In this document: piece by piece, positions 1 through 64,000 of the stretch | How positions within the stretch are numbered: the first letter of the stretch is position 1 | Layout: each line of letters starts with the position of its first letter | Assembly: GCF_000420805.1 (NCBI RefSeq) | Contig: NZ_ATVQ01000003.1 | Location: 62,001 to 126,000, forward strand | Direction of reading: 5' to 3' | DNA: 64,000 nucleotides | Origin: Yaniella halotolerans DSM 15476 | GTDB lineage: Bacteria > Actinomycetota > Actinomycetes > Actinomycetales > Micrococcaceae | Translations under genes and position numbers: made by a program | Notes under the pieces: model-generated | What the model was told of the DNA's origin: nothing | Databases searched by the model: none | Seen by the model: the letters and a program-made list of their open reading frames with translations, nothing else

Positions 1-2
1 CG

Positions 3-227
3 TATGCAAAGATGAAACAGAACCTGTGGTGGGCTGCGGCGTACAACATCCTGGCTGTGCCGTTGGCCGCTGGTATTTTGGCCCCCATTGGATTTGTTCT
101 ACCAATGTCAGTTGGAGCGGTGTTGATGTCGCTTTCCACGATTGTGGTGGCACTGAATGCACAGCTGCTACGTCGGATTGACCTCAGACCTGAAGCCAGC
201 ACGCAAGCAGTCCTCCAGAATGCCTAA
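3..227 (+). CDS. C-terminal end of a heavy-metal (copper-type) P-type ATPase, partial
   Basis: Only the last 74 residues are present; the frame is open to the window edge, so the gene starts upstream. The fragment has the QNLWWA...YN stretch, followed by two hydrophobic segments ending in [11 protein letters not shown]. This is the usual ending of copper-translocating P1B ATPases: the last two membrane helices and a short cytoplasmic tail. The catalytic DKTG and CPC parts are outside the window, so the metal cannot be assigned. The methionine at position 12 is internal, not a start. The gene converges on the LysR gene, leaving 10 bp between the stops. Confidence 0.8.
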
Positions 228-237
228 GGGCAACGTC

Positions 238-1176
238 CTAGAGTTCGGGTTCAATCAGTCGGATGGCCGGGTTTTGGGCCGCTAATTCAGCCACGGTTTG
301 AAGAATCATGTTTTGCATCGCGCCGGCCGCTCGGCTCAGCTGCACGTCTTTGCGATGTGCAAGGGCGATCGTCCGGGTCAGTGAAGGCTCGATGAGCCGA
401 CGCGACTCCAAACCAGGTCGGTCTAACAAAACGGTTGCCGGAACCACGGCCACACCCAGCCCTCGCTCAACAAAGCGCAGCACAGCATCCATTTCAGCGC
501 CTTCCAGAACGACATTGGGTGCTAGGTCGTGTGCACGATACGCCCCCATCGTGGCGGCACGAAGGTCGTAGCTTTCCGAAAAGACGATTTGCGGCATATC
601 TGCCAGTCCACGCAGCGAGAGCTCTGCCTCATGGCCTACAAAATGTTGTGGATCTGCTGAAACGACTACAAGTTCTTCGACGAATAACGGCGTGTGTTCA
701 AGACTCTCTGCAGAGGCGGGATCGTGCTCCGAGGCAACGATCAAAGCAAGATCCAACGTTCCGCCGACCAGCTCGTTCAGTAAATGATGCGACCCAGACT
801 CTCGCAGGTGCAGATCAACACCCGGGTAATCCCGGTGATACGGGCCGACAACCTCGGCGACCACGGAAACGCACATACTTGGCGGTGCTCCGAGCCGGAC
901 TCTGCCGCGGCGCAGCCCAGCCATTTCGTGCATTTGGAATCGGATATGTTCTGCATCGGCCAGCATGCGAGAGGCTACCGGCAGTAGTGTTTCACCGGCG
1001 GCAGTCAGTGTGATATTGCCCCTAGCGCGGTTGAAGAGTTCGGAGCCAAGCTCGGTTTCCAAACCCGAAATGTGCCGGCTCAACGTCGGTTGAGCGACGT
1101 GGAGTTTGGCTGCAGCCTTGGTGAAATGACCGGTTTCCGCCACGGCCAGGAAACTTCGCAGCTGTTCAAGATTCAT
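238..1176 (-). CDS. LysR family transcriptional regulator
   Basis: A 312-residue protein of normal LysR length. Residues 1-60 form the winged helix-turn-helix (MNLEQLRSFLAVAETGHFTK at the start, then AAAKLHVAQPTLSRHI), and residues 90-300 form the periplasmic-binding-like effector domain. It is divergent from the flavoprotein gene at 1254 with 77 bp between the starts, the standard arrangement for a LysR protein controlling its neighbour; the target is inferred. A TATGCT hexamer (1183-1188, minus strand) lies 6 nt from the ATG, suggesting a leaderless transcript. The inducer is unknown. Confidence 0.9.
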   Translation of the reverse strand: MNLEQLRSFLAVAETGHFTKAAAKLHVAQPTLSRHISGLETELGSELFNRARGNITLTAAGETLLPVASRMLADAEHIRFQMHEMAGLRRGRVRLGAPPSMCVSVVAEVVGPYHRDYPGVDLHLRESGSHHLLNELVGGTLDLALIVASEHDPASAESLEHTPLFVEELVVVSADPQHFVGHEAELSLRGLADMPQIVFSESYDLRAATMGAYRAHDLAPNVVLEGAEMDAVLRFVERGLGVAVVPATVLLDRPGLESRRLIEPSLTRTIALAHRKDVQLSRAAGAMQNMILQTVAELAAQNPAIRLIEPEL

Positions 1177-1253
1177 GTCAATAGCATATATGCATCGAAA
1201 CGAGTCGGATAATTCATTGGACTGATCGTCAGTGGGGTTCTTACCGTGGGAGC

Positions 1254-2993
1254 ATGTTGAAGAACAAAACCCAAGAACAGCAAATTTCTACCAGCGTGTT
1301 AGTGATCGGTACTGGAGGTTCAGGCCTTCGGGCCGCGATCGAATTGGCCGAACTTGGCGTCGATGTCCTAGCGGTTGGAAAGCGTCCACGTCATGACGCA
1401 CACACCTCGCTGGCCGCAGGTGGCATCAACGCAGCGCTGGCAACCATGGATGAAGAGGACTCGTGGCAGCAGCATGCAGCAGACACGATCAAAGAAAGCT
1501 ATCACTTAGCGGACCCACAAACCGTGGAGATCGTGGCGAAAGGCGCAGAGCAAGGCATCGCAGACCTGGAACGCTACGGTATGGGCTTTGCCCGCGAAGA
1601 CGATGGCCGCATTTCTCAGCGCTTCTTTGGCGCCCATACGTTCCGGCGCACTGCATTCGCTGGCGACTACACCGGCCTGGAAATCCAGCGCAGCCTGGTC
1701 AAGCGCAGCGAGCAACTTGAGATCGCCATACTCGACACCGTCTACATCACCGACATCCTGACCGAAGGCAATACCGTCTTCGGTGCCTATGGTTTCGACG
1801 TCAACGACGGCAGACGATACCTCATCCACGCCGACGCCGTGATACTGGCGGCCGGAGGACACAACCGCATCTGGCGCCGTACCTCCTCTCGCCGCGACGA
1901 GAACACCGGTGATTCATTCCGTCTGGCAGTCGAAGCCGGTGCTCGGCTTCGCGACCCAGAACTGGTGCAGTTCCACCCATCAGGGATCATTGAGCCAGAA
2001 AATGCGGCCGGAACCCTCATCTCAGAAGCAGCTCGCGGCGAAGGCGGCATTCTACGCAACGCATTGGGGGAGCGGTTCATGGAACGCTACGACCCAGAGC
2101 GCATGGAACTCTCCACTCGAGACCGCGTGGCGCTCGCAGCCTATACCGAGATTCAAGAAGGTCGGGGTACTGAAAACGGGGGAGTCTGGCTCGACCTATC
2201 GCACTTACCTCGAGAAGTGATCCTGCAACGACTGCCACGTGTGTACCAAACCATGATGGAAGTACAGATGCTCGATGTGACCCGGGAACCCATCGAGATC
2301 GCACCGACCGCACACTACTCCATGGGCGGTGTCTGGGTGCGACCAGAAGACCACTCAACAGATGTAGCTGGTCTCTATGCAATAGGGGAAGCCTCCAGTG
2401 GACTGCACGGAGCGAATCGTTTGGGTGGCAACTCCCTGATCGAATTGCTGGTTTTCGGACGCATCGTGGGACAGGCTGCGGCAAACTACTCAGCCAATCT
2501 GCAGGCACACACCCGGTCGGCCGAGGTGGTTGCGAAAGCTCGCGGTGAAGTCGATCGACTGCTTGCTGCCGACGGAACAGAAAATGTCCGCGCACTGCAG
2601 CGTGCCATACGCGACATGATGACCGAATACGCCGGTGTGGTGCGAACCGAAGCGGGGCTGACCGCTGGACTAAAACAGCTGGAAGAAATTGAAGCGCGCA
2701 TGGCCAACGTCGGAATTCACCCAGATATCGCCGGGTTCCAGGATCTTGCCCACGCGTATGATCTGAAATCCTCAGTCCTTTCCGCACGCGCCACCCTGGA
2801 AGCAGCACTCGAGCGCAGAGAGACGCGTGGTTGCCACAACCGCAGCGACTATCCAGAGATGGACCCGGATATGCAGGTCAACCTCGTGTGGTCACCTACC
2901 GACGGCGTCACTCGAGAAGAAATTGCACCGGTACCGGAGGACATTAGCTCCCTGATCCGCGAAGTCAGCACCGAGGGCAAACTCGTTGAATAA
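1254..2993 (+). CDS. FAD-dependent fumarate reductase / succinate dehydrogenase / L-aspartate oxidase-family flavoprotein
   Basis: A 579-residue flavoprotein. The FAD Rossmann motif GTGGSGLRAA lies near residues 19-28, the succinate/fumarate pocket signature HYSMGGVWV near 360, and GLHGANRLGGNSL near 383. The C-terminal helical domain of the SdhA/NadB family is present. Known members oxidise succinate or aspartate, or reduce fumarate. No iron-sulfur or membrane-anchor subunit and no nadA/nadC lie alongside, so this is probably a free-standing enzyme with an unassigned substrate. A TACCGT hexamer sits 6 nt before the ATG, and GGGAG overlaps this spacing; a TTG one codon downstream is an alternative start. 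A strong hairpin follows the stop. Confidence 0.85.
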   Translation: MLKNKTQEQQISTSVLVIGTGGSGLRAAIELAELGVDVLAVGKRPRHDAHTSLAAGGINAALATMDEEDSWQQHAADTIKESYHLADPQTVEIVAKGAEQGIADLERYGMGFAREDDGRISQRFFGAHTFRRTAFAGDYTGLEIQRSLVKRSEQLEIAILDTVYITDILTEGNTVFGAYGFDVNDGRRYLIHADAVILAAGGHNRIWRRTSSRRDENTGDSFRLAVEAGARLRDPELVQFHPSGIIEPENAAGTLISEAARGEGGILRNALGERFMERYDPERMELSTRDRVALAAYTEIQEGRGTENGGVWLDLSHLPREVILQRLPRVYQTMMEVQMLDVTREPIEIAPTAHYSMGGVWVRPEDHSTDVAGLYAIGEASSGLHGANRLGGNSLIELLVFGRIVGQAAANYSANLQAHTRSAEVVAKARGEVDRLLAADGTENVRALQRAIRDMMTEYAGVVRTEAGLTAGLKQLEEIEARMANVGIHPDIAGFQDLAHAYDLKSSVLSARATLEAALERRETRGCHNRSDYPEMDPDMQVNLVWSPTDGVTREEIAPVPEDISSLIREVSTEGKLVE

Positions 2994-3005
2994 ATAACGT
3001 GGTCT

Positions 3006-3040
3006 GGTCGATGGTTCGCTGGCACAGCGAACCATCGACC
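3006..3040. terminator. Perfect 16-bp hairpin after the flavoprotein gene
   Basis: Positions 3006-3021 and 3025-3040 are perfectly complementary around a 3-nt loop. No T-run follows on the plus strand, so it may be an actinobacterial terminator without a U-tract. It lies between the flavoprotein stop and the ychF promoter. Confidence 0.7.
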
Positions 3041-3117
3041 GGCCAGCATTCCGCTGTCAATTTCAAAAACCGGTATACGTGAGCGAGGGACATTTTCGAC
3101 AAGGTAGAGTAGGCGCC

Positions 3118-4203
3118 GTGTCTTTATCAATTGGTTTTGTCGGACTGCCCAACGTAGGCAAGTCAACGCTCTTTAACGCCCTTACCCGCCAGACGGTTCT
3201 TGCCGCGAACTACCCGTTCGCAACCATCGACCCCAACGTTGGAATAGTCGATCTCAAGGACCAGCGCCTGGACCAGCTCGCAGGAATCTTTGGCTCCCAA
3301 AAAATCCTGCCCGCCACCGTATCGTTCGTCGATATCGCCGGCATTGTCAAAGGTGCTTCCGAAGGTGAAGGCCTAGGAAACCAGTTCCTCGCCAACATTC
3401 GCGAATCCTCTGCCATCGCCCAGGTCGTTCGCGTATTCGAAGACTCCGACGTTATCCACGTCGACGGCAAAATCGACCCCAGCTCGGATATGGAAACGAT
3501 CAACACCGAGCTGATTCTCGCGGACATGCAGACCTTAGAACGTGCCATCCCACGCGTTGAAAAAGAAGTCAAAGGCAAAAAACAGGATAAAGCAGTCCTG
3601 GATGCCATGGTTGCAGCGCAAGCCGTTCTTGAACGCGGCGACACCATCTTCTCTTCCATCGACTCCGACAAACTGGACATGGAACACCTGCAGGAACTCA
3701 ACCTGCTCACCGCAAAACCATTCATCTACGTCTTCAACTCTGATGACGACATTCTGGGCGACGAAGCCAAGCAGCAAGAGCTTGCCGACCTAGTGGCACC
3801 TGCACGTGCAGTCTTCCTCGATGCCCAGTTCGAATCCGAACTCGTGGAAATGTCAGAAGAAGAAGCCCAAGAAATGCTCGAGATGGCCGGCCGCGAAGAA
3901 TCCGGAATGGACCAACTCGCTCGCGTTGGTTTCGAAACCCTTGGCCTACAGACCTACCTGACCGCAGGGCCAAAAGAAGCACGCGCTTGGACCATCAATA
4001 AGGGTGACACTGCTCCAGAAGCTGCCGGTGTTATCCACACTGACTTCCAGCGTGGTTTTATTCGCGCCGAGATTGTCTCATTCGCAGATCTGCTCGATGC
4101 TGGTTCAATGGCCGAAGCCAAGGCAAAAGGCAGAGTCCGTCTTGAAGGTAAGGAATACCTCATGCAGGATGGCGACGTCGTGGAATTTAGATTTAACGTC
4201 TAA
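3118..4203 (+). CDS. ychF: Redox-regulated ATPase/GTPase YchF
   Basis: A 361-residue protein, the usual YchF length. It begins with the P-loop GLPNVGKST, has the switch motif DIAGIVKG, NSDD in the position of the base-recognition motif, and a C-terminal TGS domain ending MQDGDVVEFRFNV. YchF (OLA1 family) is a ribosome-associated, ATP-preferring member of the Obg group with a role in stress responses. The GTG at 3118 is chosen because family members start directly before the P-loop strand. A TAGAGT hexamer (3105-3110) lies 7 nt upstream, suggesting a leaderless transcript. An in-frame GTG at 3079 would add 13 unlikely residues. A toxin-antitoxin pair follows 5 nt after the stop. Confidence 0.95.
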   Translation: MSLSIGFVGLPNVGKSTLFNALTRQTVLAANYPFATIDPNVGIVDLKDQRLDQLAGIFGSQKILPATVSFVDIAGIVKGASEGEGLGNQFLANIRESSAIAQVVRVFEDSDVIHVDGKIDPSSDMETINTELILADMQTLERAIPRVEKEVKGKKQDKAVLDAMVAAQAVLERGDTIFSSIDSDKLDMEHLQELNLLTAKPFIYVFNSDDDILGDEAKQQELADLVAPARAVFLDAQFESELVEMSEEEAQEMLEMAGREESGMDQLARVGFETLGLQTYLTAGPKEARAWTINKGDTAPEAAGVIHTDFQRGFIRAEIVSFADLLDAGSMAEAKAKGRVRLEGKEYLMQDGDVVEFRFNV

Positions 4204-4208
4204 CGTTA

Positions 4209-4460
4209 TTGACGCGACGCGCCAAGCGGCTCGATCCTCGACTGCGACGGAGAGCGCTCTCCAAATTGCTCTTGTTGCATGGTGCAACTGAACTTGATGA
4301 GCTTCGAGTCCCACCGGTGAATCAGCTGGAGGCTCCTCGAGGTGATCGCGCTGGTCAACACAGCATAAGGATTAACGACCAGTGGCGAATCTGTTTTGTT
4401 TGGACGCCAGCCGGTCCTGGTGACGTAGAGATCACCGACTACCATTGGGAGGCGACATGA
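4209..4460 (+). CDS. higB: HigB-type toxin (RelE/HigB superfamily), N-terminally short
   Basis: An 83-residue protein with a TTG start 5 nt after the ychF stop. It contains the typical HigB core: LRVPP, then GDRAGQHSIRINDQWRICF, then VEITDYH. This family cleaves mRNA on the ribosome. Full-length homologues, as I recall them, have about 12-15 more residues at the N terminus, a first beta strand of the type MIxSFxDxxTExLF. In this frame a TAA stop at 4194-4196, inside the end of ychF, rules out a longer version. The gene may have lost its first strand when it landed against ychF. The higA start overlaps its stop (ATGA). Confidence 0.85.
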   Translation: MTRRAKRLDPRLRRRALSKLLLLHGATELDELRVPPVNQLEAPRGDRAGQHSIRINDQWRICFVWTPAGPGDVEITDYHWEAT

Positions 4461-4753
4461 GTGACAAAATTCCACCCATCTATCCCGGCGAGATTTTAAT
4501 GGAAGAGTTTTTGGAACCGATGGGGATTACGCAGCACAAGCTATCGGTGTCCATTGGTGTTCCGCCACGCCGGATCAATGAAATTGTGCACGGTAAGCGT
4601 CGGATTTCGGCAGATACCGCGCTGAGGCTGGGCCGCTACTTCGGGATGACAGCGCAGTTCTGGATTAACTTGCAGTCGCACTACGATCTCGAAGTCGAAC
4701 GGGAAGCGATCAGTGATCAGCTTGACGAAATCACCCCACTACGGGTGGCGTAA
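4457..4753 (+). CDS. higA: HigA family antitoxin, helix-turn-helix
   Basis: A 98-residue protein with an XRE/HigA helix-turn-helix: PGEILMEEFLEPMGITQHKL, then the recognition region RRINEIVHGKRRISADTALR. It neutralises HigB and represses the operon in known systems. The ATG at 4457 overlaps the higB stop as ATGA and is preceded by GGGAGG. An in-frame GTG/ATG four codons upstream is less likely. No separate promoter is obvious between ychF and higB, so the pair may depend on ychF transcription or on a promoter inside that gene. Confidence 0.9.
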   Translation: MSDKIPPIYPGEILMEEFLEPMGITQHKLSVSIGVPPRRINEIVHGKRRISADTALRLGRYFGMTAQFWINLQSHYDLEVEREAISDQLDEITPLRVA

Positions 4754-4817
4754 TCAATAACGATTTCATGGAGCCCTGCGGTCATAATGTTGCGCTAAGG
4801 TGCGCTCGGGTTTCGTT

Positions 4818-5585
4818 TTAGAACAGTGGCCAAGGCACCGCAGGCATATGACCGCTTGGTGCGGGGAACTGCCCGGTGTCGGCTAATTCAGAACAACGGG
4901 TGACTAACGCAGATAGTTCCTCTTCACTGAGAAAATTGGCTAACTCTTGGCCCAGCTCGCCAGATAATGCATCGTTGAGTTGGTCGACTGCCTGCAACTC
5001 GTCTTCACTCAGTGGCTCCTCAATCCACCCCCAGAGCACGGTGCGGAGCTTATGCTCTGCATGAAAACACAGTCCATGGTCCACACCGTACCGGTGCCCG
5101 TCGGGCATGGGGAGGATATGGTCGCCTTTCCGATCGGCGTTGTTGACCAGCACGTCAAATATGGCCATGCGACGAAGTTCTGGGGTGTCTTCGTGCAGCA
5201 GCGTGACCTGTTCACCGTCGCCATCCTGACCGTGCAGCACGGTTTTCCACCCCGTAGCTGGCAGGTCGTCGGTTGGCATCAGGTCTACCGCATGCTGTTC
5301 GAGATCTGCTGTTTGCCACAGCTGTACCATTCCTTCACCGAAGCGACCATCGCGCAACCAGGTGCGCGGCACTACATCCCAGCCGAGGGCCTCGGATACG
5401 AGAAAGGCCGCCACCTCCCGGTGGGCTAAGGTACCGTGCGGAAAGTCCCATAGTGGCTTTTCGCCTGCGATAGGTTTGTACACGACACTGACATCGCCGA
5501 TTGTCCCGAAAAATGTTGCATTGGACGCCGTTGTGATGCGGCCGGCGAGTTCCAGCTCGGCGGTGAGCAGTTCTTGGTCGGGCAT
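4818..5585 (-). CDS. SCO1664 family protein (PI3/4-kinase-like fold)
   Basis: A 255-residue protein recognisable as the SCO1664 family by VVYKPIAGEKPLWDFPHGTL near the start, a VLVNNADRKGDHIL segment that resembles a kinase catalytic NxDRxxxN/H motif, and VDHGLCFH, which resembles a metal-binding DxG motif. The family is restricted largely to actinobacteria and has no established function; the kinase-like reading is inferred from these motifs. Its ATG overlaps the stop of the DUF3090 gene by one base (TAATG). In other actinobacteria this trio is often found near mshC of mycothiol synthesis, which is not in this window. Confidence 0.85.
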   Translation of the reverse strand: MPDQELLTAELELAGRITTASNATFFGTIGDVSVVYKPIAGEKPLWDFPHGTLAHREVAAFLVSEALGWDVVPRTWLRDGRFGEGMVQLWQTADLEQHAVDLMPTDDLPATGWKTVLHGQDGDGEQVTLLHEDTPELRRMAIFDVLVNNADRKGDHILPMPDGHRYGVDHGLCFHAEHKLRTVLWGWIEEPLSEDELQAVDQLNDALSGELGQELANFLSEEELSALVTRCSELADTGQFPAPSGHMPAVPWPLF

Positions 5586-6130
5586 TACTGTTCGGGTCCG
5601 GCGCAGGTGTGCCCGTCAGGATCCATGGGGTGACCACAGCTGGAGCAGATCGGACGTCCAGCGGCCACGATTTCATGGGTGCGTTTAGCAAAAGCTCGCG
5701 CCATACCGACTGGCATCCGCACTCGGAGAACCTCATCAGCATTTGGTTCTTGCTGGGGCAGGCCCTCTTCGGTATCAGCGTCGCGGAAAGCGTGGGCCTC
5801 CAGCACAACCTGTGCCACGGTGGGGTCCCAACCAAGGTTCATGGAGCCAACCTGGAAGAGTTCCACGACCCCTTCCAGCGGTTCATTGTCGACTATTTCC
5901 ACAGGGGTATGCGATGGGACGCTGTGTGGATTGCCTTCGAGTGTGCTGAGCTCATCTAGCATCTCGTCGAACATTTCTGCTACGAGTGCCGCATGCTGTT
6001 TTTCTAGAGCGATGCTGGCCAACTCTGCTCCGGAACGCGCCTGCAAATAGAAGGCTCGTTCGCCGGGCTTACCGATGGTGCCGATGACAACACGATCGGG
6101 CCAATTGAACTCGTGGGTTGTAGTGGGCAT
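5585..6130 (-). CDS. DUF3090 family protein
   Basis: A 181-residue protein beginning MPTTTHEFNWPDRVVIGTIG and ending with a small zinc-ribbon-like segment CSSCGHPMDPDGHTCAGPEQ (CxxC...C). The family is conserved in actinobacteria and its function is unknown. It sits between the SCO1664 gene (1-nt stop/start overlap) and the phosphatase-like gene (24-nt gap), so the three are probably one transcription unit. A TAGGAT hexamer 6 nt before the ATG (6137-6142, minus strand) could give an additional leaderless transcript. Confidence 0.88.
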   Translation of the reverse strand: MPTTTHEFNWPDRVVIGTIGKPGERAFYLQARSGAELASIALEKQHAALVAEMFDEMLDELSTLEGNPHSVPSHTPVEIVDNEPLEGVVELFQVGSMNLGWDPTVAQVVLEAHAFRDADTEEGLPQQEPNADEVLRVRMPVGMARAFAKRTHEIVAAGRPICSSCGHPMDPDGHTCAGPEQ

Positions 6131-6154
6131 TTTAATATCCTAGACCGGTTGCGT

Positions 6155-6847
6155 TCATGATGTTTGGTGGCCTGCTCCGCCGCCTACTGGGGCCTCGGAA
6201 CTCAGTAAGCCGGGAGCGAGCCAAGAAAGATCCCCGGCTTCGGTATTGATCGCGTACACCCGCGGACCATTCGTACCGTAATGCACAATCGAAGCGGAAG
6301 CTGGGCCTACACTCAGGCGTTGAAAAAGGTCGAGGTGCATTCCTAAGGCATCGGCCAGGATGGACTTGATAATGTCTCCATGGCTGACTGCTGCCCACAC
6401 CGCGCCTTGTCCGTGCTCAACCTCGAAAGCTGCATCGTGACGGCGAATAGCCGACACTGCCCGGGCCTGCATTCCTGCCATGGTTTCCCCGCCTGGAAAC
6501 GTCACCCCCGACGGGTGTGATTGAACCTGCGACCAGAGGTCCTCTTTGGTTAGCTCGGCGAGGGTGCGACCTTGCCAGGACCCATAATCACACTCGTTCA
6601 AATCCGAGTCCGTCGGCAGGTCGTGTGCTTGTGCCTGGCGTTGCAGCACGGCCTGGGCAGTCTGAATACATCGTTCCAGTGGACTGGAAACAACGCCGAC
6701 GAGGGGTATCGGAGCTAAACGATCTGCGGTGTCCGCTGCCTGGTCATGTCCGGTCTCATCGAGTTTGACCCCGGGGGACCGACCCGCCAGCACTCCGGCG
6801 GCGTTAGCTGTGGTGCGACCGTGCCGCACAAGAATAACTGTGGCCAT
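6155..6847 (-). CDS. MSMEG_4193-type histidine phosphatase / putative phosphomutase
   Basis: A 230-residue protein of the histidine phosphatase superfamily. The catalytic LVRHGRTTAN motif is at residues 6-15, the second Arg region is PLERCIQTAQ, and the second catalytic His is in AAVSHGDIIK. Annotated members are called putative phosphomutases, but the substrate is not established. The ATG at 6847 is preferred over one six codons upstream because the RHG strand starts at once and TAGGCT lies 7 nt away (6855-6860), as for a leaderless mRNA. It is the first gene of the three-gene minus-strand cluster. Confidence 0.88.
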   Translation of the reverse strand: MATVILVRHGRTTANAAGVLAGRSPGVKLDETGHDQAADTADRLAPIPLVGVVSSPLERCIQTAQAVLQRQAQAHDLPTDSDLNECDYGSWQGRTLAELTKEDLWSQVQSHPSGVTFPGGETMAGMQARAVSAIRRHDAAFEVEHGQGAVWAAVSHGDIIKSILADALGMHLDLFQRLSVGPASASIVHYGTNGPRVYAINTEAGDLSWLAPGLLSSEAPVGGGAGHQTS

Positions 6848-6940
6848 AGAGCCCAGCCTAACCACCAGTGCCGTGACAAGGCGACTCCTAAGCCGCTAGA
6901 TTAGGCCTTTCGTGGATTCGGGATTGAGGACGGCGCTTAC

Positions 6941-7465
6941 GTGTCAGCTGACTACGCTGAGCGAACCGTTGTGGGTCTGGTTGAAGCCTGGAATACTTTG
7001 GCTATGGCTAGCTATGAACGTCAAGAAGCGATCGCGATACATGCCTCCCCAGAAGCGGTTTACGACCTGATTTCAGATGTGACCAGAACCGGCGAGTGGA
7101 GCCCAATCTGCAAAAGCTGTTGGTGGCACGACGGAGACTCCGCACAAGTTGGTGCACACTTTACCGGACGAAATGAGCGTGACGGTCATACCTGGGAAAC
7201 GGTCAGTGAAGTCGTCGTGGCAGAACGAGGCCGAGAATTCGCCTGGGTGGTCGGGGAGGGCTATGTGCGCTGGTCGTACACCATGGCTCCGCTCGACGAG
7301 GGGACTGAACTGACAGAGTTTTGGGAGTTCCTGCCCGCTGGGATCGAGATGTTCCATGAAAAATACGGCGATAAAGCCCCTGGTCTGATCGAAGCACGCA
7401 TTGAAGACGCACACCAGGGGATACCGGCTACCTTGGCCGCAATCAAACGGATTGCCGAAAAATAA
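6941..7465 (+). CDS. SRPBCC family protein
   Basis: A 174-residue protein with a START/Bet v1-like fold: IHASPEAVYDLISDVTRTGEW, then SVV/ASEVVVAERGREFAWVV-type strands, and a C-terminal helix ending in AAIKRIAEK. The ligand is unknown. The GTG at 6941 has GAGGA 10 nt upstream and a likely promoter GTGACA (6873-6878) with TAGATT (6897-6902). Homologues normally begin close to the ATG at 7004 (MASYERQEA), so the true start could be there. The gene is transcribed away from the phosphatase gene. Confidence 0.8.
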   Translation: MSADYAERTVVGLVEAWNTLAMASYERQEAIAIHASPEAVYDLISDVTRTGEWSPICKSCWWHDGDSAQVGAHFTGRNERDGHTWETVSEVVVAERGREFAWVVGEGYVRWSYTMAPLDEGTELTEFWEFLPAGIEMFHEKYGDKAPGLIEARIEDAHQGIPATLAAIKRIAEK

Positions 7466-7552
7466 GCTCTGACGACGTCAACGATAAATATACCCATCTG
7501 TCCTACACGAAACCGCTAGATTAGACTCACTGTCTACTACTGAACGGGTATT

Positions 7553-8206
7553 ATGTCTCGCTCCATCACTCACAAAATAGTCCTAGCCTCGGCAATGATC
7601 ACTGGTTTGGTCTTGTCAGGGTGCTCCTCTGACGAAGAAGTGTCACCCGAGATAACCCCAATTGCCAGTGACGCCGCAACGGGACCGGCAAACGGCGTCC
7701 AAGGCCCCGACTCGTCAGAAGCCCAGGAGGCACCAGCGACCGACGGCAACGATTCTCAGCAGCCGGGTATGGAAGATGCCTTGGCCGAGCGGGACCAGTT
7801 TATGGAGGATCAACAGCTTCCACTGGACGGTTCGCAGCTGTCAGCGGTCACACCAGAACAGCAGCAATTTATTGAAGAGCAGCGCACCCACGTCGAGCAA
7901 CAAGGCGGGGTTTGGTCCCCAGAGGCCGAAAGTCTAACGCTTGCCTTGACCGCTGATGCGTGTGAAACAGCAATCCTGAACAATCACGATACGGATGCTT
8001 CAACTGTCCAAATGCACATCGATACGTCACCGCTGTTTATGAACCAGATTCCGGAAAGTCTTCCAGAGGCCGAACGAGAGCAGGCACAGATGAGCATGGC
8101 AGACATTATGGTGTACGGCATGCAGCATATGTGTCCCGAAGATTTTCAACAGTGGAGTGATGCTGTGCAGGAACTGCATCCTGAGTACTACGGTTCACAG
8201 CAGTAA
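7553..8206 (+). CDS. Acidic secreted lipoprotein, function unknown
   Basis: A 217-residue protein with a lipoprotein signal: a basic start, a hydrophobic stretch, and the lipobox LSGC with the lipidated Cys at residue 24. The mature part is acidic and rich in Gln, Glu and Asp, low in complexity for about 75 residues, then more ordered with a few conserved-looking Cys (ADACETAI, HMCPEDF). I do not recognise a domain. The upstream region shares the 12-mer CCGCTAGATTAG with the preceding gene (6893-6904 and 7513-7524), which looks like a common -10 region. Confidence 0.75.
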   Translation: MSRSITHKIVLASAMITGLVLSGCSSDEEVSPEITPIASDAATGPANGVQGPDSSEAQEAPATDGNDSQQPGMEDALAERDQFMEDQQLPLDGSQLSAVTPEQQQFIEEQRTHVEQQGGVWSPEAESLTLALTADACETAILNNHDTDASTVQMHIDTSPLFMNQIPESLPEAEREQAQMSMADIMVYGMQHMCPEDFQQWSDAVQELHPEYYGSQQ

Positions 8207-8281
8207 CGTACCCTCGGGGCTTCTCGAGTATGGTGAATACGACGTTTGATTTGCCCATACCCGTTAGAGGAGGTTGTCGTC

Positions 8282-8722
8282 ATGACTTTTCATGTTTATC
8301 TTTCCGGTGAGATCCATACCGATTGGCGCGAGGAAATTCAGCGCGGTGCTGAGGCTGAGGGCTTGGATATAGTCTTTACCGCGCCAGTGACTGACCACCC
8401 TGCTAGCGATGCAGCGGGTGATCACCTCGGTAAGCCAGAGAACAACTTCTGGCGGGACCACCAGTCGGCAAAGGTCAATGCGATTCGCACACGCACGTTG
8501 ATCGAGCAGAGCGATATGGTCGTGGTGCGTTTCGGCGACCAGTATAAGCAGTGGAATGCCGCTTTTGACGCCGGCTACGCCGCAGCACTAGGTAAGCCCT
8601 ACGTGACACTGCACGATGAGGATATTGTTCATCCGCTCAAGGAAGTCGATGCCGAGGCGCAGGCCTGGTGCACAACCACCGATCAAGTGGTAGAGACTCT
8701 GCGGTACGTGCTCAAAGCCTAA
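8282..8722 (+). CDS. YtoQ family protein
   Basis: A 146-residue protein that begins MTFHVYLSGEIHTDWREEI and contains NNFWRDHQSAKVNAIRTR and VVVRFGDQYKQWNAAFDAGY, the hallmarks of the YtoQ family, a nucleoside 2-deoxyribosyltransferase-like fold. The biochemical role is not known. The ATG at 8282 is chosen because AGAGGAGG lies 8 nt upstream; an in-frame ATG 12 codons earlier lacks such a site. It is a single gene. Confidence 0.9.
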   Translation: MTFHVYLSGEIHTDWREEIQRGAEAEGLDIVFTAPVTDHPASDAAGDHLGKPENNFWRDHQSAKVNAIRTRTLIEQSDMVVVRFGDQYKQWNAAFDAGYAAALGKPYVTLHDEDIVHPLKEVDAEAQAWCTTTDQVVETLRYVLKA

Positions 8723-8826
8723 GAGAGGTTCGCGTAAGCATATTCGTTGAACAGGGCTTGCCATGATGACGTGAGACTGTTTGGCTGGACCATGAAGTCC
8801 AACATCAAGGACTCAAGGAGGTCTGT

Positions 8827-9393
8827 ATGACTGAAAACCTAAACGGACACACTATTGCATTCGTCGCTACCAACGGCGTTGAGCAAGTGGAACTTACCTC
8901 ACCATGGGACGCTGTGAAAAATGCCGGAGCTACTCCGGTGTTGGTCTCAGATAAGCAAGACAGTATCACCGCTATGCAGGGCGACTGGGAGCACGGAGAT
9001 ACTTTCACAGTGGATCGCAACATTAGCGAAGCAAAAGCTGAAGACTTTGACTCTGTCGTGCTGCCTGGTGGCACTCTGAACGCTGATACGTTGCGTACCA
9101 ACGAAGACGTACTCAACTTTGTGCGTGGGTTCTTCTCGGCGAAGAAACCGGTCGCGTCGATCTGTCACGGCCCATGGCTGCTAATCAACGCCGGCGTCGT
9201 CGAAGGCCGGAAGGTCACGAGTGTCGATAAGATTTCCATCGACTTGAAGAACGCCGGAGCCAACTGGGTGGACCAAGAAGTCGTCGTAGACAACGGTTTG
9301 ACTACTTCACGGAACCCAGGCGATCTTGATGCGTTCAACGCCAAGCTCATTGAAGAGGCTGCGGAAGGTAAGCACCGTCAACAGACTACATAA
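8827..9393 (+). CDS. DJ-1/PfpI family protein (type 1 glutamine amidotransferase-like)
   Basis: A 188-residue protein of the PfpI/YhbO group. The nucleophile elbow VASICHGPWLL carries the catalytic Cys-His, and NGVEQVEL supplies the conserved acidic residue. Family members act as chaperones, deglycases or proteases under oxidative or carbonyl stress; the exact activity cannot be read from the sequence. CAAGGAGG lies 6 nt before the ATG. A terminator at 9424 follows the stop. Confidence 0.9.
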   Translation: MTENLNGHTIAFVATNGVEQVELTSPWDAVKNAGATPVLVSDKQDSITAMQGDWEHGDTFTVDRNISEAKAEDFDSVVLPGGTLNADTLRTNEDVLNFVRGFFSAKKPVASICHGPWLLINAGVVEGRKVTSVDKISIDLKNAGANWVDQEVVVDNGLTTSRNPGDLDAFNAKLIEEAAEGKHRQQTT

Positions 9394-9423
9394 TCGTTCC
9401 CTGCGCTGAGGGGCTGATCTCAA

Positions 9424-9457
9424 GGGCCCGCTACCGACTGATCGGTGGCGGGTCTTT
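9424..9457 (+). terminator. Rho-independent terminator, copy 1 of a repeated element
   Basis: CCCGCTACCG pairs with CGGTGGCGGG around ACTGAT and is followed by TCTTTC. A nearly identical 40-nt copy is at 10057-10096 (37 of 40 bases match); two of the differences fall in the loop and one in the trailer. Confidence 0.85.
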
Positions 9458-9505
9458 CGCATGCCGGTGTTAGATCCCAAAGTATGTACGTGTAAAAATG
9501 AACGT

Positions 9506-10030
9506 ATGGATTTAAGTTACTTTTGGACCGGCTGGGAAGCGATATGGCATACCCTACTGATCGGCACGGTCGGCTATCTAACCCTGGTCATACTGCTGCG
9601 AGGGACGGGCCCGCGCACGATGGCCAAGATGACCCCGTTGGACTTCGTCATCGCAGTCAGCCTCGGCTCGGTCTTCGGTCGTGTTGTCACAGCGGTCGAC
9701 GTGGGCCTCGCGCAGGCGGTCGTGGCATTGGTGTTGCTGGTTATCATCCAGTGGGTGCTCGCTGCCTTACGTGCGCGGTGGAAGTTCATGCGTCGACTCC
9801 TCGACTCGCCCCCGGTTTTGCTCTATTACGACGGCGAGCTGCAACAGAAAGCTTTGCGTCGGCACCGACTCACCGACATCGACGTTCACACCGCTGCCCG
9901 TCAATCCGGTCAAGGGTCACTCGCCGATGTGCAGGCCGTGATCCTGCAGGCAGACGGAACACTTGGGGTCATCGGGTCAGACTCGATGGGGGACGGATCC
10001 AGTGTGCTGCCGTTCATTGAGCGTGAGTGA
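9506..10030 (+). CDS. DUF421 (YetF-type) membrane protein
   Basis: A 174-residue protein with three predicted N-terminal membrane helices (about residues 12-32, 42-60, 64-84). A cytoplasmic domain with SPPVLLYYDGELQ and LADVQAVILQADGTLGVI follows, which is typical of DUF421/YetF proteins. Bacillus relatives have been linked to spore membranes, but no general function is known. The ATG at 9506 is preferred over the upstream in-frame ATG at 9461, which would overlap the terminator of the previous gene. No clear ribosome binding site is visible. The gene is bracketed by the two near-identical terminators. Confidence 0.88.
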   Translation: MDLSYFWTGWEAIWHTLLIGTVGYLTLVILLRGTGPRTMAKMTPLDFVIAVSLGSVFGRVVTAVDVGLAQAVVALVLLVIIQWVLAALRARWKFMRRLLDSPPVLLYYDGELQQKALRRHRLTDIDVHTAARQSGQGSLADVQAVILQADGTLGVIGSDSMGDGSSVLPFIERE

Positions 10031-10056
10031 CTAGAAAATTTTGAATTGGACCTCTA

Positions 10057-10090
10057 GGGCCCGCTACCGATTGACCGGTGGCGGGCCTTT
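10057..10090 (+). terminator. Rho-independent terminator, copy 2 of a repeated element
   Basis: The same stem as at 9424 (CCCGCTACCG / CGGTGGCGGG) with loop ATTGAC, then CCTTTC. It ends the DUF421 gene. Confidence 0.85.
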
Positions 10091-10153
10091 CGCATGGCAG
10101 GAAGACCTCACGAGCTATAGATGGATAGCAGCCTGATTGTTACGATGACAGCC

Positions 10154-10618
10154 ATGTGGCAGACATCGGATAGCAAAGCGTTTTCGCTCGCAAAAAGTCA
10201 GGCACAAAAATCTTTCGACGAGGGTGGCCTGCCCATCGGATCCACGCTCGTTGATGGTAGCGGCGAGATCATCGGGGCCGGGCATAATCAGCGGGTCCAG
10301 TTAGCAGATCCGACAGCGCACGGTGAGATTTCTTGCCTCCGGAATGCTGGGCTCCGCGGTAACTACCAAGACTGCACCATCTTTACGACACTCGCGCCAT
10401 GCTCAATGTGTACGGGGGCGATACTGCTTTTCAAAATTCCACGCGTGGTTGTTGGCGAAGCGACTGCCTTCAGAGGAGACTTGGACAGGCTTCGTGAGGC
10501 AGGCGTTGAAGTCCTCGTCGTCGATGATGCGGAGTGTATAGAACTGATGCAGCGCTTCATGGCCGTGAATGAGGAAACTTGGAAAGAAGATATCGGCGAA
10601 GGATACTTACCCCGATAA
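10154..10618 (+). CDS. Nucleoside/cytosine deaminase family protein
   Basis: A 154-residue CDA-fold deaminase. The zinc site is H56-G-E58 (TAHGE) together with PCSMC (C83, C86). The segment GLPIGSTLVDGSGEIIGAGHN and the C terminus ending EDIGEGYLPR resemble yeast-type cytosine deaminase, so cytosine or a related base is the likely substrate; this is inferred. A TACGAT hexamer (10141-10146) lies 7 nt before the ATG at 10154. In-frame ATGs at 10121 and 10145 are alternatives. Confidence 0.85.
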   Translation: MWQTSDSKAFSLAKSQAQKSFDEGGLPIGSTLVDGSGEIIGAGHNQRVQLADPTAHGEISCLRNAGLRGNYQDCTIFTTLAPCSMCTGAILLFKIPRVVVGEATAFRGDLDRLREAGVEVLVVDDAECIELMQRFMAVNEETWKEDIGEGYLPR

Positions 10619-10685
10619 AACCGAACACTAGAAGTCGGACGCAATAGCTTCTTCTCCGCGAGAGTAGTTCAGGAAGGAGGCTACC

Positions 10686-11552
10686 GTGATCGACATCCTG
10701 AATCGTCTCGTGAGTGAGATTGAACAACATATCGGAGAACATCTTGACGTCGATGCCTTAGCGGCAGCATTAGGAACGACTGGTTTTCATGCCCGGCGCA
10801 TGTTCTCGTCTCTTGCGGGGATGCCTGTATCTGAATACGTTCGCCGCCGTCGCATGACGGTTGCAGCTGCTGATGTTGTGGGCGACCAGGATTTCCTAAC
10901 CATTGCCGTTCGGTATGGCTATGGGTCAACTGAAGCGTTTGGTCGAGCGTTCCGCGCTGTACACGGCGCGAGCCACGGCGATGTTCGCAGAGACGGTGGT
11001 CCCCTTCGGAACTATCCGCAACTCAGGTTTCACCTGACAGTCGAAGGGAGTGCCCCAATGGACGCAAGAATCATCCAACAACCCGCTTTCCGCCTGATCG
11101 GCCATGGAGTACGCGTGCCGCTGCTCTACGAAGGCATAAATCCATACATTCAAAAGCATGTAGCTTCAGTGTCGGTTGCCGAGCATGAACGACTCGAACA
11201 GCTCAGCGACATAGAACCCACTGGCTTATTGCAGGTAAGCCACGATGTCGACCCCGACTATACGGAGGGCTCCAAGCTAACGTATCTGCACGGTGCTGCG
11301 GTAAGCGCCAACACACATGTGCCCGACGACCTCGACGTGATCGAAGTCGACGAAGGGTCATGGGTGGTCTCTAGGACGTCTGGAGAACACCCCGCGGCGC
11401 TGCAGGCTGCATACGCTGCATCCGCCACGGAGTGGTTCCCCTCGAACCCCTGGCGGTTGGGGCCAGGACCATCCATTGTGTCGGTGCTCGATCATTCCGA
11501 AGACTTCAGCACAGCCACGTGTGATCTCTGGTTCCCGATCGAACGCGCTTGA
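10686..11552 (+). CDS. AraC family regulator with GyrI-like effector domain
   Basis: A 288-residue protein. Residues 1-105 carry the two AraC helix-turn-helix motifs (LAAALGTTGFHARRMFS and IAVRYGYGSTEAFGRAFRAV), and residues 120-285 form a GyrI/SOUL-like small-molecule-binding domain (AFRLIGHGVRVPL, then WFPIERA at the end). This is the architecture of Rob/BmrR-like multidrug-responsive activators. The GTG start has AGGAAGGAGG 6 nt upstream. No efflux pump is adjacent, so the target is unknown. A strong terminator follows. Confidence 0.9.
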   Translation: MIDILNRLVSEIEQHIGEHLDVDALAAALGTTGFHARRMFSSLAGMPVSEYVRRRRMTVAAADVVGDQDFLTIAVRYGYGSTEAFGRAFRAVHGASHGDVRRDGGPLRNYPQLRFHLTVEGSAPMDARIIQQPAFRLIGHGVRVPLLYEGINPYIQKHVASVSVAEHERLEQLSDIEPTGLLQVSHDVDPDYTEGSKLTYLHGAAVSANTHVPDDLDVIEVDEGSWVVSRTSGEHPAALQAAYAASATEWFPSNPWRLGPGPSIVSVLDHSEDFSTATCDLWFPIERA

Positions 11553-11562
11553 CGAGTAAGTA

Positions 11563-11596
11563 CGGACCGGGTGGCGAAAATTCGCTCCCCGGTCCG
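11563..11596 (+). terminator. Strong terminator hairpin after the AraC gene
   Basis: CGGACCGGG (11563-11571) pairs with CCCGGTCCG, and GCGAA with TTCGC inside it. The T-run is short. Confidence 0.75.
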
Positions 11597-11700
11597 CTCT
11601 AGTTTCTGGTGGAGAAACGTAGTCGAGTGGAGATTTAACGGATACCGTTGTCAGCGTAAGAACAGATATTTGCCTCAGACAGAGTGAAGGGCACAACGCG

Positions 11701-12216
11701 ATGGCATCACCTGAAAACATTCTGTTGCACCTTCCCGACGAGGAAGAACAGCAGGTGCGCGAGATATTCTCCAGGCTCGAGGAACGCGGCTTTCCGAGAC
11801 AACACCAGACCCCGCATATCACCATCACCTTTTCACCCTCCATGTCAGAAGATGTTGTGGATCGTGCTGCAGAGTTGCTACCAGCGGTCATCCCTGCCAG
11901 TTTTCACAGGGTAGGCACCGTCGTCTTCGGTACGAAGCGAAAACAGACCGTTGCGTGGCTTCTGGAAACTACAGATGCTCTTGAGATTGCAGCTCGCGAG
12001 ATTAGCGCGTTGAACCCGGACGGTCGGGGCCCGCGATGGAATCCGCATTTGACAGTTGGATTGCGGCTACCGCGCGAGATGGTGCCAGATTACCTGCGGG
12101 CGCTCGATGAGGTAACGCCGCCGCGTTTCAAAGAACTCACAGCCGTGCGGGCGGCTTTCTGGCGACCCGCTGTTCAACACATGACTGTCCTCGCAGGGTC
12201 GAAAACCCGCGTCTAA
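11701..12216 (+). CDS. 2'-5' RNA ligase family protein (2H phosphoesterase)
   Basis: A 171-residue protein with both HxT motifs of the 2H phosphoesterase fold: PHITIT at H39-T41 and PHLTVG at H116-T118. These histidines form the active site in ThpR/LigT and cyclic phosphodiesterases. The cellular RNA or nucleotide substrate is not known. GAAGGG lies about 10 nt before the ATG. An SRPBCC gene starts 10 nt after the stop and is probably cotranscribed. Confidence 0.85.
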   Translation: MASPENILLHLPDEEEQQVREIFSRLEERGFPRQHQTPHITITFSPSMSEDVVDRAAELLPAVIPASFHRVGTVVFGTKRKQTVAWLLETTDALEIAAREISALNPDGRGPRWNPHLTVGLRLPREMVPDYLRALDEVTPPRFKELTAVRAAFWRPAVQHMTVLAGSKTRV

Positions 12217-12225
12217 GGAGATGAT

Positions 12226-12672
12226 ATGGGCCAGATCGTACACGACACCATCATCTTGGAACGAGCAATCAATGCTCCGGTGGCTGCGGTGTGGAATGCC
12301 TATGCTGATCCAATAGCGCATGCTCAATGGAGCGTACCGGTGGGTGAAGCCATGGTATTTGACCAGACAGACTTCCGTGAAGGAGGTCAGGATCACTATC
12401 GCTGTGGGCCACCGGAATCGCTTGGTTTTCACGCGGTTGTGCAATACAACAAGGTCACTCCACATAACTTCATCGTCTACACAGAAACAGTCACAACTGG
12501 TGCTGAACTCTTGGCTACGGGTCTTGTGACCTGGGCGTTCGAGCCCAGTGGCAACACTGCGCACGTGATGATCACGAACCAACTTGTTTCATACGTCGGG
12601 CCTGGCATGGTCGAGGGAAACCGTAGTGGCCACACCAAAGCATTAGAACAACTACAAGGGTCTCTGGCGTAA
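12226..12672 (+). CDS. SRPBCC/AHSA1 domain protein
   Basis: A 148-residue AHSA1-type protein: ERAINAPVAAVWNAYADPIA at the start, and a C-terminal helix with VEGNRSGHTKALEQLQGSLA. The family binds hydrophobic ligands or co-chaperone partners; its role here is unknown. TAAGGAG lies 7 nt before the ATG. It is the second of three SRPBCC proteins in this window. Confidence 0.85.
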   Translation: MGQIVHDTIILERAINAPVAAVWNAYADPIAHAQWSVPVGEAMVFDQTDFREGGQDHYRCGPPESLGFHAVVQYNKVTPHNFIVYTETVTTGAELLATGLVTWAFEPSGNTAHVMITNQLVSYVGPGMVEGNRSGHTKALEQLQGSLA

Positions 12673-12800
12673 GCCACGACGATTCCCTGTGGCGGTGGTC
12701 AGTGGCAAAGTCAGAATCGTAGTGACAAAGCCCACCCGGTAATTTCGTGCTCAGTGGACGAATTCGACACGGTGTAGAAAACTTCGAGTAGGCTGAAAAT

Positions 12801-13160
12801 ATGGACTTTCTTTATGCTCTTTTCTTATTCTTGCACTTTGTAGGTGCAGCAGCCCTACTTGGTGGCTGGTTGGCAAACTTTAGGACCCCAACGGTCGGTT
12901 ATTGGCAGCATCTTGGTGCTTGGCTTCAACTCATCAGCGGTCTGATGCTAGTTGGCCTTGCTGAGATGACTGCTGGTGATGACGGTGCCGGTCTGAACCA
13001 TATGAAGATCGGTATCAAACTCGTGATTCTGATCGCTATCCTTGTCGCCGCAATTATCGGCCGTCGCAAGGTAAAACGTGGTGAAGAAGTATCGACCGGT
13101 ATCGCACACGCGGTCGGTGGACTGACGCTGATCAACGTAGCAATCGCTGTTTTCTGGTAA
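12801..13160 (+). CDS. Small integral membrane protein (four helices), function unknown
   Basis: A 119-residue protein with four hydrophobic segments (about residues 4-24, 38-56, 68-88, 102-118) and little soluble sequence. The pattern of FLHFVGAAALLGGWL resembles small DUF2269/CopD-like membrane proteins, but no firm family is recognised. TAGGCT (12789-12794) lies 6 nt before the ATG, a leaderless arrangement. A terminator follows. Confidence 0.75.
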   Translation: MDFLYALFLFLHFVGAAALLGGWLANFRTPTVGYWQHLGAWLQLISGLMLVGLAEMTAGDDGAGLNHMKIGIKLVILIAILVAAIIGRRKVKRGEEVSTGIAHAVGGLTLINVAIAVFW

Positions 13161-13187
13161 ACCTACACTTCACGTAAAAACCGCAAG

Positions 13188-13218
13188 GCCTCGGTAGTTC
13201 ATGACGAACCACCGAGGC
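13188..13218 (+). terminator. Terminator hairpin
   Basis: GCCTCGGTAGTTC pairs with GAACCACCGAGGC, with one mismatch, around ATGAC. It is followed by GTTGTGCTTT. Confidence 0.75.
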
Positions 13219-13384
13219 GTTGTGCTTTAACAGCTCTCACCTTGAACGACACGTTTGTCTGGGGGTAATACAAGGAAAATTGTTGTGGTTCCAGCACGTC
13301 GGACCTGTGCTCTACGACAGGCCGATTGCTACCGTGACAGTCTGATAGAAGCGGTAGGGAACATCGTGGAAATTGGGAGTCTTG

Positions 13385-13585
13385 ATGTATTTGAATTGGT
13401 GGTTTTACATCTCAGTGTTGTACCAACTATTGCTGGTGGTCGGTGGACTCATATTGCTGCTCACCCTGATATCAATTGCGAGGTCGCTACGAACAATTGC
13501 CGAAAACTCCGGGCCTAAGCCGTATAAGCGTGGCGGGGGAGTGCTGGACCAGGACGGTTATGAGCCAGGAGAACAACAGAGCTAG
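13385..13585 (+). CDS. Small single-helix membrane protein
   Basis: A 66-residue protein with one long hydrophobic segment (about residues 4-30: WWFYISVLYQLLLVVGGLIL then LTLISIA). A basic and glycine-rich cytoplasmic tail ends GYEPGEQQS. GGGAG lies 8 nt before the ATG at 13385. I do not recognise a family; small membrane proteins of this layout are common in actinobacteria. The reading frame and start site look good, but the evidence is only from composition. Confidence 0.5.
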   Translation: MYLNWWFYISVLYQLLLVVGGLILLLTLISIARSLRTIAENSGPKPYKRGGGVLDQDGYEPGEQQS

Positions 13586-13624
13586 TCTGGTCAAGGCCCA
13601 CCAGTGGCCAGGCCGAGCTCAACG

Positions 13625-13924
13625 CTAAACCGACTTCCAGATGTCATCTCCACGAGCAACGACGTCGTAGCCGCCGTCAGCAAAAATAACCTGGCCTGTC
13701 ATGCTGGCGTTCGCATTTGCAATTAAGCCATCAAGCACGTCACCGGTCCGGTCGTTAATATCTTGTGCTACTCGGGCAACCATTTCCAGACTGCCCAAAT
13801 CTCCGGTGGTATCCCCTTCATGTAGGTCCACACGAATGACGTCATCACCTTGTGCTTCGCATAATTCGGCAGTTGCTTTGCCGATCCCTGATGCAGCTCC
13901 GGTAACCACGATGGTGCGTGTCAT
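13625..13924 (-). pseudogene. Internally deleted short-chain dehydrogenase/reductase (SDR)
   Basis: The frame encodes 99 residues, against about 250 for an SDR. Residues 1-72 are a normal SDR start with TGAASGIG (cofactor binding) and reach the strand ending in LIANAN, the usual NAG position. The sequence then jumps directly to the family's C-terminal segment, TGQVIFADGGYDVV. The catalytic Ser and YxxxK are missing. The junction keeps the frame, so a short product could still be made, but it cannot be an active SDR. The ATG at 13922-13924 (minus strand) matches SDR starts; the open frame extends 29 codons further upstream without homology. Confidence 0.85.
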
Positions 13925-14121
13925 ACGTGCGGTACTCCCAAGTTTGTGAAACCATCCAAGCGCCTTTCGCGCACCATAGCAAAGCACGGGTGACCGGCTG
14001 GTTCTGTCCACCCTCGCACCGCAGTACGCGTTAAAACTCTCGACTTCTTCTTAGCAACTGTTGACCGCATCGCGGCGGGTGTAGTGGAGTCAAGACAAGG
14101 TTGGGGAAGGAACCATTTGCG

Positions 14122-16947
14122 ATGACTGATATAGCGCCCACCATCTTGGACCGCGTCGAGCACATCACGGCGCGCCTGACAGAACTGCTGGACGGTGATG
14201 TTGATGCATCATCGTTGACTCGGTCGATGTACTCGACCGATGCCTCAAACTATCGGGTCGTGCCCGATATCGTCGTGCTACCGAAAAACTCTGACGACGT
14301 TGTGACTGCACTCGATATTGCCCGCGAATATTCGCTGACCGTTACCGCTCGCGGTGGAGGCACTTCGATGGCGGGTAACGCTATTGGCCCGGGCTTGGTC
14401 CTGGACTTCTCCAAGTACATGAACAACGTGCTGCACATTGATCCTGAAAACCACACAGCAACCGTACAACCGGGTGTCGTGCTCTCGGACCTACAACACC
14501 AGCTCGCCCCGTATGGACTACGGTTTGGGCCCGATCCTTCCAGTGCGAACCGCTGCACGATCGCCGGGATGATCGGCAATAATGCCTGCGGGCCCCATGG
14601 GCTGTCGTACGGGTGCACCGCCGATAACATCGTCACGCTTAAACTGCTCACCGGTCGTGGCGAGATCCTGGAGGTTGGCGTTGGCCCCAATGGCCTTGAT
14701 GCTGTGCCCGGTCTGGATGAGCTGGTCATGGGAGAGCTAGCGGTATTGCGCACCGAATTCGGCCGCTTCAACCGCCAGATCTCCGGTTATTCCATGGAAC
14801 ACCTTTTGCCCGAAAACAACCGAAATCTCGCGGCTGCCATTGCCGGAACAGAAGGCACCGTGGGCATTATTCTAGAAGCCACCGTGCGCGTGGTCCCGCG
14901 GTCCGCAGCTCCGGCACTGGCCGTGCTGGGTTATGCCGATATGGCAACTGCAGCTGACGACGTCGTCAACCTCCTCCCACACAAACCCCTGGCGTTGGAA
15001 GGCTTAGACGCTGCCATGGTCGATGTGATTCGTCGGACCAAGGGCGACGCGGCGACGCCCGGGCTGCCCGAAGGTGGCGGCTGGTTGATGATCGAAGTTG
15101 ATGGGCCCGATACTGAGGAAGCACTACGCAATGCTCAAGCATTGATTGCCGATGCAACGGCGGTTGATACGGTGGTTCACTCAGCCGGGCCAGAAGCCAT
15201 TCGACTCTGGCAGATTCGGGCCGACGGTGCCGGTCTGGCCAGTCGTACCCCGGCCGGTGAAGCAGCCTGGCCGGGTTGGGAAGATTCAGCCGTGCCACCA
15301 GAACACCTGGGCGCGTACCTACGGAAACTAGAAGCGCTGATGCATGCACACCAGCTATCCGGGCTGGCCTACGGACACTTCGGCGACGGTTGTATTCATC
15401 TGCGGATTGATTTTCCACTGGCTACCGTTCCCGAAGGCCTGCGCCTGTTCATGGAAGAAGCCGCCGAGCTCGCGACTAGCTACGGTGGTTCCCTGTCCGG
15501 TGAGCACGGCGATGGTCGCGCTCGTTCCGAGCTGCTACATACTATGTATAGCGACGAAGCACTCGATGTGATGGCTCGCTTCAAAGGCCTTCTGGACCCA
15601 GACGATCTGTTGAACCCCGGCGTGGTGGTGCGGCCCAAACCGCTTGATGCTGATCTGCGCCGTCCTGCTGCCGCGACCATGATGGCGACAGATGGTTTTG
15701 CGTTTGCCTCCGACGACGGAAACTTCACCAACGCCATGCACCGGTGCGTAGGCATCGGGAAATGTCGTGCCGATGGCCGAGAACAAGGCGCATTTATGTG
15801 CCCGTCGTATATCGCCACTGGGGACGAGAAAAATTCCACCCGCGGCCGAGCACGTGCACTACAGGAGATGCTCAATGGTGGAGTGGTCTCGGACGGCTGG
15901 GATTCCCCCGAAGTACACGAAGCTCTGGACTTATGCCTGAGTTGTAAAGCCTGCGCCAGTGATTGCCCAACGGGCGTTGATATGGCCACCTATAAATCCG
16001 AAACCCTGCACCGCACCTACCAGGGGAGACTACGGCCACGCGCGCACTACACCCTTGGACGACTGCCACAGTGGCTACGTTTGGTCGGTCCGTTTGGTCG
16101 CATCGTCAACGCACTGGGCAAGATCACGCCACTGCGTAAAGCCATGCTGTTTGCCATGGGTGCCGATGGTCGACGTTCACTACCTGAGCTAGCTGCCAAA
16201 CCGTTTCGACGTCTGCGCAAGAATGTGCACACCACAGCAAAACCAGAAGCTACAAAGGTAGTGCTCTGGGTTGATTCGTTTACCGACGGTTTGGCACCAG
16301 AGATCGCATTGGACGCCATCACTGTTTTGGAAGCAGCCGGTTGTGAGGTCACGATCGCGGAGCCTGGTGTCTGCTGCGGCCTCACGCTAGTCAGCACCGG
16401 CCAGCTCACAGCCGCCAAACGAGAACTCACCAATACCGTCGAGATCTTGCACCCCTATGTTGCGGCCGGTTATACGGTGGTCGGGCTAGAGCCTAGTTGT
16501 ACTGCGACGCTTCGATCAGATCTGGTCGAACTCCTGCCACAAGAACCTGGTGCCCACGAAGTATCCCAACAGGTCAAAACTATTGCCGAACTCTTGACCA
16601 CGCTGGACTGGCAGCCACCTCGGTTGGATCGAAAACTCCTGATCCAACCGCACTGCCATCAATATGCGATTATGGGCTTCGAAACAGACCAAAAACTATT
16701 GGAGACTCTTGGTTGTGACGTCGAAATCTCTGCCGGCTGCTGCGGCCTGGCAGGCAATTTCGGCATGGAACGCGGTCATTATGAGGTCTCAGTAAAAATC
16801 GCGGAAGAAGGCATCCTCAACAACATTAACAGATCACCCGACCGTGAAGTACTAGCGGATGGATTCTCCTGCCGCACCCAAATCACCGACCTAGACGGGA
16901 CGAGTAGCAAACACCTGGTGCAACTTATCGCAGAACACCTGCGGTAA
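14122..16947 (+). CDS. FAD-binding and (4Fe-4S)-binding oxidoreductase, D-2-hydroxyacid (lactate/2-hydroxyglutarate) dehydrogenase type
   Basis: A 941-residue fusion. Residues about 40-180 are the FAD-binding PCMH domain (VTARGGGTSMAGNAIGPG), and 220-490 the FAD-linked oxidase C-terminal domain (HFGDGCIHLRIDF, GSLSGEHGDGRAR). Residues 530-620 form a two-cluster ferredoxin-like domain (CVGIGKCR, CLSCKACASDCPTG), and 690-930 hold two CCG motifs (GVCCGL, AGCCGL) as in GlpC/LutA. Such fusions oxidise D-lactate or D-2-hydroxyglutarate and pass electrons to the respiratory chain; the exact acid is not readable. The ATG at 14122 follows GGAAGGA; the ORF could begin at a TTG at 14101. Confidence 0.92.
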   Translation: MTDIAPTILDRVEHITARLTELLDGDVDASSLTRSMYSTDASNYRVVPDIVVLPKNSDDVVTALDIAREYSLTVTARGGGTSMAGNAIGPGLVLDFSKYMNNVLHIDPENHTATVQPGVVLSDLQHQLAPYGLRFGPDPSSANRCTIAGMIGNNACGPHGLSYGCTADNIVTLKLLTGRGEILEVGVGPNGLDAVPGLDELVMGELAVLRTEFGRFNRQISGYSMEHLLPENNRNLAAAIAGTEGTVGIILEATVRVVPRSAAPALAVLGYADMATAADDVVNLLPHKPLALEGLDAAMVDVIRRTKGDAATPGLPEGGGWLMIEVDGPDTEEALRNAQALIADATAVDTVVHSAGPEAIRLWQIRADGAGLASRTPAGEAAWPGWEDSAVPPEHLGAYLRKLEALMHAHQLSGLAYGHFGDGCIHLRIDFPLATVPEGLRLFMEEAAELATSYGGSLSGEHGDGRARSELLHTMYSDEALDVMARFKGLLDPDDLLNPGVVVRPKPLDADLRRPAAATMMATDGFAFASDDGNFTNAMHRCVGIGKCRADGREQGAFMCPSYIATGDEKNSTRGRARALQEMLNGGVVSDGWDSPEVHEALDLCLSCKACASDCPTGVDMATYKSETLHRTYQGRLRPRAHYTLGRLPQWLRLVGPFGRIVNALGKITPLRKAMLFAMGADGRRSLPELAAKPFRRLRKNVHTTAKPEATKVVLWVDSFTDGLAPEIALDAITVLEAAGCEVTIAEPGVCCGLTLVSTGQLTAAKRELTNTVEILHPYVAAGYTVVGLEPSCTATLRSDLVELLPQEPGAHEVSQQVKTIAELLTTLDWQPPRLDRKLLIQPHCHQYAIMGFETDQKLLETLGCDVEISAGCCGLAGNFGMERGHYEVSVKIAEEGILNNINRSPDREVLADGFSCRTQITDLDGTSSKHLVQLIAEHLR

Positions 16948-17015
16948 GTTAGGCGGCATAGACGCACACTTCGGTACAAAGAAAATGCTTCCGTCAAGAA
17001 CAGGTTCGAAGCCCC

Positions 17016-17882
17016 ATGACAAAACCGCACTTGCCTGCGTATTTTTCTGAGTCATTCCCCGGTAAAGCTGGTTGGCCGCTCGGTCTTGCCCACCGCGGGG
17101 CCGACATCCAACGCGAAAATACGATGGCGGCAGTGCGTGACGCCGTTGAACTAGGTTTTAGCTATATCGAAATCGACGTTCAGACCAGCGCCGACGGCAA
17201 AGTCGTGGTCTTTCACGATGATCAACTCGACCGCATCACCAGTGGAAACGGAAAAATTTGCGAGTACACCTGGGACGAACTGTCGCAACTCAAAGTGCTT
17301 GGACCCAAGCCACATGACGAGCAGGCAGGGGAGCGGCTCGTACTCCTTGAAGAAATGCTTGAGACGTTTCCGACGACTCGGTTCAACGTGGATCTCAAAG
17401 ACCTGGCCTCGGCGGCTCCCACAGCCGTGATTCTGCGCCGTACCGGAGCCTGGGACCGTGTGCTCATTGCTTCATTTCGGGATTCGCATCGCCGAGAGTT
17501 CTTCAACCACATACATGCCGACGATCCCGAAGTAGCCTCCTCCGGCGGGGTTGAAACAGTCGCAAAATTATTGGCGGCACATCATCTTGGAATACTGACT
17601 ACCGCCGTCCGGTTGCTCCGCAATGATCTACCACTGCATGCCATTCAGGTACCCATTCGGCAAGGGCCGATTCGGGTCGTGACCAAACGGTTCGTGGCTG
17701 CGTGCCATAGGGCGGGGATTGCTGTTCATGTTTGGGTCGTGAATGATCAAAGTCAGATGAGGCGTTTATTAGAAATCGGTGTCGATGGACTCGTGACAGA
17801 TAACCGCGCCGGTCTTGCTGAAGTGCTTGGGGACCGTGATCAATGGCCGCAGGAATCCTATGACGACCCTCGTGGTAATTAG
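17016..17882 (+). CDS. Glycerophosphodiester phosphodiesterase
   Basis: A 288-residue GDPD TIM-barrel protein. LAHRGADIQRENTMAAV carries the catalytic His and the HRG..xEN motif, IEIDVQTSADG the metal-binding ExD, and VVFHDDQLDR the second His. VWVVND and GVDGLVTDNR close the barrel. It hydrolyses glycerophosphodiesters to glycerol-3-phosphate and an alcohol. No signal peptide is seen, so it is cytoplasmic. It follows the hydroxyacid dehydrogenase by 68 bp. Confidence 0.92.
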   Translation: MTKPHLPAYFSESFPGKAGWPLGLAHRGADIQRENTMAAVRDAVELGFSYIEIDVQTSADGKVVVFHDDQLDRITSGNGKICEYTWDELSQLKVLGPKPHDEQAGERLVLLEEMLETFPTTRFNVDLKDLASAAPTAVILRRTGAWDRVLIASFRDSHRREFFNHIHADDPEVASSGGVETVAKLLAAHHLGILTTAVRLLRNDLPLHAIQVPIRQGPIRVVTKRFVAACHRAGIAVHVWVVNDQSQMRRLLEIGVDGLVTDNRAGLAEVLGDRDQWPQESYDDPRGN

Positions 17883-17904
17883 CTGAATATGCCATCCTGG
17901 GGTT

Positions 17905-18414
17905 ATGACACAACTTCTGGTGATTCATCATGCTCCGACCGAGAGCGTCCAGCAACTGCTGGACGCCGCCATCCGGGGAGCAAATCATCCTGATATTGAA
18001 GGTGTTGAGGTTACTGCAGTGCCGGCACTGGCATGGGCCAGGGGAGAGGCAGACGAAACCACTATCCAGCAGGCTGCGGGCTACTTATTCATTACGACTG
18101 CCAACTTTGGCTACATGAGTGGCGCTCTCAAACACGTCTTCGACAGCAGCTTCCTGAAGATCGGTGGTTCATTGGACGAATCCGGAGGTGCAAGTGGCAG
18201 TGGTGCCACCACGCACCGTCGCCCGTATGGTCTGATTGTCCACGGGCGGTACGACACCACTGGCGCGGTGCGTTCGATAGAGGCAATCGTTGGTGCCTTG
18301 GACTGGCAGCTTGGTGCCGAAACCTTGGAATCGATGGGGGACGTTACCGAAGAGCATCTTGCCGCTGCTGAGGATCTCGGGGCTACATTGGCGATCCAAC
18401 TTACAGACTGGTAG
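17905..18414 (+). CDS. Flavodoxin-fold NAD(P)H-dependent oxidoreductase
   Basis: A 169-residue protein with a flavodoxin-like start MTQLLVIHHAPTESVQQLLD, the FMN phosphate region, and FITTANFGYMSGALKHVFDS as in WrbA/flavodoxin-family reductases. The redox partner is unknown. It lies 22 bp after the phosphodiesterase gene and before a bidirectional terminator. Confidence 0.85.
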   Translation: MTQLLVIHHAPTESVQQLLDAAIRGANHPDIEGVEVTAVPALAWARGEADETTIQQAAGYLFITTANFGYMSGALKHVFDSSFLKIGGSLDESGGASGSGATTHRRPYGLIVHGRYDTTGAVRSIEAIVGALDWQLGAETLESMGDVTEEHLAAAEDLGATLAIQLTDW

Positions 18415-18422
18415 ATGCAAAA

Positions 18423-18456
18423 ATCCCCCACGTGCGCATGGAAAAGCGTGGGGGAT
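18423..18456. terminator. Bidirectional terminator between convergent genes
   Basis: ATCCCCCACG pairs perfectly with CGTGGGGGAT around a 14-nt loop. It lies just after the flavodoxin-family stop and before the minus-strand small gene's stop. Confidence 0.85.
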
Positions 18457-18479
18457 GCAATGACTTCACGGCGATGGTT

Positions 18480-18701
18480 CTATGAAGGATCCTCGGGGGA
18501 AAGCTCGTGAGTGTAGGTGTTATCGATTGAAATGAGCGCGTAATCTCCAGTGTCGTTGGAGATGGCCAGCATCTGGGCGGCACCCTTCGCCTTTACATCC
18601 TCGAGCAGTCGGGAGTAGCGCGCGTCTGCGTCCTCAAAATTCGCAAAAGTTTTGTGATACGTATAATTCGATTTCGTGTCTGTGAAATGTAATGTAGCCA
18701 T
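18480..18701 (-). CDS. Small hypothetical protein
   Basis: A 73-residue soluble protein beginning MATLHFTDTKSNYTYHKTF with no domain I recognise; DYALISIDNTYTHEL near the end looks like two beta strands. A near-consensus -10, TATTAT (18708-18713, minus strand), sits 6 nt before the ATG, so it is probably leaderless. The coding sequence runs into the bidirectional terminator. Confidence 0.65.
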   Translation of the reverse strand: MATLHFTDTKSNYTYHKTFANFEDADARYSRLLEDVKAKGAAQMLAISNDTGDYALISIDNTYTHELSPEDPS

Positions 18702-18765
18702 ATCGTCATAATATACAATGCGGCCGACATGTCTTACCAGTTGAGCATAATTCTTGTGGTAGGAG

Positions 18766-19194
18766 TCACCCGAAGGCGAGTCGGGCTTCGACGACGCTGA
18801 GGCTAGTTCCGCCTGGCCACATATCTAGCCGTGACATATCGAGTTCGATCGCCAGCTGCTCCAATTGAAGTTCAAGTTCAGCGAGCTGTTGCCGTGTTTC
18901 TTGTGTGTTTTCGAATCGACGAGAAGTCTCGACAACGGTCATACCGAGAAAGAGCAAGGTCTGTACTGCAGCCCAGACGGCAAGAGCGATCGCCCAGAAC
19001 AGCGCTTTAGGATCGTGGGTTGCGATCTGCTGATGGTTGTACTCCATATGCTGGGCGAGATCTTGCAACTCATAGGACAGGTAATCCACCGTGAGTGTTG
19101 AATCGTCAGCCGCACCGACGACCCGTGGCTTAGTGAACGTGAAGTAGTACGTGCCGAGGCGAGAGTCGATGCCCCAGCTAATTTCCCCGGTCAT
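18766..19194 (-). CDS. Hypothetical membrane protein with coiled coil
   Basis: A 142-residue protein. An N-terminal soluble part (residues 1-62) is followed by one hydrophobic segment (ALFWAIALAVWAAVQTLLFL, about 64-86). A heptad-rich region follows (FENTQETRQQLAELELQLEQ then LAIELDMSRL), suggesting a coiled coil near 95-122. No family is recognised. A weak AGGTGAAG lies upstream of the ATG. No neighbour gives a clue to function. Confidence 0.65.
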   Translation of the reverse strand: MTGEISWGIDSRLGTYYFTFTKPRVVGAADDSTLTVDYLSYELQDLAQHMEYNHQQIATHDPKALFWAIALAVWAAVQTLLFLGMTVVETSRRFENTQETRQQLAELELQLEQLAIELDMSRLDMWPGGTSLSVVEARLAFG

Positions 19195-19321
19195 GATTCC
19201 AGCTTCACCTTTGAGCCTGAGCCTAGGGTGTTTGCAAAATTTCCTTCCCGTTTACTCGTTTTGACTCGGGCTGGCAAGGCATCAGACCTGCCGGCGTCAT
19301 CTTCATGATGGTGTGTCAGTA

Positions 19322-19365
19322 AAAAGCTCGGGCCCCGATGAAAAATCATCGGGGCCCGAGCTTTT
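19322..19365 (-). terminator. Perfect 20-bp terminator of the NlpC/P60 gene
   Basis: AAAAGCTCGGGCCCCGATGA pairs with TCATCGGGGCCCGAGCTTTT around AAAA. On the minus strand it is followed by a T-run, placing it after the wall-hydrolase stop. Confidence 0.9.
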
Positions 19366-19395
19366 AGATATGGAGCGTTAGCGCGCTAGTGCGGC

Positions 19396-20415
19396 TTAGT
19401 AGCGTCCGTATCCAATGACGTTGTTGTACTGGTTGTACGTCGCCATGTTGTTAGTGGTCACGCCAGCGCTTGGGTTACGTGCGTGAGCAATCTGGCCACC
19501 GCCAACGTAGACAGCTACGTGGGTAACGCTACCGCTGCCGTAGAAGACCAGGTCGCCGGCTTGCAGCTGACCTGCAGAGATTTTCTGTGCAGAAGCGTAC
19601 TGGGCTGCCGAGGTACGTGGAAGGCTCTTGCCGTCCTGCGCCAAGGCAGTCTGGGAGAAGCTTGAGCAGTCATACACGTTACCGGCACCATTTGCGCCGA
19701 GACGGTAGGATGCCTGGCCGCTGTTTGCCATGTTGGCCGCCCAGGAAGCACCTGAAGTCGAAGCGCTAGCAGTGCTGGTTGACTGGCTGACGCGTTCGCT
19801 GTTGCTTGAGTCAACGCTGGTGTTGTTGGACGAGCTGCTCGAAGAGGTGTTGCTCGACGAGGATGAGCTCGAGTTGTTAGAGGAGCTTGAGCTCGACGAA
19901 GTGGTCGACGGTGCTGCAGCTGAGCTGTTGGATGAGCTCGAGCTGGAGGAACCTGCACCAGGAATGGTCAGTTGGTCGCCTGGGTAGATCATGTGCGATG
20001 ACAGACCGTTTTCGCTCATCAGCGCGGAAACGGAGGTTCCGTGTTGAGCTGCGATCTGGCCCAGGGTATCGCCGGATACAACGGTGTGTGTACCGCTTGA
20101 GCTGGAGGTCGTGGTAGCTGAGCTATCGGAGTCACCTGGGAATGACAGGTTCTGGCCCGGGTAGATCAGGTGTGATGAGAGGCCGTTCGCTTCCATGAGG
20201 CCGGAAACGGTGACGCCGCTGTTCTGAGCAGCGATGCCGCTGAGGGTGTCTCCGCTTTCAACGGTGTGGTTTGCGTGAGCTGGTGCAATACCGGCTACCG
20301 AAACGCCTGCGAAAGTCGCGAAGCTGGCAACGCCAAGTTTCATGGAGCGCATGCGGCGACCGCGCTGCTGGAGTTTCTCGGCTGCGATCCGTTCGCGGCG
20401 AGTAGCGTAAATCAT
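19396..20415 (-). CDS. Secreted LysM-NlpC/P60 peptidoglycan endopeptidase
   Basis: A 339-residue wall hydrolase. A long twin-basic signal peptide covers residues 1-48 (cleavage after APAHA). LysM domains lie at 49-93 and 109-152 (both HTV.SGDTL...). A low-complexity Ser/Asn linker covers about 155-220, and the NlpC/P60 domain 221-339 has Cys250 (YDCSS), His299 (VTHV) and His311 as the likely triad. Such enzymes cut the stem peptide (D-Glu to meso-DAP or Lys). GAAGGA lies 8 nt before the ATG at 20415. The frame is open upstream to a GTG at 20526, but that would place a non-signal sequence before the signal peptide. Confidence 0.93.
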   Translation of the reverse strand: MIYATRRERIAAEKLQQRGRRMRSMKLGVASFATFAGVSVAGIAPAHANHTVESGDTLSGIAAQNSGVTVSGLMEANGLSSHLIYPGQNLSFPGDSDSSATTTSSSSGTHTVVSGDTLGQIAAQHGTSVSALMSENGLSSHMIYPGDQLTIPGAGSSSSSSSNSSAAAPSTTSSSSSSSNNSSSSSSSNTSSSSSSNNTSVDSSNSERVSQSTSTASASTSGASWAANMANSGQASYRLGANGAGNVYDCSSFSQTALAQDGKSLPRTSAAQYASAQKISAGQLQAGDLVFYGSGSVTHVAVYVGGGQIAHARNPSAGVTTNNMATYNQYNNVIGYGRY

Positions 20416-20553
20416 AAATAATCCTTCGGAAATGAGTGATCTATTCAAATGTCTAAAATCGTCAATCTCGTCGGGCGCACCAACAGTGACGTTGTCTTTT
20501 TCGGCGTATCGACGGAGCACACTCACCCTTGCGTCGTTACCGAACCGTGACTC

Positions 20554-20581
20554 AGTTTATCGTTTCGTTATCAAAAGGCAA
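20554..20581 (-). promoter_or_regulatory. Promoter and long leader of the NlpC/P60 gene
   Basis: On the minus strand, TTGCCT (20576-20581) and TAAACT (20554-20559) are separated by 16 bp. Transcription would start near 20547 and leave an untranslated leader of about 130 nt before the ATG at 20415. The length suggests post-transcriptional control, but no known riboswitch consensus could be matched by eye. Confidence 0.45.
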
Positions 20582-20937
20582 TTCATCGTGACCTTTTCGT
20601 GTCGAATGTTCCGCTCGGGAGGTCGATGAAGGCTTCAATTTTTCTGTGCCGCGCAAGTCCTCGACTGGTCTTGTTGTGAGGTGGGCCATTCTTGTGGAGG
20701 CAATGCTGGAGCATGCCTTGGAGAAGAATTCGTCCAGGTGACGTCCGATTTTCTTGTTGAGCTAGAGGCGTTCCGAGGCTCGTTGACAGTGAAGCTGGTG
20801 TGATCGAGATGTGTTTTTGTGCAGACTCGAACGAAGGTCGAAATTTGAAAATAATAATTCACTGTCGGCTAAATTTTCCGTTGCGAAGCGTGGCCCGGGC
20901 TGTCCTGTTCTGCCAGCATCGTTGTAATCTGTGCCGC
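20582..20937. other. Intergenic stretch without a recognisable gene
   Basis: About 350 bp between the NlpC/P60 promoter and the cytidine deaminase start. Frames on both strands are short and have atypical composition. Only the candidate -10 TAATCT (20925-20930) for the deaminase is seen. Confidence 0.5.
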
Positions 20938-21294
20938 ATGGAACAAGACGACCTGCCAAAGCTGGCAGAGGCATGTAGGGAATTCGTTGATTTGCGATGG
21001 CCTGCCGGTGGCGGTGGGGGAGCAGCGATGCTATTTGGTGATGGCACAACACTTTGTGGCACGAGTCCCGACGTATTGAATGCATCTGTCGAGATGTGCC
21101 ACGAGGTTGAACCGTTCGCGGCGGCGTTTCGACTACAGCAGCCTGTTCTGGCTTCCATTTGCTTGCATAAAGAATCCGCCGGACGCTTTCTTGTGTTTAG
21201 CCCGTGCGGGGTGTGCCGAGAGCGGCTGGCAATTCATGGTCCCCAAGTTCAGGTTGCAGTTGCTTCGCCCGATGACGTGACCGTTCCGGTTTGA
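20938..21294 (+). CDS. Cytidine deaminase-like protein
   Basis: A 118-residue CDA-fold protein. The zinc site is C54-H55-E56 (MCHEVEPF) with PCGVC (C90, C93). Classical Cda has C/H-A-E, so the His between Cys and Glu marks the blasticidin-deaminase-like actinobacterial subgroup, as I recall it. Substrate is probably cytidine or deoxycytidine. The C terminus stops soon after the last strand (VAVASPDDVTVPV), about 10 residues shorter than usual. The ATG at 20938 has TAATCT 7 nt upstream; the longer frame from 20800 has no homology before it. Confidence 0.82.
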   Translation: MEQDDLPKLAEACREFVDLRWPAGGGGGAAMLFGDGTTLCGTSPDVLNASVEMCHEVEPFAAAFRLQQPVLASICLHKESAGRFLVFSPCGVCRERLAIHGPQVQVAVASPDDVTVPV

Positions 21295-21664
21295 AAACCT
21301 TGGGGGAACTCCTTCCTGATTACTGGCTCTGTGCAGTACCCGGCGAACTCCCCTCGGGCTGGGGCGACAAACCTCGAAGTTGAGGCACACAACATTGCTT
21401 GTTTGAGGCGTGGTGCTTCGCTGATGTGACGTCGCTATCCGGCTATGTAAACCTTGGTGGCCGCCTTCGTGGGGATTCAATGAACAGCAATCGAACTTCC
21501 CTTGGTTGCAGGTTCTGCAAGTAAATTTGCGATTACCGTGAGCCTCATGCTCATCACAGACCTGATCAAAGACCGCGTCCATCGGTTGTCCCAAAACTGA
21601 CCTTCGTTTCGTGCGTGGGTTTTGGGTGAAGAAACACAATGATTACCGTAGCGAAGCATAGTAC
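21295..21664. other. Gene-free stretch between the deaminase and a decayed SDR
   Basis: About 370 bp. It contains a long minus-strand open frame with Cys- and His-rich, unlikely composition and no ribosome binding site, which I read as noise. It may hold eroded remains of the lost 3' end of the SDR, but none could be recognised. Confidence 0.5.
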
Positions 21665-22278
21665 TCAGCCAGTGTTCGCTGCCCGTGGGCGGTGCCGGTT
21701 GAATCGGATGTAGCGCTGCCTGCGCCCTGTCGCGTCGAACGCCAATTGGACCACTTGACGGTAGGTCAATACTTCTGGGCCGCCAACGTCCCACGTGCCG
21801 GTGTCGTCAGAAGGTTTGGCGAGACAGAAGTCTGCGAGGTCGGCGCCGTGGATGGGGGAGAGTCGTACGTCTCCAGCCCCCAGGCCGAATGCGATACCTC
21901 GACGGGCGAGGTTGAAGACTTCGGTGAGGTCTGAAAAATACGCGGATGGGTTGATGATGTGCCAGCGCAGCGGTGACCGGCTCAAGATTTCCATGAAAGC
22001 ATGTTTTGCTCGAGACACCGTGGAAGTACCCTCGGCAGCATGCATCACTCTGATATACATGAATGATTTCACGCGCTGTTTTTCGGCAAATTTCAGGTAG
22101 TGAAGGTTCAATGCAAAGTCGACCGTCCACGGATCAGATTTCTGCCGGGTGCCAGCGCTCGCTGTTGATCGCGGACCACGGCACGGATGCGATAGCCGGC
22201 ATTGTGGAGCCGCTGCACGAGGTATCTACCGGCGTAGCCTGTCGCTCCGAGAACCAGGACGCATTGCTGCCTAGCCAT
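21665..22278 (-). pseudogene. Decayed atypical SDR / NAD(P)-binding (NmrA-like) protein
   Basis: Two frames encode parts of one protein. The first part (22278 down to about 22130) has LVLGATGYAGRYLVQRLHNA, the NAD(P)-binding start. The second part resumes in another frame with PWTVDFALNLHYLKFAEKQR and continues through INPSAYFSDLTEVFNLARRG, LSPIHGADLADFCL and DDTGTWDVGGPEVLTYRQVV. About 50-60 residues between them (the second half of the Rossmann domain) are missing, and the deletion shifts the frame. The C terminus is also lost after RRQRYIRF. Start overlaps the stop of the upstream gene by 8 nt, so it was once cotranscribed with the two membrane-protein genes. Confidence 0.85.
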
Positions 22279-22771
22279 ACGGGTAGTTCCTTGGTTGCCG
22301 TCGAGCATTGGATCGCGTGTGACGTCGGACTTGTCTGATAATAAGAACGATCGAACCCGGCCCAAAGAACAGTAAGCCAAGCCCGCCGGCGATAATGGGC
22401 GCTAGTGGGCCGCGATGTCCCCAGGCCGCAGGCGCCAGCACGCCAGATAACAGCATGAACAGACTAAAGACGGTAAATACGAGGCACAGAATGATGCCGA
22501 CGATCATCGAGCCTTCCGAACCGTCTGCCTGGCTCCGCTTGAGTATTCCCCCTAGCACGATTGCCGCACCAAATGTGATGCTGGTCAGAGCCATCCAGCC
22601 GTTGCCGATGAACAAAATGAACACACCACATGCGGCGAATACCATCCCGAGGATGATCATGAGGACGGAGTCTCGACGTTCTTTGCGAAGGTTTTTCTGC
22701 ATATCGGCGTACAGTTCAGGATTCGAGTTCAGAAAGTACTCAAACTCCGGGTTAGGGCGCTGTTGTGTCAT
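22271..22771 (-). CDS. Four-helix membrane protein, tandem paralogue 2
   Basis: A 166-residue protein with a soluble start (MTQQRPNPEFEYFLNSNPEL), four hydrophobic segments and a basic tail. It resembles the gene just upstream: both share TSI.FG.A.VLGG.L..SQA.GS.GS, GPL...IAG.LGL.FFGPG..VLI. The ATG overlaps the upstream stop (ATGA). The family is not recognised. Confidence 0.75.
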   Translation of the reverse strand: MTQQRPNPEFEYFLNSNPELYADMQKNLRKERRDSVLMIILGMVFAACGVFILFIGNGWMALTSITFGAAIVLGGILKRSQADGSEGSMIVGIILCLVFTVFSLFMLLSGVLAPAAWGHRGPLAPIIAGGLGLLFFGPGSIVLIIRQVRRHTRSNARRQPRNYPYG

Positions 22772-23229
22772 AGGATCTCGTCCCCTCCAGCCTTGCCTGG
22801 GCGTGTTTGATCGGCACGGGACCTTTGGACGAGTTTCACGATGAGCACGATGAGACCCGGGCCGAAGAAGGCTAAACCGAGTGAACCTGCAATGACCGCA
22901 TAGAGCGGACCTCGTTGCCCATCGAAGTCTTCTGGCGAGACCACCGCGCCAATGATCATGAGTGCACTGAGCACCACGAATAACAGGCAACCAATCACAG
23001 CAACTTTGAGTGAACCGTCGGAGCCATGTGCCTGACTCCAGCTGAGCACCCCGCCCAGAACCACGGCTAGGCCGAACACGATGCTGGTCAGGCCCAACCA
23101 CAGACTGTCTGTGAACCAGATGAACACGCCAGTGATGGTAAAGAGGGTGCCGATGATGAACATGGCGGTCGATCTTCGACGCTCTGTGCGTCTATATCGT
23201 GCTGCGGAGTCCCAGTGTTTTGGCTTCAT
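22768..23229 (-). CDS. Four-helix membrane protein, tandem paralogue 1
   Basis: A 153-residue protein starting MKPKHWDSAARYRRTERRRS, with four hydrophobic segments and the shared signature TSIVFGLAVVLGGVL...SQAHGSDGS, then GLAFFGPGLIVLIVKLVQRS. It is a paralogue of the next gene downstream. The ATG at 23229 has TACAGT 6 nt upstream. A GTG at 23262 in the same frame lacks support. Function unknown. Confidence 0.72.
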   Translation of the reverse strand: MKPKHWDSAARYRRTERRRSTAMFIIGTLFTITGVFIWFTDSLWLGLTSIVFGLAVVLGGVLSWSQAHGSDGSLKVAVIGCLLFVVLSALMIIGAVVSPEDFDGQRGPLYAVIAGSLGLAFFGPGLIVLIVKLVQRSRADQTRPGKAGGDEIL

Positions 23230-23258
23230 AGGAGCACTGTATACCTCTTCGAAGGCGG

Positions 23259-23903
23259 TCACGTTGAGCGTATATTGATGGTCTCACCGTTGGCCGGCAG
23301 GTGGCTTTGAAAGCTGATGGGCACGGCTGCTGCATTGACGAGGTCGGCCCCGTCCAGCGCGTGAAGATGTAGGTGAGGTTCGGTGCTATTGCCAGAATTG
23401 CCGCACCTACCAATGATCTCACCGTGCCGTACTCGTTGGCCGGGTTCTACCGTGATGCTGTGCTGCTGCAGGTGGCACAGGGCGACGATTGCTGTTTGCT
23501 TGTTGCGGTCAGTGGTTTCAATCAGCACATGATTCCCAACGATGGTATGTATCCCGCGTGCTAATCGGCGTCGTTGGGTGAGTGCGTACCTCACAGAAGG
23601 TATACCTCGATACGCCTTGTGATCGATCTCAGAATGGTGCGCGCGGAGCACGGTGCCATCCACCGGCGCAGTGATGAGTCGACCAAAGCCAGCAAAGCGC
23701 GTTGGTGGTTCTGGCCGAAAGAATGATGAAACGGTAAAAGGTGCGGAGCTGTCCCGCTCATCGACCGGCACGAAATCTATGGCGTAGGACAGTCCAAACA
23801 TCGGTGTGCCATGACTTGGTACCCGATCGGCTGGACTATTGCGTACCTGCCACCGGCCCGTGAAGGGATAGTGAAGCCTCAGTGTGCCCTGCATGTTGGC
23901 CAT
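23259..23903 (-). CDS. M23 (LytM) peptidase-domain protein
   Basis: A 214-residue protein. The C-terminal half has the M23 fold: SHGTPMFGLSYAIDFVPV holds the first His and the Asp; ITAPVDGTVLRAHHSE and NHVLIE form the middle strands; CHLQQHSITVEPGQRVRHGE and GNSGNSTEPHLHLHAL hold the last metal and catalytic His residues. No signal peptide or membrane helix is seen, which is unusual for a lysostaphin-type endopeptidase. The start is uncertain: ATG 23903 is chosen, ATG 23978 and 23894 are possible. It lies 29 bp upstream of the membrane paralogue pair and may be cotranscribed. Confidence 0.75.
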   Translation of the reverse strand: MANMQGTLRLHYPFTGRWQVRNSPADRVPSHGTPMFGLSYAIDFVPVDERDSSAPFTVSSFFRPEPPTRFAGFGRLITAPVDGTVLRAHHSEIDHKAYRGIPSVRYALTQRRRLARGIHTIVGNHVLIETTDRNKQTAIVALCHLQQHSITVEPGQRVRHGEIIGRCGNSGNSTEPHLHLHALDGADLVNAAAVPISFQSHLPANGETINIRST

Positions 23904-24039
23904 TGTGCCACTGCTGCGACACGTTCGGTAGGGTCCAAGAGGAACTGTCCACCAGAATCGCCCGATAGTGGAGCGCATCTGACGTTGGCATCTGGATCTA
24001 GACTAGTGAGCGGAACCATTCCGTAGGAAAGATAGGACT

Positions 24040-25059
24040 ATGCGGACATCACGCACTCCCGGTCGCAAGCATGCCGTCTCCGAACATGCTACGCCCGTCA
24101 ACAGGGCCCTGCGAGCATTCCTGGGATTCTTCGCTGCACCGCGGGTCAATATTCGTAGGGATTATCAAAAAATCAGGCGTCGTCAACGCAAGTTGGTCGC
24201 ACCCTTGGGCCTCCCTGCACAAGCGACAGACTACACAGTCGAGTCCTCGCACGGTGATCATCTCATTCCCGTTCGGATGTTCCGTCCCAAAGAACATCTT
24301 CGGGATGAAGTACTCGTGTTTTTCCACGGGGGTGGATGGGTCACTGGCGGGGTTGAGAGCTACACACCAACCTGTAGCCGAATGGCTGACCTGACCGGAT
24401 GCACCGTCATCTCGGTCGAGTATCGGCTCGCTCCAGAACACCCGTTTCCTGCGGGATTGTCCGACTGCTATGACGTGGCACGAACCGTGATGGACCAACC
24501 GGAACTCGTGGGTGCTGCCACTGCAGACGACATCGTACTGATCGGGGATTCTTCCGGTGGAAACCTGGCTGCGGCCGTTTCGCTGTTGCGACGCGAACGT
24601 GGCGAGCGCAGGGTGACACGACAGATCTTGCTGTATCCGGTCACACATTGGAACCACAACTCGCTGACTTCTCCCTTCGACTCGGTGCGCGAACACGGCG
24701 AAGACTATCGACTCACCAACGCCGAGGTACAGGACTATATGGCCCTGTATGTTCCGAAGCCGGGGCAGCGCAGGGATAAGCTCGTTGCTCCGCTGACGGC
24801 ACAGGACCTTTCGAATCAACCGGACACCCTGGTGTTGTCGGCAGAATTGGACCTCTTGCGTGATGAAGGTGAAGAATATGGTTTCGCGCTGCAACGGGCT
24901 AGTAATACGGTGCGAGTCCATCGCGTGGCAGAAGCCTTACACGGGTTCATTGCACTGCCCTGGATGGCGCGCTCCGTTCGAGACGCCTATGAAAAGATCA
25001 ATGAATTTCTCGATGCAGACCGATCAAGTGAGCAGCGTGATTTTGAGGAGACGACATGA
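24040..25059 (+). CDS. Alpha/beta hydrolase (hormone-sensitive lipase group)
   Basis: A 339-residue esterase. The oxyanion motif HGGG is at 96-99 (FFHGGGWVTGG), the nucleophile elbow GDSSGG at 169-174 with Ser171, YRLAPEHPFPAG at 128-139, and the final His in ALHGFIAL. The N-terminal cap is basic. It acts on acyl esters. AGGA lies upstream of the ATG. Its last codons overlap the start of the acyltransferase gene by 4 bp, so the three genes 24040-27061 form one translationally coupled operon. Confidence 0.9.
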   Translation: MRTSRTPGRKHAVSEHATPVNRALRAFLGFFAAPRVNIRRDYQKIRRRQRKLVAPLGLPAQATDYTVESSHGDHLIPVRMFRPKEHLRDEVLVFFHGGGWVTGGVESYTPTCSRMADLTGCTVISVEYRLAPEHPFPAGLSDCYDVARTVMDQPELVGAATADDIVLIGDSSGGNLAAAVSLLRRERGERRVTRQILLYPVTHWNHNSLTSPFDSVREHGEDYRLTNAEVQDYMALYVPKPGQRRDKLVAPLTAQDLSNQPDTLVLSAELDLLRDEGEEYGFALQRASNTVRVHRVAEALHGFIALPWMARSVRDAYEKINEFLDADRSSEQRDFEETT

Positions 25060-26399
25060 CGCGGCGCAACTGGGTTCGGCTCGATAACGCTTCCAATATT
25101 TTTCTGGCAGCACGCAGTGAGACTGACTCCAAGGTCTTCCGCATCAGCGCCGAGATGGACCATGAGATTGATCCGGAGCTCTTACAGACAGCACTGGATA
25201 CCACCTATGACCGGTACTCGTTGTACCATGCGGTGTTGCGCCGAGCCATCTTTTGGTACTACCTGCAGGACAGCGACCTGCGGCCCGAAGTCACTACGGA
25301 TAACCAGTACACGTGCGCTGAGATTTATGATGCGCGGCGCCCCGGCTTGCTCTTTCGCGTCGTCTACCACCACCGGCGCATCAACCTTGAAGTCTTCCAC
25401 GCTCTTTCGGATGGAACAGGTGCGCTATGGTTCCTCACCGATTTGGTAGCCGAATATACTCGGTTGCGATATCGCCAGCAGGATCTCCCCGAGAACACCG
25501 ATACAGCACAACTGACCGCCCAACCGGGTGGGGGTGCCGAAGACACCCAGGCCCGCGAGCTGACCACCGATAGTTTCCGGCACTACTTCCGAGGCAAACA
25601 ACGCCCAACGGAGCACCCGAAAACCTCGTCGCCGAGCATGTCACCGACCAAGACGGCCTACCGCGTCAAAGGGACCAGGACACCCGATAGCCGCACACGT
25701 GCGGTGGAGCTGACGATGCCCGTCAAAGATGTACTTGCCTTGGCTCGGGCCGAAGAGATCTCGTTGACGATGTATCTGACCGCCCTATTTTTTGAATCCA
25801 TCCGGTGTGCGGCAGATGGCCTGGGCAAGTCCCGTACCTTGGCGGCAACCGTGCCGGTGAACCTGCGGCAGTTCTTCCCATCGGTTTCACCACGGAATTT
25901 CTTTGCGACCGTTCGGGTAGAACACACCTACGGCAACGGCCCCGATGATATCGGTACGGTCGGCAGAGCCTTGGACAGACAGTTTCGCCCGAAAGCTACC
26001 CCCGAGGCGCTTGAGAAAAAGGTGCGTCGCTACGCGAAGTTTGAACGATCGCCGATGCTGCGGATTGTGCCCCGGCCCATCAAGGACGTGGTTCTGCGCG
26101 TGATCAACTGGGTCAATAATCGTGGCCTGAGTGTTTCGGTTTCCAACCTTGGACGCGTGATCTTGCCCGAACCGGTTGAATCACATGTGGGACGGATGGG
26201 TTTCCACGTCTCAGCGGTGCGACCACAGATGTGCGCGATGTCCCACGCCGGGCTGTTGACCGTCAGTTTTACCTCGCCCTTCGTCGAAACCGACCACATC
26301 AGAGAATTCGTTCGGATGCTCACTTCCCAGGGCGTGGATGTATCAGTCGCGGCCACCCGCGTGACCGAAGCTGAATTCGCTGAGGACTCCGAAATATGA
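25056..26399 (+). CDS. Alcohol acetyltransferase / condensation-domain-like acyltransferase
   Basis: A 447-residue protein with the HxxxDG catalytic motif at 115-120 (HALSDG), as in the alcohol acetyltransferase / wax synthase / NRPS condensation superfamily. The second half contains NLRQFFPSVSPRNFFATVRV and the NxGR element VSNLGRV of the chloramphenicol-acetyltransferase fold. It probably transfers an acyl group to an alcohol or lipid. It overlaps the hydrolase upstream and the DUF6320 gene downstream by 4 bp each (ATGA). Confidence 0.88.
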   Translation: MTRRNWVRLDNASNIFLAARSETDSKVFRISAEMDHEIDPELLQTALDTTYDRYSLYHAVLRRAIFWYYLQDSDLRPEVTTDNQYTCAEIYDARRPGLLFRVVYHHRRINLEVFHALSDGTGALWFLTDLVAEYTRLRYRQQDLPENTDTAQLTAQPGGGAEDTQARELTTDSFRHYFRGKQRPTEHPKTSSPSMSPTKTAYRVKGTRTPDSRTRAVELTMPVKDVLALARAEEISLTMYLTALFFESIRCAADGLGKSRTLAATVPVNLRQFFPSVSPRNFFATVRVEHTYGNGPDDIGTVGRALDRQFRPKATPEALEKKVRRYAKFERSPMLRIVPRPIKDVVLRVINWVNNRGLSVSVSNLGRVILPEPVESHVGRMGFHVSAVRPQMCAMSHAGLLTVSFTSPFVETDHIREFVRMLTSQGVDVSVAATRVTEAEFAEDSEI

Positions 26400-27061
26400 A
26401 GCACTGTACACAATGCACAGCGCAGATCGAAGGCGACTGGCAACACTGCCCGCTATGCGAGACCCCGACACCGGGTGAGCCCTCGCACAGTCCGTTTCCT
26501 GCCATACCGCTGAACTATTCTCGTCGTCGTGTGGTGCGGATCCTGTTCTTCAGTTCTATCGCCGTAATCCTGGGGTCATTTGCTGCGCAACTGCTACTGG
26601 AACGCGGTAGCGCGAGTATCGGCTCGCTGCGGTCCGTGTGGCTCGGCGTCATTACAATGTGGCTTCTCGTCGTTATGGCAGCGCGAAACCAGCGCAATAT
26701 CGCCAAAAATACGGTCACGCTGGTGCTCCTGGTGGGGTTGATCTGTGTGTACTGGGACTATCTCACCGGCTGGCACGGCTGGGCTTTAAGCTATGCGGTG
26801 CCGATCGTCTGTGGCACTTCGATCCTCGCGTTGCTGATCACCGTCCGAGTGCTACGCACAGAGGTGGGGGAGCACATCGTCTATAGCGGGCTCACGGTGC
26901 TGCTGGGCTTAGCACCCATTGGCTTCTTGGTGTTTGGGTGGGTCACCACACCGATCCCGTCGGCCATATGTGGTGCGATCAGTATTATCGCCTTGGTGAT
27001 GCTGCAGGTGTTCCGTGGTGCTGATGTTCGCCACGAACTGGCAAAGCGCCTCGATCTCTAA
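26396..27061 (+). CDS. DUF6320 membrane protein with N-terminal zinc ribbon
   Basis: A 221-residue protein. A zinc-ribbon-like segment has C4, C7, C18 and C21 (MKHCTQC...HCPLCETP), followed by about six membrane helices. It fits the DUF6320 family, known mainly from its conserved link with an acyltransferase and an esterase. The zinc ribbon is cytoplasmic by inference. It is the third gene of the coupled operon. Confidence 0.82.
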   Translation: MKHCTQCTAQIEGDWQHCPLCETPTPGEPSHSPFPAIPLNYSRRRVVRILFFSSIAVILGSFAAQLLLERGSASIGSLRSVWLGVITMWLLVVMAARNQRNIAKNTVTLVLLVGLICVYWDYLTGWHGWALSYAVPIVCGTSILALLITVRVLRTEVGEHIVYSGLTVLLGLAPIGFLVFGWVTTPIPSAICGAISIIALVMLQVFRGADVRHELAKRLDL

Positions 27062-27217
27062 GGGGCAACATTGGAACACAAAGGCGCAGTATCGGAAACG
27101 GATATCGCCTACTTCACCGGGCCTATCGCCGGTTCATTCACCTGAGCGCTCGCATTGGGGAAAACCCAAACGGCCTATGATGGCTGTACCAGGCGTCAGA
27201 TACGAGTGAAAGAATCC

Positions 27218-27577
27218 ATGGCTGAACATTTACCTGCTTGTCCCGAATGCGACGAAACCTACACCTATGAAAATGGTGCACTCTTCGTCTGCCCAATCTG
27301 CGGTCATGAATGGTCGACCGTCTCAGAAACCGAGCCCAGCGTCGAGCAACAGCCCGTTATACGAGATGCAGTGGGCAATGAACTCAACGATGGCGATGAC
27401 GTCACCATCGTCAAAGATTTGAAGGTCAAAGGTGCCGGAGGCGTCGTGAAAGTCGGAACAAAGGTTCGCGATATCCGCTTGAGCGAATTTGTCGTCGATG
27501 AACACGATATCGATGCTCGCGTGCCGGGCTTTGGTCACATGCAGTTGAAATCCAGTGTGGTGAAGAAGGCTACCTGA
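27218..27577 (+). CDS. PhnA/YjdM-type zinc-ribbon protein
   Basis: A 119-residue protein. The zinc ribbon CPECDETYTYENGALFVCPI continues CGHEW, and the C-terminal PhnA domain has GDDVTIVKDLKVKGAGGVVK. Despite the phn name, this family is not part of C-P lyase and its role is unknown. The ATG at 27218 is chosen by homology; the candidate -10 is TATGAT near 27175, giving a short leader. A decayed alcohol dehydrogenase follows directly. Confidence 0.9.
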   Translation: MAEHLPACPECDETYTYENGALFVCPICGHEWSTVSETEPSVEQQPVIRDAVGNELNDGDDVTIVKDLKVKGAGGVVKVGTKVRDIRLSEFVVDEHDIDARVPGFGHMQLKSSVVKKAT

Positions 27578-27586
27578 CCAGCTGAA

Positions 27587-28046
27587 GGGCCCGCCAAGGG
27601 CGAACCTCTAGAATTCAACGACGTCCCCGAGCCAACCGCTAGCAAAGGCGAAGTCGTCGTTGATGTCCAAGCCTCTGGCGTATGCCACACAGATGTGTCC
27701 GCGCTGGAGGATCCAGGCTGGATGGCGTTATTCCAACAGGGTCTACCACGCACCATGGGTCATGAATCAGCCGACGTGAGCAGCGCCTTGGCGAAGGGAT
27801 GGATCACTGGAACGTTGGCGACCGTGTTGGCCTGTCACCCATGATCCGATCATCGTCAACCAGCTGACCATCAAGGGCTCACAGTCCGGGACGAAAGAAG
27901 ACCTAGCTGAAAGTTATGAGCTCCTGCGTTCCGGCAAACTCAACCCGCCGTTGAATCACTTCACCCACGCTGCGATTCCAGAAGCTATCGATAAGCTCCG
28001 CAAGGGTGGAGTCATCGGTCGTTTTATCGCTGAACACAACGACTAA
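27587..28046 (+). pseudogene. Decayed zinc-dependent alcohol dehydrogenase
   Basis: The start encodes GPAKGEPLEFNDVPEPTASK, then VVDVQASGVCHTDVSALEDP with the catalytic Cys-His, and PRTMGHESAD. A frameshift follows near 27775; the other frame then reads GEGMDHWNVGDRVGLSPM. Most of the Rossmann domain is deleted, and the sequence resumes with DPIIVNQLTIKGSQSGTKED and reaches the normal C terminus AIDKLRKGGVIGRFIAEHND. The initiator region is also missing. An intact ADH would be about 340 residues; only about 150 codons remain in several frames. Confidence 0.88.
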
Positions 28047-28067
28047 GTTTCCTTGTTGGTCGGTGGG

Positions 28068-28508
28068 CTAGTCAGAACTCGGGCGCTTGCGGTTCTGTTT
28101 TACTTCGGACCGGATCCGCTTTGCTTTGAGCCGCCGACGCTGCGAGCCTCGGGTGGGTTTGGTCCGTTTGCGTGGCCGCTGCGGAATAACCGCATCACGC
28201 AGCAGTGTGCTCAGGCGCTCGCGGGCAGCTTTGCGGTTGCGCCACTGCGAGCGGTGCTCAGCCGCATCAATGATCAAGACCGTGCCGGCCAACCGTGTGT
28301 GCAGCTCCCGGAGGGCACGTTGCCGTTGTTTGTCATCCAATGCCGTGGTCGTGGCGATATCCAAACTTAGCTGAACCCTTGAGTTAGTCGTGTTGACACC
28401 CTGACCGCCAGGGCCTGAAGCATGGCTGAATTGCTCGCCCAGTTCGGCAGCGGGGACAACAAGTCCCTGTGGGGCGCCTGGCCCCGAGGGGATATGCAGA
28501 TCAGGCAT
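28068..28508 (-). CDS. arfB: Alternative ribosome-rescue factor ArfB (peptidyl-tRNA hydrolase)
   Basis: A 146-residue protein with the release-factor GGQ motif at 34-36 (SGPGGQGVNTTNSRVQL) and a basic, Lys/Arg-rich tail (RPRKRTKPTRGSQRRRLKAK) that enters the mRNA channel of stalled ribosomes in ArfB/YaeJ. It releases peptides from non-stop ribosomes. The ATG overlaps the stop of the aldo/keto reductase gene by one base (TAATG). Confidence 0.93.
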   Translation of the reverse strand: MPDLHIPSGPGAPQGLVVPAAELGEQFSHASGPGGQGVNTTNSRVQLSLDIATTTALDDKQRQRALRELHTRLAGTVLIIDAAEHRSQWRNRKAARERLSTLLRDAVIPQRPRKRTKPTRGSQRRRLKAKRIRSEVKQNRKRPSSD

Positions 28509-29341
28509 TAGGAAAACGTATTCGGGTTTGCACCCTGGCGGCCCGATTCGCCCTTATCCAGAGCGCTGATGGCTGCGATCTCGGTAGCTGAGAGTCGGAG
28601 ATCCAGCGATTCGAAGTTTGCCACGATTCGTTCTGGTGTCTCGGATTTCGGGATAACCACTAGCCCCAGGGCCAGGTGCCAGGCGATGATCACCTGAGCC
28701 GGGGTTGCGCCGTGGGCTGTGGCGATGTCCGCGATGACCGGATCAGTGAGTTCGCCGCCGCCTTGACCCAGGGGAGACCACGACTCGGTCACGATGGCCT
28801 TGGATGCGTGATATTCACGCAGTTGTTGCTGCCCAAAATAGGGGTGCAGCTCGATCTGATTGATCACCGGAATGATGCCTGTTGCAGCCTCCAGTTCTTC
28901 AAGGTCTTCGACTCGGAAATTTGAGACGCCGATTGACCGGATCCGACCTTGCTTGTGTAACTCAATGAATGCCTTCCACGTCTCGACACGCAAGGTTTTG
29001 GAAGGGACGGGGAAGTGGATGAGGAACAGATCGAGGACGTCCAGCCCGAGATTTTCCATGGTCGCGTCGAAGGCTTTGAGCGTGGCGTCATAGCCGTGGT
29101 CATCGTTCCAGAGTTTTGACGTGATGAAGACGTCGTCACGGTCCAGTCCTGAGGCACGAAGTGCTGCGCCAACTCCGGACTCATTACCGTAGATGTGCGC
29201 CGTATCGATGTGCCGGTAGCCAGCTGCCAGTGCCTGACCCACAACATCTTCGGTGACATCATTTTCAACCTGCCATACGCCATAGCCCAGCTGTGGGATC
29301 TGGTGGCCATCGTAAAAAGCAATCATCGGTGATGTCGTCAT
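28508..29341 (-). CDS. Aldo/keto reductase
   Basis: A 277-residue AKR barrel with the tetrad Asp and Tyr in RHIDTAHIYGNE, Lys in FITSKLW and His in FLIHFP. NADPH-binding elements IPKSETPERI are present near the C terminus. It reduces aldehydes or ketones; the substrate is unknown. The ATG at 29341 has AGGAGC 6 nt upstream; an ATG 5 codons earlier is less well placed. The gene is coupled to arfB. Confidence 0.92.
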   Translation of the reverse strand: MTTSPMIAFYDGHQIPQLGYGVWQVENDVTEDVVGQALAAGYRHIDTAHIYGNESGVGAALRASGLDRDDVFITSKLWNDDHGYDATLKAFDATMENLGLDVLDLFLIHFPVPSKTLRVETWKAFIELHKQGRIRSIGVSNFRVEDLEELEAATGIIPVINQIELHPYFGQQQLREYHASKAIVTESWSPLGQGGGELTDPVIADIATAHGATPAQVIIAWHLALGLVVIPKSETPERIVANFESLDLRLSATEIAAISALDKGESGRQGANPNTFS

Positions 29342-29539
29342 GGTGCTCCTACCCATTGGTTCTCAAAATTCTTCTAGGACACAGTCCAACACTTCTGGAG
29401 GTATAGGAAAAGTCTGGACCGGCCCCTGCGGGCGTAGATGACCAACAGCACCGTTACTGTTGTCCGAACATGCTCCCGCTGTTTGGCAGACTGATCCACG
29501 TGCGCGTCAAGCCGCCACCTCTAGTCATCGGGGGTGTAG

Positions 29540-29749
29540 TTAGTCGCGGCCGAAGCGCTGGTAGGCGGCCTGCCGGCCTGTTTCCAACGCGGCACCTATC
29601 AGAGTCCAGGAATCTCCGGCAGCGCGTGCTTGGTCCACTGCTTTTTGGAGGTCGGCTTTGGCCTGCTCGAGGTTGGCTCGAGCGGCGCGGATGTTGCGAA
29701 AGTGTGTCGCGTCTTGGGCCGGGGTGACTGCTGGGTCAAGATCCTCCAT
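29540..29749 (-). CDS. Small helix-turn-helix protein
   Basis: A 69-residue acidic protein. The C-terminal part SWTLIGAALETGRQAAYQRF matches the short actinobacterial helix-turn-helix consensus (W..IG.ALG.SRQAA..RF), preceded by a long helix (RAARANLEQAKADLQKAVDQ). It is likely a DNA-binding protein. The ATG at 29749 is chosen because a promoter sits exactly before it (see 29756-29784); the frame continues upstream to 29797. Confidence 0.75.
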   Translation of the reverse strand: MEDLDPAVTPAQDATHFRNIRAARANLEQAKADLQKAVDQARAAGDSWTLIGAALETGRQAAYQRFGRD

Positions 29750-29755
29750 GCTGTA

Positions 29756-29784
29756 AATGTAACCTTTACGACCCGTGGGGGCAA
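29756..29784 (-). promoter_or_regulatory. Leaderless promoter of the small HTH gene
   Basis: TTGCCC (29779-29784) and TACATT (29756-29761) on the minus strand are 17 bp apart. TACATT ends 6 nt from the ATG at 29749, so the transcript would begin at or next to the start codon. Confidence 0.65.
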
Positions 29785-29787
29785 TGC

Positions 29788-29910
29788 TCACATCCAAGTG
29801 GCCCCGTCTTCGAGATACTCCCGCAGGCGCTCATCAACCTGGGCCGCGATCAAACCGGTGGGAACCACATTGATGTGGTGTTTATAGGCCGCGAATATCA
29901 CCAGAATCAT
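29788..29910 (-). CDS. Possible 40-residue protein
   Basis: A small frame encodes MILVIFAAYKHHINVVPTGL then IAAQVDERLREYLEDGATWM. It starts 10 nt after the stop of the membrane-protein gene at 29920 and ends next to the HTH promoter. Hydrophobic start and amphipathic end look protein-like, but there is no strong ribosome binding site and no homologue that I recognise. Confidence 0.3.
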   Translation of the reverse strand: MILVIFAAYKHHINVVPTGLIAAQVDERLREYLEDGATWM

Positions 29911-29919
29911 GCCGTCGCT

Positions 29920-30666
29920 TCATTCGTCTGTCCTTGTCTCCAATATCGGCGTTACGAGTTGCGTGACGCTGATTCCTTGTCTGCGGGCTTCGGCTTCGAG
30001 CGCCGCGGCGGTTGCAGCGTCAAGGCGATACGGATCGGACGTCTGAGCCGCGGTGTACGGCGATGTGCGGTGTTGGTTGGTTTTTCGTCGCAGGAAACCA
30101 AGGATCGGTGTGATGATTGCGGTGACTACCGAAAGAATGAGAGCGATGCCCAGCGCTCTGCTGAAATATTCATGGGTTACGGCGGTGATGCTCCAAATCG
30201 AGAGCAGCACCAGGGCGGTCGTGATGGCCACAAATACCAGTGTCGCGCCCAAGAGTGGACGGATGACGGTGTCCCGGTAGCTGGTGGCGGCCAACAATAA
30301 TGCGACAAACGTGCATGCTGCCGTAAGGGTGATGCCCGTGAACAGGATTTCGACTGCGGTGGTGGGCATGCTGGGTTCGGACCAGATGAACCACAGTGAT
30401 CCCACCATGCTGAGCGCGCTGATTACAACACCGGTGATACCCAGCGGGCGCTCGGGCTTGTTGAAGAGTGCGCCGCAACAGAGCATCGCCAAGCTGAAGG
30501 AACCGACGATGAGTGTGGATGCTACGACCTGGGAGCCGACGATGGCGTCTGCATCTGCGCCGAGCAGGACTGCGATCCCATAGAGCGCTGAGAGGGAAAA
30601 GGATACGATAATGGTCCAGAGGAACACCTGCTGAAGTGTTTGCCGCGGACCCTGCCGAATAGTCAT
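29920..30666 (-). CDS. Polytopic membrane protein, function unknown
   Basis: A 248-residue protein with about six or seven hydrophobic segments, followed by a cytoplasmic tail of about 50 residues. The tail ends with AAALEAEARRQGISVTQLV, which looks like a ribbon-helix-helix-like or amphipathic helix pair. No family recognised. The start is uncertain: ATG 30666 is chosen, ATG 30684 is possible. The open frame extends far upstream, but that part overlaps the AHSA1 gene and has no membrane character. Confidence 0.65.
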   Translation of the reverse strand: MTIRQGPRQTLQQVFLWTIIVSFSLSALYGIAVLLGADADAIVGSQVVASTLIVGSFSLAMLCCGALFNKPERPLGITGVVISALSMVGSLWFIWSEPSMPTTAVEILFTGITLTAACTFVALLLAATSYRDTVIRPLLGATLVFVAITTALVLLSIWSITAVTHEYFSRALGIALILSVVTAIITPILGFLRRKTNQHRTSPYTAAQTSDPYRLDAATAAALEAEARRQGISVTQLVTPILETRTDE

Positions 30667-30751
30667 ACTGTTGAGTTTTATCATGAATGCAGGCCTCGGC
30701 TGTGACCTAATCGCTGAGGTTTCGATCGGCCCAGAGATGCATGGCGTCGTT

Positions 30752-31672
30752 CTACAGCACTTGTGACTCCAGGCGCGCATAGCTGAGTTCCATCCCATCG
30801 ACCATGCCGGTGGCCACAACGATATCGCGCAACTCTTGGCTTGGATAGGTAATCACCACGATCAGGAGCGTGCCATCTGTGATCTCCGTGAGATGCATGG
30901 CATTGACGGTGCCTGGACCCTCCATACCAATCATGTTCTCGGTTGCCACTTCACGATAGGGCGCATCGGACTCGAGGATTTCACCGGTGAAACCGAACCG
31001 ATCCTCACCCGCATCCGATTCCCACTCATAACGGTATGTATCACCGGGCTGGTGGCCGATCTCGCATACGGGCATACGCCAACCATCGGGCCCCAACAGC
31101 CACTGCTGCATGATTTCTGGCTCGTGATACGCCTGCCAAATGTGCTCGGGGCTTGCCTGCAGCACACGGCTCACCCGGATCGTGACATCGTCGGTAACAA
31201 CCTCGTCGATCTGCCCCATCGCTTCGCGAGTGCCTTCGAGCATGCCCATTTCTACGAGTTGCTCCAAGGCCTCTGCTGATGGAAAATGTGTGGTCGTCGT
31301 GAGTCGGGACCCGGAGTCTGACGGGCTGAATTCGAAGACCACGCGCATGCCCGGCAGCTCGGTATTAGGTGTGCCATCCTCATGAGTGAATCCATCACGC
31401 ACTTCAAAACGATGTGGCGGGTCAGTGCTGATGAACTCCCAGAAACCGCCGGATCGCTCACCGTCCGGGCTGGTCATGTGATACTCAGAACGACCCCCTG
31501 GACGAACATCATGCCGAGTGAATGTTGCCGGCCAGCTTGGCGGGCCCCAAAATCGTTCAAGCTGCCGGGGATCCATATACGCCTGCCATAGGCGAGTTAC
31601 CGGAACAGGAAAATCGGCAAGGATCGTTACGGTGAGCGCTTCGCGATGTATCTCAAGCGATGTGATGGCCAT
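30752..31672 (-). CDS. Two-domain AHSA1/SRPBCC protein
   Basis: A 306-residue protein made of two AHSA1 domains in tandem. The first runs from about residue 8 to 150 (TRLWQAYMDPRQLERFWGPP), the second from about 160 to 306 (EHIWQAYHEPEIMQQWLLGP). Both have the start-helix W.A..D/EP signature and the GGRxxY / GDTYRYEW strand. Most family members have one domain of about 150 residues, so this is an internal duplication or fusion. It probably binds a hydrophobic ligand. AAAGG lies upstream of the ATG at 31672. Confidence 0.85.
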   Translation of the reverse strand: MAITSLEIHREALTVTILADFPVPVTRLWQAYMDPRQLERFWGPPSWPATFTRHDVRPGGRSEYHMTSPDGERSGGFWEFISTDPPHRFEVRDGFTHEDGTPNTELPGMRVVFEFSPSDSGSRLTTTTHFPSAEALEQLVEMGMLEGTREAMGQIDEVVTDDVTIRVSRVLQASPEHIWQAYHEPEIMQQWLLGPDGWRMPVCEIGHQPGDTYRYEWESDAGEDRFGFTGEILESDAPYREVATENMIGMEGPGTVNAMHLTEITDGTLLIVVITYPSQELRDIVVATGMVDGMELSYARLESQVL

Positions 31673-31811
31673 GACGGGGCCTTTCGTACGGAGTGTTTGC
31701 AAAATACGCTGACCGAACGAGCCGCGTCAAGCACGATTGGCAGGCCTGCGTGTGGCTAAGGGCGCGGTGGGCAAAATTGTTCACCAAGTCCACCCGATAG
31801 GATGAAGCGTC

Positions 31812-32699
31812 ATGGAGCACAAACATTCGGGACCGTTTCATCAAGCACTGCGAGAGTTTGCCTTCGACCAGGGCTCGCTACGAGCGCTTGAAGCCCTTGA
31901 CTGTCGGGCCACACCGGCATTTGCAGTCGCATATGGCGCAACCTCAAAGAAGCAGGCGGGCACGCAACGTGTTGCCGGTGACGTTGATCGGTTGGAAGAG
32001 CTCCAGACCTTGCTGTTTGCGAATGCTGAGGCAGCTGGCTCACGACGCTCGGTCTTATTGATCGTCCAGGGTATGGATACCAGCGGTAAAGGTGGTGTGA
32101 CCAAACACGTCGTTGGTTCGATGAACCCGCAGGGCATCCACCAGGTGGGGTTCAAGAAACCAACGCCCGAAGAACTCCAGCACGACTTTCTCTGGCGCAT
32201 CAGGCACCACACTCCCAAACACGGAGAGATCGCGGTGTTTGACCGCTCGCACTACGAGGATGTCCTGGTGCATCGGGTCGAAGGCCTCACACCACCGGCT
32301 CGCCTGCAGCGTCGGTACGGCGCCATTCGGCAGTTTGAACAAGACCTCGTGGGCAACGGGACTGTGATTCTGAAAGTCATGTTGCACATCAGTCGCGAGG
32401 AACAGTATCAGCGGCTTTCGGAACGACTCGATGATCCAACCAAGCACTGGAAATTCACCCCGGCCGACGTCGACGCCCGGGAGCGATGGGACGCATATAT
32501 GGAAGCCCACCGAATAGCCATCGAAGAGACCGATACCGAAGACGCCCCGTGGTTTGTGATCCCCGCTGACCGAAAATGGTACGCGCGATTGGCAGTGCAA
32601 CAATTACTCATTGAAACGCTGGCGTCTTTGGACCTGACCTATCCACCAGCAACCTTCGATATCGCTGAACAACGACGACGACTCGACGCCAGCCGATAA
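31812..32699 (+). CDS. Polyphosphate kinase 2 family protein
   Basis: A 295-residue PPK2 enzyme. Walker A is GMDTSGKGG (87-95), Walker B VFDRSHYEDVLVHRV (about 138-152), and the lid region is VILKVMLHISREEQYQRL. PPK2 uses polyphosphate to phosphorylate AMP, ADP or GDP. The sequence around GFKKPTPEELQHDFLWRI is typical of class III or I single-domain enzymes. TAGGAT (31798-31803) lies 8 nt before the ATG. Confidence 0.92.
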   Translation: MEHKHSGPFHQALREFAFDQGSLRALEALDCRATPAFAVAYGATSKKQAGTQRVAGDVDRLEELQTLLFANAEAAGSRRSVLLIVQGMDTSGKGGVTKHVVGSMNPQGIHQVGFKKPTPEELQHDFLWRIRHHTPKHGEIAVFDRSHYEDVLVHRVEGLTPPARLQRRYGAIRQFEQDLVGNGTVILKVMLHISREEQYQRLSERLDDPTKHWKFTPADVDARERWDAYMEAHRIAIEETDTEDAPWFVIPADRKWYARLAVQQLLIETLASLDLTYPPATFDIAEQRRRLDASR

Positions 32700-32723
32700 C
32701 TTCGTTGCAGTGCTGTTTTAGTG

Positions 32724-32764
32724 CTCGCAATGCCTGGGTCAAACGTGCACAATAGTGCTATGCG
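32724..32764 (+). repeat. Duplicated 41-bp promoter/start region, copy 1
   Basis: This 41-bp element matches 33478-33518 at 39 positions. It covers the upstream region, a CACAAT hexamer (32748-32753), 6 nt, and the ATG of the first paralogue. Confidence 0.85.
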
Positions 32765-33473
32765 TTCTGAGAGTCACTGGCCCGGTGGACCACCGCCGCC
32801 TCCGCCCCCAATAGCAGCTAAGCACCGCAATGCTCCGCTTGGCGAGTGGAAGAAGGATTTGAAAGACAGGTTGATCGGTGCAGGGGTCGCCTCTGTTGTC
32901 GTTACCGTTCTGATGTTGCTCGCAGGGACTGGATTACTGCGAACTCGAGCCGGTAGTACCGGAACTGTTGTCGATCCAGATGCTGCGTGGGCCGGCATTC
33001 TGGTCGTGGCTGCACCGCTCATCTGGGCATTTGGGCAAGTCAAGTTCGCTCGTGCTGATAAAGGATTTCGTACTCACGGTTTAGCGAGTTTGATGCTGGT
33101 CAGTACCGGGTTGGCAACTCTGCTCCAGATCCTCTTGATGCTGACGTGGCCACTCGTAGCTGATGACAGTCTCGCCGGAGATGTCGTGCTAGCGCAGTAT
33201 CACACCGATCTCTTAGCGTTTGGCTTGGTAGCAGTCTTCGTGATTGCGTTGTATGCATGGACTACCGTGGCGACGCTGGGCTTTGCTGGCAAGGGGGCCG
33301 CGACCAGTGCTCTGGGCACTGCCGGTTGGCTCATCATTGCTGGAGTCGGTGCGTGGCAGGGGATCGTCATGTTCGAAAATCCCGCCACGATTGGTAGTTT
33401 CTGGGCCTGGGCCGGGATTGCCTTGCTGGGCATAGTGCTGGTGCCAAGCATAGCCGCGGCGCGCAAAACCTAA
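32760..33473 (+). CDS. Membrane protein with proline-rich start, tandem paralogue 1
   Basis: A 237-residue protein. It starts MRSESHWPGGPPPPPPPIAA, then has a charged region and six hydrophobic segments. It shares long blocks with the next gene (LVSTGLATLLQILLMLTWPL, AFGLVAVFVIALYAWTTVAT, FENPATIGSFWAWAGIALLG). The family is not recognised. The ATG at 32760 is chosen from the duplicated promoter block; 32721 would lie within it. Confidence 0.75.
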   Translation: MRSESHWPGGPPPPPPPIAAKHRNAPLGEWKKDLKDRLIGAGVASVVVTVLMLLAGTGLLRTRAGSTGTVVDPDAAWAGILVVAAPLIWAFGQVKFARADKGFRTHGLASLMLVSTGLATLLQILLMLTWPLVADDSLAGDVVLAQYHTDLLAFGLVAVFVIALYAWTTVATLGFAGKGAATSALGTAGWLIIAGVGAWQGIVMFENPATIGSFWAWAGIALLGIVLVPSIAAARKT

Positions 33474-33477
33474 TGTC

Positions 33478-33518
33478 CTCGCAATGCCTGGGCCAAACGT
33501 GCACAATAGTGCCATGCG
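33478..33518 (+). repeat. Duplicated 41-bp promoter/start region, copy 2
   Basis: Copy 2 of the element at 32724. It starts 5 nt after the stop of the first paralogue and carries CACAAT (33502-33507) 6 nt before the second ATG. Confidence 0.85.
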
Positions 33519-34254
33519 AACCGAGAAACACTGGTCAAACGGCCCGCCACCACCGCCACCTGCAGAAGCCGCGAAAGATAAAACTCAGCCGCTTGGCGGA
33601 TGGGGAACAGACCTGCAAAAACGGTTCACCGGAGCTGTTCTTGTTGCGGTGATCATCACCGGTCTGATGCTGATCGCAGGTACTGGATTTCTTCGAAACC
33701 GACCCATTAGTGACACCGGGGTCGTCGAGGCAGATACCTTATGGGCTGCGATGCTTTTGGGAAGCGCACCGATCATCTGGGGTATTGAACAACTCAAATT
33801 GGGCCGTGACGACAACGGGTTTCGAACCCGTGGTCTACCCAGCCTGCTGTTGGTCAGTACTGTGCTGGCAGCAGTATTCCAGGCGCTTTTGATGCTAACA
33901 TGGCCACTGGTGGCAGATGAGAGCGTCCCACGGCAGGGCGCGTTGGCCCAGTATCACAACGATCCCATAGCTTTTGGCCTGGTAGCCGTCTTCGTGATTG
34001 CGCTGTATGCCTGGACCACCGTTGCGAGCCTAGGATTCATCGGGAAATGGCTCCCAACCAGTGCTATCGGTAGCGTCGGTTGGATCATCATAGCTGGGGT
34101 CGGCATATGGCAGGCGTTCGTCATTTTTGAAAATCCCGCCACGGTTGGCAGTTTCTGGCTCTGGGCAGGTATAGCACTGTTGGGCTTGGTCCTCATACCG
34201 GTCATTGCCGCCGTGCGCGTCCAGGATCGTCGCCCTCAGAATATGTTTTCGTAG
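33514..34254 (+). CDS. Membrane protein with proline-rich start, tandem paralogue 2
   Basis: A 246-residue paralogue of the preceding gene, starting MRTEKHWSNGPPPPPPAEAA, with the same six hydrophobic segments and a slightly longer tail (VQDRRPQNMFS). The proline run and the transmembrane blocks are conserved; the loop after the first helix pair differs. Function unknown. Confidence 0.75.
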   Translation: MRTEKHWSNGPPPPPPAEAAKDKTQPLGGWGTDLQKRFTGAVLVAVIITGLMLIAGTGFLRNRPISDTGVVEADTLWAAMLLGSAPIIWGIEQLKLGRDDNGFRTRGLPSLLLVSTVLAAVFQALLMLTWPLVADESVPRQGALAQYHNDPIAFGLVAVFVIALYAWTTVASLGFIGKWLPTSAIGSVGWIIIAGVGIWQAFVIFENPATVGSFWLWAGIALLGLVLIPVIAAVRVQDRRPQNMFS

Positions 34255-34402
34255 CGTTGTTTTCTCCTGCTCGACAGAAATTCAAGCTGACGAGATGTTT
34301 CATTGGCCATTGCGTCACCTCGGGTTCATATATCTCAAGGAAGCTCAGTGTTGGTCCGCGTCGACCGCTCACACTTAGATTGCTTTGAGGGGGACATCCG
34401 TC

Positions 34403-35344
34403 ATGTCACGAAAGTTACTCACCTTGTCAGCTGTAGCTGTAGCCACAGCACTTGCCTTGACCGCCTGCGGCGATGCAGACTCCGCCGACGCAAGTGACGA
34501 AACCGTAGCATCCGGTGATGCCGGAGTTTGTGCAGAATTTGAACCGCTGCGTTTCTCGGACACCGGCGTCGAAGGTCTAGAAACCCTCGTCTTAGAATTC
34601 GAAGACTTCCGTGTTGCTCTCGAAGAAACAACCGGCCTAGACGTCGAATTTGAACCCATGGCTTCCCGCACAGCTGCTGCGACCGCCCTAGAGTACGACG
34701 ACCTGGATGTCCTGCTCACAGGCCCCGCCGAATACGTGGTGCTCAAAGAAGAAGCCGATGCGATTCCACTAACCGGAGTTACTCGCGATAACTACAAGGC
34801 CGCCATTTTCAAACGTGCCGACTCGGACCTTGAATCAGTCGAAGACCTTGAAGGCACCCAGATGATTACCAAGGAAGTCGGCTCCACTTCTGGTCACCTT
34901 GGGCCACTGGAAATGCTGGACTCAGCTGGGCTTGACCCCAACGCCGGTGATGTCGAAGTCCTCCCGCTGTCCGATACGCACATCGAAGCTTTTGCCACCG
35001 GTGATGGGGATGCGCTCGGTACCGGTATTTCTGACCTAGAGGCGCTGGAAGAAGCCATGGGTGAGGAAGAAGTGGAAATCCTGGCAGAAGGCCCCGATCT
35101 TCCCAACGACCTGTTCATCGCTCGCACTGGCCTGGGCGAAGAATGTGCCAGCTACCTCCAAGATAGCCTGAACGAAAACCAGGACGTGTTACTCGAGGCG
35201 ATCGTACAGACCGGTGAGAACGACAAGTACATTGACTCAGAATTCGTTGATGCAGAAGACGCTGACTACGACCCAACCCGTCGCGCATTTGAAGCAGCAG
35301 GATTTGATCAGTACGCTGACCTGCCGGACGAGGACGAACAGTAA
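34403..35344 (+). CDS. phnD: Phosphonate/phosphite-type ABC transporter substrate-binding lipoprotein
   Basis: A 313-residue lipoprotein with a lipobox LTAC (Cys at about residue 21). The PhnD-like fold is shown by LRFSDTGVEGLETLVLEFED, AEYVVL, KEVGSTSGHLGPLEMLDSAG and DALGTGISDLEAL. The binding protein captures phosphonates, phosphite or related oxyanions outside the membrane; the ligand cannot be decided. The mature protein is very acidic, as in salt-tolerant organisms. GAGGGGG lies upstream of the ATG at 34403. The stop overlaps phnC by one base. Confidence 0.88.
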   Translation: MSRKLLTLSAVAVATALALTACGDADSADASDETVASGDAGVCAEFEPLRFSDTGVEGLETLVLEFEDFRVALEETTGLDVEFEPMASRTAAATALEYDDLDVLLTGPAEYVVLKEEADAIPLTGVTRDNYKAAIFKRADSDLESVEDLEGTQMITKEVGSTSGHLGPLEMLDSAGLDPNAGDVEVLPLSDTHIEAFATGDGDALGTGISDLEALEEAMGEEEVEILAEGPDLPNDLFIARTGLGEECASYLQDSLNENQDVLLEAIVQTGENDKYIDSEFVDAEDADYDPTRRAFEAAGFDQYADLPDEDEQ

Positions 35345-36150
35345 TGCCACAGTCTGACACCACAGGGTCCCAGGTGATCCGGGTCGCCGGGCTGAACAAG
35401 GTGTACAGCACCGGCACCCAGGCACTAAAGGACATCAACTTTACGGCCACGGCGGGGGAGACCGTCGTGCTATTAGGCGCCAACGGATCTGGAAAATCAA
35501 CCCTGCAGAAGTGCTTCAACCGGCTCGTCGAACCAACCAGCGGCACCGTTAAAGTCCTCGACACCGACGTCACGTCCGCGAATAAACAGCAGCTCAAAAC
35601 ACTGCGACGCCAAGTCGGGATGGTGCACCAACGCATCAACCTGGTTCGAGAACTCTCGGTTCTGACAAATGTCGTTCACGGTGCCCTAGGACGGGCCCCC
35701 AGCCCACGAAATTGGCTTGGCGCCACGGCAAAACCAGAACAACGCGATGAAGCCATGGAGGCTCTGCACCGCGTTGGGCTGGCACACACCGCAGGGAAAC
35801 GTGCCGAACAGCTATCCGGTGGCCAACAGCAACGCGTCGCTATCGCGCGCATGTTGATGCAACGGCCCAAGATTGTACTGGCCGACGAACCGGTCGCAGC
35901 ACTGGATCCACATGCTGGACGAGCTGTCATGGACATGCTGTGGGAAATTACCGAGGAGCAGAACCTCACACTGGTGTGCACGCTGCACCAGCTGGAGTTG
36001 GCCCGAGCCTACGGTAGCCGGATTGTCGCGTTGCGCGAGGGGCACCTCGATATCGATACCCATATTTCACAACTGGCCGATCGTCAGCTCGAGGGTCTCT
36101 ATACCAGTAACAGCACAGAGCAGGTTGTGCTGGAAGGAGCCGGCCGATGA
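35344..36150 (+). CDS. phnC: Phosphonate-type ABC transporter ATP-binding protein
   Basis: A 268-residue ABC ATPase. Walker A is GANGSGKST, the signature LSGGQQQR, Walker B IVLADEPVAALDP, and the H-loop LVCTLHQLELA. VGMVHQRINLVRELSVLTNV is the characteristic Q-loop region of PhnC. It energises uptake through PhnE. The ATG overlaps the phnD stop (TAATG) and its end overlaps phnE (ATGA). Confidence 0.92.
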   Translation: MPQSDTTGSQVIRVAGLNKVYSTGTQALKDINFTATAGETVVLLGANGSGKSTLQKCFNRLVEPTSGTVKVLDTDVTSANKQQLKTLRRQVGMVHQRINLVRELSVLTNVVHGALGRAPSPRNWLGATAKPEQRDEAMEALHRVGLAHTAGKRAEQLSGGQQQRVAIARMLMQRPKIVLADEPVAALDPHAGRAVMDMLWEITEEQNLTLVCTLHQLELARAYGSRIVALREGHLDIDTHISQLADRQLEGLYTSNSTEQVVLEGAGR

Positions 36151-37007
36151 ACCCCCTCGACGCCACAACAACGGCAGGCTCTGACATTGACCAGACTGCA
36201 GATGAGCTGCCGCCGCGCTTCACGTTTCCTAAATGGACGTCTGTGGCAATCGGACTGTTCCTTCTCGCGTTAGCCATCAACGGTCTCATTCGGATGGACA
36301 TCTCCTGGGAACGCATGGCCGAAGGCCCAGCAAATATTTGGGACTTCGTCACCGGTGCCTTCCCACCGAATCTGGAACGTGCACCAAACCTGGCAGAGGC
36401 CATGCTCGAGACATTAGAGATGGCTCTCATCGGCACGGCCATTGGCGTGGTGCTCAGCGTGCCAGCTGCGGTGCTGGCCGCACAAAATACGACCCCGTTC
36501 GGGCCGGTCGGTGTGGCAATGCGGTTCATGCTTACAGTGCTGCGTTCCATCCCGGAGCTGGTGTGGGCACTGATTTTTGTGATGGCCGTCGGTCTCGGTC
36601 CGCTCGCAGGGATTTTCGCGATCGCCGTGGACGTGGTCGGATTTGCTGGACGCTTCTTCGCCGAACGGATTGAAGAAGTCGAACGTGGTCCGATTGACGC
36701 ACTGCGATCAACCGGCGCGACCGGAATCGCTGTGGTCGCGAGCGCCGTCATGCCGGCTTCCTTCGCATCATTTACTGCCACCAGCCTCTACTGCTTAGAA
36801 AAGGCCATCCGCGGCGCCACGATCTTGGGCATGGTTGGAGCTGGCGGTATCGGTATGGAACTCACCCCGGCCTTTACGTTGCGGCAGTTTGACACAGCCC
36901 TGACGATCATCTTGATGATCCTGGTGGTCGTGTTCCTGGCAGAACAGCTCAGTTCCTTGGTCCGCCGAAAAATGCTGGGCTCAGACCAACTCCAGCGCGC
37001 TGTATAA
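36147..37007 (+). CDS. phnE: Phosphonate-type ABC transporter permease
   Basis: A 286-residue permease with about six membrane helices. The BPD-type EAA loop lies around EVERGPIDALRSTGATGIAV, and LRSIPELVWALIFVMAVGLG is the conserved PhnE region. It forms the channel of the PhnDCE transporter. Only one permease gene is present and no C-P lyase genes are nearby. A strong terminator follows 2 nt after the stop. Confidence 0.92.
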   Translation: MNPLDATTTAGSDIDQTADELPPRFTFPKWTSVAIGLFLLALAINGLIRMDISWERMAEGPANIWDFVTGAFPPNLERAPNLAEAMLETLEMALIGTAIGVVLSVPAAVLAAQNTTPFGPVGVAMRFMLTVLRSIPELVWALIFVMAVGLGPLAGIFAIAVDVVGFAGRFFAERIEEVERGPIDALRSTGATGIAVVASAVMPASFASFTATSLYCLEKAIRGATILGMVGAGGIGMELTPAFTLRQFDTALTIILMILVVVFLAEQLSSLVRRKMLGSDQLQRAV

Positions 37008-37009
37008 CA

Positions 37010-37067
37010 GCCCGCCCGCCCCAACCGATCCAGCACACGCTTGTTCGGTTGGGGTGGGCGGCTTTTT
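37010..37067 (+). terminator. Strong terminator after phnE
   Basis: GCCCGCCCGCCCCAACCGA pairs with TCGGTTGGGGTGGGCGGC with one bulge and one mismatch. A run of five T follows (37063-37067). Confidence 0.9.
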
Positions 37068-37150
37068 CTAGTCGATGTCACAAACTTTGACTAGCCGCGG
37101 CAGGTAACACGGTCTTAGGCTGGGACATGAAACTCTTGAAGGAGGCTCTT

Positions 37151-37918
37151 ATGTCGAACGTTAAAGCACTCGCCGCAACGCTGACCGAACAACATGAATC
37201 AGGTCAGGTGCTCATCTTGCCGACGGTTTGGGACACCTGGAGTGCCGATGTCGCAGCTGAGGCCGGTTTTCAAGCACTGACGGTTGGAAGTCACCCGGTG
37301 GCCGATGCCCTTGGGAGCGCTGACGGTGAGCACATGGACTTCGTGCACTACCTTGAGGTCATCAAACGGATTACCGAAACCGTCGATGTGCCGGTGAGCG
37401 CCGATGTTGAGTCGGGCTACGGTTTGGAACCAGCAGAGCTCATCCAACGGCTGCTGGAAGCCGGGGCGGTCGGAGCAAATATTGAAGACGTCGTGCACAG
37501 CGAAAACAGCCGTGTTCGTGATCGTGCTGAACACGCCGATTATATCGCTGCAGCACGTCAAGTGGCTGATGAAGCCGAAATCTCTTTTGTGATTAACGGA
37601 CGAACCGACGCGATCAAACTGGGGACTGAAGTCTTTCCTGATCCGCTAGCCGAAGCCGCTGAACGCGTGGCGCTTATGGAAGAAGCTGGAGCACGCGCGG
37701 TGTATCCGGTTGGCGTCTCCTCTGCAGCAGAAATTACCCGGCTGGTGCAGGCCGTTTCTGTACCAGTCAATCTCACTGCCCATCCGGTCGAAGGCCACGC
37801 CGCCGGCGATGTAGCAACGCTCAAAGAACTGGGCGCACGTCGTATTACTTTCGGACCACTGTGGCAGAAATGGCTCGGTGAAGTCTCGGCCCAACAACTT
37901 TCAACATGGATCCCCTAA
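37151..37918 (+). CDS. Isocitrate lyase / phosphoenolpyruvate mutase family protein
   Basis: A 255-residue TIM-barrel protein of the ICL/PEPM family. LPTVWDTWSADVAAEAGFQA, VPVSADVESGYG with the metal-binding Asp-x-Glu, and GANIEDVVHS fit the subgroup usually annotated only at family level. Members cleave or rearrange C-C or C-P bonds. Lying after a phosphonate-type transporter it could act on a phosphonate, but the terminator separates the two and the PEP mutase lid motif EDK..KxNS is not evident. AAGGAGG lies 6 nt before the ATG at 37151. Confidence 0.85.
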   Translation: MSNVKALAATLTEQHESGQVLILPTVWDTWSADVAAEAGFQALTVGSHPVADALGSADGEHMDFVHYLEVIKRITETVDVPVSADVESGYGLEPAELIQRLLEAGAVGANIEDVVHSENSRVRDRAEHADYIAAARQVADEAEISFVINGRTDAIKLGTEVFPDPLAEAAERVALMEEAGARAVYPVGVSSAAEITRLVQAVSVPVNLTAHPVEGHAAGDVATLKELGARRITFGPLWQKWLGEVSAQQLSTWIP

Positions 37919-37936
37919 AAACATGGATCCCCTAAA
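37903..37936 (+). repeat. Perfect 17-bp tandem duplication over a stop codon
   Basis: AACATGGATCCCCTAAA occurs twice, head to tail (37903-37919 and 37920-37936). The first copy contains the last codons and stop of the ICL/PEPM gene; the second repeats them in the 3' untranslated region. Confidence 0.95.
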
Positions 37937-38051
37937 GCAGTAACTGTTTACAGGTGCCAGGGCGGTGGTTCCGCACTAGGTGGACCAATGGCATAATGAG
38001 CGTCACGAACTTGCGATCAGCAGACCGAACAGAATTTTTCAGGAGGTTCAC

Positions 38052-38183
38052 ATGCTGAACTGGCTATTGAGACTACGTCGGATGCGTGGTGATGCTCGGG
38101 CTGCTCGTCGAGGACCCAAAGCGCTAGGAAAGCGTGCTGGCCGACGAGGAATCCTTCGTATGGTTCGTAGATTATTGCGTTAA
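38052..38183 (+). CDS. Arginine-rich small protein
   Basis: A 43-residue, strongly basic protein (MLNWLLRLRRMRGDARAARR, then GPKALGKRAGRRGILRMVRR, then LLR). A strong AGGAGG lies 6 nt before the ATG, and a CATAAT hexamer near 37992 could be its -10. Small Arg-rich proteins of this type recur in actinobacterial genomes without known function; membrane or nucleic-acid binding is only a guess. Confidence 0.65.
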   Translation: MLNWLLRLRRMRGDARAARRGPKALGKRAGRRGILRMVRRLLR

Positions 38184-38314
38184 TCTAATAAACGGCGACA
38201 CGCCGATTTTGTTGACACACCCAGATCGTTGCAAGCATGCGGAAAATAGCCCCATCAGCGTAAAATGGGCGCAGAAAATTACCATCTGCGCGATTACGGA
38301 TGTATGTTATTTAG

Positions 38315-39379
38315 ATGAATTCCGTTCGAAATCGGCCTTACACGTTCATCATCAGTGTGGCCATAATCACCATGGTTGCAGCTATCCTAGCATCCTTGCA
38401 TACTGGGGTACCGCTGCGCGACCCGGAGGGCTTCCTGGGCCCTGCGTATATTCGACTTCCCCTTATTGCAGCATTACTCTTCGCCGTTGGGCTCATTCCC
38501 GCAGCGATCCGACGATCCGGCTGGCGAAACATTCCGCAAGGGATGCTCGACGTTGTGAAGCACGAGTGGACATGGAAGCGTGTCCTGTATATTTGCACGG
38601 GTTTCTTAGCGTTCTATCTCTGCTACGTCGGCTACCGCAACCTCAAGAGCGTGTTGCCCATTTACACCGACGGGGTGCTCTACGACTCCCAGCTTGCTGA
38701 GCTTGATAAATGGATGTTCGGAGGCACCAACCCAGCCTTCGTCATGCAAGACTTTTTCGGCATCGGACTCAGCGCCGAATTCCTCTCCATTATTTATCTG
38801 GCCTACATGCCACTGATCCCGCTGTCGATCGGGGTGGTGCTGGTGCTATGCCGCAATCTGGCCATTGGAGCATGGTACGTCACCGCGATTAGTTTGAACT
38901 GGGTTGTCGGCACGATCAGCTATTACGCCTTCCCAGCGGTCGGCCCGGTCTATTATCAGGACCAGTACTACCAAGTACTGCCCGAGACAGGTACGAGCGC
39001 GCTACAAGCCGCGCTCTGGGATAATCGATTGGAATTCTTGGCAGATCCCCTCGCGGGAGAAACGATTCACGGTGTCGCAGCCTTTGCTTCCCTGCACTGC
39101 TCCGTTACCTTTGCAATCGCTCTCTTCGCGCATAAGACAACCGCGAGCAAGATCCTCCGCTGGGCGGGCTGGATCTTCTTCGGCGCCACATTTATTGCCA
39201 CCGTCTACTTTGGCTGGCACTACTTGATCGACAGCATCGTCGGCGTTGCCATGGGGTGGCTCTGTGTTGCGATAGGACAGCGCGTTACCAGGGCGAGGAG
39301 CATTCAGGAACAAGCCTTCAGGCCCGCGGTAATTGAAGCTGAAGACGTCGTACCGAGTCGAGAGACCGCAGCGGTATGA
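38315..39379 (+). CDS. PAP2-family membrane phosphatase (inositol phosphorylceramide synthase-like)
   Basis: A 354-residue protein with six or more membrane helices. The PAP2 motifs are FASLHCSVTFAIALF (C2, SxH) and GWHYLIDSIVGVAMGW (C3, HxxxD), as in IPC-synthase-like PAP2_3 proteins. These transfer or hydrolyse lipid phosphate groups at the outer membrane face. TATGTT (38303-38308) lies 6 nt before the ATG and TTACCA (38279-38284) 18 bp further upstream. A bidirectional terminator follows. Confidence 0.88.
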   Translation: MNSVRNRPYTFIISVAIITMVAAILASLHTGVPLRDPEGFLGPAYIRLPLIAALLFAVGLIPAAIRRSGWRNIPQGMLDVVKHEWTWKRVLYICTGFLAFYLCYVGYRNLKSVLPIYTDGVLYDSQLAELDKWMFGGTNPAFVMQDFFGIGLSAEFLSIIYLAYMPLIPLSIGVVLVLCRNLAIGAWYVTAISLNWVVGTISYYAFPAVGPVYYQDQYYQVLPETGTSALQAALWDNRLEFLADPLAGETIHGVAAFASLHCSVTFAIALFAHKTTASKILRWAGWIFFGATFIATVYFGWHYLIDSIVGVAMGWLCVAIGQRVTRARSIQEQAFRPAVIEAEDVVPSRETAAV

Positions 39380-39406
39380 TCGTCACGTTCTAAAGAATAT
39401 TGCTGC

Positions 39407-39452
39407 AAACGCCAGTGTTCGGCCCGTAAATTCGGGCCGAACACTGGCGTTT
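39407..39452. terminator. Perfect 20-bp bidirectional terminator
   Basis: AAACGCCAGTGTTCGGCCCG pairs with its exact complement at 39433-39452 around TAAATT and is followed by TTTT. It separates the convergent PAP2 and alcohol dehydrogenase genes. Confidence 0.92.
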
Positions 39453-39463
39453 TTAGTGTCTGG

Positions 39464-40564
39464 CTAGAACGTCACAATAGGTTTGATCGTCTTGCCTGAG
39501 GCGGAGTCTTCAAAAGCCTGATTGATCTGGTCGAGCGGATACGTCGTGACTAATTTCTCGATGGGGAACTTCCCCTGACGCCAAAGGTGTACCAGCTTCG
39601 GAATGAAATCCTGCGGTACAGCATCGCCTTCGATAATCGTTTGGAACGACCAGCCTTTGAGCAAGGATGCTCCGACTTCGAAACTGACCTCATCGCCTAA
39701 GTTTGGTGCGCCCACCAGGCCAACGCGACCATTGATGCCAACTGCATCTGCTGCTTGACGCGTAACGGCTGTAACACCGGTCGTATCAAGCGCGACATTG
39801 ACCCCTTCGCCGTTGGTAATTTCTGAAAGGCGCTCTGCAAGATCTTCGTTGCCAGAGTTGACGGTGTGTGTCGCACCGTACTCTAGAGATGCCTCGAGAC
39901 GGGAATCGACAAGATCAATCGCGATAATCGTGGTCGCCCCTATTGCCGCGGCTGCCATGATCGCAGACGAACCAACAGCTCCGGTGCCAAAGATTGCAAC
40001 GGATTCGCCTGCCCCAACGTTTAGCGAGTTGATAACGGAACCGGCGCCGGTCATGAGACCGCAGCCGAGTGGACCAAGGAGTTCAAGCGGCACATCGTCA
40101 CCAACTGGTACGACTGATCGAACTGACACATTCGCATAACTTGCAAACGATGACTGGCCAAAGAAATGCGAAGATACGGCTGATCCGTTCTCTGACAGCG
40201 CCGTGGTGTTATCCGGTCTCGTTCCGCCGAAATTGTAGTCGTAGAAATTCTTGCAGTAGGCGGGCCGCCCGTTGAGGCATGTGGCACACTCACCACAAGA
40301 ATTGAAGCCAAGAACGACCCGATCCCCAGGTTGTACAGAGGTAACAGCCTCTCCAACGGCTTCAATGACTCCGGCACCTTCATGGCCGAGCACCGCGGGA
40401 AGTGGCGTGGGGTATACCTGATCTCGGGTAATAGCGTCTGTGTGGCATACTCCTGTCGCGGTGAGTTTGACCCGTACTTCGTTTGAGGCCGGGTCATCGA
40501 GTTGTAGTGTCGCGATTTCGAAAGCTTCGCCTTTATTTCGGGTAATTGCTGCCGTGATGTCCAC
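39464..40564 (-). CDS. Zinc-dependent NAD(P) alcohol dehydrogenase (aryl-alcohol type)
   Basis: A 366-residue MDR enzyme. The catalytic zinc ligands are in GVCHTDAITRD and GHEGAGVIEAVGE, and the structural zinc Cys lobe is CGECATCLNGRPAYC. NAD binding is in AIFGTGAVGSSAIMAAAAIG. FYDYNFGGTRPDNTTALS and the long form match benzyl-alcohol/geraniol-type dehydrogenases. The GTG at 40564 is chosen because GGAGG lies 5 nt upstream; the frame extends 40 codons further with no homology. Confidence 0.9.
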   Translation of the reverse strand: MDITAAITRNKGEAFEIATLQLDDPASNEVRVKLTATGVCHTDAITRDQVYPTPLPAVLGHEGAGVIEAVGEAVTSVQPGDRVVLGFNSCGECATCLNGRPAYCKNFYDYNFGGTRPDNTTALSENGSAVSSHFFGQSSFASYANVSVRSVVPVGDDVPLELLGPLGCGLMTGAGSVINSLNVGAGESVAIFGTGAVGSSAIMAAAAIGATTIIAIDLVDSRLEASLEYGATHTVNSGNEDLAERLSEITNGEGVNVALDTTGVTAVTRQAADAVGINGRVGLVGAPNLGDEVSFEVGASLLKGWSFQTIIEGDAVPQDFIPKLVHLWRQGKFPIEKLVTTYPLDQINQAFEDSASGKTIKPIVTF

Positions 40565-40699
40565 AGTAACCTCCGTGAGCTTTGGGATGCATGTGGCGGT
40601 GTCCACGATGAACACCGCCACATTTACCGTACGCGCGTTTCGGCAAACCCGTCCATAGGCTAGAAGCTGGCGCTGGGCCAGCATTGTCGTAGAAGGTCT

Positions 40700-41947
40700 T
40701 TAGCGCGAGACCTGGCTAGCCAATTCGGCAACGAGGTCACCGTGCGCCTGCGGATCGACAGTGACACGCTCTGCGCCCAACCAGTGAGCCATTACCGCGA
40801 GTTCTGAAGCCAGTTCTTGGAGAATCATGCTACGTTCTGGCCACGTCGCGAGCGCCTCCTCGTTTGGGCCCGGAGTCTCGGCGAAGGCTGTCCGGACGAC
40901 TAGTGCACCGCGGTGACGGTCATGCTTGAGATCTAGGCGAGCAACAAGATGTTCACCCAGAAGAAATGGCAGAACGTAATAGCCGTGGGTCCGCTTATGG
41001 GCCGGCGTATAGATACCAAGACGATAGTGCATGCCAAAGAGTTCCAGGAGACGACGTCGCTCGAACACAAGGGGATCGAACGGCGCCAGAAGCGCTCGCG
41101 CAGACGTCTGGCGAGGAACACGCGCTTTGGCATGCAGCCAGGTTGGTCGTTCCCAGCCGGTTACTGAGACCGGTAGGAGATCGCCCGCCGACTCGAGTTG
41201 TTCAACGGCCCGGCGAGCATCACGCTGATCCAGTCGAAAGTAGTCGGCAAAACACCGGATGGTCCCAATGCCGTGGGCACGCGAAGCGATTCGGACCAAC
41301 TCCACAAGGGAGTCATCCTTAGAGACCGGGCCTTGTGTCCGCACGGTTGGCGGCAGCACGCGCTCTGTCAGATCGTAGACTCGTTCGAACTGTCCGCTCC
41401 TGCGAGCCGGTGTCAGTTCGCCTGCATCGAAGAGGATTTCCAAAGCAACTTTGGCGGGACTCCACGCCCAGCCCCATCGGCTGTTATCGCGCTGTGTATA
41501 GCGTGGGTCGATGCGCTCTGTGATCTCTCGACTCGTCAGTGGCCCGTGGTCTGTGACAATTTGTCGGATCAGAGCAAAGAGATCAGGGTGCTCCGCTTCC
41601 AGTGCTGCTGGATTCATACCTGGCCACCGACGACGTTTCCACGTGAGCAGAGGAAATGTACTGGCTGGCACGTAGGTGGCTTCGTGCGCCCAGGTTTCTA
41701 AGATGCGTCTCGGGGCACGCCCGGTGGCTCGATCCAGCAGGGCAGTGTCATAAGGCCCTAAGCGAGCAAAGAGCGGCAACAAATGCGCACGCGCAAGCAC
41801 ATTCACCGAATCAATCTGCAGCAGCCCAATCTGTTTGATGGTGGCCGTGATATCTCGCATGCTCACGGTTTCTGGTTCTCTGCGATCCAATCCTTGGGCA
41901 GCGATTGCGACGCGGCGAGCCTGAGCCAGGCTAAGAGTGCGAACCAC
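40700..41947 (-). CDS. YcaQ/AlkX-type winged-helix DNA glycosylase family protein
   Basis: A 415-residue protein. LSLAQARRVAIAAQGL at the start, GLLQIDSVNVLARAHLLPLF, and LLAPFDPLVFERRRLLELFG identify the winged-helix DNA-binding/YcaQ family, whose E. coli member unhooks interstrand DNA crosslinks. The family's catalytic QxQ/QxD element would correspond to QIDS here. The GTG at 41947 follows the isochorismatase stop by a few bases and fits homologue starts; ATG 41980 would overlap that gene by 28 nt. Confidence 0.88.
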   Translation of the reverse strand: MVRTLSLAQARRVAIAAQGLDRREPETVSMRDITATIKQIGLLQIDSVNVLARAHLLPLFARLGPYDTALLDRATGRAPRRILETWAHEATYVPASTFPLLTWKRRRWPGMNPAALEAEHPDLFALIRQIVTDHGPLTSREITERIDPRYTQRDNSRWGWAWSPAKVALEILFDAGELTPARRSGQFERVYDLTERVLPPTVRTQGPVSKDDSLVELVRIASRAHGIGTIRCFADYFRLDQRDARRAVEQLESAGDLLPVSVTGWERPTWLHAKARVPRQTSARALLAPFDPLVFERRRLLELFGMHYRLGIYTPAHKRTHGYYVLPFLLGEHLVARLDLKHDRHRGALVVRTAFAETPGPNEEALATWPERSMILQELASELAVMAHWLGAERVTVDPQAHGDLVAELASQVSR

Positions 41948-41952
41948 GGTGT

Positions 41953-42531
41953 CTAGCTTCTTGAAGCTTCTGCTTGCCACCGTGCGATGATTTCGTCGAC
42001 GGTAGCAAGCGTTGCTTGCCGGTCGGCTTCCAGCTGGTTGATTTGGGTCCGGTGGTAATCATCGCGAGTATCAGCCACGGCATCGGTGACGATGGTGGCT
42101 CGAATATTATGCGCAAACGCATCGCGCGTCGTTTGTGCCACACACCCGTGGGTAGAGACGCCGGCCAGGATGATCCTGCCGATGCGTTTGTTGACGAAGC
42201 GCATGTTCAAATCAGTGCCGAAGAAAGCGCTGTCACGAGTTTTTTCAACCTTGGTGGTGTCAGTCGTCTTAAGCCCCGGCACAATCTGAGTTCCTTCATC
42301 GCCTTGAAAGAGGAATCCTGTACCCGCCTCCAACATGTTGAGGGTCCAGGTGGACTCATCGCGACTGTGCTCGGTGGTAATCATATAAATTGGCAAGCCC
42401 GCTGCGTGTGCCGCATCAATCAAGCGGTTGGCGGCGTCAACAATTTCGGTTTGACGCTCAGCTAACCCTTCCTCATCAAAGAAGGCGTTTTGTAGGTCTA
42501 CGAGTACCAGCGCGTCACGTGTATGTGTCAT
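41953..42531 (-). CDS. Isochorismatase-like cysteine hydrolase
   Basis: A 192-residue protein. The catalytic Asp is in VLVDLQNAFFDEEG, the Lys in the central strand, and the nucleophile Cys in ILAGVSTHGCVAQTTRDAFA. The fold covers nicotinamidases, N-carbamoyl hydrolases and isochorismatases; substrate unknown. It is upstream of the YcaQ gene, with which it is probably cotranscribed, and divergent from the FMN reductase gene. Confidence 0.9.
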   Translation of the reverse strand: MTHTRDALVLVDLQNAFFDEEGLAERQTEIVDAANRLIDAAHAAGLPIYMITTEHSRDESTWTLNMLEAGTGFLFQGDEGTQIVPGLKTTDTTKVEKTRDSAFFGTDLNMRFVNKRIGRIILAGVSTHGCVAQTTRDAFAHNIRATIVTDAVADTRDDYHRTQINQLEADRQATLATVDEIIARWQAEASRS

Positions 42532-42679
42532 GTTGCTAGCCTAAAACCCAGCACCGAGATTGTCAGGAGTGCAGCCTCGCTCGTCAAACTTTTCAGCCAG
42601 CAGTTGCAAATTTGAAATACATGGCAAGGAACGAGCTTTTCTATGACGTTTCGGAACGTTGCAGTCTGCAGAGTCGATA

Positions 42680-42721
42680 GAGTAACTCTCTGGAAAGCAC
42701 CCCGCTACAAGGAGTAACTCT
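42680..42721 (+). promoter_or_regulatory. Two GAGTAACTCT repeats, candidate operator
   Basis: GAGTAACTCT occurs at 42680-42689 and 42712-42721, 32 bp apart (about three helical turns). Each is a palindrome with one central base. The first overlaps a possible -10 (TAGAGT, 42678-42683) and the second overlaps the AAGGAG ribosome binding site of the FMN reductase gene. Confidence 0.5.
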
Positions 42722-42723
42722 TT

Positions 42724-43275
42724 ATGAAAATCGGTATTCTCAACGGTTCACTTCGTGCCGAACGCGCGACCGAACCCGTCGCAAAATTCGTACACGAAAT
42801 TGCTGCACAGCGCGACGGTTTCTTCGAATACGAATACGTTGACCTCGTTGATTACAACGTGCCGTTGCTGACCAGCCCGGTGCATCCGATGGTTGCCAAT
42901 AAGAGCCACAAGGATGCAAATGTCCAGCGCTGGTCGGATAAAATCGATAGCTTCGATGCCTTCGTTTTTGTTACTCCTGAATATAACCATGGCGTTCCCG
43001 GCGGCTTTAAGAACGCCGTGGATTCGCTTGGCCCAGAATGGGTTGGCAAGCCAGTGGCGTTTGTTGGACACGGTTCTGTTGGTGGCGTGCGTGCCATTGA
43101 ACAGTGGCGTCAGATTGTCGCAAACTTCTCGATGCCGGTGGTGAGGGCAGAGTTGAACTTCAACATGTTCTTCGACTGGCAGGACGGTGCGTTTTCACCG
43201 GCGGAACGTCATAGCGCTGAAGCAAACGGATTGTTTGATCAGTTGGAAGCGCTGACCACTACACACCGCAGCTAA
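42724..43275 (+). CDS. NADPH-dependent FMN reductase family protein
   Basis: A 183-residue flavodoxin-fold reductase. The FMN phosphate loop is GSLRAERATEPVAKFV, and the flavin face is VTPEYNHGVPGGFKNAVDSL. VAFVGHGSVGGVRAIEQWR follows, as in the NADPH-dependent FMN/quinone/azo reductases. AAGGAG lies 9 nt before the ATG. The palindromic repeats upstream suggest regulation, perhaps by a redox or xenobiotic sensor. Confidence 0.9.
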   Translation: MKIGILNGSLRAERATEPVAKFVHEIAAQRDGFFEYEYVDLVDYNVPLLTSPVHPMVANKSHKDANVQRWSDKIDSFDAFVFVTPEYNHGVPGGFKNAVDSLGPEWVGKPVAFVGHGSVGGVRAIEQWRQIVANFSMPVVRAELNFNMFFDWQDGAFSPAERHSAEANGLFDQLEALTTTHRS

Positions 43276-43290
43276 GGCCGCTGGAGATAG

Positions 43291-43326
43291 CCGCACCCGG
43301 TGTTCTGTGCGGAACCCCGGGTGCGG
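43291..43326. terminator. Terminator between convergent genes
   Basis: CCGCACCCGG (43291-43300) pairs with CCGGGTGCGG (43317-43326), and TTTC follows. It separates the FMN reductase and MgtC genes. Confidence 0.85.
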
Positions 43327-43334
43327 TTTCTGCG

Positions 43335-44051
43335 TTAATCGTGGTCTTGGTCCTCGGCCGTGACCTCAACGACACCGACGACTTCACTGAGATGGCGTAA
43401 GAGTGGCTCGGGTGGTTTTTGCTTTCCATGGTTAAACTCCATGATGGCATCCACGACATGTCCCTGCTCGGTGCGTTGGCGCCGGGTTTGGGACAGGGCC
43501 ACGTCATAACCTTTATTCGAAGCGACCTGCAGAATGTCGCGGAGGACACCGGCGCCGTCGGTGTACCGGACGGTGTAGACCTCGGTTCCGTGCTGGCGGG
43601 GCAAACGTTGGATCAGTGAGGTCAGGGCCGTCACCGCAAAGAGATATAGGACCACGGTGAGAGCTGCGATGATTGGCATGCCGGCGCCGCAGGCCATTCC
43701 CACCGCAGCGGTCACCCATACGGAAGCCGCGGTGGTCAGACCGGAAACAATATTGCGTCGAACGAAGATGACACCGGCACCCAGAAACCCGATGCCGGTG
43801 ACGATTTGTGCCGCAATACGCGAGGGGTCCAAGACGACGTCGTCACCTAAAACATGGGCAAACCCGTATGACGACACCAGCGTGAAGAGTGCCGACCCCA
43901 TCCCTACAAGAATATGGGTCCGGGCGCCGGCTGACTTCTGTCGGAGTTCACGTTCAAGACCGATGATCCCGGACAGCACGAATGAGCACACCAGCAGTAT
44001 CGACTCGGTGATCAGCGTTTCTGAGACCCATGCGAACTCCATACGCCCCAC
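43335..44051 (-). CDS. MgtC/SapB family membrane protein
   Basis: A 238-residue protein. Residues 1-150 are the MgtC membrane domain (GLERELRQKSAGARTHILVG, then RIAAQIVTGIGFLGAGVIFV). A C-terminal ACT-like cytoplasmic domain follows (GVLRDILQVASNKGYDVALS). MgtC proteins help cells cope with low Mg or other stress, often by modulating ATP synthase or phosphate uptake; the role here is not fixed. It lies 38 bp downstream of the MFS gene on the same strand. Confidence 0.9.
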   Translation of the reverse strand: MGRMEFAWVSETLITESILLVCSFVLSGIIGLERELRQKSAGARTHILVGMGSALFTLVSSYGFAHVLGDDVVLDPSRIAAQIVTGIGFLGAGVIFVRRNIVSGLTTAASVWVTAAVGMACGAGMPIIAALTVVLYLFAVTALTSLIQRLPRQHGTEVYTVRYTDGAGVLRDILQVASNKGYDVALSQTRRQRTEQGHVVDAIMEFNHGKQKPPEPLLRHLSEVVGVVEVTAEDQDHD

Positions 44052-44089
44052 GATACGTGGCCAGGGCGGGCAAGCCTAGGGCGGTTGAG

Positions 44090-45397
44090 TTATCCAGCGG
44101 CGGCCTTGTTGCGCTGCTGGTACCCAATGGCGACCACGATGAGCAAGATCGCTGCGAGGACGGCTCCCATGGCAAAGGCAATGAAGTTGGATCCGGTGCC
44201 GAAACCTAGGGCCAAGAGGAGACCGCCGACCTGTGGTGCAGCGACAGCGCCAAGACGGCCCACGCCCAGCGCCCAACCCAATGCTGTACCGCGTAGGTGG
44301 CTCGGGTAATGATTCGCCACGGCTGCAATGACGAGGCACTGGGTGCCGTGGGTGCCAACACCTGCTAGCACCAGCGCGACATACACAGCCCAGACCGGTG
44401 GGCTGGCCAGCAGGACAAGCAGTGCCACGCCGGCCAGGCCCGCGGCTGCTGCACCCGCGGGAACCGGGCCGAAGCGATCGCCTGCCCACGCAGTCACAAC
44501 TGAACCAACGACCGCTCCAATGTTGAGCGACAGGGCAAAGGTCAGGGCGGAACCAAGGTCGTATCCTGCACGCTCCATCAGGTTCGGCAACCAAGTGCCA
44601 AGCCCGTACCAAGCAAAAAGCGTGAAGAGTGTGATCAGGGCAAACAGCACAGAAATGCCCAAATATGGTGCGCGGAGCAAGGAAGAGAAACCGGCGCTGG
44701 AAGTATCAGCTTCGGACTTTTCAGCGGTCTGCTCGGTCGCGGGTTCCGCGGATGGCAGCGTCTCGGGCAGGTACTTGAAGCCCAGCGGAACGATGACCAC
44801 AAGTGCTACTGCTGCGACCAAGAACATGGATGGCCAGCCAAACGCTGGGATGAGTGGGATCCCCAGCAGGGCTGCCAGTGAGCCACCAATTGGCACACCG
44901 GACATCATGAGCGTGGCGATCGATGAGCGCCATTTCTGCGGCACCAGTTCTGACACCATGGCATTCGCCGATGGAACGAGTCCACCAAGACCAATACCTG
45001 CGACCAGGCGAAGTCCGCCAAACACCCAGGCATTTGGCGCAAAGGCGCACGCGATGGTCAACACGGAAAAGAGCACAGAGCAGGCCAAGATGGTACGTCG
45101 CCGCCCGAGCACATCGGCTATGCGTCCCGCCAAGAGAGCGCCAATCATCATGCCGATAAAAGCCATCGATCCAACGGTGCCCAGTGAGGCTTCGCTCAGC
45201 CCCCAACCGGGTTCGGCTAGCAGTGAGGACTGGACGGTGCCATACACAATCAGGTCGTAGCCATCGAACACCACCAGTAACCAGCAGACCAAGACGGCTA
45301 TCCATGCTTGGCGGCGGGAAATTGGTGATGCTGTATTCGCAGCAGGGGAATCAGGAGTCTGGCCTGTGGCAGTCCTCGAGCGTGTGGCAGTAGTCAT
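44090..45397 (-). CDS. MFS transporter, aromatic acid:H+ symporter (AAHS) type
   Basis: A 435-residue, 12-helix MFS protein. The AAHS start is VVFDGYDLIVYGTVQSSLLA, the loop 2-3 motif GRIADVLGRRRTIL, and the central loop is long and acidic. Family members import benzoate, hydroxybenzoates and other small carboxylates. It is divergent from the IclR gene, which suggests an organic-acid inducer and substrate (inferred). The ATG at 45397 lies 6 nt from CACAAT (45404-45409), with TTGCAC 18 bp further (45428-45433). Confidence 0.9.
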   Translation of the reverse strand: MTTATRSRTATGQTPDSPAANTASPISRRQAWIAVLVCWLLVVFDGYDLIVYGTVQSSLLAEPGWGLSEASLGTVGSMAFIGMMIGALLAGRIADVLGRRRTILACSVLFSVLTIACAFAPNAWVFGGLRLVAGIGLGGLVPSANAMVSELVPQKWRSSIATLMMSGVPIGGSLAALLGIPLIPAFGWPSMFLVAAVALVVIVPLGFKYLPETLPSAEPATEQTAEKSEADTSSAGFSSLLRAPYLGISVLFALITLFTLFAWYGLGTWLPNLMERAGYDLGSALTFALSLNIGAVVGSVVTAWAGDRFGPVPAGAAAAGLAGVALLVLLASPPVWAVYVALVLAGVGTHGTQCLVIAAVANHYPSHLRGTALGWALGVGRLGAVAAPQVGGLLLALGFGTGSNFIAFAMGAVLAAILLIVVAIGYQQRNKAAAG

Positions 45398-45400
45398 AGA

Positions 45401-45430
45401 CACATTGTGACTGCGGGTACAGTCAATGTG
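45401..45430. promoter_or_regulatory. Candidate IclR operator between the MFS and IclR genes
   Basis: CACATTG...CAATGTG forms an imperfect inverted repeat; the left arm reads CACATTGTGACTG and the right arm, reversed, CACATTGACTG. It covers the MFS -10 hexamer and lies 16 nt before the IclR start, so one dimer could control both genes. Confidence 0.55.
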
Positions 45431-45445
45431 CAAAACTATTCTGGT

Positions 45446-46282
45446 ATGCAGAAACCACAGTTTTTTCGTGATCCACCCCGATATCCGGTGGAGTCAGTTG
45501 ACCACGCATTGGCGCTGATGGAGATGGTCCGAGATTTTGGCCGTGTCCGAGTCAGCGTGGCTGCTGAGCTGCTTGGGATTTCGGTTTCTACGGCACACCG
45601 TTTGATGGCGATGTTGGTGTATCGCGGTTATGCCGAGCAGGATGCATCGCGCCGGTACGTTCCAGGTCCTGCCATGGGGCTCACACCAGCTGGGTTGTCG
45701 TGGAGTGCAGAACTGCGACATCGAGCCCGGACCCATATGGAGCAGCTGACACAGCAGGTTGGTGAGACTTCGAACCTGGTGATATTGGCTGGTGACGCCG
45801 TGCGGTTTCTTGCCTCGGTTGAGCATAAGCATGCCTCGCAGCTCGACGTTGCTGCAGACGCAATGCCGGGTCAGCTCGATATTGTGGGGGATCGTAGGGG
45901 AGTGGTGCTACCAGCTGATAAAGCTTCCGGTGGTAAGGCGGTGCTTGCGCAGTTGAGTAAAGAGCAAGTGCAGTCGATCTTTCGGCGTGCTGCAGAACTC
46001 CGAGGCGCCCCCGTTGACACGTCGAGATTAGACAGTCTCATTAACGAGTTGGCGATCATACGAGCAAGAGGGTTTGCCATTAACTTCGAGGCCACAGAAG
46101 TCGGAGTCAGCGCCGTTGCGGTTGCCATACACGATGGTCAAGGTGCACCAATCGCGGGCTTGAGCGTTTCGATTCCACAGGATCGCTTTAGCACCGTCAT
46201 CGATGCTGGTTTGATCAAACAGCTCACCAATACCAAAGCCCAGCTTGAAACATCCTTGGATGATTTTGTGGTTGTTGAGTAA
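45446..46282 (+). CDS. IclR family transcriptional regulator
   Basis: A 278-residue protein. The winged HTH occupies residues about 18-80 (VDHALALMEMVRDFGRVRVS, then LLGISVSTAHRLMAMLVYRG). The IclR effector domain follows, with GETSNLVILAGDAVRFLASV and ASGGKAVLAQLSKEQV. IclR proteins typically control uptake and breakdown of small organic acids. It faces the MFS gene across the candidate operator. The ATG at 45446 is preferred over the GTG/ATG at 45407, which would cover the operator. Confidence 0.92.
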   Translation: MQKPQFFRDPPRYPVESVDHALALMEMVRDFGRVRVSVAAELLGISVSTAHRLMAMLVYRGYAEQDASRRYVPGPAMGLTPAGLSWSAELRHRARTHMEQLTQQVGETSNLVILAGDAVRFLASVEHKHASQLDVAADAMPGQLDIVGDRRGVVLPADKASGGKAVLAQLSKEQVQSIFRRAAELRGAPVDTSRLDSLINELAIIRARGFAINFEATEVGVSAVAVAIHDGQGAPIAGLSVSIPQDRFSTVIDAGLIKQLTNTKAQLETSLDDFVVVE

Positions 46283-46432
46283 TGTGGTTTCTACTGTGCA
46301 GAATCCAGTTTGGTTCCGGTGCATATGGGCTTTGCTGTGTCGATTTGTCTGAATTTTTGTCGCGATGCCGAACGCGGACTATATACCTACCGGTAGAGTG
46401 TGGACACGAGATGTTCGCGGACTGGGGGCCTT

Positions 46433-47428
46433 ATGAGATCTGTCGCTTCGCAAGACATTTGGAATCTGGTATATCGAACGGCCAGACGAGCTGGTTTTGT
46501 GTCGGCCGTAGCAGAAATTTTTGCTGATTCGACCACGGACGCAGAACTGCGGGGGAAGTCATCAGTAGGATTGGACCACCTGTTCTACTACTTTCAAGCC
46601 GCAGCCAAACATCTGATCAATGTGGCACCTTCGATAAGCCAAGCATCAGTGACACCATCGATGATCACTGTGGATGCTGATCACGGTCCGATGCAATTCG
46701 CGTACCGACAAGCCGAAGCAGCGTTGCTCGAGGCTGCCCAGACAAGCGGGATTGCTGTATTGCTGATAAAAAATGCTTTTGCTGGCGGAGAGCTTGGGTA
46801 TTATGCACGCCGTCTAGCCCAAAGGGACATACTGTCGATTTCGATGGCTAATAGCCCAGCTGTCATGAGTGTCGGCGGGAGCTATGACCGTCTGGTGGGG
46901 ACGAATCCGTTGAGCTACGGCGTACCGCTGGCTGACGACCGGGCGATCGTTATTGATCAAGCCTCATCATCAACGGCCCGAGTAAATTTTCAAAAATATG
47001 CAAACCAAGGCCAGCCGATTCACGAGGACTGGGCCCTAGACAAGCATGGCCAACCGACAACCCAGGCTGCTGAGGCATTGGCTGGGACACTGTTGCCCTT
47101 CGGCGGGTATAAAGGTGGCAATATAACGTTGTTGGTTGAATTTATTGCGATGCTTGGCGGCGGAGATTCGTCCTATGAAGCGGCCCCGTATATTGACGGG
47201 ACGCGCCAACAGGGGATCGGCGCAAGCATCATTGCTATTGATACTGGGAAAATGCCCGGGTATACCGCACGCATCGATGAGTTGTTGCACAGTTTCACCC
47301 GTGATCATGGTAGTAAGATTCGGGTGACAAAGCTGACTGACGTGCCGCAGTCAGTGGAAGTATCGAGACGTCTGTGGACGCAGCTTGAGCACTACGCCGA
47401 AAATGGTTCACTCGATCAGACTGAGTGA
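46433..47428 (+). CDS. Ldh-family (malate/L-lactate/sulfolactate dehydrogenase-like) protein with altered active site
   Basis: A 331-residue protein with the Ldh2 fold: GTNPL at about 156-160, FGGYKGGN at 223-230, and SMANSPAVMSVGG at 137-149. Canonical members have SHG near the N terminus and NHFG before GYY. Here these read SSVG (Val45) and NAFAGGELGYY (Ala117 at the His position), so both usual histidines appear replaced. The Asp at the start of IDQASSSTAR is kept. The family oxidises malate, lactate, sulfolactate or ureidoglycolate, or reduces cyclic imines; this member may do something else. GGGGGCC lies before the ATG at 46433. Its 3' end overlaps the convergent MetE-like gene by 13 bp. 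Confidence 0.82.
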   Translation: MRSVASQDIWNLVYRTARRAGFVSAVAEIFADSTTDAELRGKSSVGLDHLFYYFQAAAKHLINVAPSISQASVTPSMITVDADHGPMQFAYRQAEAALLEAAQTSGIAVLLIKNAFAGGELGYYARRLAQRDILSISMANSPAVMSVGGSYDRLVGTNPLSYGVPLADDRAIVIDQASSSTARVNFQKYANQGQPIHEDWALDKHGQPTTQAAEALAGTLLPFGGYKGGNITLLVEFIAMLGGGDSSYEAAPYIDGTRQQGIGASIIAIDTGKMPGYTARIDELLHSFTRDHGSKIRVTKLTDVPQSVEVSRRLWTQLEHYAENGSLDQTE

Positions 47429-49026
47429 CCATAAGTTACTCGTAATTGGTCACGCGCTTGGGTCAGGAGACCGAGGTCTCGCTCTGCTGCCCCGGCAGAC
47501 TGGATCGGATTATCGGCAAATGTGGCAAAGCCACAGTCGGTATTGAGTAGTACTCGGTCATATCCGAAAAACTCGATGGCTTTTTCAGCTCGAGCCATGA
47601 CATCGTCGACGGTATCGTTGGCCGAGTCTTTCTGATTGAGCACACCAACGCCAACCCGTTGATCGTCACGGATCCCAGCGAGTGCCTCCAATTCAGCAGC
47701 TCGCGGGGTACATAGTTCCAGAATGAGGGTACCAACATTAATCGATCTGAATAATGGCACCAGCGGTGCGTATCCGCCGGACAGCGCCGAGGACTCGTCG
47801 GTGGTCCAGTTCCCACGACAGACGTGTAGGGCGAGACGGTCTGCGGGGAAGCCTTCGGTGACCTGTTCTAAGAGATATTGTGCGAAGGCTAGCTCTTCGT
47901 CTTGGGCTCCTCGTTCGCCCAATGCACCGCACATGAACGTGCGGCCACCCTGGCCTTGTTCCCCGTAAAGCACCTCGGTGAGGACGGGTTCATCAAATTG
48001 CACAATGCTTGTGCCTTGAGCAAGGAGGTGTGCAACTTCTTCGCGCAGAATCCGAACGATGTCGGTGGCAAGGGCCTCCCGGTCATCGTAGGCGCGGTCT
48101 GAAATGCATTCCATCCACATGGTTCGTGTCAGCAGGTACGGGCCGGGCAGGCTCAATTTGACCGGTTGTCGCGCCACTGACTGTGCGAACTCGACCTCGT
48201 GCACGGTGAGGGGGTTGTCTCGTCCCAGGGGACCAAAGACGGCAGGGTGACGGACTTCGCCGGCCGGTACATCAAGAGCCTGCAGTTCTTGATTGAACTG
48301 TTCAGGATCATCAACGTAAGGCAAAAGATCAGTGACTGGAATGAGCTGGCAGTTTTGCAGAATGCCACCGACGAATGAGGAGTAGTTGTCGCGGCGCTGT
48401 TCACCGTCGGTGACGACATCGATTCCGGCGCGTTCTTGTGCAGCGAGCGCCAGTTGTACGGCATCGTCAGCGTCGGCTTCGAAATCTTCGGCGCTCAGGC
48501 GGCCTTCGAGGTGCTGATGCAGTGAAGACAGCAACCACCGTGGACGGGGCCAACTGCCCAGGCTCAGGACGGAGAGGGGGAGTATCGGGGCGGCGCCAGC
48601 TGGTTCGGGCAGACTGTTGGGAATGAACGGTTCGACCACCTCTTGGGTGATCGCCATTTGCGGTTTCTTGCGCTTCTTCTTGAGTTTTAGCGGCTGAAGC
48701 GCGATATCAGGATCCACATTCGTGGTGCTGACAGCTTGGACCGGCTCGACAACATCTGCTGGTGGTGTGAACGGTCCCTTGCTGACCAAGAAGCGCCATA
48801 CACCAGGTTCGGTATGCACATTGATGAGTTCGTTTTTGGTCAGGTTGCACCAGGAAGGTAAGTCAACTTCCACCGTGGAATCCCGGGAGATAATTTCTAA
48901 GAGTTCCCCGGGAGTCAATGGATCAATGTGTTTACGGATCAAAAGGAGCAGCCCGTTGCCACAATCTAAGTCTCCACCATCAAAACTGTCGTGTGGGGGA
49001 TAGGGGTGCACGGTGGTTTCAGTCAT
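47416..49026 (-). CDS. TusA-like domain fused to MetE-type (cobalamin-independent methionine synthase) zinc domain
   Basis: A 536-residue fusion. Residues about 12-85 are a TusA/SirA-like domain (FDGGDLDCGNGLLLLIRK) with Cys22 at the sulfur-carrier position, but CGNG instead of CPxP. A linker (86-150) has a Lys-rich patch at 113-121. Residues 150-536 are a MetE C-terminal-like barrel. Its zinc ligands are His401-x-Cys403 (LALHVCRGN), Glu437 and Cys498 (LNTDCGFAT), and DGEQRRDNY is kept. The MetE core transfers alkyl groups to a zinc-bound thiol; epoxyalkane:coenzyme M transferase is a known relative. Tethering a TusA domain suggests the acceptor or donor thiol is carried on a protein. AAGGAGC precedes the ATG. 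The 5' neighbours are DsrE- and TusA-like genes. Confidence 0.85.
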   Translation of the reverse strand: MTETTVHPYPPHDSFDGGDLDCGNGLLLLIRKHIDPLTPGELLEIISRDSTVEVDLPSWCNLTKNELINVHTEPGVWRFLVSKGPFTPPADVVEPVQAVSTTNVDPDIALQPLKLKKKRKKPQMAITQEVVEPFIPNSLPEPAGAAPILPLSVLSLGSWPRPRWLLSSLHQHLEGRLSAEDFEADADDAVQLALAAQERAGIDVVTDGEQRRDNYSSFVGGILQNCQLIPVTDLLPYVDDPEQFNQELQALDVPAGEVRHPAVFGPLGRDNPLTVHEVEFAQSVARQPVKLSLPGPYLLTRTMWMECISDRAYDDREALATDIVRILREEVAHLLAQGTSIVQFDEPVLTEVLYGEQGQGGRTFMCGALGERGAQDEELAFAQYLLEQVTEGFPADRLALHVCRGNWTTDESSALSGGYAPLVPLFRSINVGTLILELCTPRAAELEALAGIRDDQRVGVGVLNQKDSANDTVDDVMARAEKAIEFFGYDRVLLNTDCGFATFADNPIQSAGAAERDLGLLTQARDQLRVTYGHSV

Positions 49027-49051
49027 GGCTGCTCCTTTCGAATCCGGAGGT

Positions 49052-49420
49052 TTAGTAGGTGACGCTCGGGGTGCCGTCGGCCAAGAACTCAACGAGCTTT
49101 GCGCCGCCCACAACGGTTGCGCCCGGGATCAAGTTTTCGGGCTCAATGCCGCGTTTCTTCACACACGGGGCACATACGTAGACCTGGCCACCGGCTTCAA
49201 CAAAGTTTGAGATCAATTCTCCAAGCGGGGCGAAGCCCTCTTCGTGAATGTCATCCGCATAGCCCTGCTCGGCTAGGCGCACACCTTCGGTGGATAGGAA
49301 CACCATGGTGTCCTGATCTGAGCCGACTGCAGCGTTTGCTACTACGAAACCCACTGTGGCTTTATCGGTATCGTTTTTGGCGTTCGTGATCGAGACACAG
49401 AATTTTCCAGTTGCCGACAT
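49052..49420 (-). CDS. DsrE family sulfur-carrier protein
   Basis: A 122-residue DsrE/DsrF-like protein. KFCVSITNAKNDTDKATVGF starts the fold, and QVYVCAPCVKKRG holds Cys83 and Cys86 at the site where TusD/DsrE proteins carry a persulfide. Related proteins relay sulfur between TusA and downstream acceptors. It is the middle gene of the operon: 6 nt after the stand-alone TusA gene and 25 nt before the TusA-MetE fusion. Confidence 0.88.
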   Translation of the reverse strand: MSATGKFCVSITNAKNDTDKATVGFVVANAAVGSDQDTMVFLSTEGVRLAEQGYADDIHEEGFAPLGELISNFVEAGGQVYVCAPCVKKRGIEPENLIPGATVVGGAKLVEFLADGTPSVTY

Positions 49421-49426
49421 ATGGTC

Positions 49427-49654
49427 TTACTCCTTGGCTTGGATGAAATACTCGGGGTGATCTTGGTATAACAGCGGATTGCTGGTCAGTCGACACCATG
49501 CTGGAATGTCCTCGGGTGCACCGGCATCGGTGGCGGTCAGTTGAATAACCTCACCGGGTGCAAGTTCATCGCGCAGTTTCAATTTGAGTTTGACGACGAG
49601 TTCACCACAGCCCATATCTCCGGCATTCCAGGCAATATCAGGTTGCGGTTTCAC
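49427..49654 (-). CDS. Stand-alone TusA-like sulfurtransferase
   Basis: A 75-residue TusA-like protein: IAWNAGDMGCGELVVKLKLK, with Cys16 in a CGEL motif instead of CPxP, and DIPAWCRLTSNPLL near the end. It resembles the TusA-like domain of the fusion gene, so the two could have the same origin. TusA proteins carry sulfur as a persulfide. The GTG at 49654 is chosen because AAAGGAG lies 9 nt upstream; the frame extends further without homology. It is the first gene of the operon, in a 226-bp gap divergent from the antiporter operon. Confidence 0.82.
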   Translation of the reverse strand: MKPQPDIAWNAGDMGCGELVVKLKLKLRDELAPGEVIQLTATDAGAPEDIPAWCRLTSNPLLYQDHPEYFIQAKE

Positions 49655-49880
49655 GCTGTGTGGCTCCTTTATGGTGATGTGCAGACTGATGCTCCACGCC
49701 GAATCTACGATACTGCAGCAGCAAGTGTGCCCCAAGCTTTCAATGACTCACCTGCAGGTAAAGTCCTCAAGCGCAGCGTGAACATCGGTGCGGATCAACT
49801 GTCAGAGGTAGACGCCTACAAACCATTCCGGACAAGATGAAGTAGATCGCCGTTCGCCGCTGCCGCTGGGAGGATGAAAC

Positions 49881-50174
49881 ATGCTGGACATCGTGATGAT
49901 CAGCATCGTCATCCTGTTGCTGTTTAACCTGGTGATGGCACTGATTGTCGTCGGACGCCGCACCAACGGTAACGGTTGGCTGCTCGGGCTGTTACTCACC
50001 GGCACTACCGGAGCTGCGTTGGCTGCGGTTATGGCAGCCTTGTTTGCCGAAGAACTTTCACGGTTTACCGATTTGAGCCTCGTCCTCATGGGGCTGGCCG
50101 CCCTGCCGGTGGTCATGCGGGTCATGCTGATCCGCCGGGCCGATGCTGCACCAAGGGGTGCCTGTGATGAGTGA
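49881..50174 (+). CDS. mrpF: Mrp cation/proton antiporter subunit F
   Basis: A 97-residue protein with three membrane helices, matching the MrpF/MnhF family in size and in the LVMALIVVGRRTNGNGWLLG region. It is the first gene of the antiporter operon. GGGAGGATG lies just upstream. Its end overlaps the subunit G gene by 8 nt. Confidence 0.82.
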   Translation: MLDIVMISIVILLLFNLVMALIVVGRRTNGNGWLLGLLLTGTTGAALAAVMAALFAEELSRFTDLSLVLMGLAALPVVMRVMLIRRADAAPRGACDE

Positions 50175-50472
50175 TCTTGTGGTTGCAGTGTTATTGCTGG
50201 CGGGAGGATTCTTCTTCACCGCCGGAACCGTGGGGATCATTCGATTTCCCGATCTTCGCAGTCAGCTACACGCACTGACAAAGGCAGACAACTTAGGTCT
50301 CGGTCTCATGTTTGCCGGTGTTGCGGTCCATTTGGGCAGCTGGTCCACGGCGTTGATTCTCTTACTCATCTGGTTGCTAGCGCTGATCGCTGCTTCCGTT
50401 TCTGCGCGAGTGCTGGCCGGAACTGAACCCGCCTCTGCTGATCAAACGGGGGAGGACTCATGGCGCAGGTGA
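50167..50472 (+). CDS. mrpG: Mrp antiporter subunit G
   Basis: A 101-residue MnhG/MrpG protein with three helices. GFFFTAGTVGIIRFPDLRSQ followed by LHALTKADNLG is the family signature. The ATG at 50167 overlaps the end of subunit F. The stop overlaps the next gene's start region by 13 nt (50460-50472). Confidence 0.92.
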   Translation: MSDLVVAVLLLAGGFFFTAGTVGIIRFPDLRSQLHALTKADNLGLGLMFAGVAVHLGSWSTALILLLIWLLALIAASVSARVLAGTEPASADQTGEDSWRR

Positions 50473-51473
50473 CACCGGTAGATTTTGCGTTGAGTGCGGT
50501 CGTGCTCGTAGGCGTCGCCCTCACGGTATTCATGCGTTCCCGCAAGGGAGAGGTTATGGCGTTCCTAGGGCTCGGCGTGGTGTTGAGCCTGGTCTGGTTT
50601 CGGCTCACTAGCCTTGACATCGGACTGGCGGAAGCCGCACTCGGCAGCGGTATCCTCAGCGCCGTGCTCGTCGTCCTCGCGGCATCAACCAACAGCCAAG
50701 CCGCAGAAACGCGCCAGCAGGCGATGCAGTTCAAGGCTGCCCCGCGTTGGCTTACCGGACTCTTAGGCGGGATTTGTGGTGTGGTGATAACCACGGTGGT
50801 CGCCGGAATCTGGTGGCGCACTGAACACGTTTTGCCTCAGTGGGAAACAGCGCTGGACCCGGCAATGAGACAGCTGCCAGTCGACCACGGAATTACCGGT
50901 GTGTTGCTGGCATTCCGTGCCTATGACACCTTGCTGGAGTCCGCCGTCCTCATGTTTGCGGCCCTGCTAGCACTGACGCTCATGCCTGACAACTCGTTGC
51001 GATCGGCTACCCGGTCCAGAGCCAACCTACTCCATCAGGCCCAAGCTGCCAGCTTTAGTTGGGTCTTTCGGCTCATGACCCCGCTACTGTTCCTGGTCGG
51101 CCTGTGGTTGCTGTTTGCAGGGACCACCGAAGCCGGCGGAGCGTTTCAATCGGGTGCTGTCATCGCCGGCATGCTGATCTTGTTGCACCTTGCCGGCGTG
51201 CAACTCGACCACTTCATCCGTTACTGGCTTACTCCGCTGGCAATCGCGGGCGTTAGCGTCTTTGTGCTCGCCGGCTTGCTGGGCCCGTTAAGCGGCGAAG
51301 CCTGGTTCACTTGGCCGTCTGCTTTCGCTTACGGCGCCATCCTGAGCGTGGAAATCACGCTCACCGCCGGTATCGCTGCAGCCCTCTTTATGCTTTACCT
51401 CGCCATGCTGCCCCCATTGGGCAATGTGCTCGACAACCCAGGGGAGCCAGTGCATCAGGAGGCGAAGCCATGA
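50460..51473 (+). CDS. Fused DUF4040 (MbhD/E-like) and MnhB antiporter subunit
   Basis: A 337-residue membrane protein. Residues 1-80 match DUF4040/MbhD (LSAVVLVGVALTVFMRSRKG, then SLDIGLAEAALGSGI), a central part has an MbhE-like segment, and the second half is MnhB (TPLLFLVGLWLLFAGTTEAGGAFQSGAVIAG broken across that stretch). In Bacillus-type Mrp the MbhD/E part belongs to MrpA; here it is joined to subunit B. It is part of the proton/cation path. Its ATG overlaps subunit G and its stop overlaps subunit C. Confidence 0.85.
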   Translation: MAQVTPVDFALSAVVLVGVALTVFMRSRKGEVMAFLGLGVVLSLVWFRLTSLDIGLAEAALGSGILSAVLVVLAASTNSQAAETRQQAMQFKAAPRWLTGLLGGICGVVITTVVAGIWWRTEHVLPQWETALDPAMRQLPVDHGITGVLLAFRAYDTLLESAVLMFAALLALTLMPDNSLRSATRSRANLLHQAQAASFSWVFRLMTPLLFLVGLWLLFAGTTEAGGAFQSGAVIAGMLILLHLAGVQLDHFIRYWLTPLAIAGVSVFVLAGLLGPLSGEAWFTWPSAFAYGAILSVEITLTAGIAAALFMLYLAMLPPLGNVLDNPGEPVHQEAKP

Positions 51474-51766
51474 CAACTGCCACCTGGTATCTCTTGCTTG
51501 GCGTCATCGTGGTGACCATCGGAGCCCTGAGGCTGCTCACGGTGCAAGATCTCGTCGCGCGACTGATCGCACTGAATATCACCGGTGCGGGCTCGTTGAT
51601 GGTGTTGGTATCGTTGGCTGCCCGCTCTGAACCAATCGACCCTGTCTTATCAGCCTTGGTTATCACCGGACTGGTCATCACCGCCGCGTTTACGGCGACG
51701 GCCGCAGTACTCATCCGCCGCATTGAAGACACCCCCGATCTTGAAGACGGGGAGGCCTCTTCATGA
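51470..51766 (+). CDS. mrpC: Mrp antiporter subunit C (NuoK-like)
   Basis: A 98-residue NuoK-like protein with three helices (YLLLGVIVVTIGALRLLTVQ, then LVARLIALNITGAGSLMVLV, then DPVLSALVITGLVITAAFTA). AGGAGG lies 8 nt before the ATG, which overlaps the previous stop (ATGA). The longer open frame from 51311 has no homology before this point. Confidence 0.88.
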   Translation: MTTATWYLLLGVIVVTIGALRLLTVQDLVARLIALNITGAGSLMVLVSLAARSEPIDPVLSALVITGLVITAAFTATAAVLIRRIEDTPDLEDGEASS

Positions 51767-53373
51767 CACTTGCCGAATTCAGCACAGGCGCCCTGGTGCT
51801 AACGCCACTGTTGAGCGCAGCAGTCATGGCCCTTTGCACCCATGTGCTCCGCCGCCTCCTTGGTGTAGTTGTTGCAGTGCTCATCGTGGGGTTTACCGTA
51901 CCGGTGGTCATACACCTCGGATCCGGTGAGGTTGTTGAAGTTGACCTGGGCGCCTACGGGGCTCCGCTGGGAATCGTGTTGCGAGCAGACGGACTTTCGG
52001 TGCTTTTTATCGCCATGACTAGCCTGGTCGGCCTGGGGATCACCGCTTTCGCAGCTGCCACCCCTGAAGCCACCGGGGAGCGCATCCAAGCCAATGGACA
52101 AAGCAAGACCGAACATGCGGGTTTCTGGCCGCTATGGTTTGGTTGCTGGGCAGGCCTCAATGCTGTCTTTGTTTCCGGAGACCTCTTCAACACCTACGTT
52201 GGATTAGAACTCGTAGGGCTGACAGCAGTCGGATTGGTCGCCCTGGGTGGTCAAAAGTCTTGGCCGGCAGCCCTACGCTATCTCTTTATCGCCGTGCTGG
52301 GCTCCTTGCTGTTCCTAGTCGCCGTCGGTTTGTTGGTTTCCGTCACAGGCACCTTGGACATCAACCAGGCGGCCCAACAGCTCACCGATAACCCGGAAGC
52401 CGCTGGTGTTGCCACAGTGGCGATGGTGCTTCTCAGCATCGGGCTAGCCATGAAAGTTGCCCTGGTCCCAATGCACCAGTGGTTAGTGCCGGCACACTCC
52501 GGAGCACCATCTGCGGTATCTCCAATCCTTTCTGCACTGGTTATCAAAGGTGCCTTGTTCGTATTCCTCCGTAGTTGGCTCTACGTTGCTGCACCGGCCT
52601 ACTCCCCGGCGTTGACCGAAACTTCGGGGGAAGCGCCCTTGAATGTCGCTGAGGCGCTAAGCATCGTCGCCTGGGTCTTTGCGCTGCTCGGTCTCATCGC
52701 GCTGATCGTCGGAGCGATCATGGCACTACGCCAGACCCGACTGAAACCTCTGATCGCTTATTCCACTGTGGCACAGGCCGGGTACTGGTTCCTGCTGTTG
52801 CCAGTGGTCTTCATGCCAACATCTGCGTCACTGGGCGATCCGGGCGTTACCACCTTCGATGCGTCCGAAGTCATTGCCGGCGCGCTCGCAGGCACGGTGG
52901 GTTTGATTCTAGGACATGGCCTTGCCAAATCTGCCCTTTTCTTGACGGCCGGGTATTTCAAAGAACTGTACGGCACAGAAAAAATTGCCGCGCTCAGCGG
53001 CGAGGCACGTTCCCACCCGATGATGGTCATGACCATGGGATTGACCGCCATCGGCCTGGCGGGACTGCCATTCTCACTGTCGTTCACGGGGAAATGGCAG
53101 CTCACCAGCGCAAGCTTGGCGGGTGGTCACTACTGGATCCTGCCGGTGATCATCGTGGCCACGCTCCTATCAGCCGCGTACCTGTTGCGCGCATTTGGGC
53201 CGTTGATGATGGATAATGACCAGGAGAACGCAGCGCACCCCGAACTACACCGCAACTCCATGCCAGTCGTCGCCCAGGTGGCACCATTTACCCTAGGCGT
53301 CTTGACCCTCCTCACCGGGTTCATGGGGACACCCATCTTTGACCTCCTAGAAGTGGGGGCGCCATGGAGCTGA
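51763..53373 (+). CDS. mrpD: Mrp antiporter subunit D (NuoL/M/N-like), copy 1
   Basis: A 536-residue proton-conducting transporter with about 14 helices. GDLFNTYVGLELVGLTAVGL holds the conserved Glu in helix 5, LVPMHQWLVPAHSGAPSAVS holds the helix 7-8 Lys/His region, and QTRLKPLIAYSTVAQAGYWF is the conserved broken-helix segment. It pumps or conducts protons within the antiporter. The ATG overlaps the subunit C stop. Confidence 0.92.
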   Translation: MTLAEFSTGALVLTPLLSAAVMALCTHVLRRLLGVVVAVLIVGFTVPVVIHLGSGEVVEVDLGAYGAPLGIVLRADGLSVLFIAMTSLVGLGITAFAAATPEATGERIQANGQSKTEHAGFWPLWFGCWAGLNAVFVSGDLFNTYVGLELVGLTAVGLVALGGQKSWPAALRYLFIAVLGSLLFLVAVGLLVSVTGTLDINQAAQQLTDNPEAAGVATVAMVLLSIGLAMKVALVPMHQWLVPAHSGAPSAVSPILSALVIKGALFVFLRSWLYVAAPAYSPALTETSGEAPLNVAEALSIVAWVFALLGLIALIVGAIMALRQTRLKPLIAYSTVAQAGYWFLLLPVVFMPTSASLGDPGVTTFDASEVIAGALAGTVGLILGHGLAKSALFLTAGYFKELYGTEKIAALSGEARSHPMMVMTMGLTAIGLAGLPFSLSFTGKWQLTSASLAGGHYWILPVIIVATLLSAAYLLRAFGPLMMDNDQENAAHPELHRNSMPVVAQVAPFTLGVLTLLTGFMGTPIFDLLEVGAPWS

Positions 53374-54875
53374 CAAACCTGCACTACGTGATCCCGCTGC
53401 TGATGGTGTTGTTGTCCTTATCGGCAGCCATCATGATCTTCCCGATGCGCGAGGGCCAGACCAAACTCCGTGCCATCGTGAACCTGACCATCGCTACCGT
53501 CAAAGTCGCCCTGATCGTCTCACTCTTTCCCGTGGTGTTGGGCGAGGGTCTGCACCCCGAGTTCTCGATGTCCTTTGTGCCGGGCATCGACCTCGTGCTG
53601 CGGGTCGACGAACTAGCACTGTTGTTTTCTACCCTGTCGTCGTCACTGTGGCTGCTCACCACCATCTATGCCATCGGGTATCTGCACGGAAAACCTCACC
53701 AGTCCAGATTCTTTGGGTTCTTTAGCCTGTGTGTCACCGCCAGTGTGGGGATCTCACTGTCGGGCAACCTGGTGACGTTCTTGCTGTTTTACGAGATGCT
53801 CACCTTGGTCACCTACCCGCTCGTGGCCCACTGGGGCACCCCAGCAGCTGTTCGAGCCGCCCGCATTTACCTGCGGTACACCCTGACCGGTGGACTCGTC
53901 CTCCTCATTGGCGTGGTTTGGTTGACCATCTATACCGGTGATGTGGACTTCCAGTCGGGCGGGGCCGAGGGTGTCACCGAACTTGCGGAGTACTCACCGA
54001 CCATCGCCATCATCATCTTCATCCTGCTCATCGGTGGCCTGGGCGTAAAGTCTGCGCTGGTCCCGCTACATGGCTGGTTGCCGTTGGCCATGGTCGCACC
54101 GGCACCGGTTTCCGCACTGCTGCATGCCGTAGCGGTAGTCAAAGCCGGGGTCTTCGGCATTGTGCGTGTGGTTGATGACGTCTACGGCATCCAGGTGGCC
54201 AGCGAACTCGGTCTCCTCACGCCGCTGCTGGTGATAGCCAGTCTGACGATTATTTACGGTTCGTATCAAGCCCTTCGTCAGTTGGACTTGAAAAAACGAC
54301 TGGCCTATTCCACGGTCTCGCAGGTTTCGTACGTGGTCCTTGGTTTGACCATGGCCACAGTGGCAGGAACCACCGGGGGAGTGGTCCATCTGGTGCACCA
54401 GGGCATCATGAAAATCACCTTGTTCTTCTGTGCTGGGCTCTTTCAAGAAACCACAGGCGTCACCAACATTCGGGATATGCGCGGTATTGGCTATCGTATG
54501 CCGTTGACTTCGTTGGCCTTCACCATCGGCGCACTGGGCATGATCGGTATACCACCCACCGCGGGCTTTATTTCCAAATGGCAACTGGGCATCGGCGCAT
54601 TGGACTCTGACAACACCTGGGTGATCACGATCCTGCTGGCGTCATCACTCATGAACTCGATGTACTTCTTACCCATCATCTACCGGATGTGGTTCTTCTA
54701 CCCGCAGATCGCCGATGCTCGGGCCGTGGCCGAACCCAAAATGATGCTGTGGCCAGCCCTGGTTACCGCCGGTCTCGTCGTGGGCATCGGTGCCGGAGCC
54801 TCCATCGCCTATGCGCCGCTAGAAATTGCCGAACAAATAAGCGAAGGGGTGTTTTCCGATGTTGATAGCCCTTAG
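53364..54875 (+). CDS. Mrp antiporter subunit D-like (NuoL/M/N-like), copy 2
   Basis: A 503-residue NuoM/N-like protein. NLVTFLLFYEMLTLVTYPLV carries the conserved Glu, LVPLHGWLPLAMVAPAPVSA the amphipathic region, and QLDLKKRLAYSTVSQVSYVV the conserved segment. It overlaps the copy 1 gene by 10 nt and the next gene by 17 nt. Confidence 0.9.
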   Translation: MELTNLHYVIPLLMVLLSLSAAIMIFPMREGQTKLRAIVNLTIATVKVALIVSLFPVVLGEGLHPEFSMSFVPGIDLVLRVDELALLFSTLSSSLWLLTTIYAIGYLHGKPHQSRFFGFFSLCVTASVGISLSGNLVTFLLFYEMLTLVTYPLVAHWGTPAAVRAARIYLRYTLTGGLVLLIGVVWLTIYTGDVDFQSGGAEGVTELAEYSPTIAIIIFILLIGGLGVKSALVPLHGWLPLAMVAPAPVSALLHAVAVVKAGVFGIVRVVDDVYGIQVASELGLLTPLLVIASLTIIYGSYQALRQLDLKKRLAYSTVSQVSYVVLGLTMATVAGTTGGVVHLVHQGIMKITLFFCAGLFQETTGVTNIRDMRGIGYRMPLTSLAFTIGALGMIGIPPTAGFISKWQLGIGALDSDNTWVITILLASSLMNSMYFLPIIYRMWFFYPQIADARAVAEPKMMLWPALVTAGLVVGIGAGASIAYAPLEIAEQISEGVFSDVDSP

Positions 54876-56673
54876 CTTGCTCCTACCCGCGCTCATCGCG
54901 GCCCTCATCCCATTGGCGGGAGTGGCTCGCCCAGCCGTACGTGACACCGCACGCCGCGTTCTTGCGATCGGGGCGCCCGCGGCCATCCTCCCGTCCATCG
55001 CAGCCGCCATCGCTGGACCGGGCACTGAACTCGACGTACCATGGCTGCTCTTCGGGGTCACGTTCGCGGTCGATACCATCTCTCGTGGACTGCTCCTGAT
55101 CGGTGCATTACTCTACGGTGCAGCTCTGATGTCCATCTCATGGGCCAAACTGCGCAACACTGAAAAAGCCTTCGGCACGCTCTCAGCATTTTTACTAGCC
55201 AGCTATACCGGCAACATCGGTGTCTATCTGGCCGCCGATACAATTAGTTTCTACCTGTCATTTGCCGTCATGAGCTTCTCTGCGGTCGGACTAATCGTGC
55301 ACTATCGTGCGCCCGAATCGTATCGAGCCACCGCAATCTATCTGATCATGACGGTCATTTCAGAAACCGCACTGCTGGCCGGGCTCCTACTCACCGCTCA
55401 CATCGGCGGTAATATCCTTTCTGACGCTCCCGAAGCAGTGCTCGCTTCTGAACGCACCGGTCTCATTTTGACCCTGCTGCTCATCGCATTCGGAGTGAAA
55501 GCGGGGACGGCACCGCTGCACGTGTGGCTACCACTGGCCCATCCTGCAGCCCCACCGGCCGCTTCAGCGGTGCTATCCGGTGCCATGGTAAAGGCCGGCA
55601 TGGTGGGTTTCCTCCGGTTCTTCCCGCTTCAGACTGACAACTCCGCTGCGGGAGATACCGCCGCGACCCTAGAGATTTTCGGTTGGGTCCTCATGATCCT
55701 GTCGCTGTTGGGAGCCTTCGCCGCCGCACTGATCGGTGTGGCACAGACCGACGGAAAAGTCGTATTAGCCTACTCGACCATTTCGCAGATGGGCTTCATC
55801 GGTGCGCTCATCGCCGCCGGACTGCTGGACCGCACCCTAGCCGAAGACACCGTGGATGCCGCCGTGCTGTATGCCGTTCACCATGGACTTGCCAAGGGAG
55901 CACTGTTCCTTGGGGTCCCGGTCATCAAACACTATGGACGCGGCCTGTCCGGGATTGTGGTGACCATCGGTATGGTTGGCGCTGGTTTTGCGGTTGCCGG
56001 TGCCCCAATCACTTCCGGAGGCATCGGCAAATATGTTTCCAAAGATGCCGTCGAAGGACTCAAGATTGCTGGCGTAGGACTCGAATACATTCTGCCGCTG
56101 GTTGCTACCGGCTCAATTGTTTTACTGTTGCGATTTTTATGGGTCGTGCTTACCGAACAACGCGATCCACAGCGGAGCCTCGACGGCGAGCTGTTGGCCT
56201 GGTTGGGAGTCTGCATCGCCGGCATCGTGGTGCCCTGGATGATTGGGGCTCAATGGTCGCCGCTGAGCCTGCCAGAGTGGGCCGATCCACAAACCCTGTG
56301 GGATTCCACCTGGCCCATCGGCCTGGGATTGGCCCTAGGTGGCATCTTCTGGTGGCTAAGCAAACGTGGTTGGCTCCCACGGCGCGAGCGTGACCAGCCC
56401 GCTATTCCCGCAGGGGACTTAGTGGCGGCAGAGGAATCCTGGGCCAGGATTCTTCAAGATCGAGGCGGTGCCGCATTAGATTCTGTGCACAACTACACCG
56501 GAAAAGCCCGAGGGGGCGCCGCGACCTTGATGGCAAACATCACCGAATCCACCAATGCTTCGATCGAAAAAACCGAAGACAACGTCCGCCAGTGGCCACG
56601 TTTTGGCACCGGCATCATGCTCCTGCTGACGCTGATCCTGGTTTTGAGTCTCTGGATCGGAGGAACAGGCTAA
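54859..56673 (+). CDS. Mrp antiporter NuoL/M/N-like subunit, copy 3
   Basis: A 604-residue protein. Conserved elements are TISFYLSFAVMSFSAVGLIV, APLHVWLPLAHPAAPPAASA and KVVLAYSTISQMGFIGALIA. A long C-terminal extension follows: a helix, a cytoplasmic stretch of about 90 residues (ERDQPAIPAGDLVAAEESWA and NYTGKARGGAATLMANITES) and a final membrane helix. The Glu in helix 5 seen in the other two is not obvious here (SFYLSFAVMS), so this copy may be structural. The ATG overlaps copy 2. Confidence 0.88.
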   Translation: MLIALSLLLPALIAALIPLAGVARPAVRDTARRVLAIGAPAAILPSIAAAIAGPGTELDVPWLLFGVTFAVDTISRGLLLIGALLYGAALMSISWAKLRNTEKAFGTLSAFLLASYTGNIGVYLAADTISFYLSFAVMSFSAVGLIVHYRAPESYRATAIYLIMTVISETALLAGLLLTAHIGGNILSDAPEAVLASERTGLILTLLLIAFGVKAGTAPLHVWLPLAHPAAPPAASAVLSGAMVKAGMVGFLRFFPLQTDNSAAGDTAATLEIFGWVLMILSLLGAFAAALIGVAQTDGKVVLAYSTISQMGFIGALIAAGLLDRTLAEDTVDAAVLYAVHHGLAKGALFLGVPVIKHYGRGLSGIVVTIGMVGAGFAVAGAPITSGGIGKYVSKDAVEGLKIAGVGLEYILPLVATGSIVLLLRFLWVVLTEQRDPQRSLDGELLAWLGVCIAGIVVPWMIGAQWSPLSLPEWADPQTLWDSTWPIGLGLALGGIFWWLSKRGWLPRRERDQPAIPAGDLVAAEESWARILQDRGGAALDSVHNYTGKARGGAATLMANITESTNASIEKTEDNVRQWPRFGTGIMLLLTLILVLSLWIGGTG

Positions 56674-57191
56674 TGCGCTGGATACTTGGTGCCCTGTTAC
56701 GAATCATCGTGTTCTCCGGCATTTGGATCGGCCTCGCCGGCATGTCAGCAGACACCCTGGTCTATGGGATCGTTTCCATTCTTGCTGTGACCGCTTTGAG
56801 CCTAGCTTTGTTGCCACCGGGGCACCTACAACCCAAACGATGGCCATCACGAATCTGGGGAACACTTGTGCTCGCCGTCTGGTTTTTGCAACAGTCCATC
56901 CGTGGTGGTTTTGATGTTGCCCGCCGTGCGCTCACGCGGAACGTAGATATCGAACCTGAAGTCGTCGAGGTGCCGGTAGAACTCCCTTCCGGACCGGGAC
57001 GAGAAGTCTGCTATCTGTTGATGAATCTGCTGCCCGGCTCTATGATCCAACGCGTCAGAACCACCGACCAGCACACCATCGCCGAGGTGCACACTCTATC
57101 GATGGATCTCAAACCAGAAGATCAGTGGCAGCGACTCCAAGATCGTGTCCAACAGGCCTTCCAAATCGACTGGATCGATCACGACGGCTAG
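56673..57191 (+). CDS. mrpE: Mrp antiporter subunit E
   Basis: A 172-residue MnhE/MrpE protein: two helices at the start, RPxx...WFLQQSIRGGFDVARRAL, then VCYLLMNLLPGSMIQRVRTT, the family core. The ATG overlaps the upstream stop by one base (TAATG). It is the last gene of the operon; its stop overlaps by 3 nt the stop of the convergent lipoprotein gene. Confidence 0.9.
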   Translation: MRWILGALLRIIVFSGIWIGLAGMSADTLVYGIVSILAVTALSLALLPPGHLQPKRWPSRIWGTLVLAVWFLQQSIRGGFDVARRALTRNVDIEPEVVEVPVELPSGPGREVCYLLMNLLPGSMIQRVRTTDQHTIAEVHTLSMDLKPEDQWQRLQDRVQQAFQIDWIDHDG

Positions 57192-57766
57192 TTGCGCTGT
57201 AGCGTGTACTCTTGTGGGGGTTCTGAGTCGACGGGCAGCATGACTTCAGCTTCGTCTGCGGCGACATCAGGTTCGGTGACCGCTAGAACGTTTGTGCGAA
57301 CCTGAGCCCATCCCTCGGGCAGCTCATCGATGTGCGTCCCATCCGGAATAAGAAACGCTTCAACCGGCGTATCTACTTGCACCACCATGGGGTCGAGCTC
57401 GTCGGGGCCCTTACATGCGGTGGTGGGCTCGTCGGTTTCCGTATCCACGGCAATGAAGCACAGCCCCTGCGCTACGGTTTCCTCATGATCGGTGCGGGCC
57501 ATATAGAACTCGGTTGAGCCGTGTACACCGAGGTACCGAAAATAGTGATCCTCCGTATCCTCGAGCGCAGGTTCATCTAGCTCGACATCCGGGATATCGT
57601 TCTCGCTGGGTTCACCGGCGAACATATAATACTGCGCCGTCACGCTCTGCGCGACCGCGTCATCGGTACCCGATCCACAGGCGGTCAACGCGAGCGCACC
57701 CGCGCACATCCCGATCGCGATATGGGCGCGTGGCAGTCGTATAGCTGTGGTGAGTGTGAGTGACAT
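57188..57766 (-). CDS. Acidic lipoprotein, function unknown
   Basis: A 192-residue protein with a signal sequence and lipobox LTAC (Cys at about residue 30), then an acidic mature domain (ELDEPALEDTEDHYFRYLGV). Two Cys (GLCFIAV, TTACKGP) may form a disulfide. No domain is recognised. TACGGT (57774-57779, minus strand) lies 7 nt from the ATG at 57766; the longer frame to 57877 has no signal sequence at its start. Confidence 0.75.
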   Translation of the reverse strand: MSLTLTTAIRLPRAHIAIGMCAGALALTACGSGTDDAVAQSVTAQYYMFAGEPSENDIPDVELDEPALEDTEDHYFRYLGVHGSTEFYMARTDHEETVAQGLCFIAVDTETDEPTTACKGPDELDPMVVQVDTPVEAFLIPDGTHIDELPEGWAQVRTNVLAVTEPDVAADEAEVMLPVDSEPPQEYTLQRN

Positions 57767-57823
57767 GCAACTCACCGTATCAATCGTGGCATGGAAAAAA
57801 GCGGGATGACTACAATGACCGGT

Positions 57824-58345
57824 ATGAGCCACCCACATCATGCACACGACCCAGGTATCGCCGATCTCCTTGGCCATCCCTGGACCCAGGGGATTATCAC
57901 AGGCGTGCTCACGCTCATTCCCGCTCGAAATTACCCGCGGTGGCTGCGTCGGAGTCTTGTTTGGGGCCCGCTGGCCTCAGCCAGCATCGCCAGTGCATAC
58001 TTCGGTGCAAAGCCCCAGGTCATGCAACAGTTGGTGCGCAAGCATGTTGCAGAAGACGACTCTGATGACTCCGATGCATTAGAAAACGGCAAATATGCTG
58101 GGGAACAGAAAACCAGTGGTGGGGTTCGTGGTGCCACGCGAATGCTGATCCCAGGCGTTGCGATAGGGGCAGTGTTCTCCGGGTCCATCGCAGTTGCACT
58201 GTGGGCCGATGAGAAAATGGATCGTGCCCTGCGCCGAGCCGGAGTCCGGGCCCCACGGTTGGTCATGGGCGTAGTTGCTGGAGCCCTAACGTGGTGGAGC
58301 GTTACCACAGAGCAGCGGGATCGAGAGTCATCGACACATGACTGA
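57824..58345 (+). CDS. Hypothetical membrane protein
   Basis: A 173-residue protein starting MSHPHHAHDPGIADLLGHPW. The N terminus is His-rich; two or three hydrophobic segments follow (about residues 25-45, 108-128 and 145-160). It is not a family I recognise. TACAAT (57811-57816) lies 7 nt before the ATG at 57824, so ATGs at 57791 and 57806 are less likely. The stop overlaps the start of the next, interrupted gene. Confidence 0.65.
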   Translation: MSHPHHAHDPGIADLLGHPWTQGIITGVLTLIPARNYPRWLRRSLVWGPLASASIASAYFGAKPQVMQQLVRKHVAEDDSDDSDALENGKYAGEQKTSGGVRGATRMLIPGVAIGAVFSGSIAVALWADEKMDRALRRAGVRAPRLVMGVVAGALTWWSVTTEQRDRESSTHD

Positions 58346-58826
58346 GCACGTGCCACCATGGTTTGGTGCCACAGCTCGCGGGATTGCGGCTTTTCCCATA
58401 CTCATGAGCACATACGTGCTGCTCTATAGCATCTGATGGCCCTTTGCCCGGGGAACAGCTGGGACTGCAGCACTTGCAGTCGCGACAACCTACGCCGTGG
58501 TTGTCGGAATTCGTGGGATGCACCAAATGCGTCATGCTGCGCAGTTCAAAGCCGAGCCCACCGTTGAAGACGAACGCATTAGTCGGTCGATGGGCATACT
58601 CAACAGCGTGGCCCACCCGATCTGGATGGTTGGAGCGCTGAATGCGTTACCTGGGCCTGGAATCTATTTGGGGGAGAGCCTCACATTTGCGGCAACGGTC
58701 GTCTTCAGTGTTCGAGAGGCTACCCGAAACGAAAAAGAGGTGGTGGCATCAGACAGCCCCAACACTATTGAAGTGGGTGATGAACGATCCAACCCTGGTC
58801 TGATGCAGTCAGATCTGCCACCATGA
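58338..58826 (+). pseudogene. Small membrane protein gene interrupted by an in-frame TGA
   Basis: From the ATG at 58338 (overlapping the previous stop) the frame reads 32 residues with a first membrane helix (GIAAFPILMSTYVLLYSI). It then meets TGA at 58434-58436 and continues open for another 129 codons with a second helix (AGTAALAVATTYAVVVGI) and further hydrophobic sequence. Read through, the product would be 162 residues. The simplest reading is a nonsense mutation of a Trp or Arg codon. A restart at 58497 could make a 109-residue product. Confidence 0.7.
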
Positions 58827-58830
58827 AACT

Positions 58831-59034
58831 ATGTGGCGGAGAATAGTTTTTGGTCTGACAATTCTGCTAGCGCTAACAGCGATTACGTTGGGCATAATAG
58901 GCGTCATGACATCCCATGACGAAGCCTATAATCTCGCTCCCCTGGCCACTTCGGCATCGATGGGTGCTGTGCTGATGCTGTTCATCTACCTGAGGCTCCG
59001 TAAAACAGGCCAGGAACAGAGGACCAACAGGTGA
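58831..59034 (+). CDS. Small two-helix membrane protein
   Basis: A 67-residue protein with two hydrophobic segments (IVFGLTILLALTAITLGIIG and a second near residues 40-56) and a basic C terminus. No family is recognised. The stop overlaps the GTG start of the luciferase-like gene (GTGA), which supports translation of both. Confidence 0.6.
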   Translation: MWRRIVFGLTILLALTAITLGIIGVMTSHDEAYNLAPLATSASMGAVLMLFIYLRLRKTGQEQRTNR

Positions 59035-60035
59035 GGGCAGAAGACAACGCATTGTCCGTACCACTTAGCGTTCTTGATTTGGTCCCTATCGCTGAAGGTT
59101 CCAGCGCTGGAGACGCAATCGAAGCCTCTATGCTAGCGGCCCGTTTGGCCGATGAACTCGGCTACCGGCGGTTCTGGTTCGCCGAGCATCACAATGACCC
59201 AAGCGTGGCCTCCAGCGCTACCGCGCTGCTGATCTCTCAGGCGGCTTCCGTGACTGAACGCCTCCGGTTAGGTTCCCGCGGTGTCATGTTGCCCAACCAT
59301 GCTCCGTTAATGGTGGCCGAACAATTCGGCACTATGGCTCATATTCATGGCAACCGAATCGACCTGGGTCTGGGACGTGCACAGGGCACCGATGGGAAAA
59401 CCTCTCAAATGCTCAGGCGTTCCTCGGCCGAACCAGAAGCATTTGTTCGCAGCGTCGAAGACTTCCAGGGCTGGTTTAGCCAGACCGGTCGGGACCCGAA
59501 CAGCTCGACTCTGTCGGCTCCTTCTGCTGGGACTGAAGTGCCTATCTGGGTGCTTGGCTCAAGCCCCAAAGGTGCGTCCGTTGCTGGTCAGCTAGGTTTA
59601 CCATTCTCGCTGGCATCGCACTTTGCACCGGACCAGATTGATGAGGCCTTGCAGTCGTACCGGGAATCTTTCAACCCAGATGCGCAGACCGCCCAGATCG
59701 ATAAACCATACGTGATGGCTGCGGTTAACGTGATGATCGCCGACACCGACGTCGAAGCGGAACGAGAATATACGACGGTCGTACAGATGTTTATCAATCG
59801 CATTATCGGCAACCACGGCAAGATCCAGCCGCCGGTGGATCCGGAGACTCTCCCCCGTGGCGGAAACAGTCCGATGCTGCGAGTTAAAGCCGTGGGCTCA
59901 CCGACGACCGCCAAAGCACAGTTGGAAGAGTTTGTTGAGCGCACAGGCGCCGATGAACTCATGACCGTCACCTATGCTTATGATCCGGCCGTGCGAAATC
60001 GCTCATTGCACCTGCTTGCCGACATCTGGTTTTGA
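59031..60035 (+). CDS. LLM class flavin-dependent oxidoreductase (luciferase-like)
   Basis: A 334-residue TIM-barrel enzyme of the bacterial luciferase family: LADELGYRRFWFAEHHNDPS, SRGVMLPNHAPLMVAEQFGT, GRIDLGLGRAQGT-type loop (here NRIDLGLGRAQGTDGK). These elements are typical of the YhbW/MsnO8-like subgroup. It uses reduced flavin to oxidise an unknown substrate. The GTG start overlaps the previous stop. Confidence 0.92.
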   Translation: MRAEDNALSVPLSVLDLVPIAEGSSAGDAIEASMLAARLADELGYRRFWFAEHHNDPSVASSATALLISQAASVTERLRLGSRGVMLPNHAPLMVAEQFGTMAHIHGNRIDLGLGRAQGTDGKTSQMLRRSSAEPEAFVRSVEDFQGWFSQTGRDPNSSTLSAPSAGTEVPIWVLGSSPKGASVAGQLGLPFSLASHFAPDQIDEALQSYRESFNPDAQTAQIDKPYVMAAVNVMIADTDVEAEREYTTVVQMFINRIIGNHGKIQPPVDPETLPRGGNSPMLRVKAVGSPTTAKAQLEEFVERTGADELMTVTYAYDPAVRNRSLHLLADIWF

Positions 60036-60444
60036 ATTCTCAGAGGAATATATTCGACTACTGCTGCGAGAGTCAGGTTACCCACATATTCTGCCTATCA
60101 CGATCATTTATCTCAGTGATGATTTAACATTTGTATGAGCAATCAATCATGAAATTCGCACCAATCCTTGGAATACAAGCCGTATTTGGCCAAGCATTTG
60201 TGAAAACATTCCCTCAAGGTGTCTGCAATTCGTGAAGCATGGAGCATCGAAAAATAACGACAGCACTGTGGCACGCGGGCGTCGGGTGGGAGCATGGCAC
60301 TCCCGCGCCGCTACCCAACGGCGAAAAACCAGCTCCAACGTTTTGGATGTTCGACCTGGTAGTGCATGGACTCCACTTATTCACAACCCACTGGAAACGC
60401 AGCTAGAGCTGGCCAACCAGAGTCAACAATCCGAATTCTCGTTG
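60036..60444. other. AT-richer gene-free stretch before parDE
   Basis: About 400 bp between the luciferase-like gene and the parDE promoter. The first half is visibly AT-rich relative to neighbours. GGGAG...CTCCC at about 60280-60305 forms a small hairpin. No convincing gene or repeat was found; it may be the edge of an acquired segment carrying the toxin-antitoxin pair. Confidence 0.4.
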
Positions 60445-60473
60445 ATGACAAAGTTTGCCAAGAATAATAGAAT
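60445..60473 (+). promoter_or_regulatory. Near-consensus leaderless promoter of parDE
   Basis: ATGACA (60445-60450) and TAGAAT (60468-60473) are 17 bp apart, each one base from the sigma-70-type consensus. TAGAAT ends 6 nt before the parD ATG, so transcription should start at the start codon. Confidence 0.75.
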
Positions 60474-60479
60474 AGCTTC

Positions 60480-60719
60480 ATGGTAACAATGAATGTATCT
60501 CTGCCGGAGGGGCTTAAAAAGTTCGTCGAGTCGCAGGTCGTTGAGCTGGACTACGGGACCAGTAGTGAGTTCATCCGCGACCTGATCCGACGTGAACAAT
60601 CGCGCACGAGACTTCGTGCAATGCTTGAGGACGGCATGAACTCGGGACACGGTTCTGAGATGGATGAAGTGTACTTCGAAGAGTTGCGTGAGCGCATACA
60701 AACAACCGGCGCCGTATGA
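60480..60719 (+). CDS. parD: ParD-type ribbon-helix-helix antitoxin
   Basis: A 79-residue protein. The ribbon-helix-helix is at the start (MNVSLPEGLKKFVESQVVEL, then YGTSSEFIRDLIRREQ), followed by an acidic C-terminal toxin-binding tail. ParD represses the operon and neutralises ParE. The start at 60480 fits the leaderless promoter; ATG 60489 is the alternative. The stop overlaps the parE start (ATGA). Confidence 0.92.
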   Translation: MVTMNVSLPEGLKKFVESQVVELDYGTSSEFIRDLIRREQSRTRLRAMLEDGMNSGHGSEMDEVYFEELRERIQTTGAV

Positions 60720-61033
60720 GTCGTCGTGTAGTTACGACCCGACGCACAGATGAAGACATTGCTTGGACAATAGATCACTACCTTGGTCAAGGTGTCCCTG
60801 AAGCAGCGATGGGCTTCGTCGATGCTCTCGAGGAGGTCAAGACGATCATTGGTGAGCACCCACAATTGGGCTCAATCCGTATCGGTATCGAGATAGGTAT
60901 CCCCGAGATGCGAACCGTTGCTTTGAAAAAATTTCCGTACTTGGCGTTCTACACCTATGAAGTCGAGGTGGTGCGGATTCATCGGGTACTGCACACTGCC
61001 AGGGATATACCTGTAGAGTTTTTCAGTAGCTGA
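60716..61033 (+). CDS. parE: ParE/RelE-family toxin
   Basis: A 105-residue toxin. It starts MSRRVVTTRRTDEDIAWTID and has HPQLGSIRIGIEIGIPEMRT, then KKFPYLAFYTYEVEVVRIHR with the conserved LHTARDIP at the end. ParE toxins poison DNA gyrase; the fold does not rule out an RNase. It looks full-length and intact. A perfect terminator follows. Confidence 0.92.
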   Translation: MSRRVVTTRRTDEDIAWTIDHYLGQGVPEAAMGFVDALEEVKTIIGEHPQLGSIRIGIEIGIPEMRTVALKKFPYLAFYTYEVEVVRIHRVLHTARDIPVEFFSS

Positions 61034-61063
61034 CCGTATTGTCGGGCTTGCAGACAATACAAC

Positions 61064-61096
61064 ACGGCGCTTCGAATACGAGGTTCGAAGCGCCGT
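61064..61096. terminator. Perfect 13-bp bidirectional terminator
   Basis: ACGGCGCTTCGAA (61064-61076) pairs with TTCGAAGCGCCGT (61084-61096), followed by TTGCTTT. It lies between convergent parE and choline oxidase genes. Confidence 0.88.
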
Positions 61097-61116
61097 TTGC
61101 TTTATGCGGTGAGCGG

Positions 61117-62673
61117 TTACTGGTCTGCTTTGATCAGATCAGCAGCACGTTCACCCATCAGCATTACAGTGATGTTCGGGTTTACGGCAGGCAACTGTGG
61201 CATGGCGGAAGCATCAACCACACGCAGGCCCTTGGTACCTTTGACACGCAGCTGTGGATCCAGTGGCGACATTTCATCATCAACCGGGCCCATGCGGCAT
61301 GAGCCAGCAGGGTGGTAGACCGTGTTGTGTGTCTTGGATACATAGGCTGCGATGTCTTCGTCCGACTGAACGTCTTCACCCGGGAAGAGCTCGCGGCCGG
61401 CATACTCAGACATGGCAGACTGCGCGACGATCTTGCGTGCCAATTTGATGCCGTGTACGGCAACACGCATATCGTGACCTTCTGGGTCAGTGAAGTAGCG
61501 TGGATCGACCATTGGCTTATCGGCGTAGTCGCGCGAGCGCAGACGAACGGTACCGCGCGAACGAGCGTGGGTAACGTTTGGGGTCAGCGCAAACGACTCA
61601 TCTTCGTGCGGGTAGCCGTGACGACGAGTATGCATCGAGAACGGCACGGAGCCGTAGTGCATCATCAGATCCGGTAGATCCAAGCCGTCTTCGGTCGGGG
61701 AGAAGATACCGATTTCCCACCACTGGGTGGCATCACGGGTCATCGGAACCTTCGATGCCCAAGAAATGACGGCTTCTGGATGGTCCTGCAGATTGGAACC
61801 AACACCCGGAGCATCGACGCGAACGTTCACGCCGTGCTCTGCCAGATGGTCTGCCGGACCAATGCCCGACAGCATCAACAGTTTTGGTGTGTCGATGGCT
61901 CCGGAAGACACCACGATCTCGCGGTTGGCGGTCAAGGTTTCCATGCGGTCAAAAGCATTGCTGAGGTATTTGACGCCGGTTGCTCGATTGTCTTCATCGA
62001 ACAGAATCTCGGTGACCCAGTGCTCGGTGAGAATATCGAGGTTTTCACGATCCATGATCGGGTGCAGATAGGACACCGATGATGATGAGCGAGTGCCGTC
62101 TTTCTTCGAGTTGATCTGGAAGAAGCCGGCACCGTTGATCACGGTTTCACCGGTGTTGTACTGCACCTTTGGGATGCCCTGTTGTTCACAAGCATCCAGC
62201 AGCGCCTTCCCGACGGGATCGTTTTCTGGCACGTTCATCAGGTGCACTGGGCCGTCGGTACCGTTGTGGTCTGCCGTGTTCTCGTTGGTTTCCAGACGTT
62301 TGATCAGCGGCAGAATGGTTTCAGCATTCCAGCCTTCCGCACCCATTTCTTCCCACAGGTCCATGTCTTCGGCCGGTGGGTGGAACGCGATACAGGAGTT
62401 GTGCGATGAGCAACCACCCAGTACACGTGCTCGGGAGTGACGCATAAAGGAGTTACCGTTTTCTTGGGGTTCGATCGGGTAGTCCCAGTCCAAACCAGAT
62501 TCCAGCAATTCTGGCCAGCGGTTGAGCTGCAGAACAACGTCCTGATCAATATCAGTTGGGCCGGCTTCTAGCAGTGCAACCGAAACGTTTGGATCTTCAC
62601 TCAACCGAGCGGCCACGACGGCTCCGGCGGAGCCACCACCGATCACCAGGTAGTCATAGTTATCTTTTGCCAC
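61117..62673 (-). CDS. codA: GMC oxidoreductase, choline oxidase type
   Basis: A 518-residue FAD enzyme. FAD binding is VIGGGSAGAVVAARLSED. GGCSSHNSCIAF holds the His (residue 91 here) that links FAD covalently in Arthrobacter choline oxidase. ATQWWEIGIFSPTEDG holds the substrate-binding Glu, YHPAGSCRMG and VNPNITVML the catalytic His and Asn. These motifs and LMMHYGSVPF match choline oxidase more closely than membrane BetA; a choline dehydrogenase reading is the alternative. It makes betaine aldehyde and betaine from choline. The GTG at 62673 has GGAG 6 nt upstream; an ATG four codons earlier lacks a site. It lies 24 nt after the betaine aldehyde dehydrogenase gene. Confidence 0.88.
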   Translation of the reverse strand: MAKDNYDYLVIGGGSAGAVVAARLSEDPNVSVALLEAGPTDIDQDVVLQLNRWPELLESGLDWDYPIEPQENGNSFMRHSRARVLGGCSSHNSCIAFHPPAEDMDLWEEMGAEGWNAETILPLIKRLETNENTADHNGTDGPVHLMNVPENDPVGKALLDACEQQGIPKVQYNTGETVINGAGFFQINSKKDGTRSSSSVSYLHPIMDRENLDILTEHWVTEILFDEDNRATGVKYLSNAFDRMETLTANREIVVSSGAIDTPKLLMLSGIGPADHLAEHGVNVRVDAPGVGSNLQDHPEAVISWASKVPMTRDATQWWEIGIFSPTEDGLDLPDLMMHYGSVPFSMHTRRHGYPHEDESFALTPNVTHARSRGTVRLRSRDYADKPMVDPRYFTDPEGHDMRVAVHGIKLARKIVAQSAMSEYAGRELFPGEDVQSDEDIAAYVSKTHNTVYHPAGSCRMGPVDDEMSPLDPQLRVKGTKGLRVVDASAMPQLPAVNPNITVMLMGERAADLIKADQ

Positions 62674-62697
62674 GTTATGCTCCATTCGTGTTGCCGT

Positions 62698-64000
62698 CTA
62701 TTTCTGTGGGAACCAGCCGGAGACAGCCGGTTCGGTGTTCTCGTAGATGTGCTTGGAAACGGTGTACTCTTCCATACCGGTGATACCTAGTTCACGGCCA
62801 ACACCGGATTGTTTGAATCCGCCCCACTCTGCCTGTGGCAGGTATGGGTGGTAATCATTGATCCAGATGGTGCCGTGACGCAGCTTGCGCGAAACGCGGG
62901 TAGTAACACCCGTATCGGATGACCAGACAGCGCCTGCCAGGCCGTAGTCGGTGTTATTAGCAATGGCGATGGCTTCATCTTCGGTTGCGAAGGTTTCAAC
63001 GGTAATGACCGGGCCAAAGCCCTCTTCAATGACGGCCGGGTTGTCGGCGGTGCACTGGTCCAGCACGGTTGGCGCGTAGAAGTAGCCCTTTTCGTGTTCG
63101 GGTCCACCCCAGTTGCCACCAACGCGTAGACGCGCACCGGCTTCGATGCCGCGATTGACATAGTCGGTGACTTTATCGCGGTGTTCTTTGGAGATCAGTG
63201 GTCCGGTTTCGGCCTTTTCATCAAATGGTCCGCCCATGATAATGTTGCCGGCGCGGCGTACCAGTTCGTCGACGAACTTGTCAGCGATGGTGTCCTGAAC
63301 GATCAGGCGGGTACCGGCTGAACAGACGAGCCCGGAATCGAGGAAGCCCGCATTCAGTGCGTTGTCGACGGCAGCTTCGAAGTCGGCATCCGCAAAGATC
63401 ACGTTCGGGTTCTTGCCACCGAGTTCCAGTGCTACATCCTTGACCGTGTAAGCAGCTGATTCTGCGATCTTTCGACCGGTGACCAGCCCTCCGGTGAAGG
63501 ACACCAGATCGATGTCCTTGTGGGTGGACAGCGGTGCGCCAACGGTGCCGCCGTCACCCAACACCACGTTGGCAACCCCTGCTGGCAGACCGAGCTTGTC
63601 CATGACATCTACGATCAACATGGTGGTGTGCGGGGTAAGTTCTGCTGGTTTGATCACAAACGAGTTGCCGGTGGCAATCGCCGGGGCGATCTTCCAGGAC
63701 GCCTGCAGCAGTGGGAAGTTCCACGGGGTGATCATGCCGACCACACCGATGGGTTCATGCACGACACGCGAGATGACGGTAGGGTCACCAGCGTCGACTA
63801 GACGACCGGGGTAGTGGTCTGCGATCTTGCCGAAGTGGCGGAAGGCCGAGATAATATCGTCCATATCGCCTTCTGCCTCGACCAGACGTTTACCGGTGTC
63901 GAGAGCTTCTGCGCGGGCGAACTCGTCCTTGCGTTCGCGAATACCTTCGGCAACGGCTAACAAGAAGTCACCTCGCTCGGCGGCAGGCTTATCTGCCCAC
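62698..64000 (-). CDS. betB: Betaine aldehyde dehydrogenase, 5' end outside the window
   Basis: The frame is open to the window edge, so about 434 residues of an ALDH of roughly 490 are present. MITPWNFPLLQASWKIAPAI is the cofactor site, LELGGKNPNVIF carries the general-base Glu, and SGLVCSAGTRLIVQD the catalytic Cys. It oxidises betaine aldehyde to glycine betaine, consistent with the choline oxidase gene directly downstream. The apparent start near 63963 is internal, because the upstream codons WADKPAAERGDF are homologous too. Confidence 0.92.
   Translation of the reverse strand, partial: WADKPAAERGDFLLAVAEGIRERKDEFARAEALDTGKRLVEAEGDMDDIISAFRHFGKIADHYPGRLVDAGDPTVISRVVHEPIGVVGMITPWNFPLLQASWKIAPAIATGNSFVIKPAELTPHTTMLIVDVMDKLGLPAGVANVVLGDGGTVGAPLSTHKDIDLVSFTGGLVTGRKIAESAAYTVKDVALELGGKNPNVIFADADFEAAVDNALNAGFLDSGLVCSAGTRLIVQDTIADKFVDELVRRAGNIIMGGPFDEKAETGPLISKEHRDKVTDYVNRGIEAGARLRVGGNWGGPEHEKGYFYAPTVLDQCTADNPAVIEEGFGPVITVETFATEDEAIAIANNTDYGLAGAVWSSDTGVTTRVSRKLRHGTIWINDYHPYLPQAEWGGFKQSGVGRELGITGMEEYTVSKHIYENTEPAVSGWFPQK

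Follow-up and report, generated by a model that had tools for sequence, protein, structure and literature searches.

Core Methionine Synthases and Sulfur-Carrier Modules

The cobalamin-independent methionine synthase MetE is composed of an N-terminal folate-binding half and a C-terminal catalytic barrel. In MesA, MesB and MesC, the barrel occurs without the folate-binding half, and the methyl group is thought to come from a carrier protein, i.e., from corrinoid proteins in anaerobes, as described in PMC7857596. MesD, whose partner is MesX (DUF1852), is likewise a single MetE-type barrel. In the account given by Price et al. 2021 (PMC7857596), membership of MesD was set at an identity of about 55% or more, 3RPD is the MesD structure with selenomethionine, and the residues corresponding to S433, E484 and D599 of E. 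coli MetE hold the amino-acid part of homocysteine or methionine in both MetE and MesD. The function of core-MetE homologues from aerobic marine bacteria has been doubted because Phaeobacter inhibens, which possesses a core-MetE homologue, is reported to be auxotrophic without its other synthase (PMC12478193).

DsrE/TusA sulfur-trafficking modules contain free TusA and DsrE proteins with conserved cysteines. The typical TusA motif is CPxP. A natural fusion that also has TusA and DsrE parts, DsrE-Npsr-TusA, was proposed to act in sulfur reduction; in the regions described for it, these parts are joined to persulfide reductase and rhodanese regions and not to a MetE barrel (PMC7887784).

A TusA-MetE Fusion Encoded with Free TusA-like and DsrE-like Proteins

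The window, i.e., the whole stretch of 64,000 nucleotides of Yaniella halotolerans DSM 15476 that was analyzed, contains the following features:

49427-49654, minus strand: free TusA-like gene (75 aa, GTG start; PF01206, 34.8 bits)
49052-49420, minus strand: DsrE-like gene (122 aa; PF02635, 59.1 bits)
47416-49026, minus strand: TusA-MetE fusion gene (536 aa, ATG start; PF01206 and PF01717)
48775-48999, minus strand: fused TusA domain, spanning residues 10-84 of the protein and replacing the folate-binding half found in MetE

The genes are spaced by 6 and 25 bases. A preliminary description had read them as three minus-strand genes with short gaps, with a sulfur-carrier domain replacing the N-terminal half of MetE in the fusion; both points were confirmed, the second by Pfam matches judged against the gathering cut-offs. 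The fusion comprises a TusA domain (residues ~10-84), a variable linker (~85-145) and a MetE-type zinc barrel (~146-530). The TusA match (37.3 bits, residues 27-83) and the Meth_synt_2 match of the barrel (PF01717, 85.1 bits) both exceeded the gathering cut-offs. The model of the MetE N-terminal half, PF08267, reached 15.9 bits against a cut-off of 27, and this sub-threshold match fell on barrel residues 304-351. Thus, the fusion is not a full two-barrel MetE. All MetE-like NCBIfam models matching it stayed under their own cut-offs. The top match in the fold search was 3rpd, the TusA domain aligned with E. coli TusA (3lvj) with an E-value of 1.9e-7, and the predicted model of the fusion was of low confidence over part of the linker.

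As in known DsrE/TusA modules, the free TusA and DsrE proteins carry conserved cysteines, but here both TusA parts have CG in place of CPxP and the partner is a MetE-type barrel. The carrier cysteine lies in CGNG in the fusion (Cys22, with Cys60 as second cysteine of the domain) and in CGEL in the free TusA (Cys16, with Cys54 as second cysteine). The DsrE-like protein matches the Pfam DsrE/DsrF domain and has a C83-A-P-C86 pair. The Pfam TusA domain was found in both TusA parts, which scored 35 and 26 bits against the NCBIfam TusA equivalog cut-off of 78 bits, and the carrier proteins stayed below the cut-offs of the NCBIfam models TusA, TusD and DsrE2.

Conservation of the Catalytic and Carrier Residues

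One scan yielded 118 relatives. From the best 80 of these, the 78 loci whose frame was 480 aa or longer were aligned with the window (n = 79). The zinc ligands His401, Cys403, Glu437 and Cys498 were kept in all 79 sequences, as the preliminary description had claimed for the window, and they align with those of MesD. Equally invariant (79/79) were S158, E209 and D345, which align with MesD and, in E. coli MetE, with S433, E484 and D599, the homocysteine-holding residues of PMC7857596. Since these three residues are invariant, homocysteine appears a more likely acceptor than a protein thiol, and methylation of free homocysteine, which the preliminary description had named as a refutation of its reading, is the likelier case. 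The fusion shows three sequence features of a core methionine synthase: a barrel lacking the folate-binding half, the zinc ligands and the Ser/Glu/Asp residues.

Cys22 of the fusion was present in 78 of 79 sequences, the sole exception (L080) being truncated by a contig end, and Cys16 and Cys54 of the free TusA were found in 67 and 66 of 68 sequences, respectively; the carrier cysteines noticed earlier in the window are thus conserved. Cys83 and Cys86 of the DsrE-like protein were kept in 77/77 (window counted in, as for the free TusA). The median identity to the window over the 78 loci was 63% for the TusA domain, 62% for the barrel and 27% for the linker. Thus, the fused TusA domain is under a constraint as strong as that on the barrel, while the linker is not.

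With 27-31% identity (nine fusion sequences compared with a MesD copy beside DUF1852), the fusion falls outside MesD, and MesX was found only at its own locus among all fetched loci and not in the stretches fetched around the fusion. Unlike MesD, the fusion possesses a TusA domain, TusA and DsrE partners, and three additional conserved barrel cysteines (Cys226, Cys307 and Cys366), which hint at sulfur chemistry past simple methyl transfer.

Gene Neighbourhood

Co-occurrence of the three families had been proposed as a check, and it was borne out within a search range of 7 kb from the fusion in the best 80 of the 118 relatives. DsrE was encoded upstream in 76/80 loci, in all 76 on the strand of the fusion, with its start less than 1 kb from the fusion match in 51; a free TusA homologue was present in 67/80. 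With 118 relatives in one scan, the system is far above chance, and the three-gene set is retained across several bacterial phyla.

The recurrent neighbours that were named suggest methionine synthesis (8 loci) and small-oxyanion uptake (19 loci). In 8 of these best 80 loci, metY, metX and metW lie just upstream on the opposite strand; these loci are close relatives (seven Binatia/Binatota and one Desulfurellaceae bin18), and both of those that were examined have genes for zinc uptake downstream. In a further Binatota locus, L014, this place is free of met genes. In 19 of the best 80 loci, the operon, for instance that of Duganella, is joined by a transporter with a binding protein resembling the hypophosphite protein HtxB; no such transporter was found within 7 kb in the other 61. 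On an alignment with positions counted by hand, this protein keeps W52, R178 and D206 of HtxB and has a histidine at the position of Phe158, like the phosphite-binding PtxB; hence, a small three-oxygen anion is expected as its ligand. The transporter, with its predicted small-oxyanion uptake, is a lead on the methyl donor. No SAM riboswitch or other riboswitch or RNA control element was found in 17 of the 80 loci, in L116 or at positions 43000-51000 of the window.

On two Paracoccus plasmids (L115 and L116), the operon lies inside a selenocysteine island with selA, selB, trxB and a UGSC gene; tRNA-Sec was found in L116, and a UGSC gene also occurs near the fusion in L080. Since no SelA homologue was present among the frames of the best 80 of 118 loci, the link to selenium is a side lead only. 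An inserted protein, c36, had no Pfam or NCBIfam match and one chance-level PDB match (E 0.26), and its predicted model was poor (pLDDT 51.6).

Methionine Synthases in Carrier Genomes and Their Relatives

A MetH domain was found in 23 of 29 genomes carrying the fusion, so the fusion is usually not the sole route to methionine. In the remaining six, including that of the window, neither a MetH domain nor the MetE N-terminal half nor PF02574 was found; these six represent just two lineages. Enteractinococcus coprophilus DSM 24083 (locus L007) is a carrier of this kind. MesD, too, often occurs in genomes with MetH, and it is given as the sole synthase in a minority of 22% (PMC7857596), to be compared with the 6 of 29 carriers in which MetH and the MetE N-terminal half were not found. 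PF01717 matched a single reading frame in the window's genome, namely the fusion, and in one other of the six, planctomycete G020, a single frame of 548 aa, which fits its fusion. All 29 carriers had a match to methylenetetrahydrofolate reductase (MTHFR); 23 of these matches were strong and six were weak (21-42 bits), the weak ones falling in the same six genomes in which neither MetH nor the MetE N-terminal half was found.

In the window's genome, a MetX-like gene adjoins a MetY-like gene, and homocysteine should therefore be made. Its only MTHFR match is weak and adjoins LigM, an O-demethylase. LigM-type demethylation should give 5-methyl-tetrahydrofolate (5-methyl-THF). Two genus-mates (G049 and G101, 99% complete) also have a MetX-like gene, adjoining a PF01053 gene, and showed no match for the fusion, PF01717, MetH, the MetE N-terminal half or PF02574. 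Auxotrophy or a different route may apply to such strains; the absence of other synthases is therefore no proof of the role of the fusion. Across 197 genomes of the family, MetH was found in 11, the MetE N-terminal half in 112 (109 over the cut-off) and a near-identical fusion in 6, all within the 9 genomes of the window's genus. All three were absent from at least 68 of these genomes, some of which possess other barrels of about 30% identity. A complementary distribution as proof of role was rejected, as the pattern was not clean across the family, and the claim is thus restricted to the 6 of 29 carriers.

Discussion

The fusion is best explained as a homocysteine S-methyltransferase and as a candidate fifth core methionine synthase family after MesA-MesD, a reading given a probability of about 0.48. 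Against it stand the MetH domain in most carriers, the two genus-mates with neither the fusion nor another detected synthase, the narrow spread of the six genomes and of the met-linked loci, the lack of riboswitches in the stretches searched, a possible folate donor from LigM-type demethylation, the three extra barrel cysteines and the doubts raised in PMC12478193. It is set apart from MesA, MesB and MesC by description: these are described with corrinoid carriers (PMC7857596), whereas here a sulfur-carrier domain is fused to the barrel. The TusA domain would stand in for the folate-binding half of MetE, and TusA and DsrE probably bring the methyl donor, in analogy to the delivery by corrinoid proteins. 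DsrE and the free TusA would load the TusA cysteine of the fusion, which would hand the donor to the zinc-bound homocysteine thiolate, with methionine as the product. The cargo could be a methyl group, attached either to the cysteine or to the persulfide of that cysteine, or else a sulfur compound bearing a methyl group. To judge from its sequences, the operon looks like a candidate route to methionine that bypasses the folate and vitamin B12 machinery normally involved.

A more specific version, which we regard as improbable, has the TusA-cysteine persulfide replace vitamin B12. After loading by way of DsrE and free TusA, the persulfide, as a strong nucleophile, would be methylated by a donor of environmental origin that the HtxB-like transporter brings in. 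As a good leaving group, it would then pass the methyl group on to zinc-bound homocysteine; methyl-persulfide-TusA would be a sulfur-based counterpart of methylcobalamin.

Other readings share parts of this evidence. DsrE/TusA proteins are known to carry sulfane sulfur. They have also been described to carry thiosulfate (PMC4175335). An amino-acid acceptor bound at the homocysteine site of the barrel might receive sulfane sulfur instead of methyl, and the product would be a newly made or modified thiol of an amino acid, either homocysteine or a persulfide. The three extra barrel cysteines, the MetY/MetX neighbours in 8 of the best 80 loci and an HtxB-like transporter that could import a sulfur oxyanion fit such a delivery. 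It is nonetheless unlikely, as a MetY-like enzyme should already supply homocysteine in the window's genome and sulfur insertion is not known for any enzyme of the MetE fold. It is also rather unlikely that the barrel is a methionine synthase still supplied by 5-methyl-THF or by a different free donor, with TusA and DsrE as thiol guard or redox partner that keep the active-site cysteine and zinc site, or homocysteine, reduced. LigM may supply 5-methyl-THF in the window's genome, and MTHFR matches occur in every carrier, but the folate-binding half is absent, the weak matches coincide with the genomes lacking MetH and the MetE N-terminal half, and the fused TusA part matches the catalytic domain in conservation.

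The preliminary description had favoured a cysteine or persulfide on TusA or DsrE over a small molecule as the acceptor, in a catabolic or detoxifying alkyl transfer needing no free thiol substrate. MetE-fold enzymes do use zinc to activate thiols, the carrier cysteine is conserved, the system supplements MetH in 23/29 carriers, and transporter genes accompany it in 19 of the best 80 loci. The invariant homocysteine-holding residues, needless for a protein-thiol acceptor, speak against it, and no dehalogenase, epoxide or thioether gene appeared among the recurrent neighbours that were named, many clusters being unnamed; such a role in alkyl detoxification, thioether breakdown or epoxide conversion seems quite unlikely. 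Transfer in reverse, from methionine or an imported methylated oxyanion to the carrier, would make the enzyme a demethylase feeding methanethiol or C1 metabolism. The predicted oxyanion ligand of the HtxB-like protein agrees with it, but 61 of the best 80 loci show no such transporter within 7 kb and no C1-oxidation or methanethiol gene was conspicuous among the named neighbours, which makes this direction very unlikely.

No paper on the TusA/DsrE/TusA-MetE operon was listed by title in a full-text literature search with most subscription papers outside its coverage, and the papers that matched all terms do not describe it. An algal 'MetE-fusion' of Phaeocystis antarctica was reportedly presented by Rao et al. 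2024 (PNAS e2204075121). It may belong to the same family as TusA-MetE; if so, the novelty would be lower and the methionine reading stronger.

Pathway annotations commonly have a gap at methionine synthesis. If the proposed role is true, a widespread fifth core synthase type could account for methionine synthesis in some bacteria without detected MetE or MetH. Sulfur-carrier proteins would thereby be tied to methyl transfer, and the testable question would arise of which methyl donor needs neither folate nor cobalamin.

Operon Structure and Surroundings

The preliminary description had proposed adjacent genes for a TusA-like protein, a DsrE-like protein and a TusA-MetE fusion, and this layout was borne out by the gene coordinates and Pfam. 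TusA was matched by the free protein and the N-terminal part of the fusion, and DsrE by the middle protein. The MetE catalytic domain made up the remainder of the fusion, from which the MetE N-terminal domain was absent in the Pfam search.

49427–49654, minus strand, free TusA-like protein (75 aa)
49052–49420, minus strand, DsrE-like protein (122 aa)
47416–49026, minus strand, TusA-MetE fusion (536 aa)
46400–47428, convergent, Ldh_2-type dehydrogenase, its end overlapping that of the fusion by 13 bases

Since the intergenic gaps within the operon are only 6 and 25 bases, a single transcript fits. The dehydrogenase, with L-sulfolactate dehydrogenase as its top NCBIfam match (under the cut-off), belongs to an adjoining stretch (43335–47428) with MgtC, an aromatic-acid-type MFS transporter and an IclR regulator. 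Genes resembling a Mrp-type multi-subunit Na+/H+ antiporter (49881–56673, by eye) directly adjoin the operon on the other strand. Outside it, about 10 kb away (34385–37918), lie a PhnD/PhnC/PhnE-like ABC transporter, of which the PhnD-like part scored under the cut-off and the other genes were named by eye, and then a methylisocitrate-lyase/phosphoenolpyruvate-mutase-like enzyme.

Conservation of the Gene Set

One scan of GTDB contigs with the fusion as query yielded 118 relatives; the best 80, which were retained, were spread, judging by record titles, over Actinomycetota, Planctomycetota, Binatota, Burkholderiales and other Pseudomonadota, Anaeromyxobacter, Rokubacteria and others. When the proposed co-occurrence of the three families was checked in these best 80 of 118, DsrE was found within 7 kb of the fusion in 76 loci and free TusA in 67. 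DsrE was encoded on the same strand and upstream of the fusion in 76/76 cases, within 1 kb in 51 of them and farther away where other genes intervene. Among the four loci without DsrE, L053 and L080 are cut by a contig end near the fusion, unlike L038 and L074. Eight of the 13 loci without free TusA carry metY, metX and metW upstream on the other strand, as no other locus of the 80 does; by title, they comprise seven from Binatia or Binatota and one from Desulfurellaceae bin18. The three met genes were absent from a ninth Binatota locus, L014.

Median identity to the window's sequence over 78 loci was 63% for the TusA domain, 62% for the barrel and 27% for the linker. The carrier domain is thus conserved like the barrel and far better than the linker, and is probably a working part rather than a hitch-hiker.

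Several loci contained further genes. A second, diverged DsrE-like protein was seen near the operon in 12/80 loci (e.g., L039 9430–9876 and L064 3835–4239). Two neighbour families without a Pfam or NCBIfam match, c12 (by eye a membrane protein, about 170 aa; 11 loci) and c36 (by eye secreted and C-terminally anchored, about 520 aa; 10 loci), were found between DsrE and the fusion at these positions:

L066, 2938–5136
L078, 4526–6671
L116, 9511–11592

On two Paracoccus plasmids (L116 1–25062; L115), the operon, in the order TusA, DsrE, c12, c36, fusion, lies inside a selenocysteine island, with selB and a UGSC-family gene (in-frame TGA) before it and selA and trxB directly after; tRNA-Sec was found near the operon in L116. 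In the gammaproteobacterial locus L080 (1563–3329), the strand opposite the fusion carries a UGSC-like gene downstream of it, again with an in-frame TGA. Two Binatia loci (L018 6376–13411; L023 9781–16828) encode, downstream of the fusion, a His-rich secreted protein, a ZnuA-like binding protein, a CobW/ZigA-type GTPase, a MerC-family protein and a Fur-family regulator (named in L023); the group resembles a cluster for zinc starvation next to a zinc enzyme.

Active Site and Acceptor

For MetE and core methionine synthases, Price et al. (PMC7857596) give as functional residues the zinc ligands H641, C643, E665 and C726 and the homocysteine-binding residues S433, E484 and D599 (E. coli MetE numbering). 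The zinc ligands of the fusion (H401, C403, E437 and C498) are kept as noted earlier, being invariant in 79/79 fusion sequences, as are S158, E209 and D345, the counterparts of S433, E484 and D599. Both sets align with those of a MesD, the folate-independent core methionine synthase, adjoining DUF1852. Structure prediction for the fusion (pLDDT 80.9, pTM 0.74) gave a model whose top match was the MesD structure 3rpd, with MetE structures next. The fusion differs from MesD in its low identity (27–31%, nine fusion sequences compared) and in three extra conserved Cys absent from the compared MesD: Cys307 and Cys366 (79/79) and Cys226 (78/79).

A protein thiol had been suggested as the alkyl acceptor. 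The kept amino-acid binding site (S158/E209/D345) argues against this and for homocysteine or methionine as the putative substrate. The reported lack of CPxP held for both TusA parts: the fusion carries CG[NS]G, and among 68 free TusA sequences 50 have CGEL, 14 CGDL and the rest similar motifs.

Other Methionine Synthases

The MetH activation domain was found in 23/29 carrier genomes searched and MetE N-terminal matches in 10/29, four of them weak. Neither was found in six, i.e., the window's genome, four close relatives and one planctomycete, which represent two lineages only and some of which may appear again, under another identifier, in the genus and family searches. PF02574 gave no match in these six and MTHFR only weak ones. 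In the window's genome, a MetX-like gene adjoins a MetY-like gene; the MetX match falls short of the NCBIfam cut-off, which is also the case in all control genomes. The sole MTHFR match in the window's genome is a diverged 287-aa protein beside a LigM O-demethylase (817 bits) on another contig (L101 3191–5507); a sulfonate-type ABC transporter adjoins this pair.

This context fits a folate-independent methionine route. However, two genus-mates, both 99% complete, had no match to the fusion, PF01717, MetH, MetE-N or PF02574, and a MetX-like gene adjoins a PF01053 gene in both, a result against the simple folate-independent reading.

Transporter and Binding Protein

PhnD/E/C-type ABC transporter genes were present within 7 kb of the fusion in 19/80 loci (Betaproteobacteria, mostly Burkholderiales, Nitrospirillum, Xanthobacter and one Rokubacterium) and absent in 61. 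PhnD was encoded in 18 (one partial); L053, cut by a contig end, had PhnE and PhnC only. In the Rokubacterium locus L079, the transporter precedes free TusA instead of separating DsrE from the fusion, which implies that the link had more than one origin or underwent rearrangement. The L039 binding protein (5498–6385) had its closest match in HtxB (280 bits), a protein of the phosphite/hypophosphite type. In 17 aligned binding proteins (L039 and 16 other loci), HtxB W52, R178 and D206 are kept and Phe158 is replaced by His, with positions counted by hand on an alignment. In PtxB, this type of residue serves a third oxygen (PMC5700983). Given these residues, a small three-oxygen anion is the expected ligand, and the protein is a candidate for a new ligand specificity.

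Proposed Function

The best-supported reading, to which we assign a probability of just under one half, is a core methionine synthase in which the fused sulfur carrier would deliver the methyl donor to zinc-bound homocysteine. DsrE and the free TusA would load the fused TusA carrier, which would then bring the methyl donor to homocysteine in the barrel. The conserved residues point to the barrel chemistry, and the fusion, gene set and sequence constraint to the role of the carriers. That a TusA persulfide acts as the sulfur counterpart of cobalamin is improbable.

Full-text literature searches turned up no title on this operon, and it is not described in passages of the papers that contained all the terms of a search. 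A 2025 paper (PMC12478193) cites a "MetE-fusion" in Phaeocystis antarctica from a study whose title refers to widespread homologues. If the algal fused part is TusA, the family has already been named in algae, and what would be added here is the bacterial set with DsrE, TusA and a transporter.
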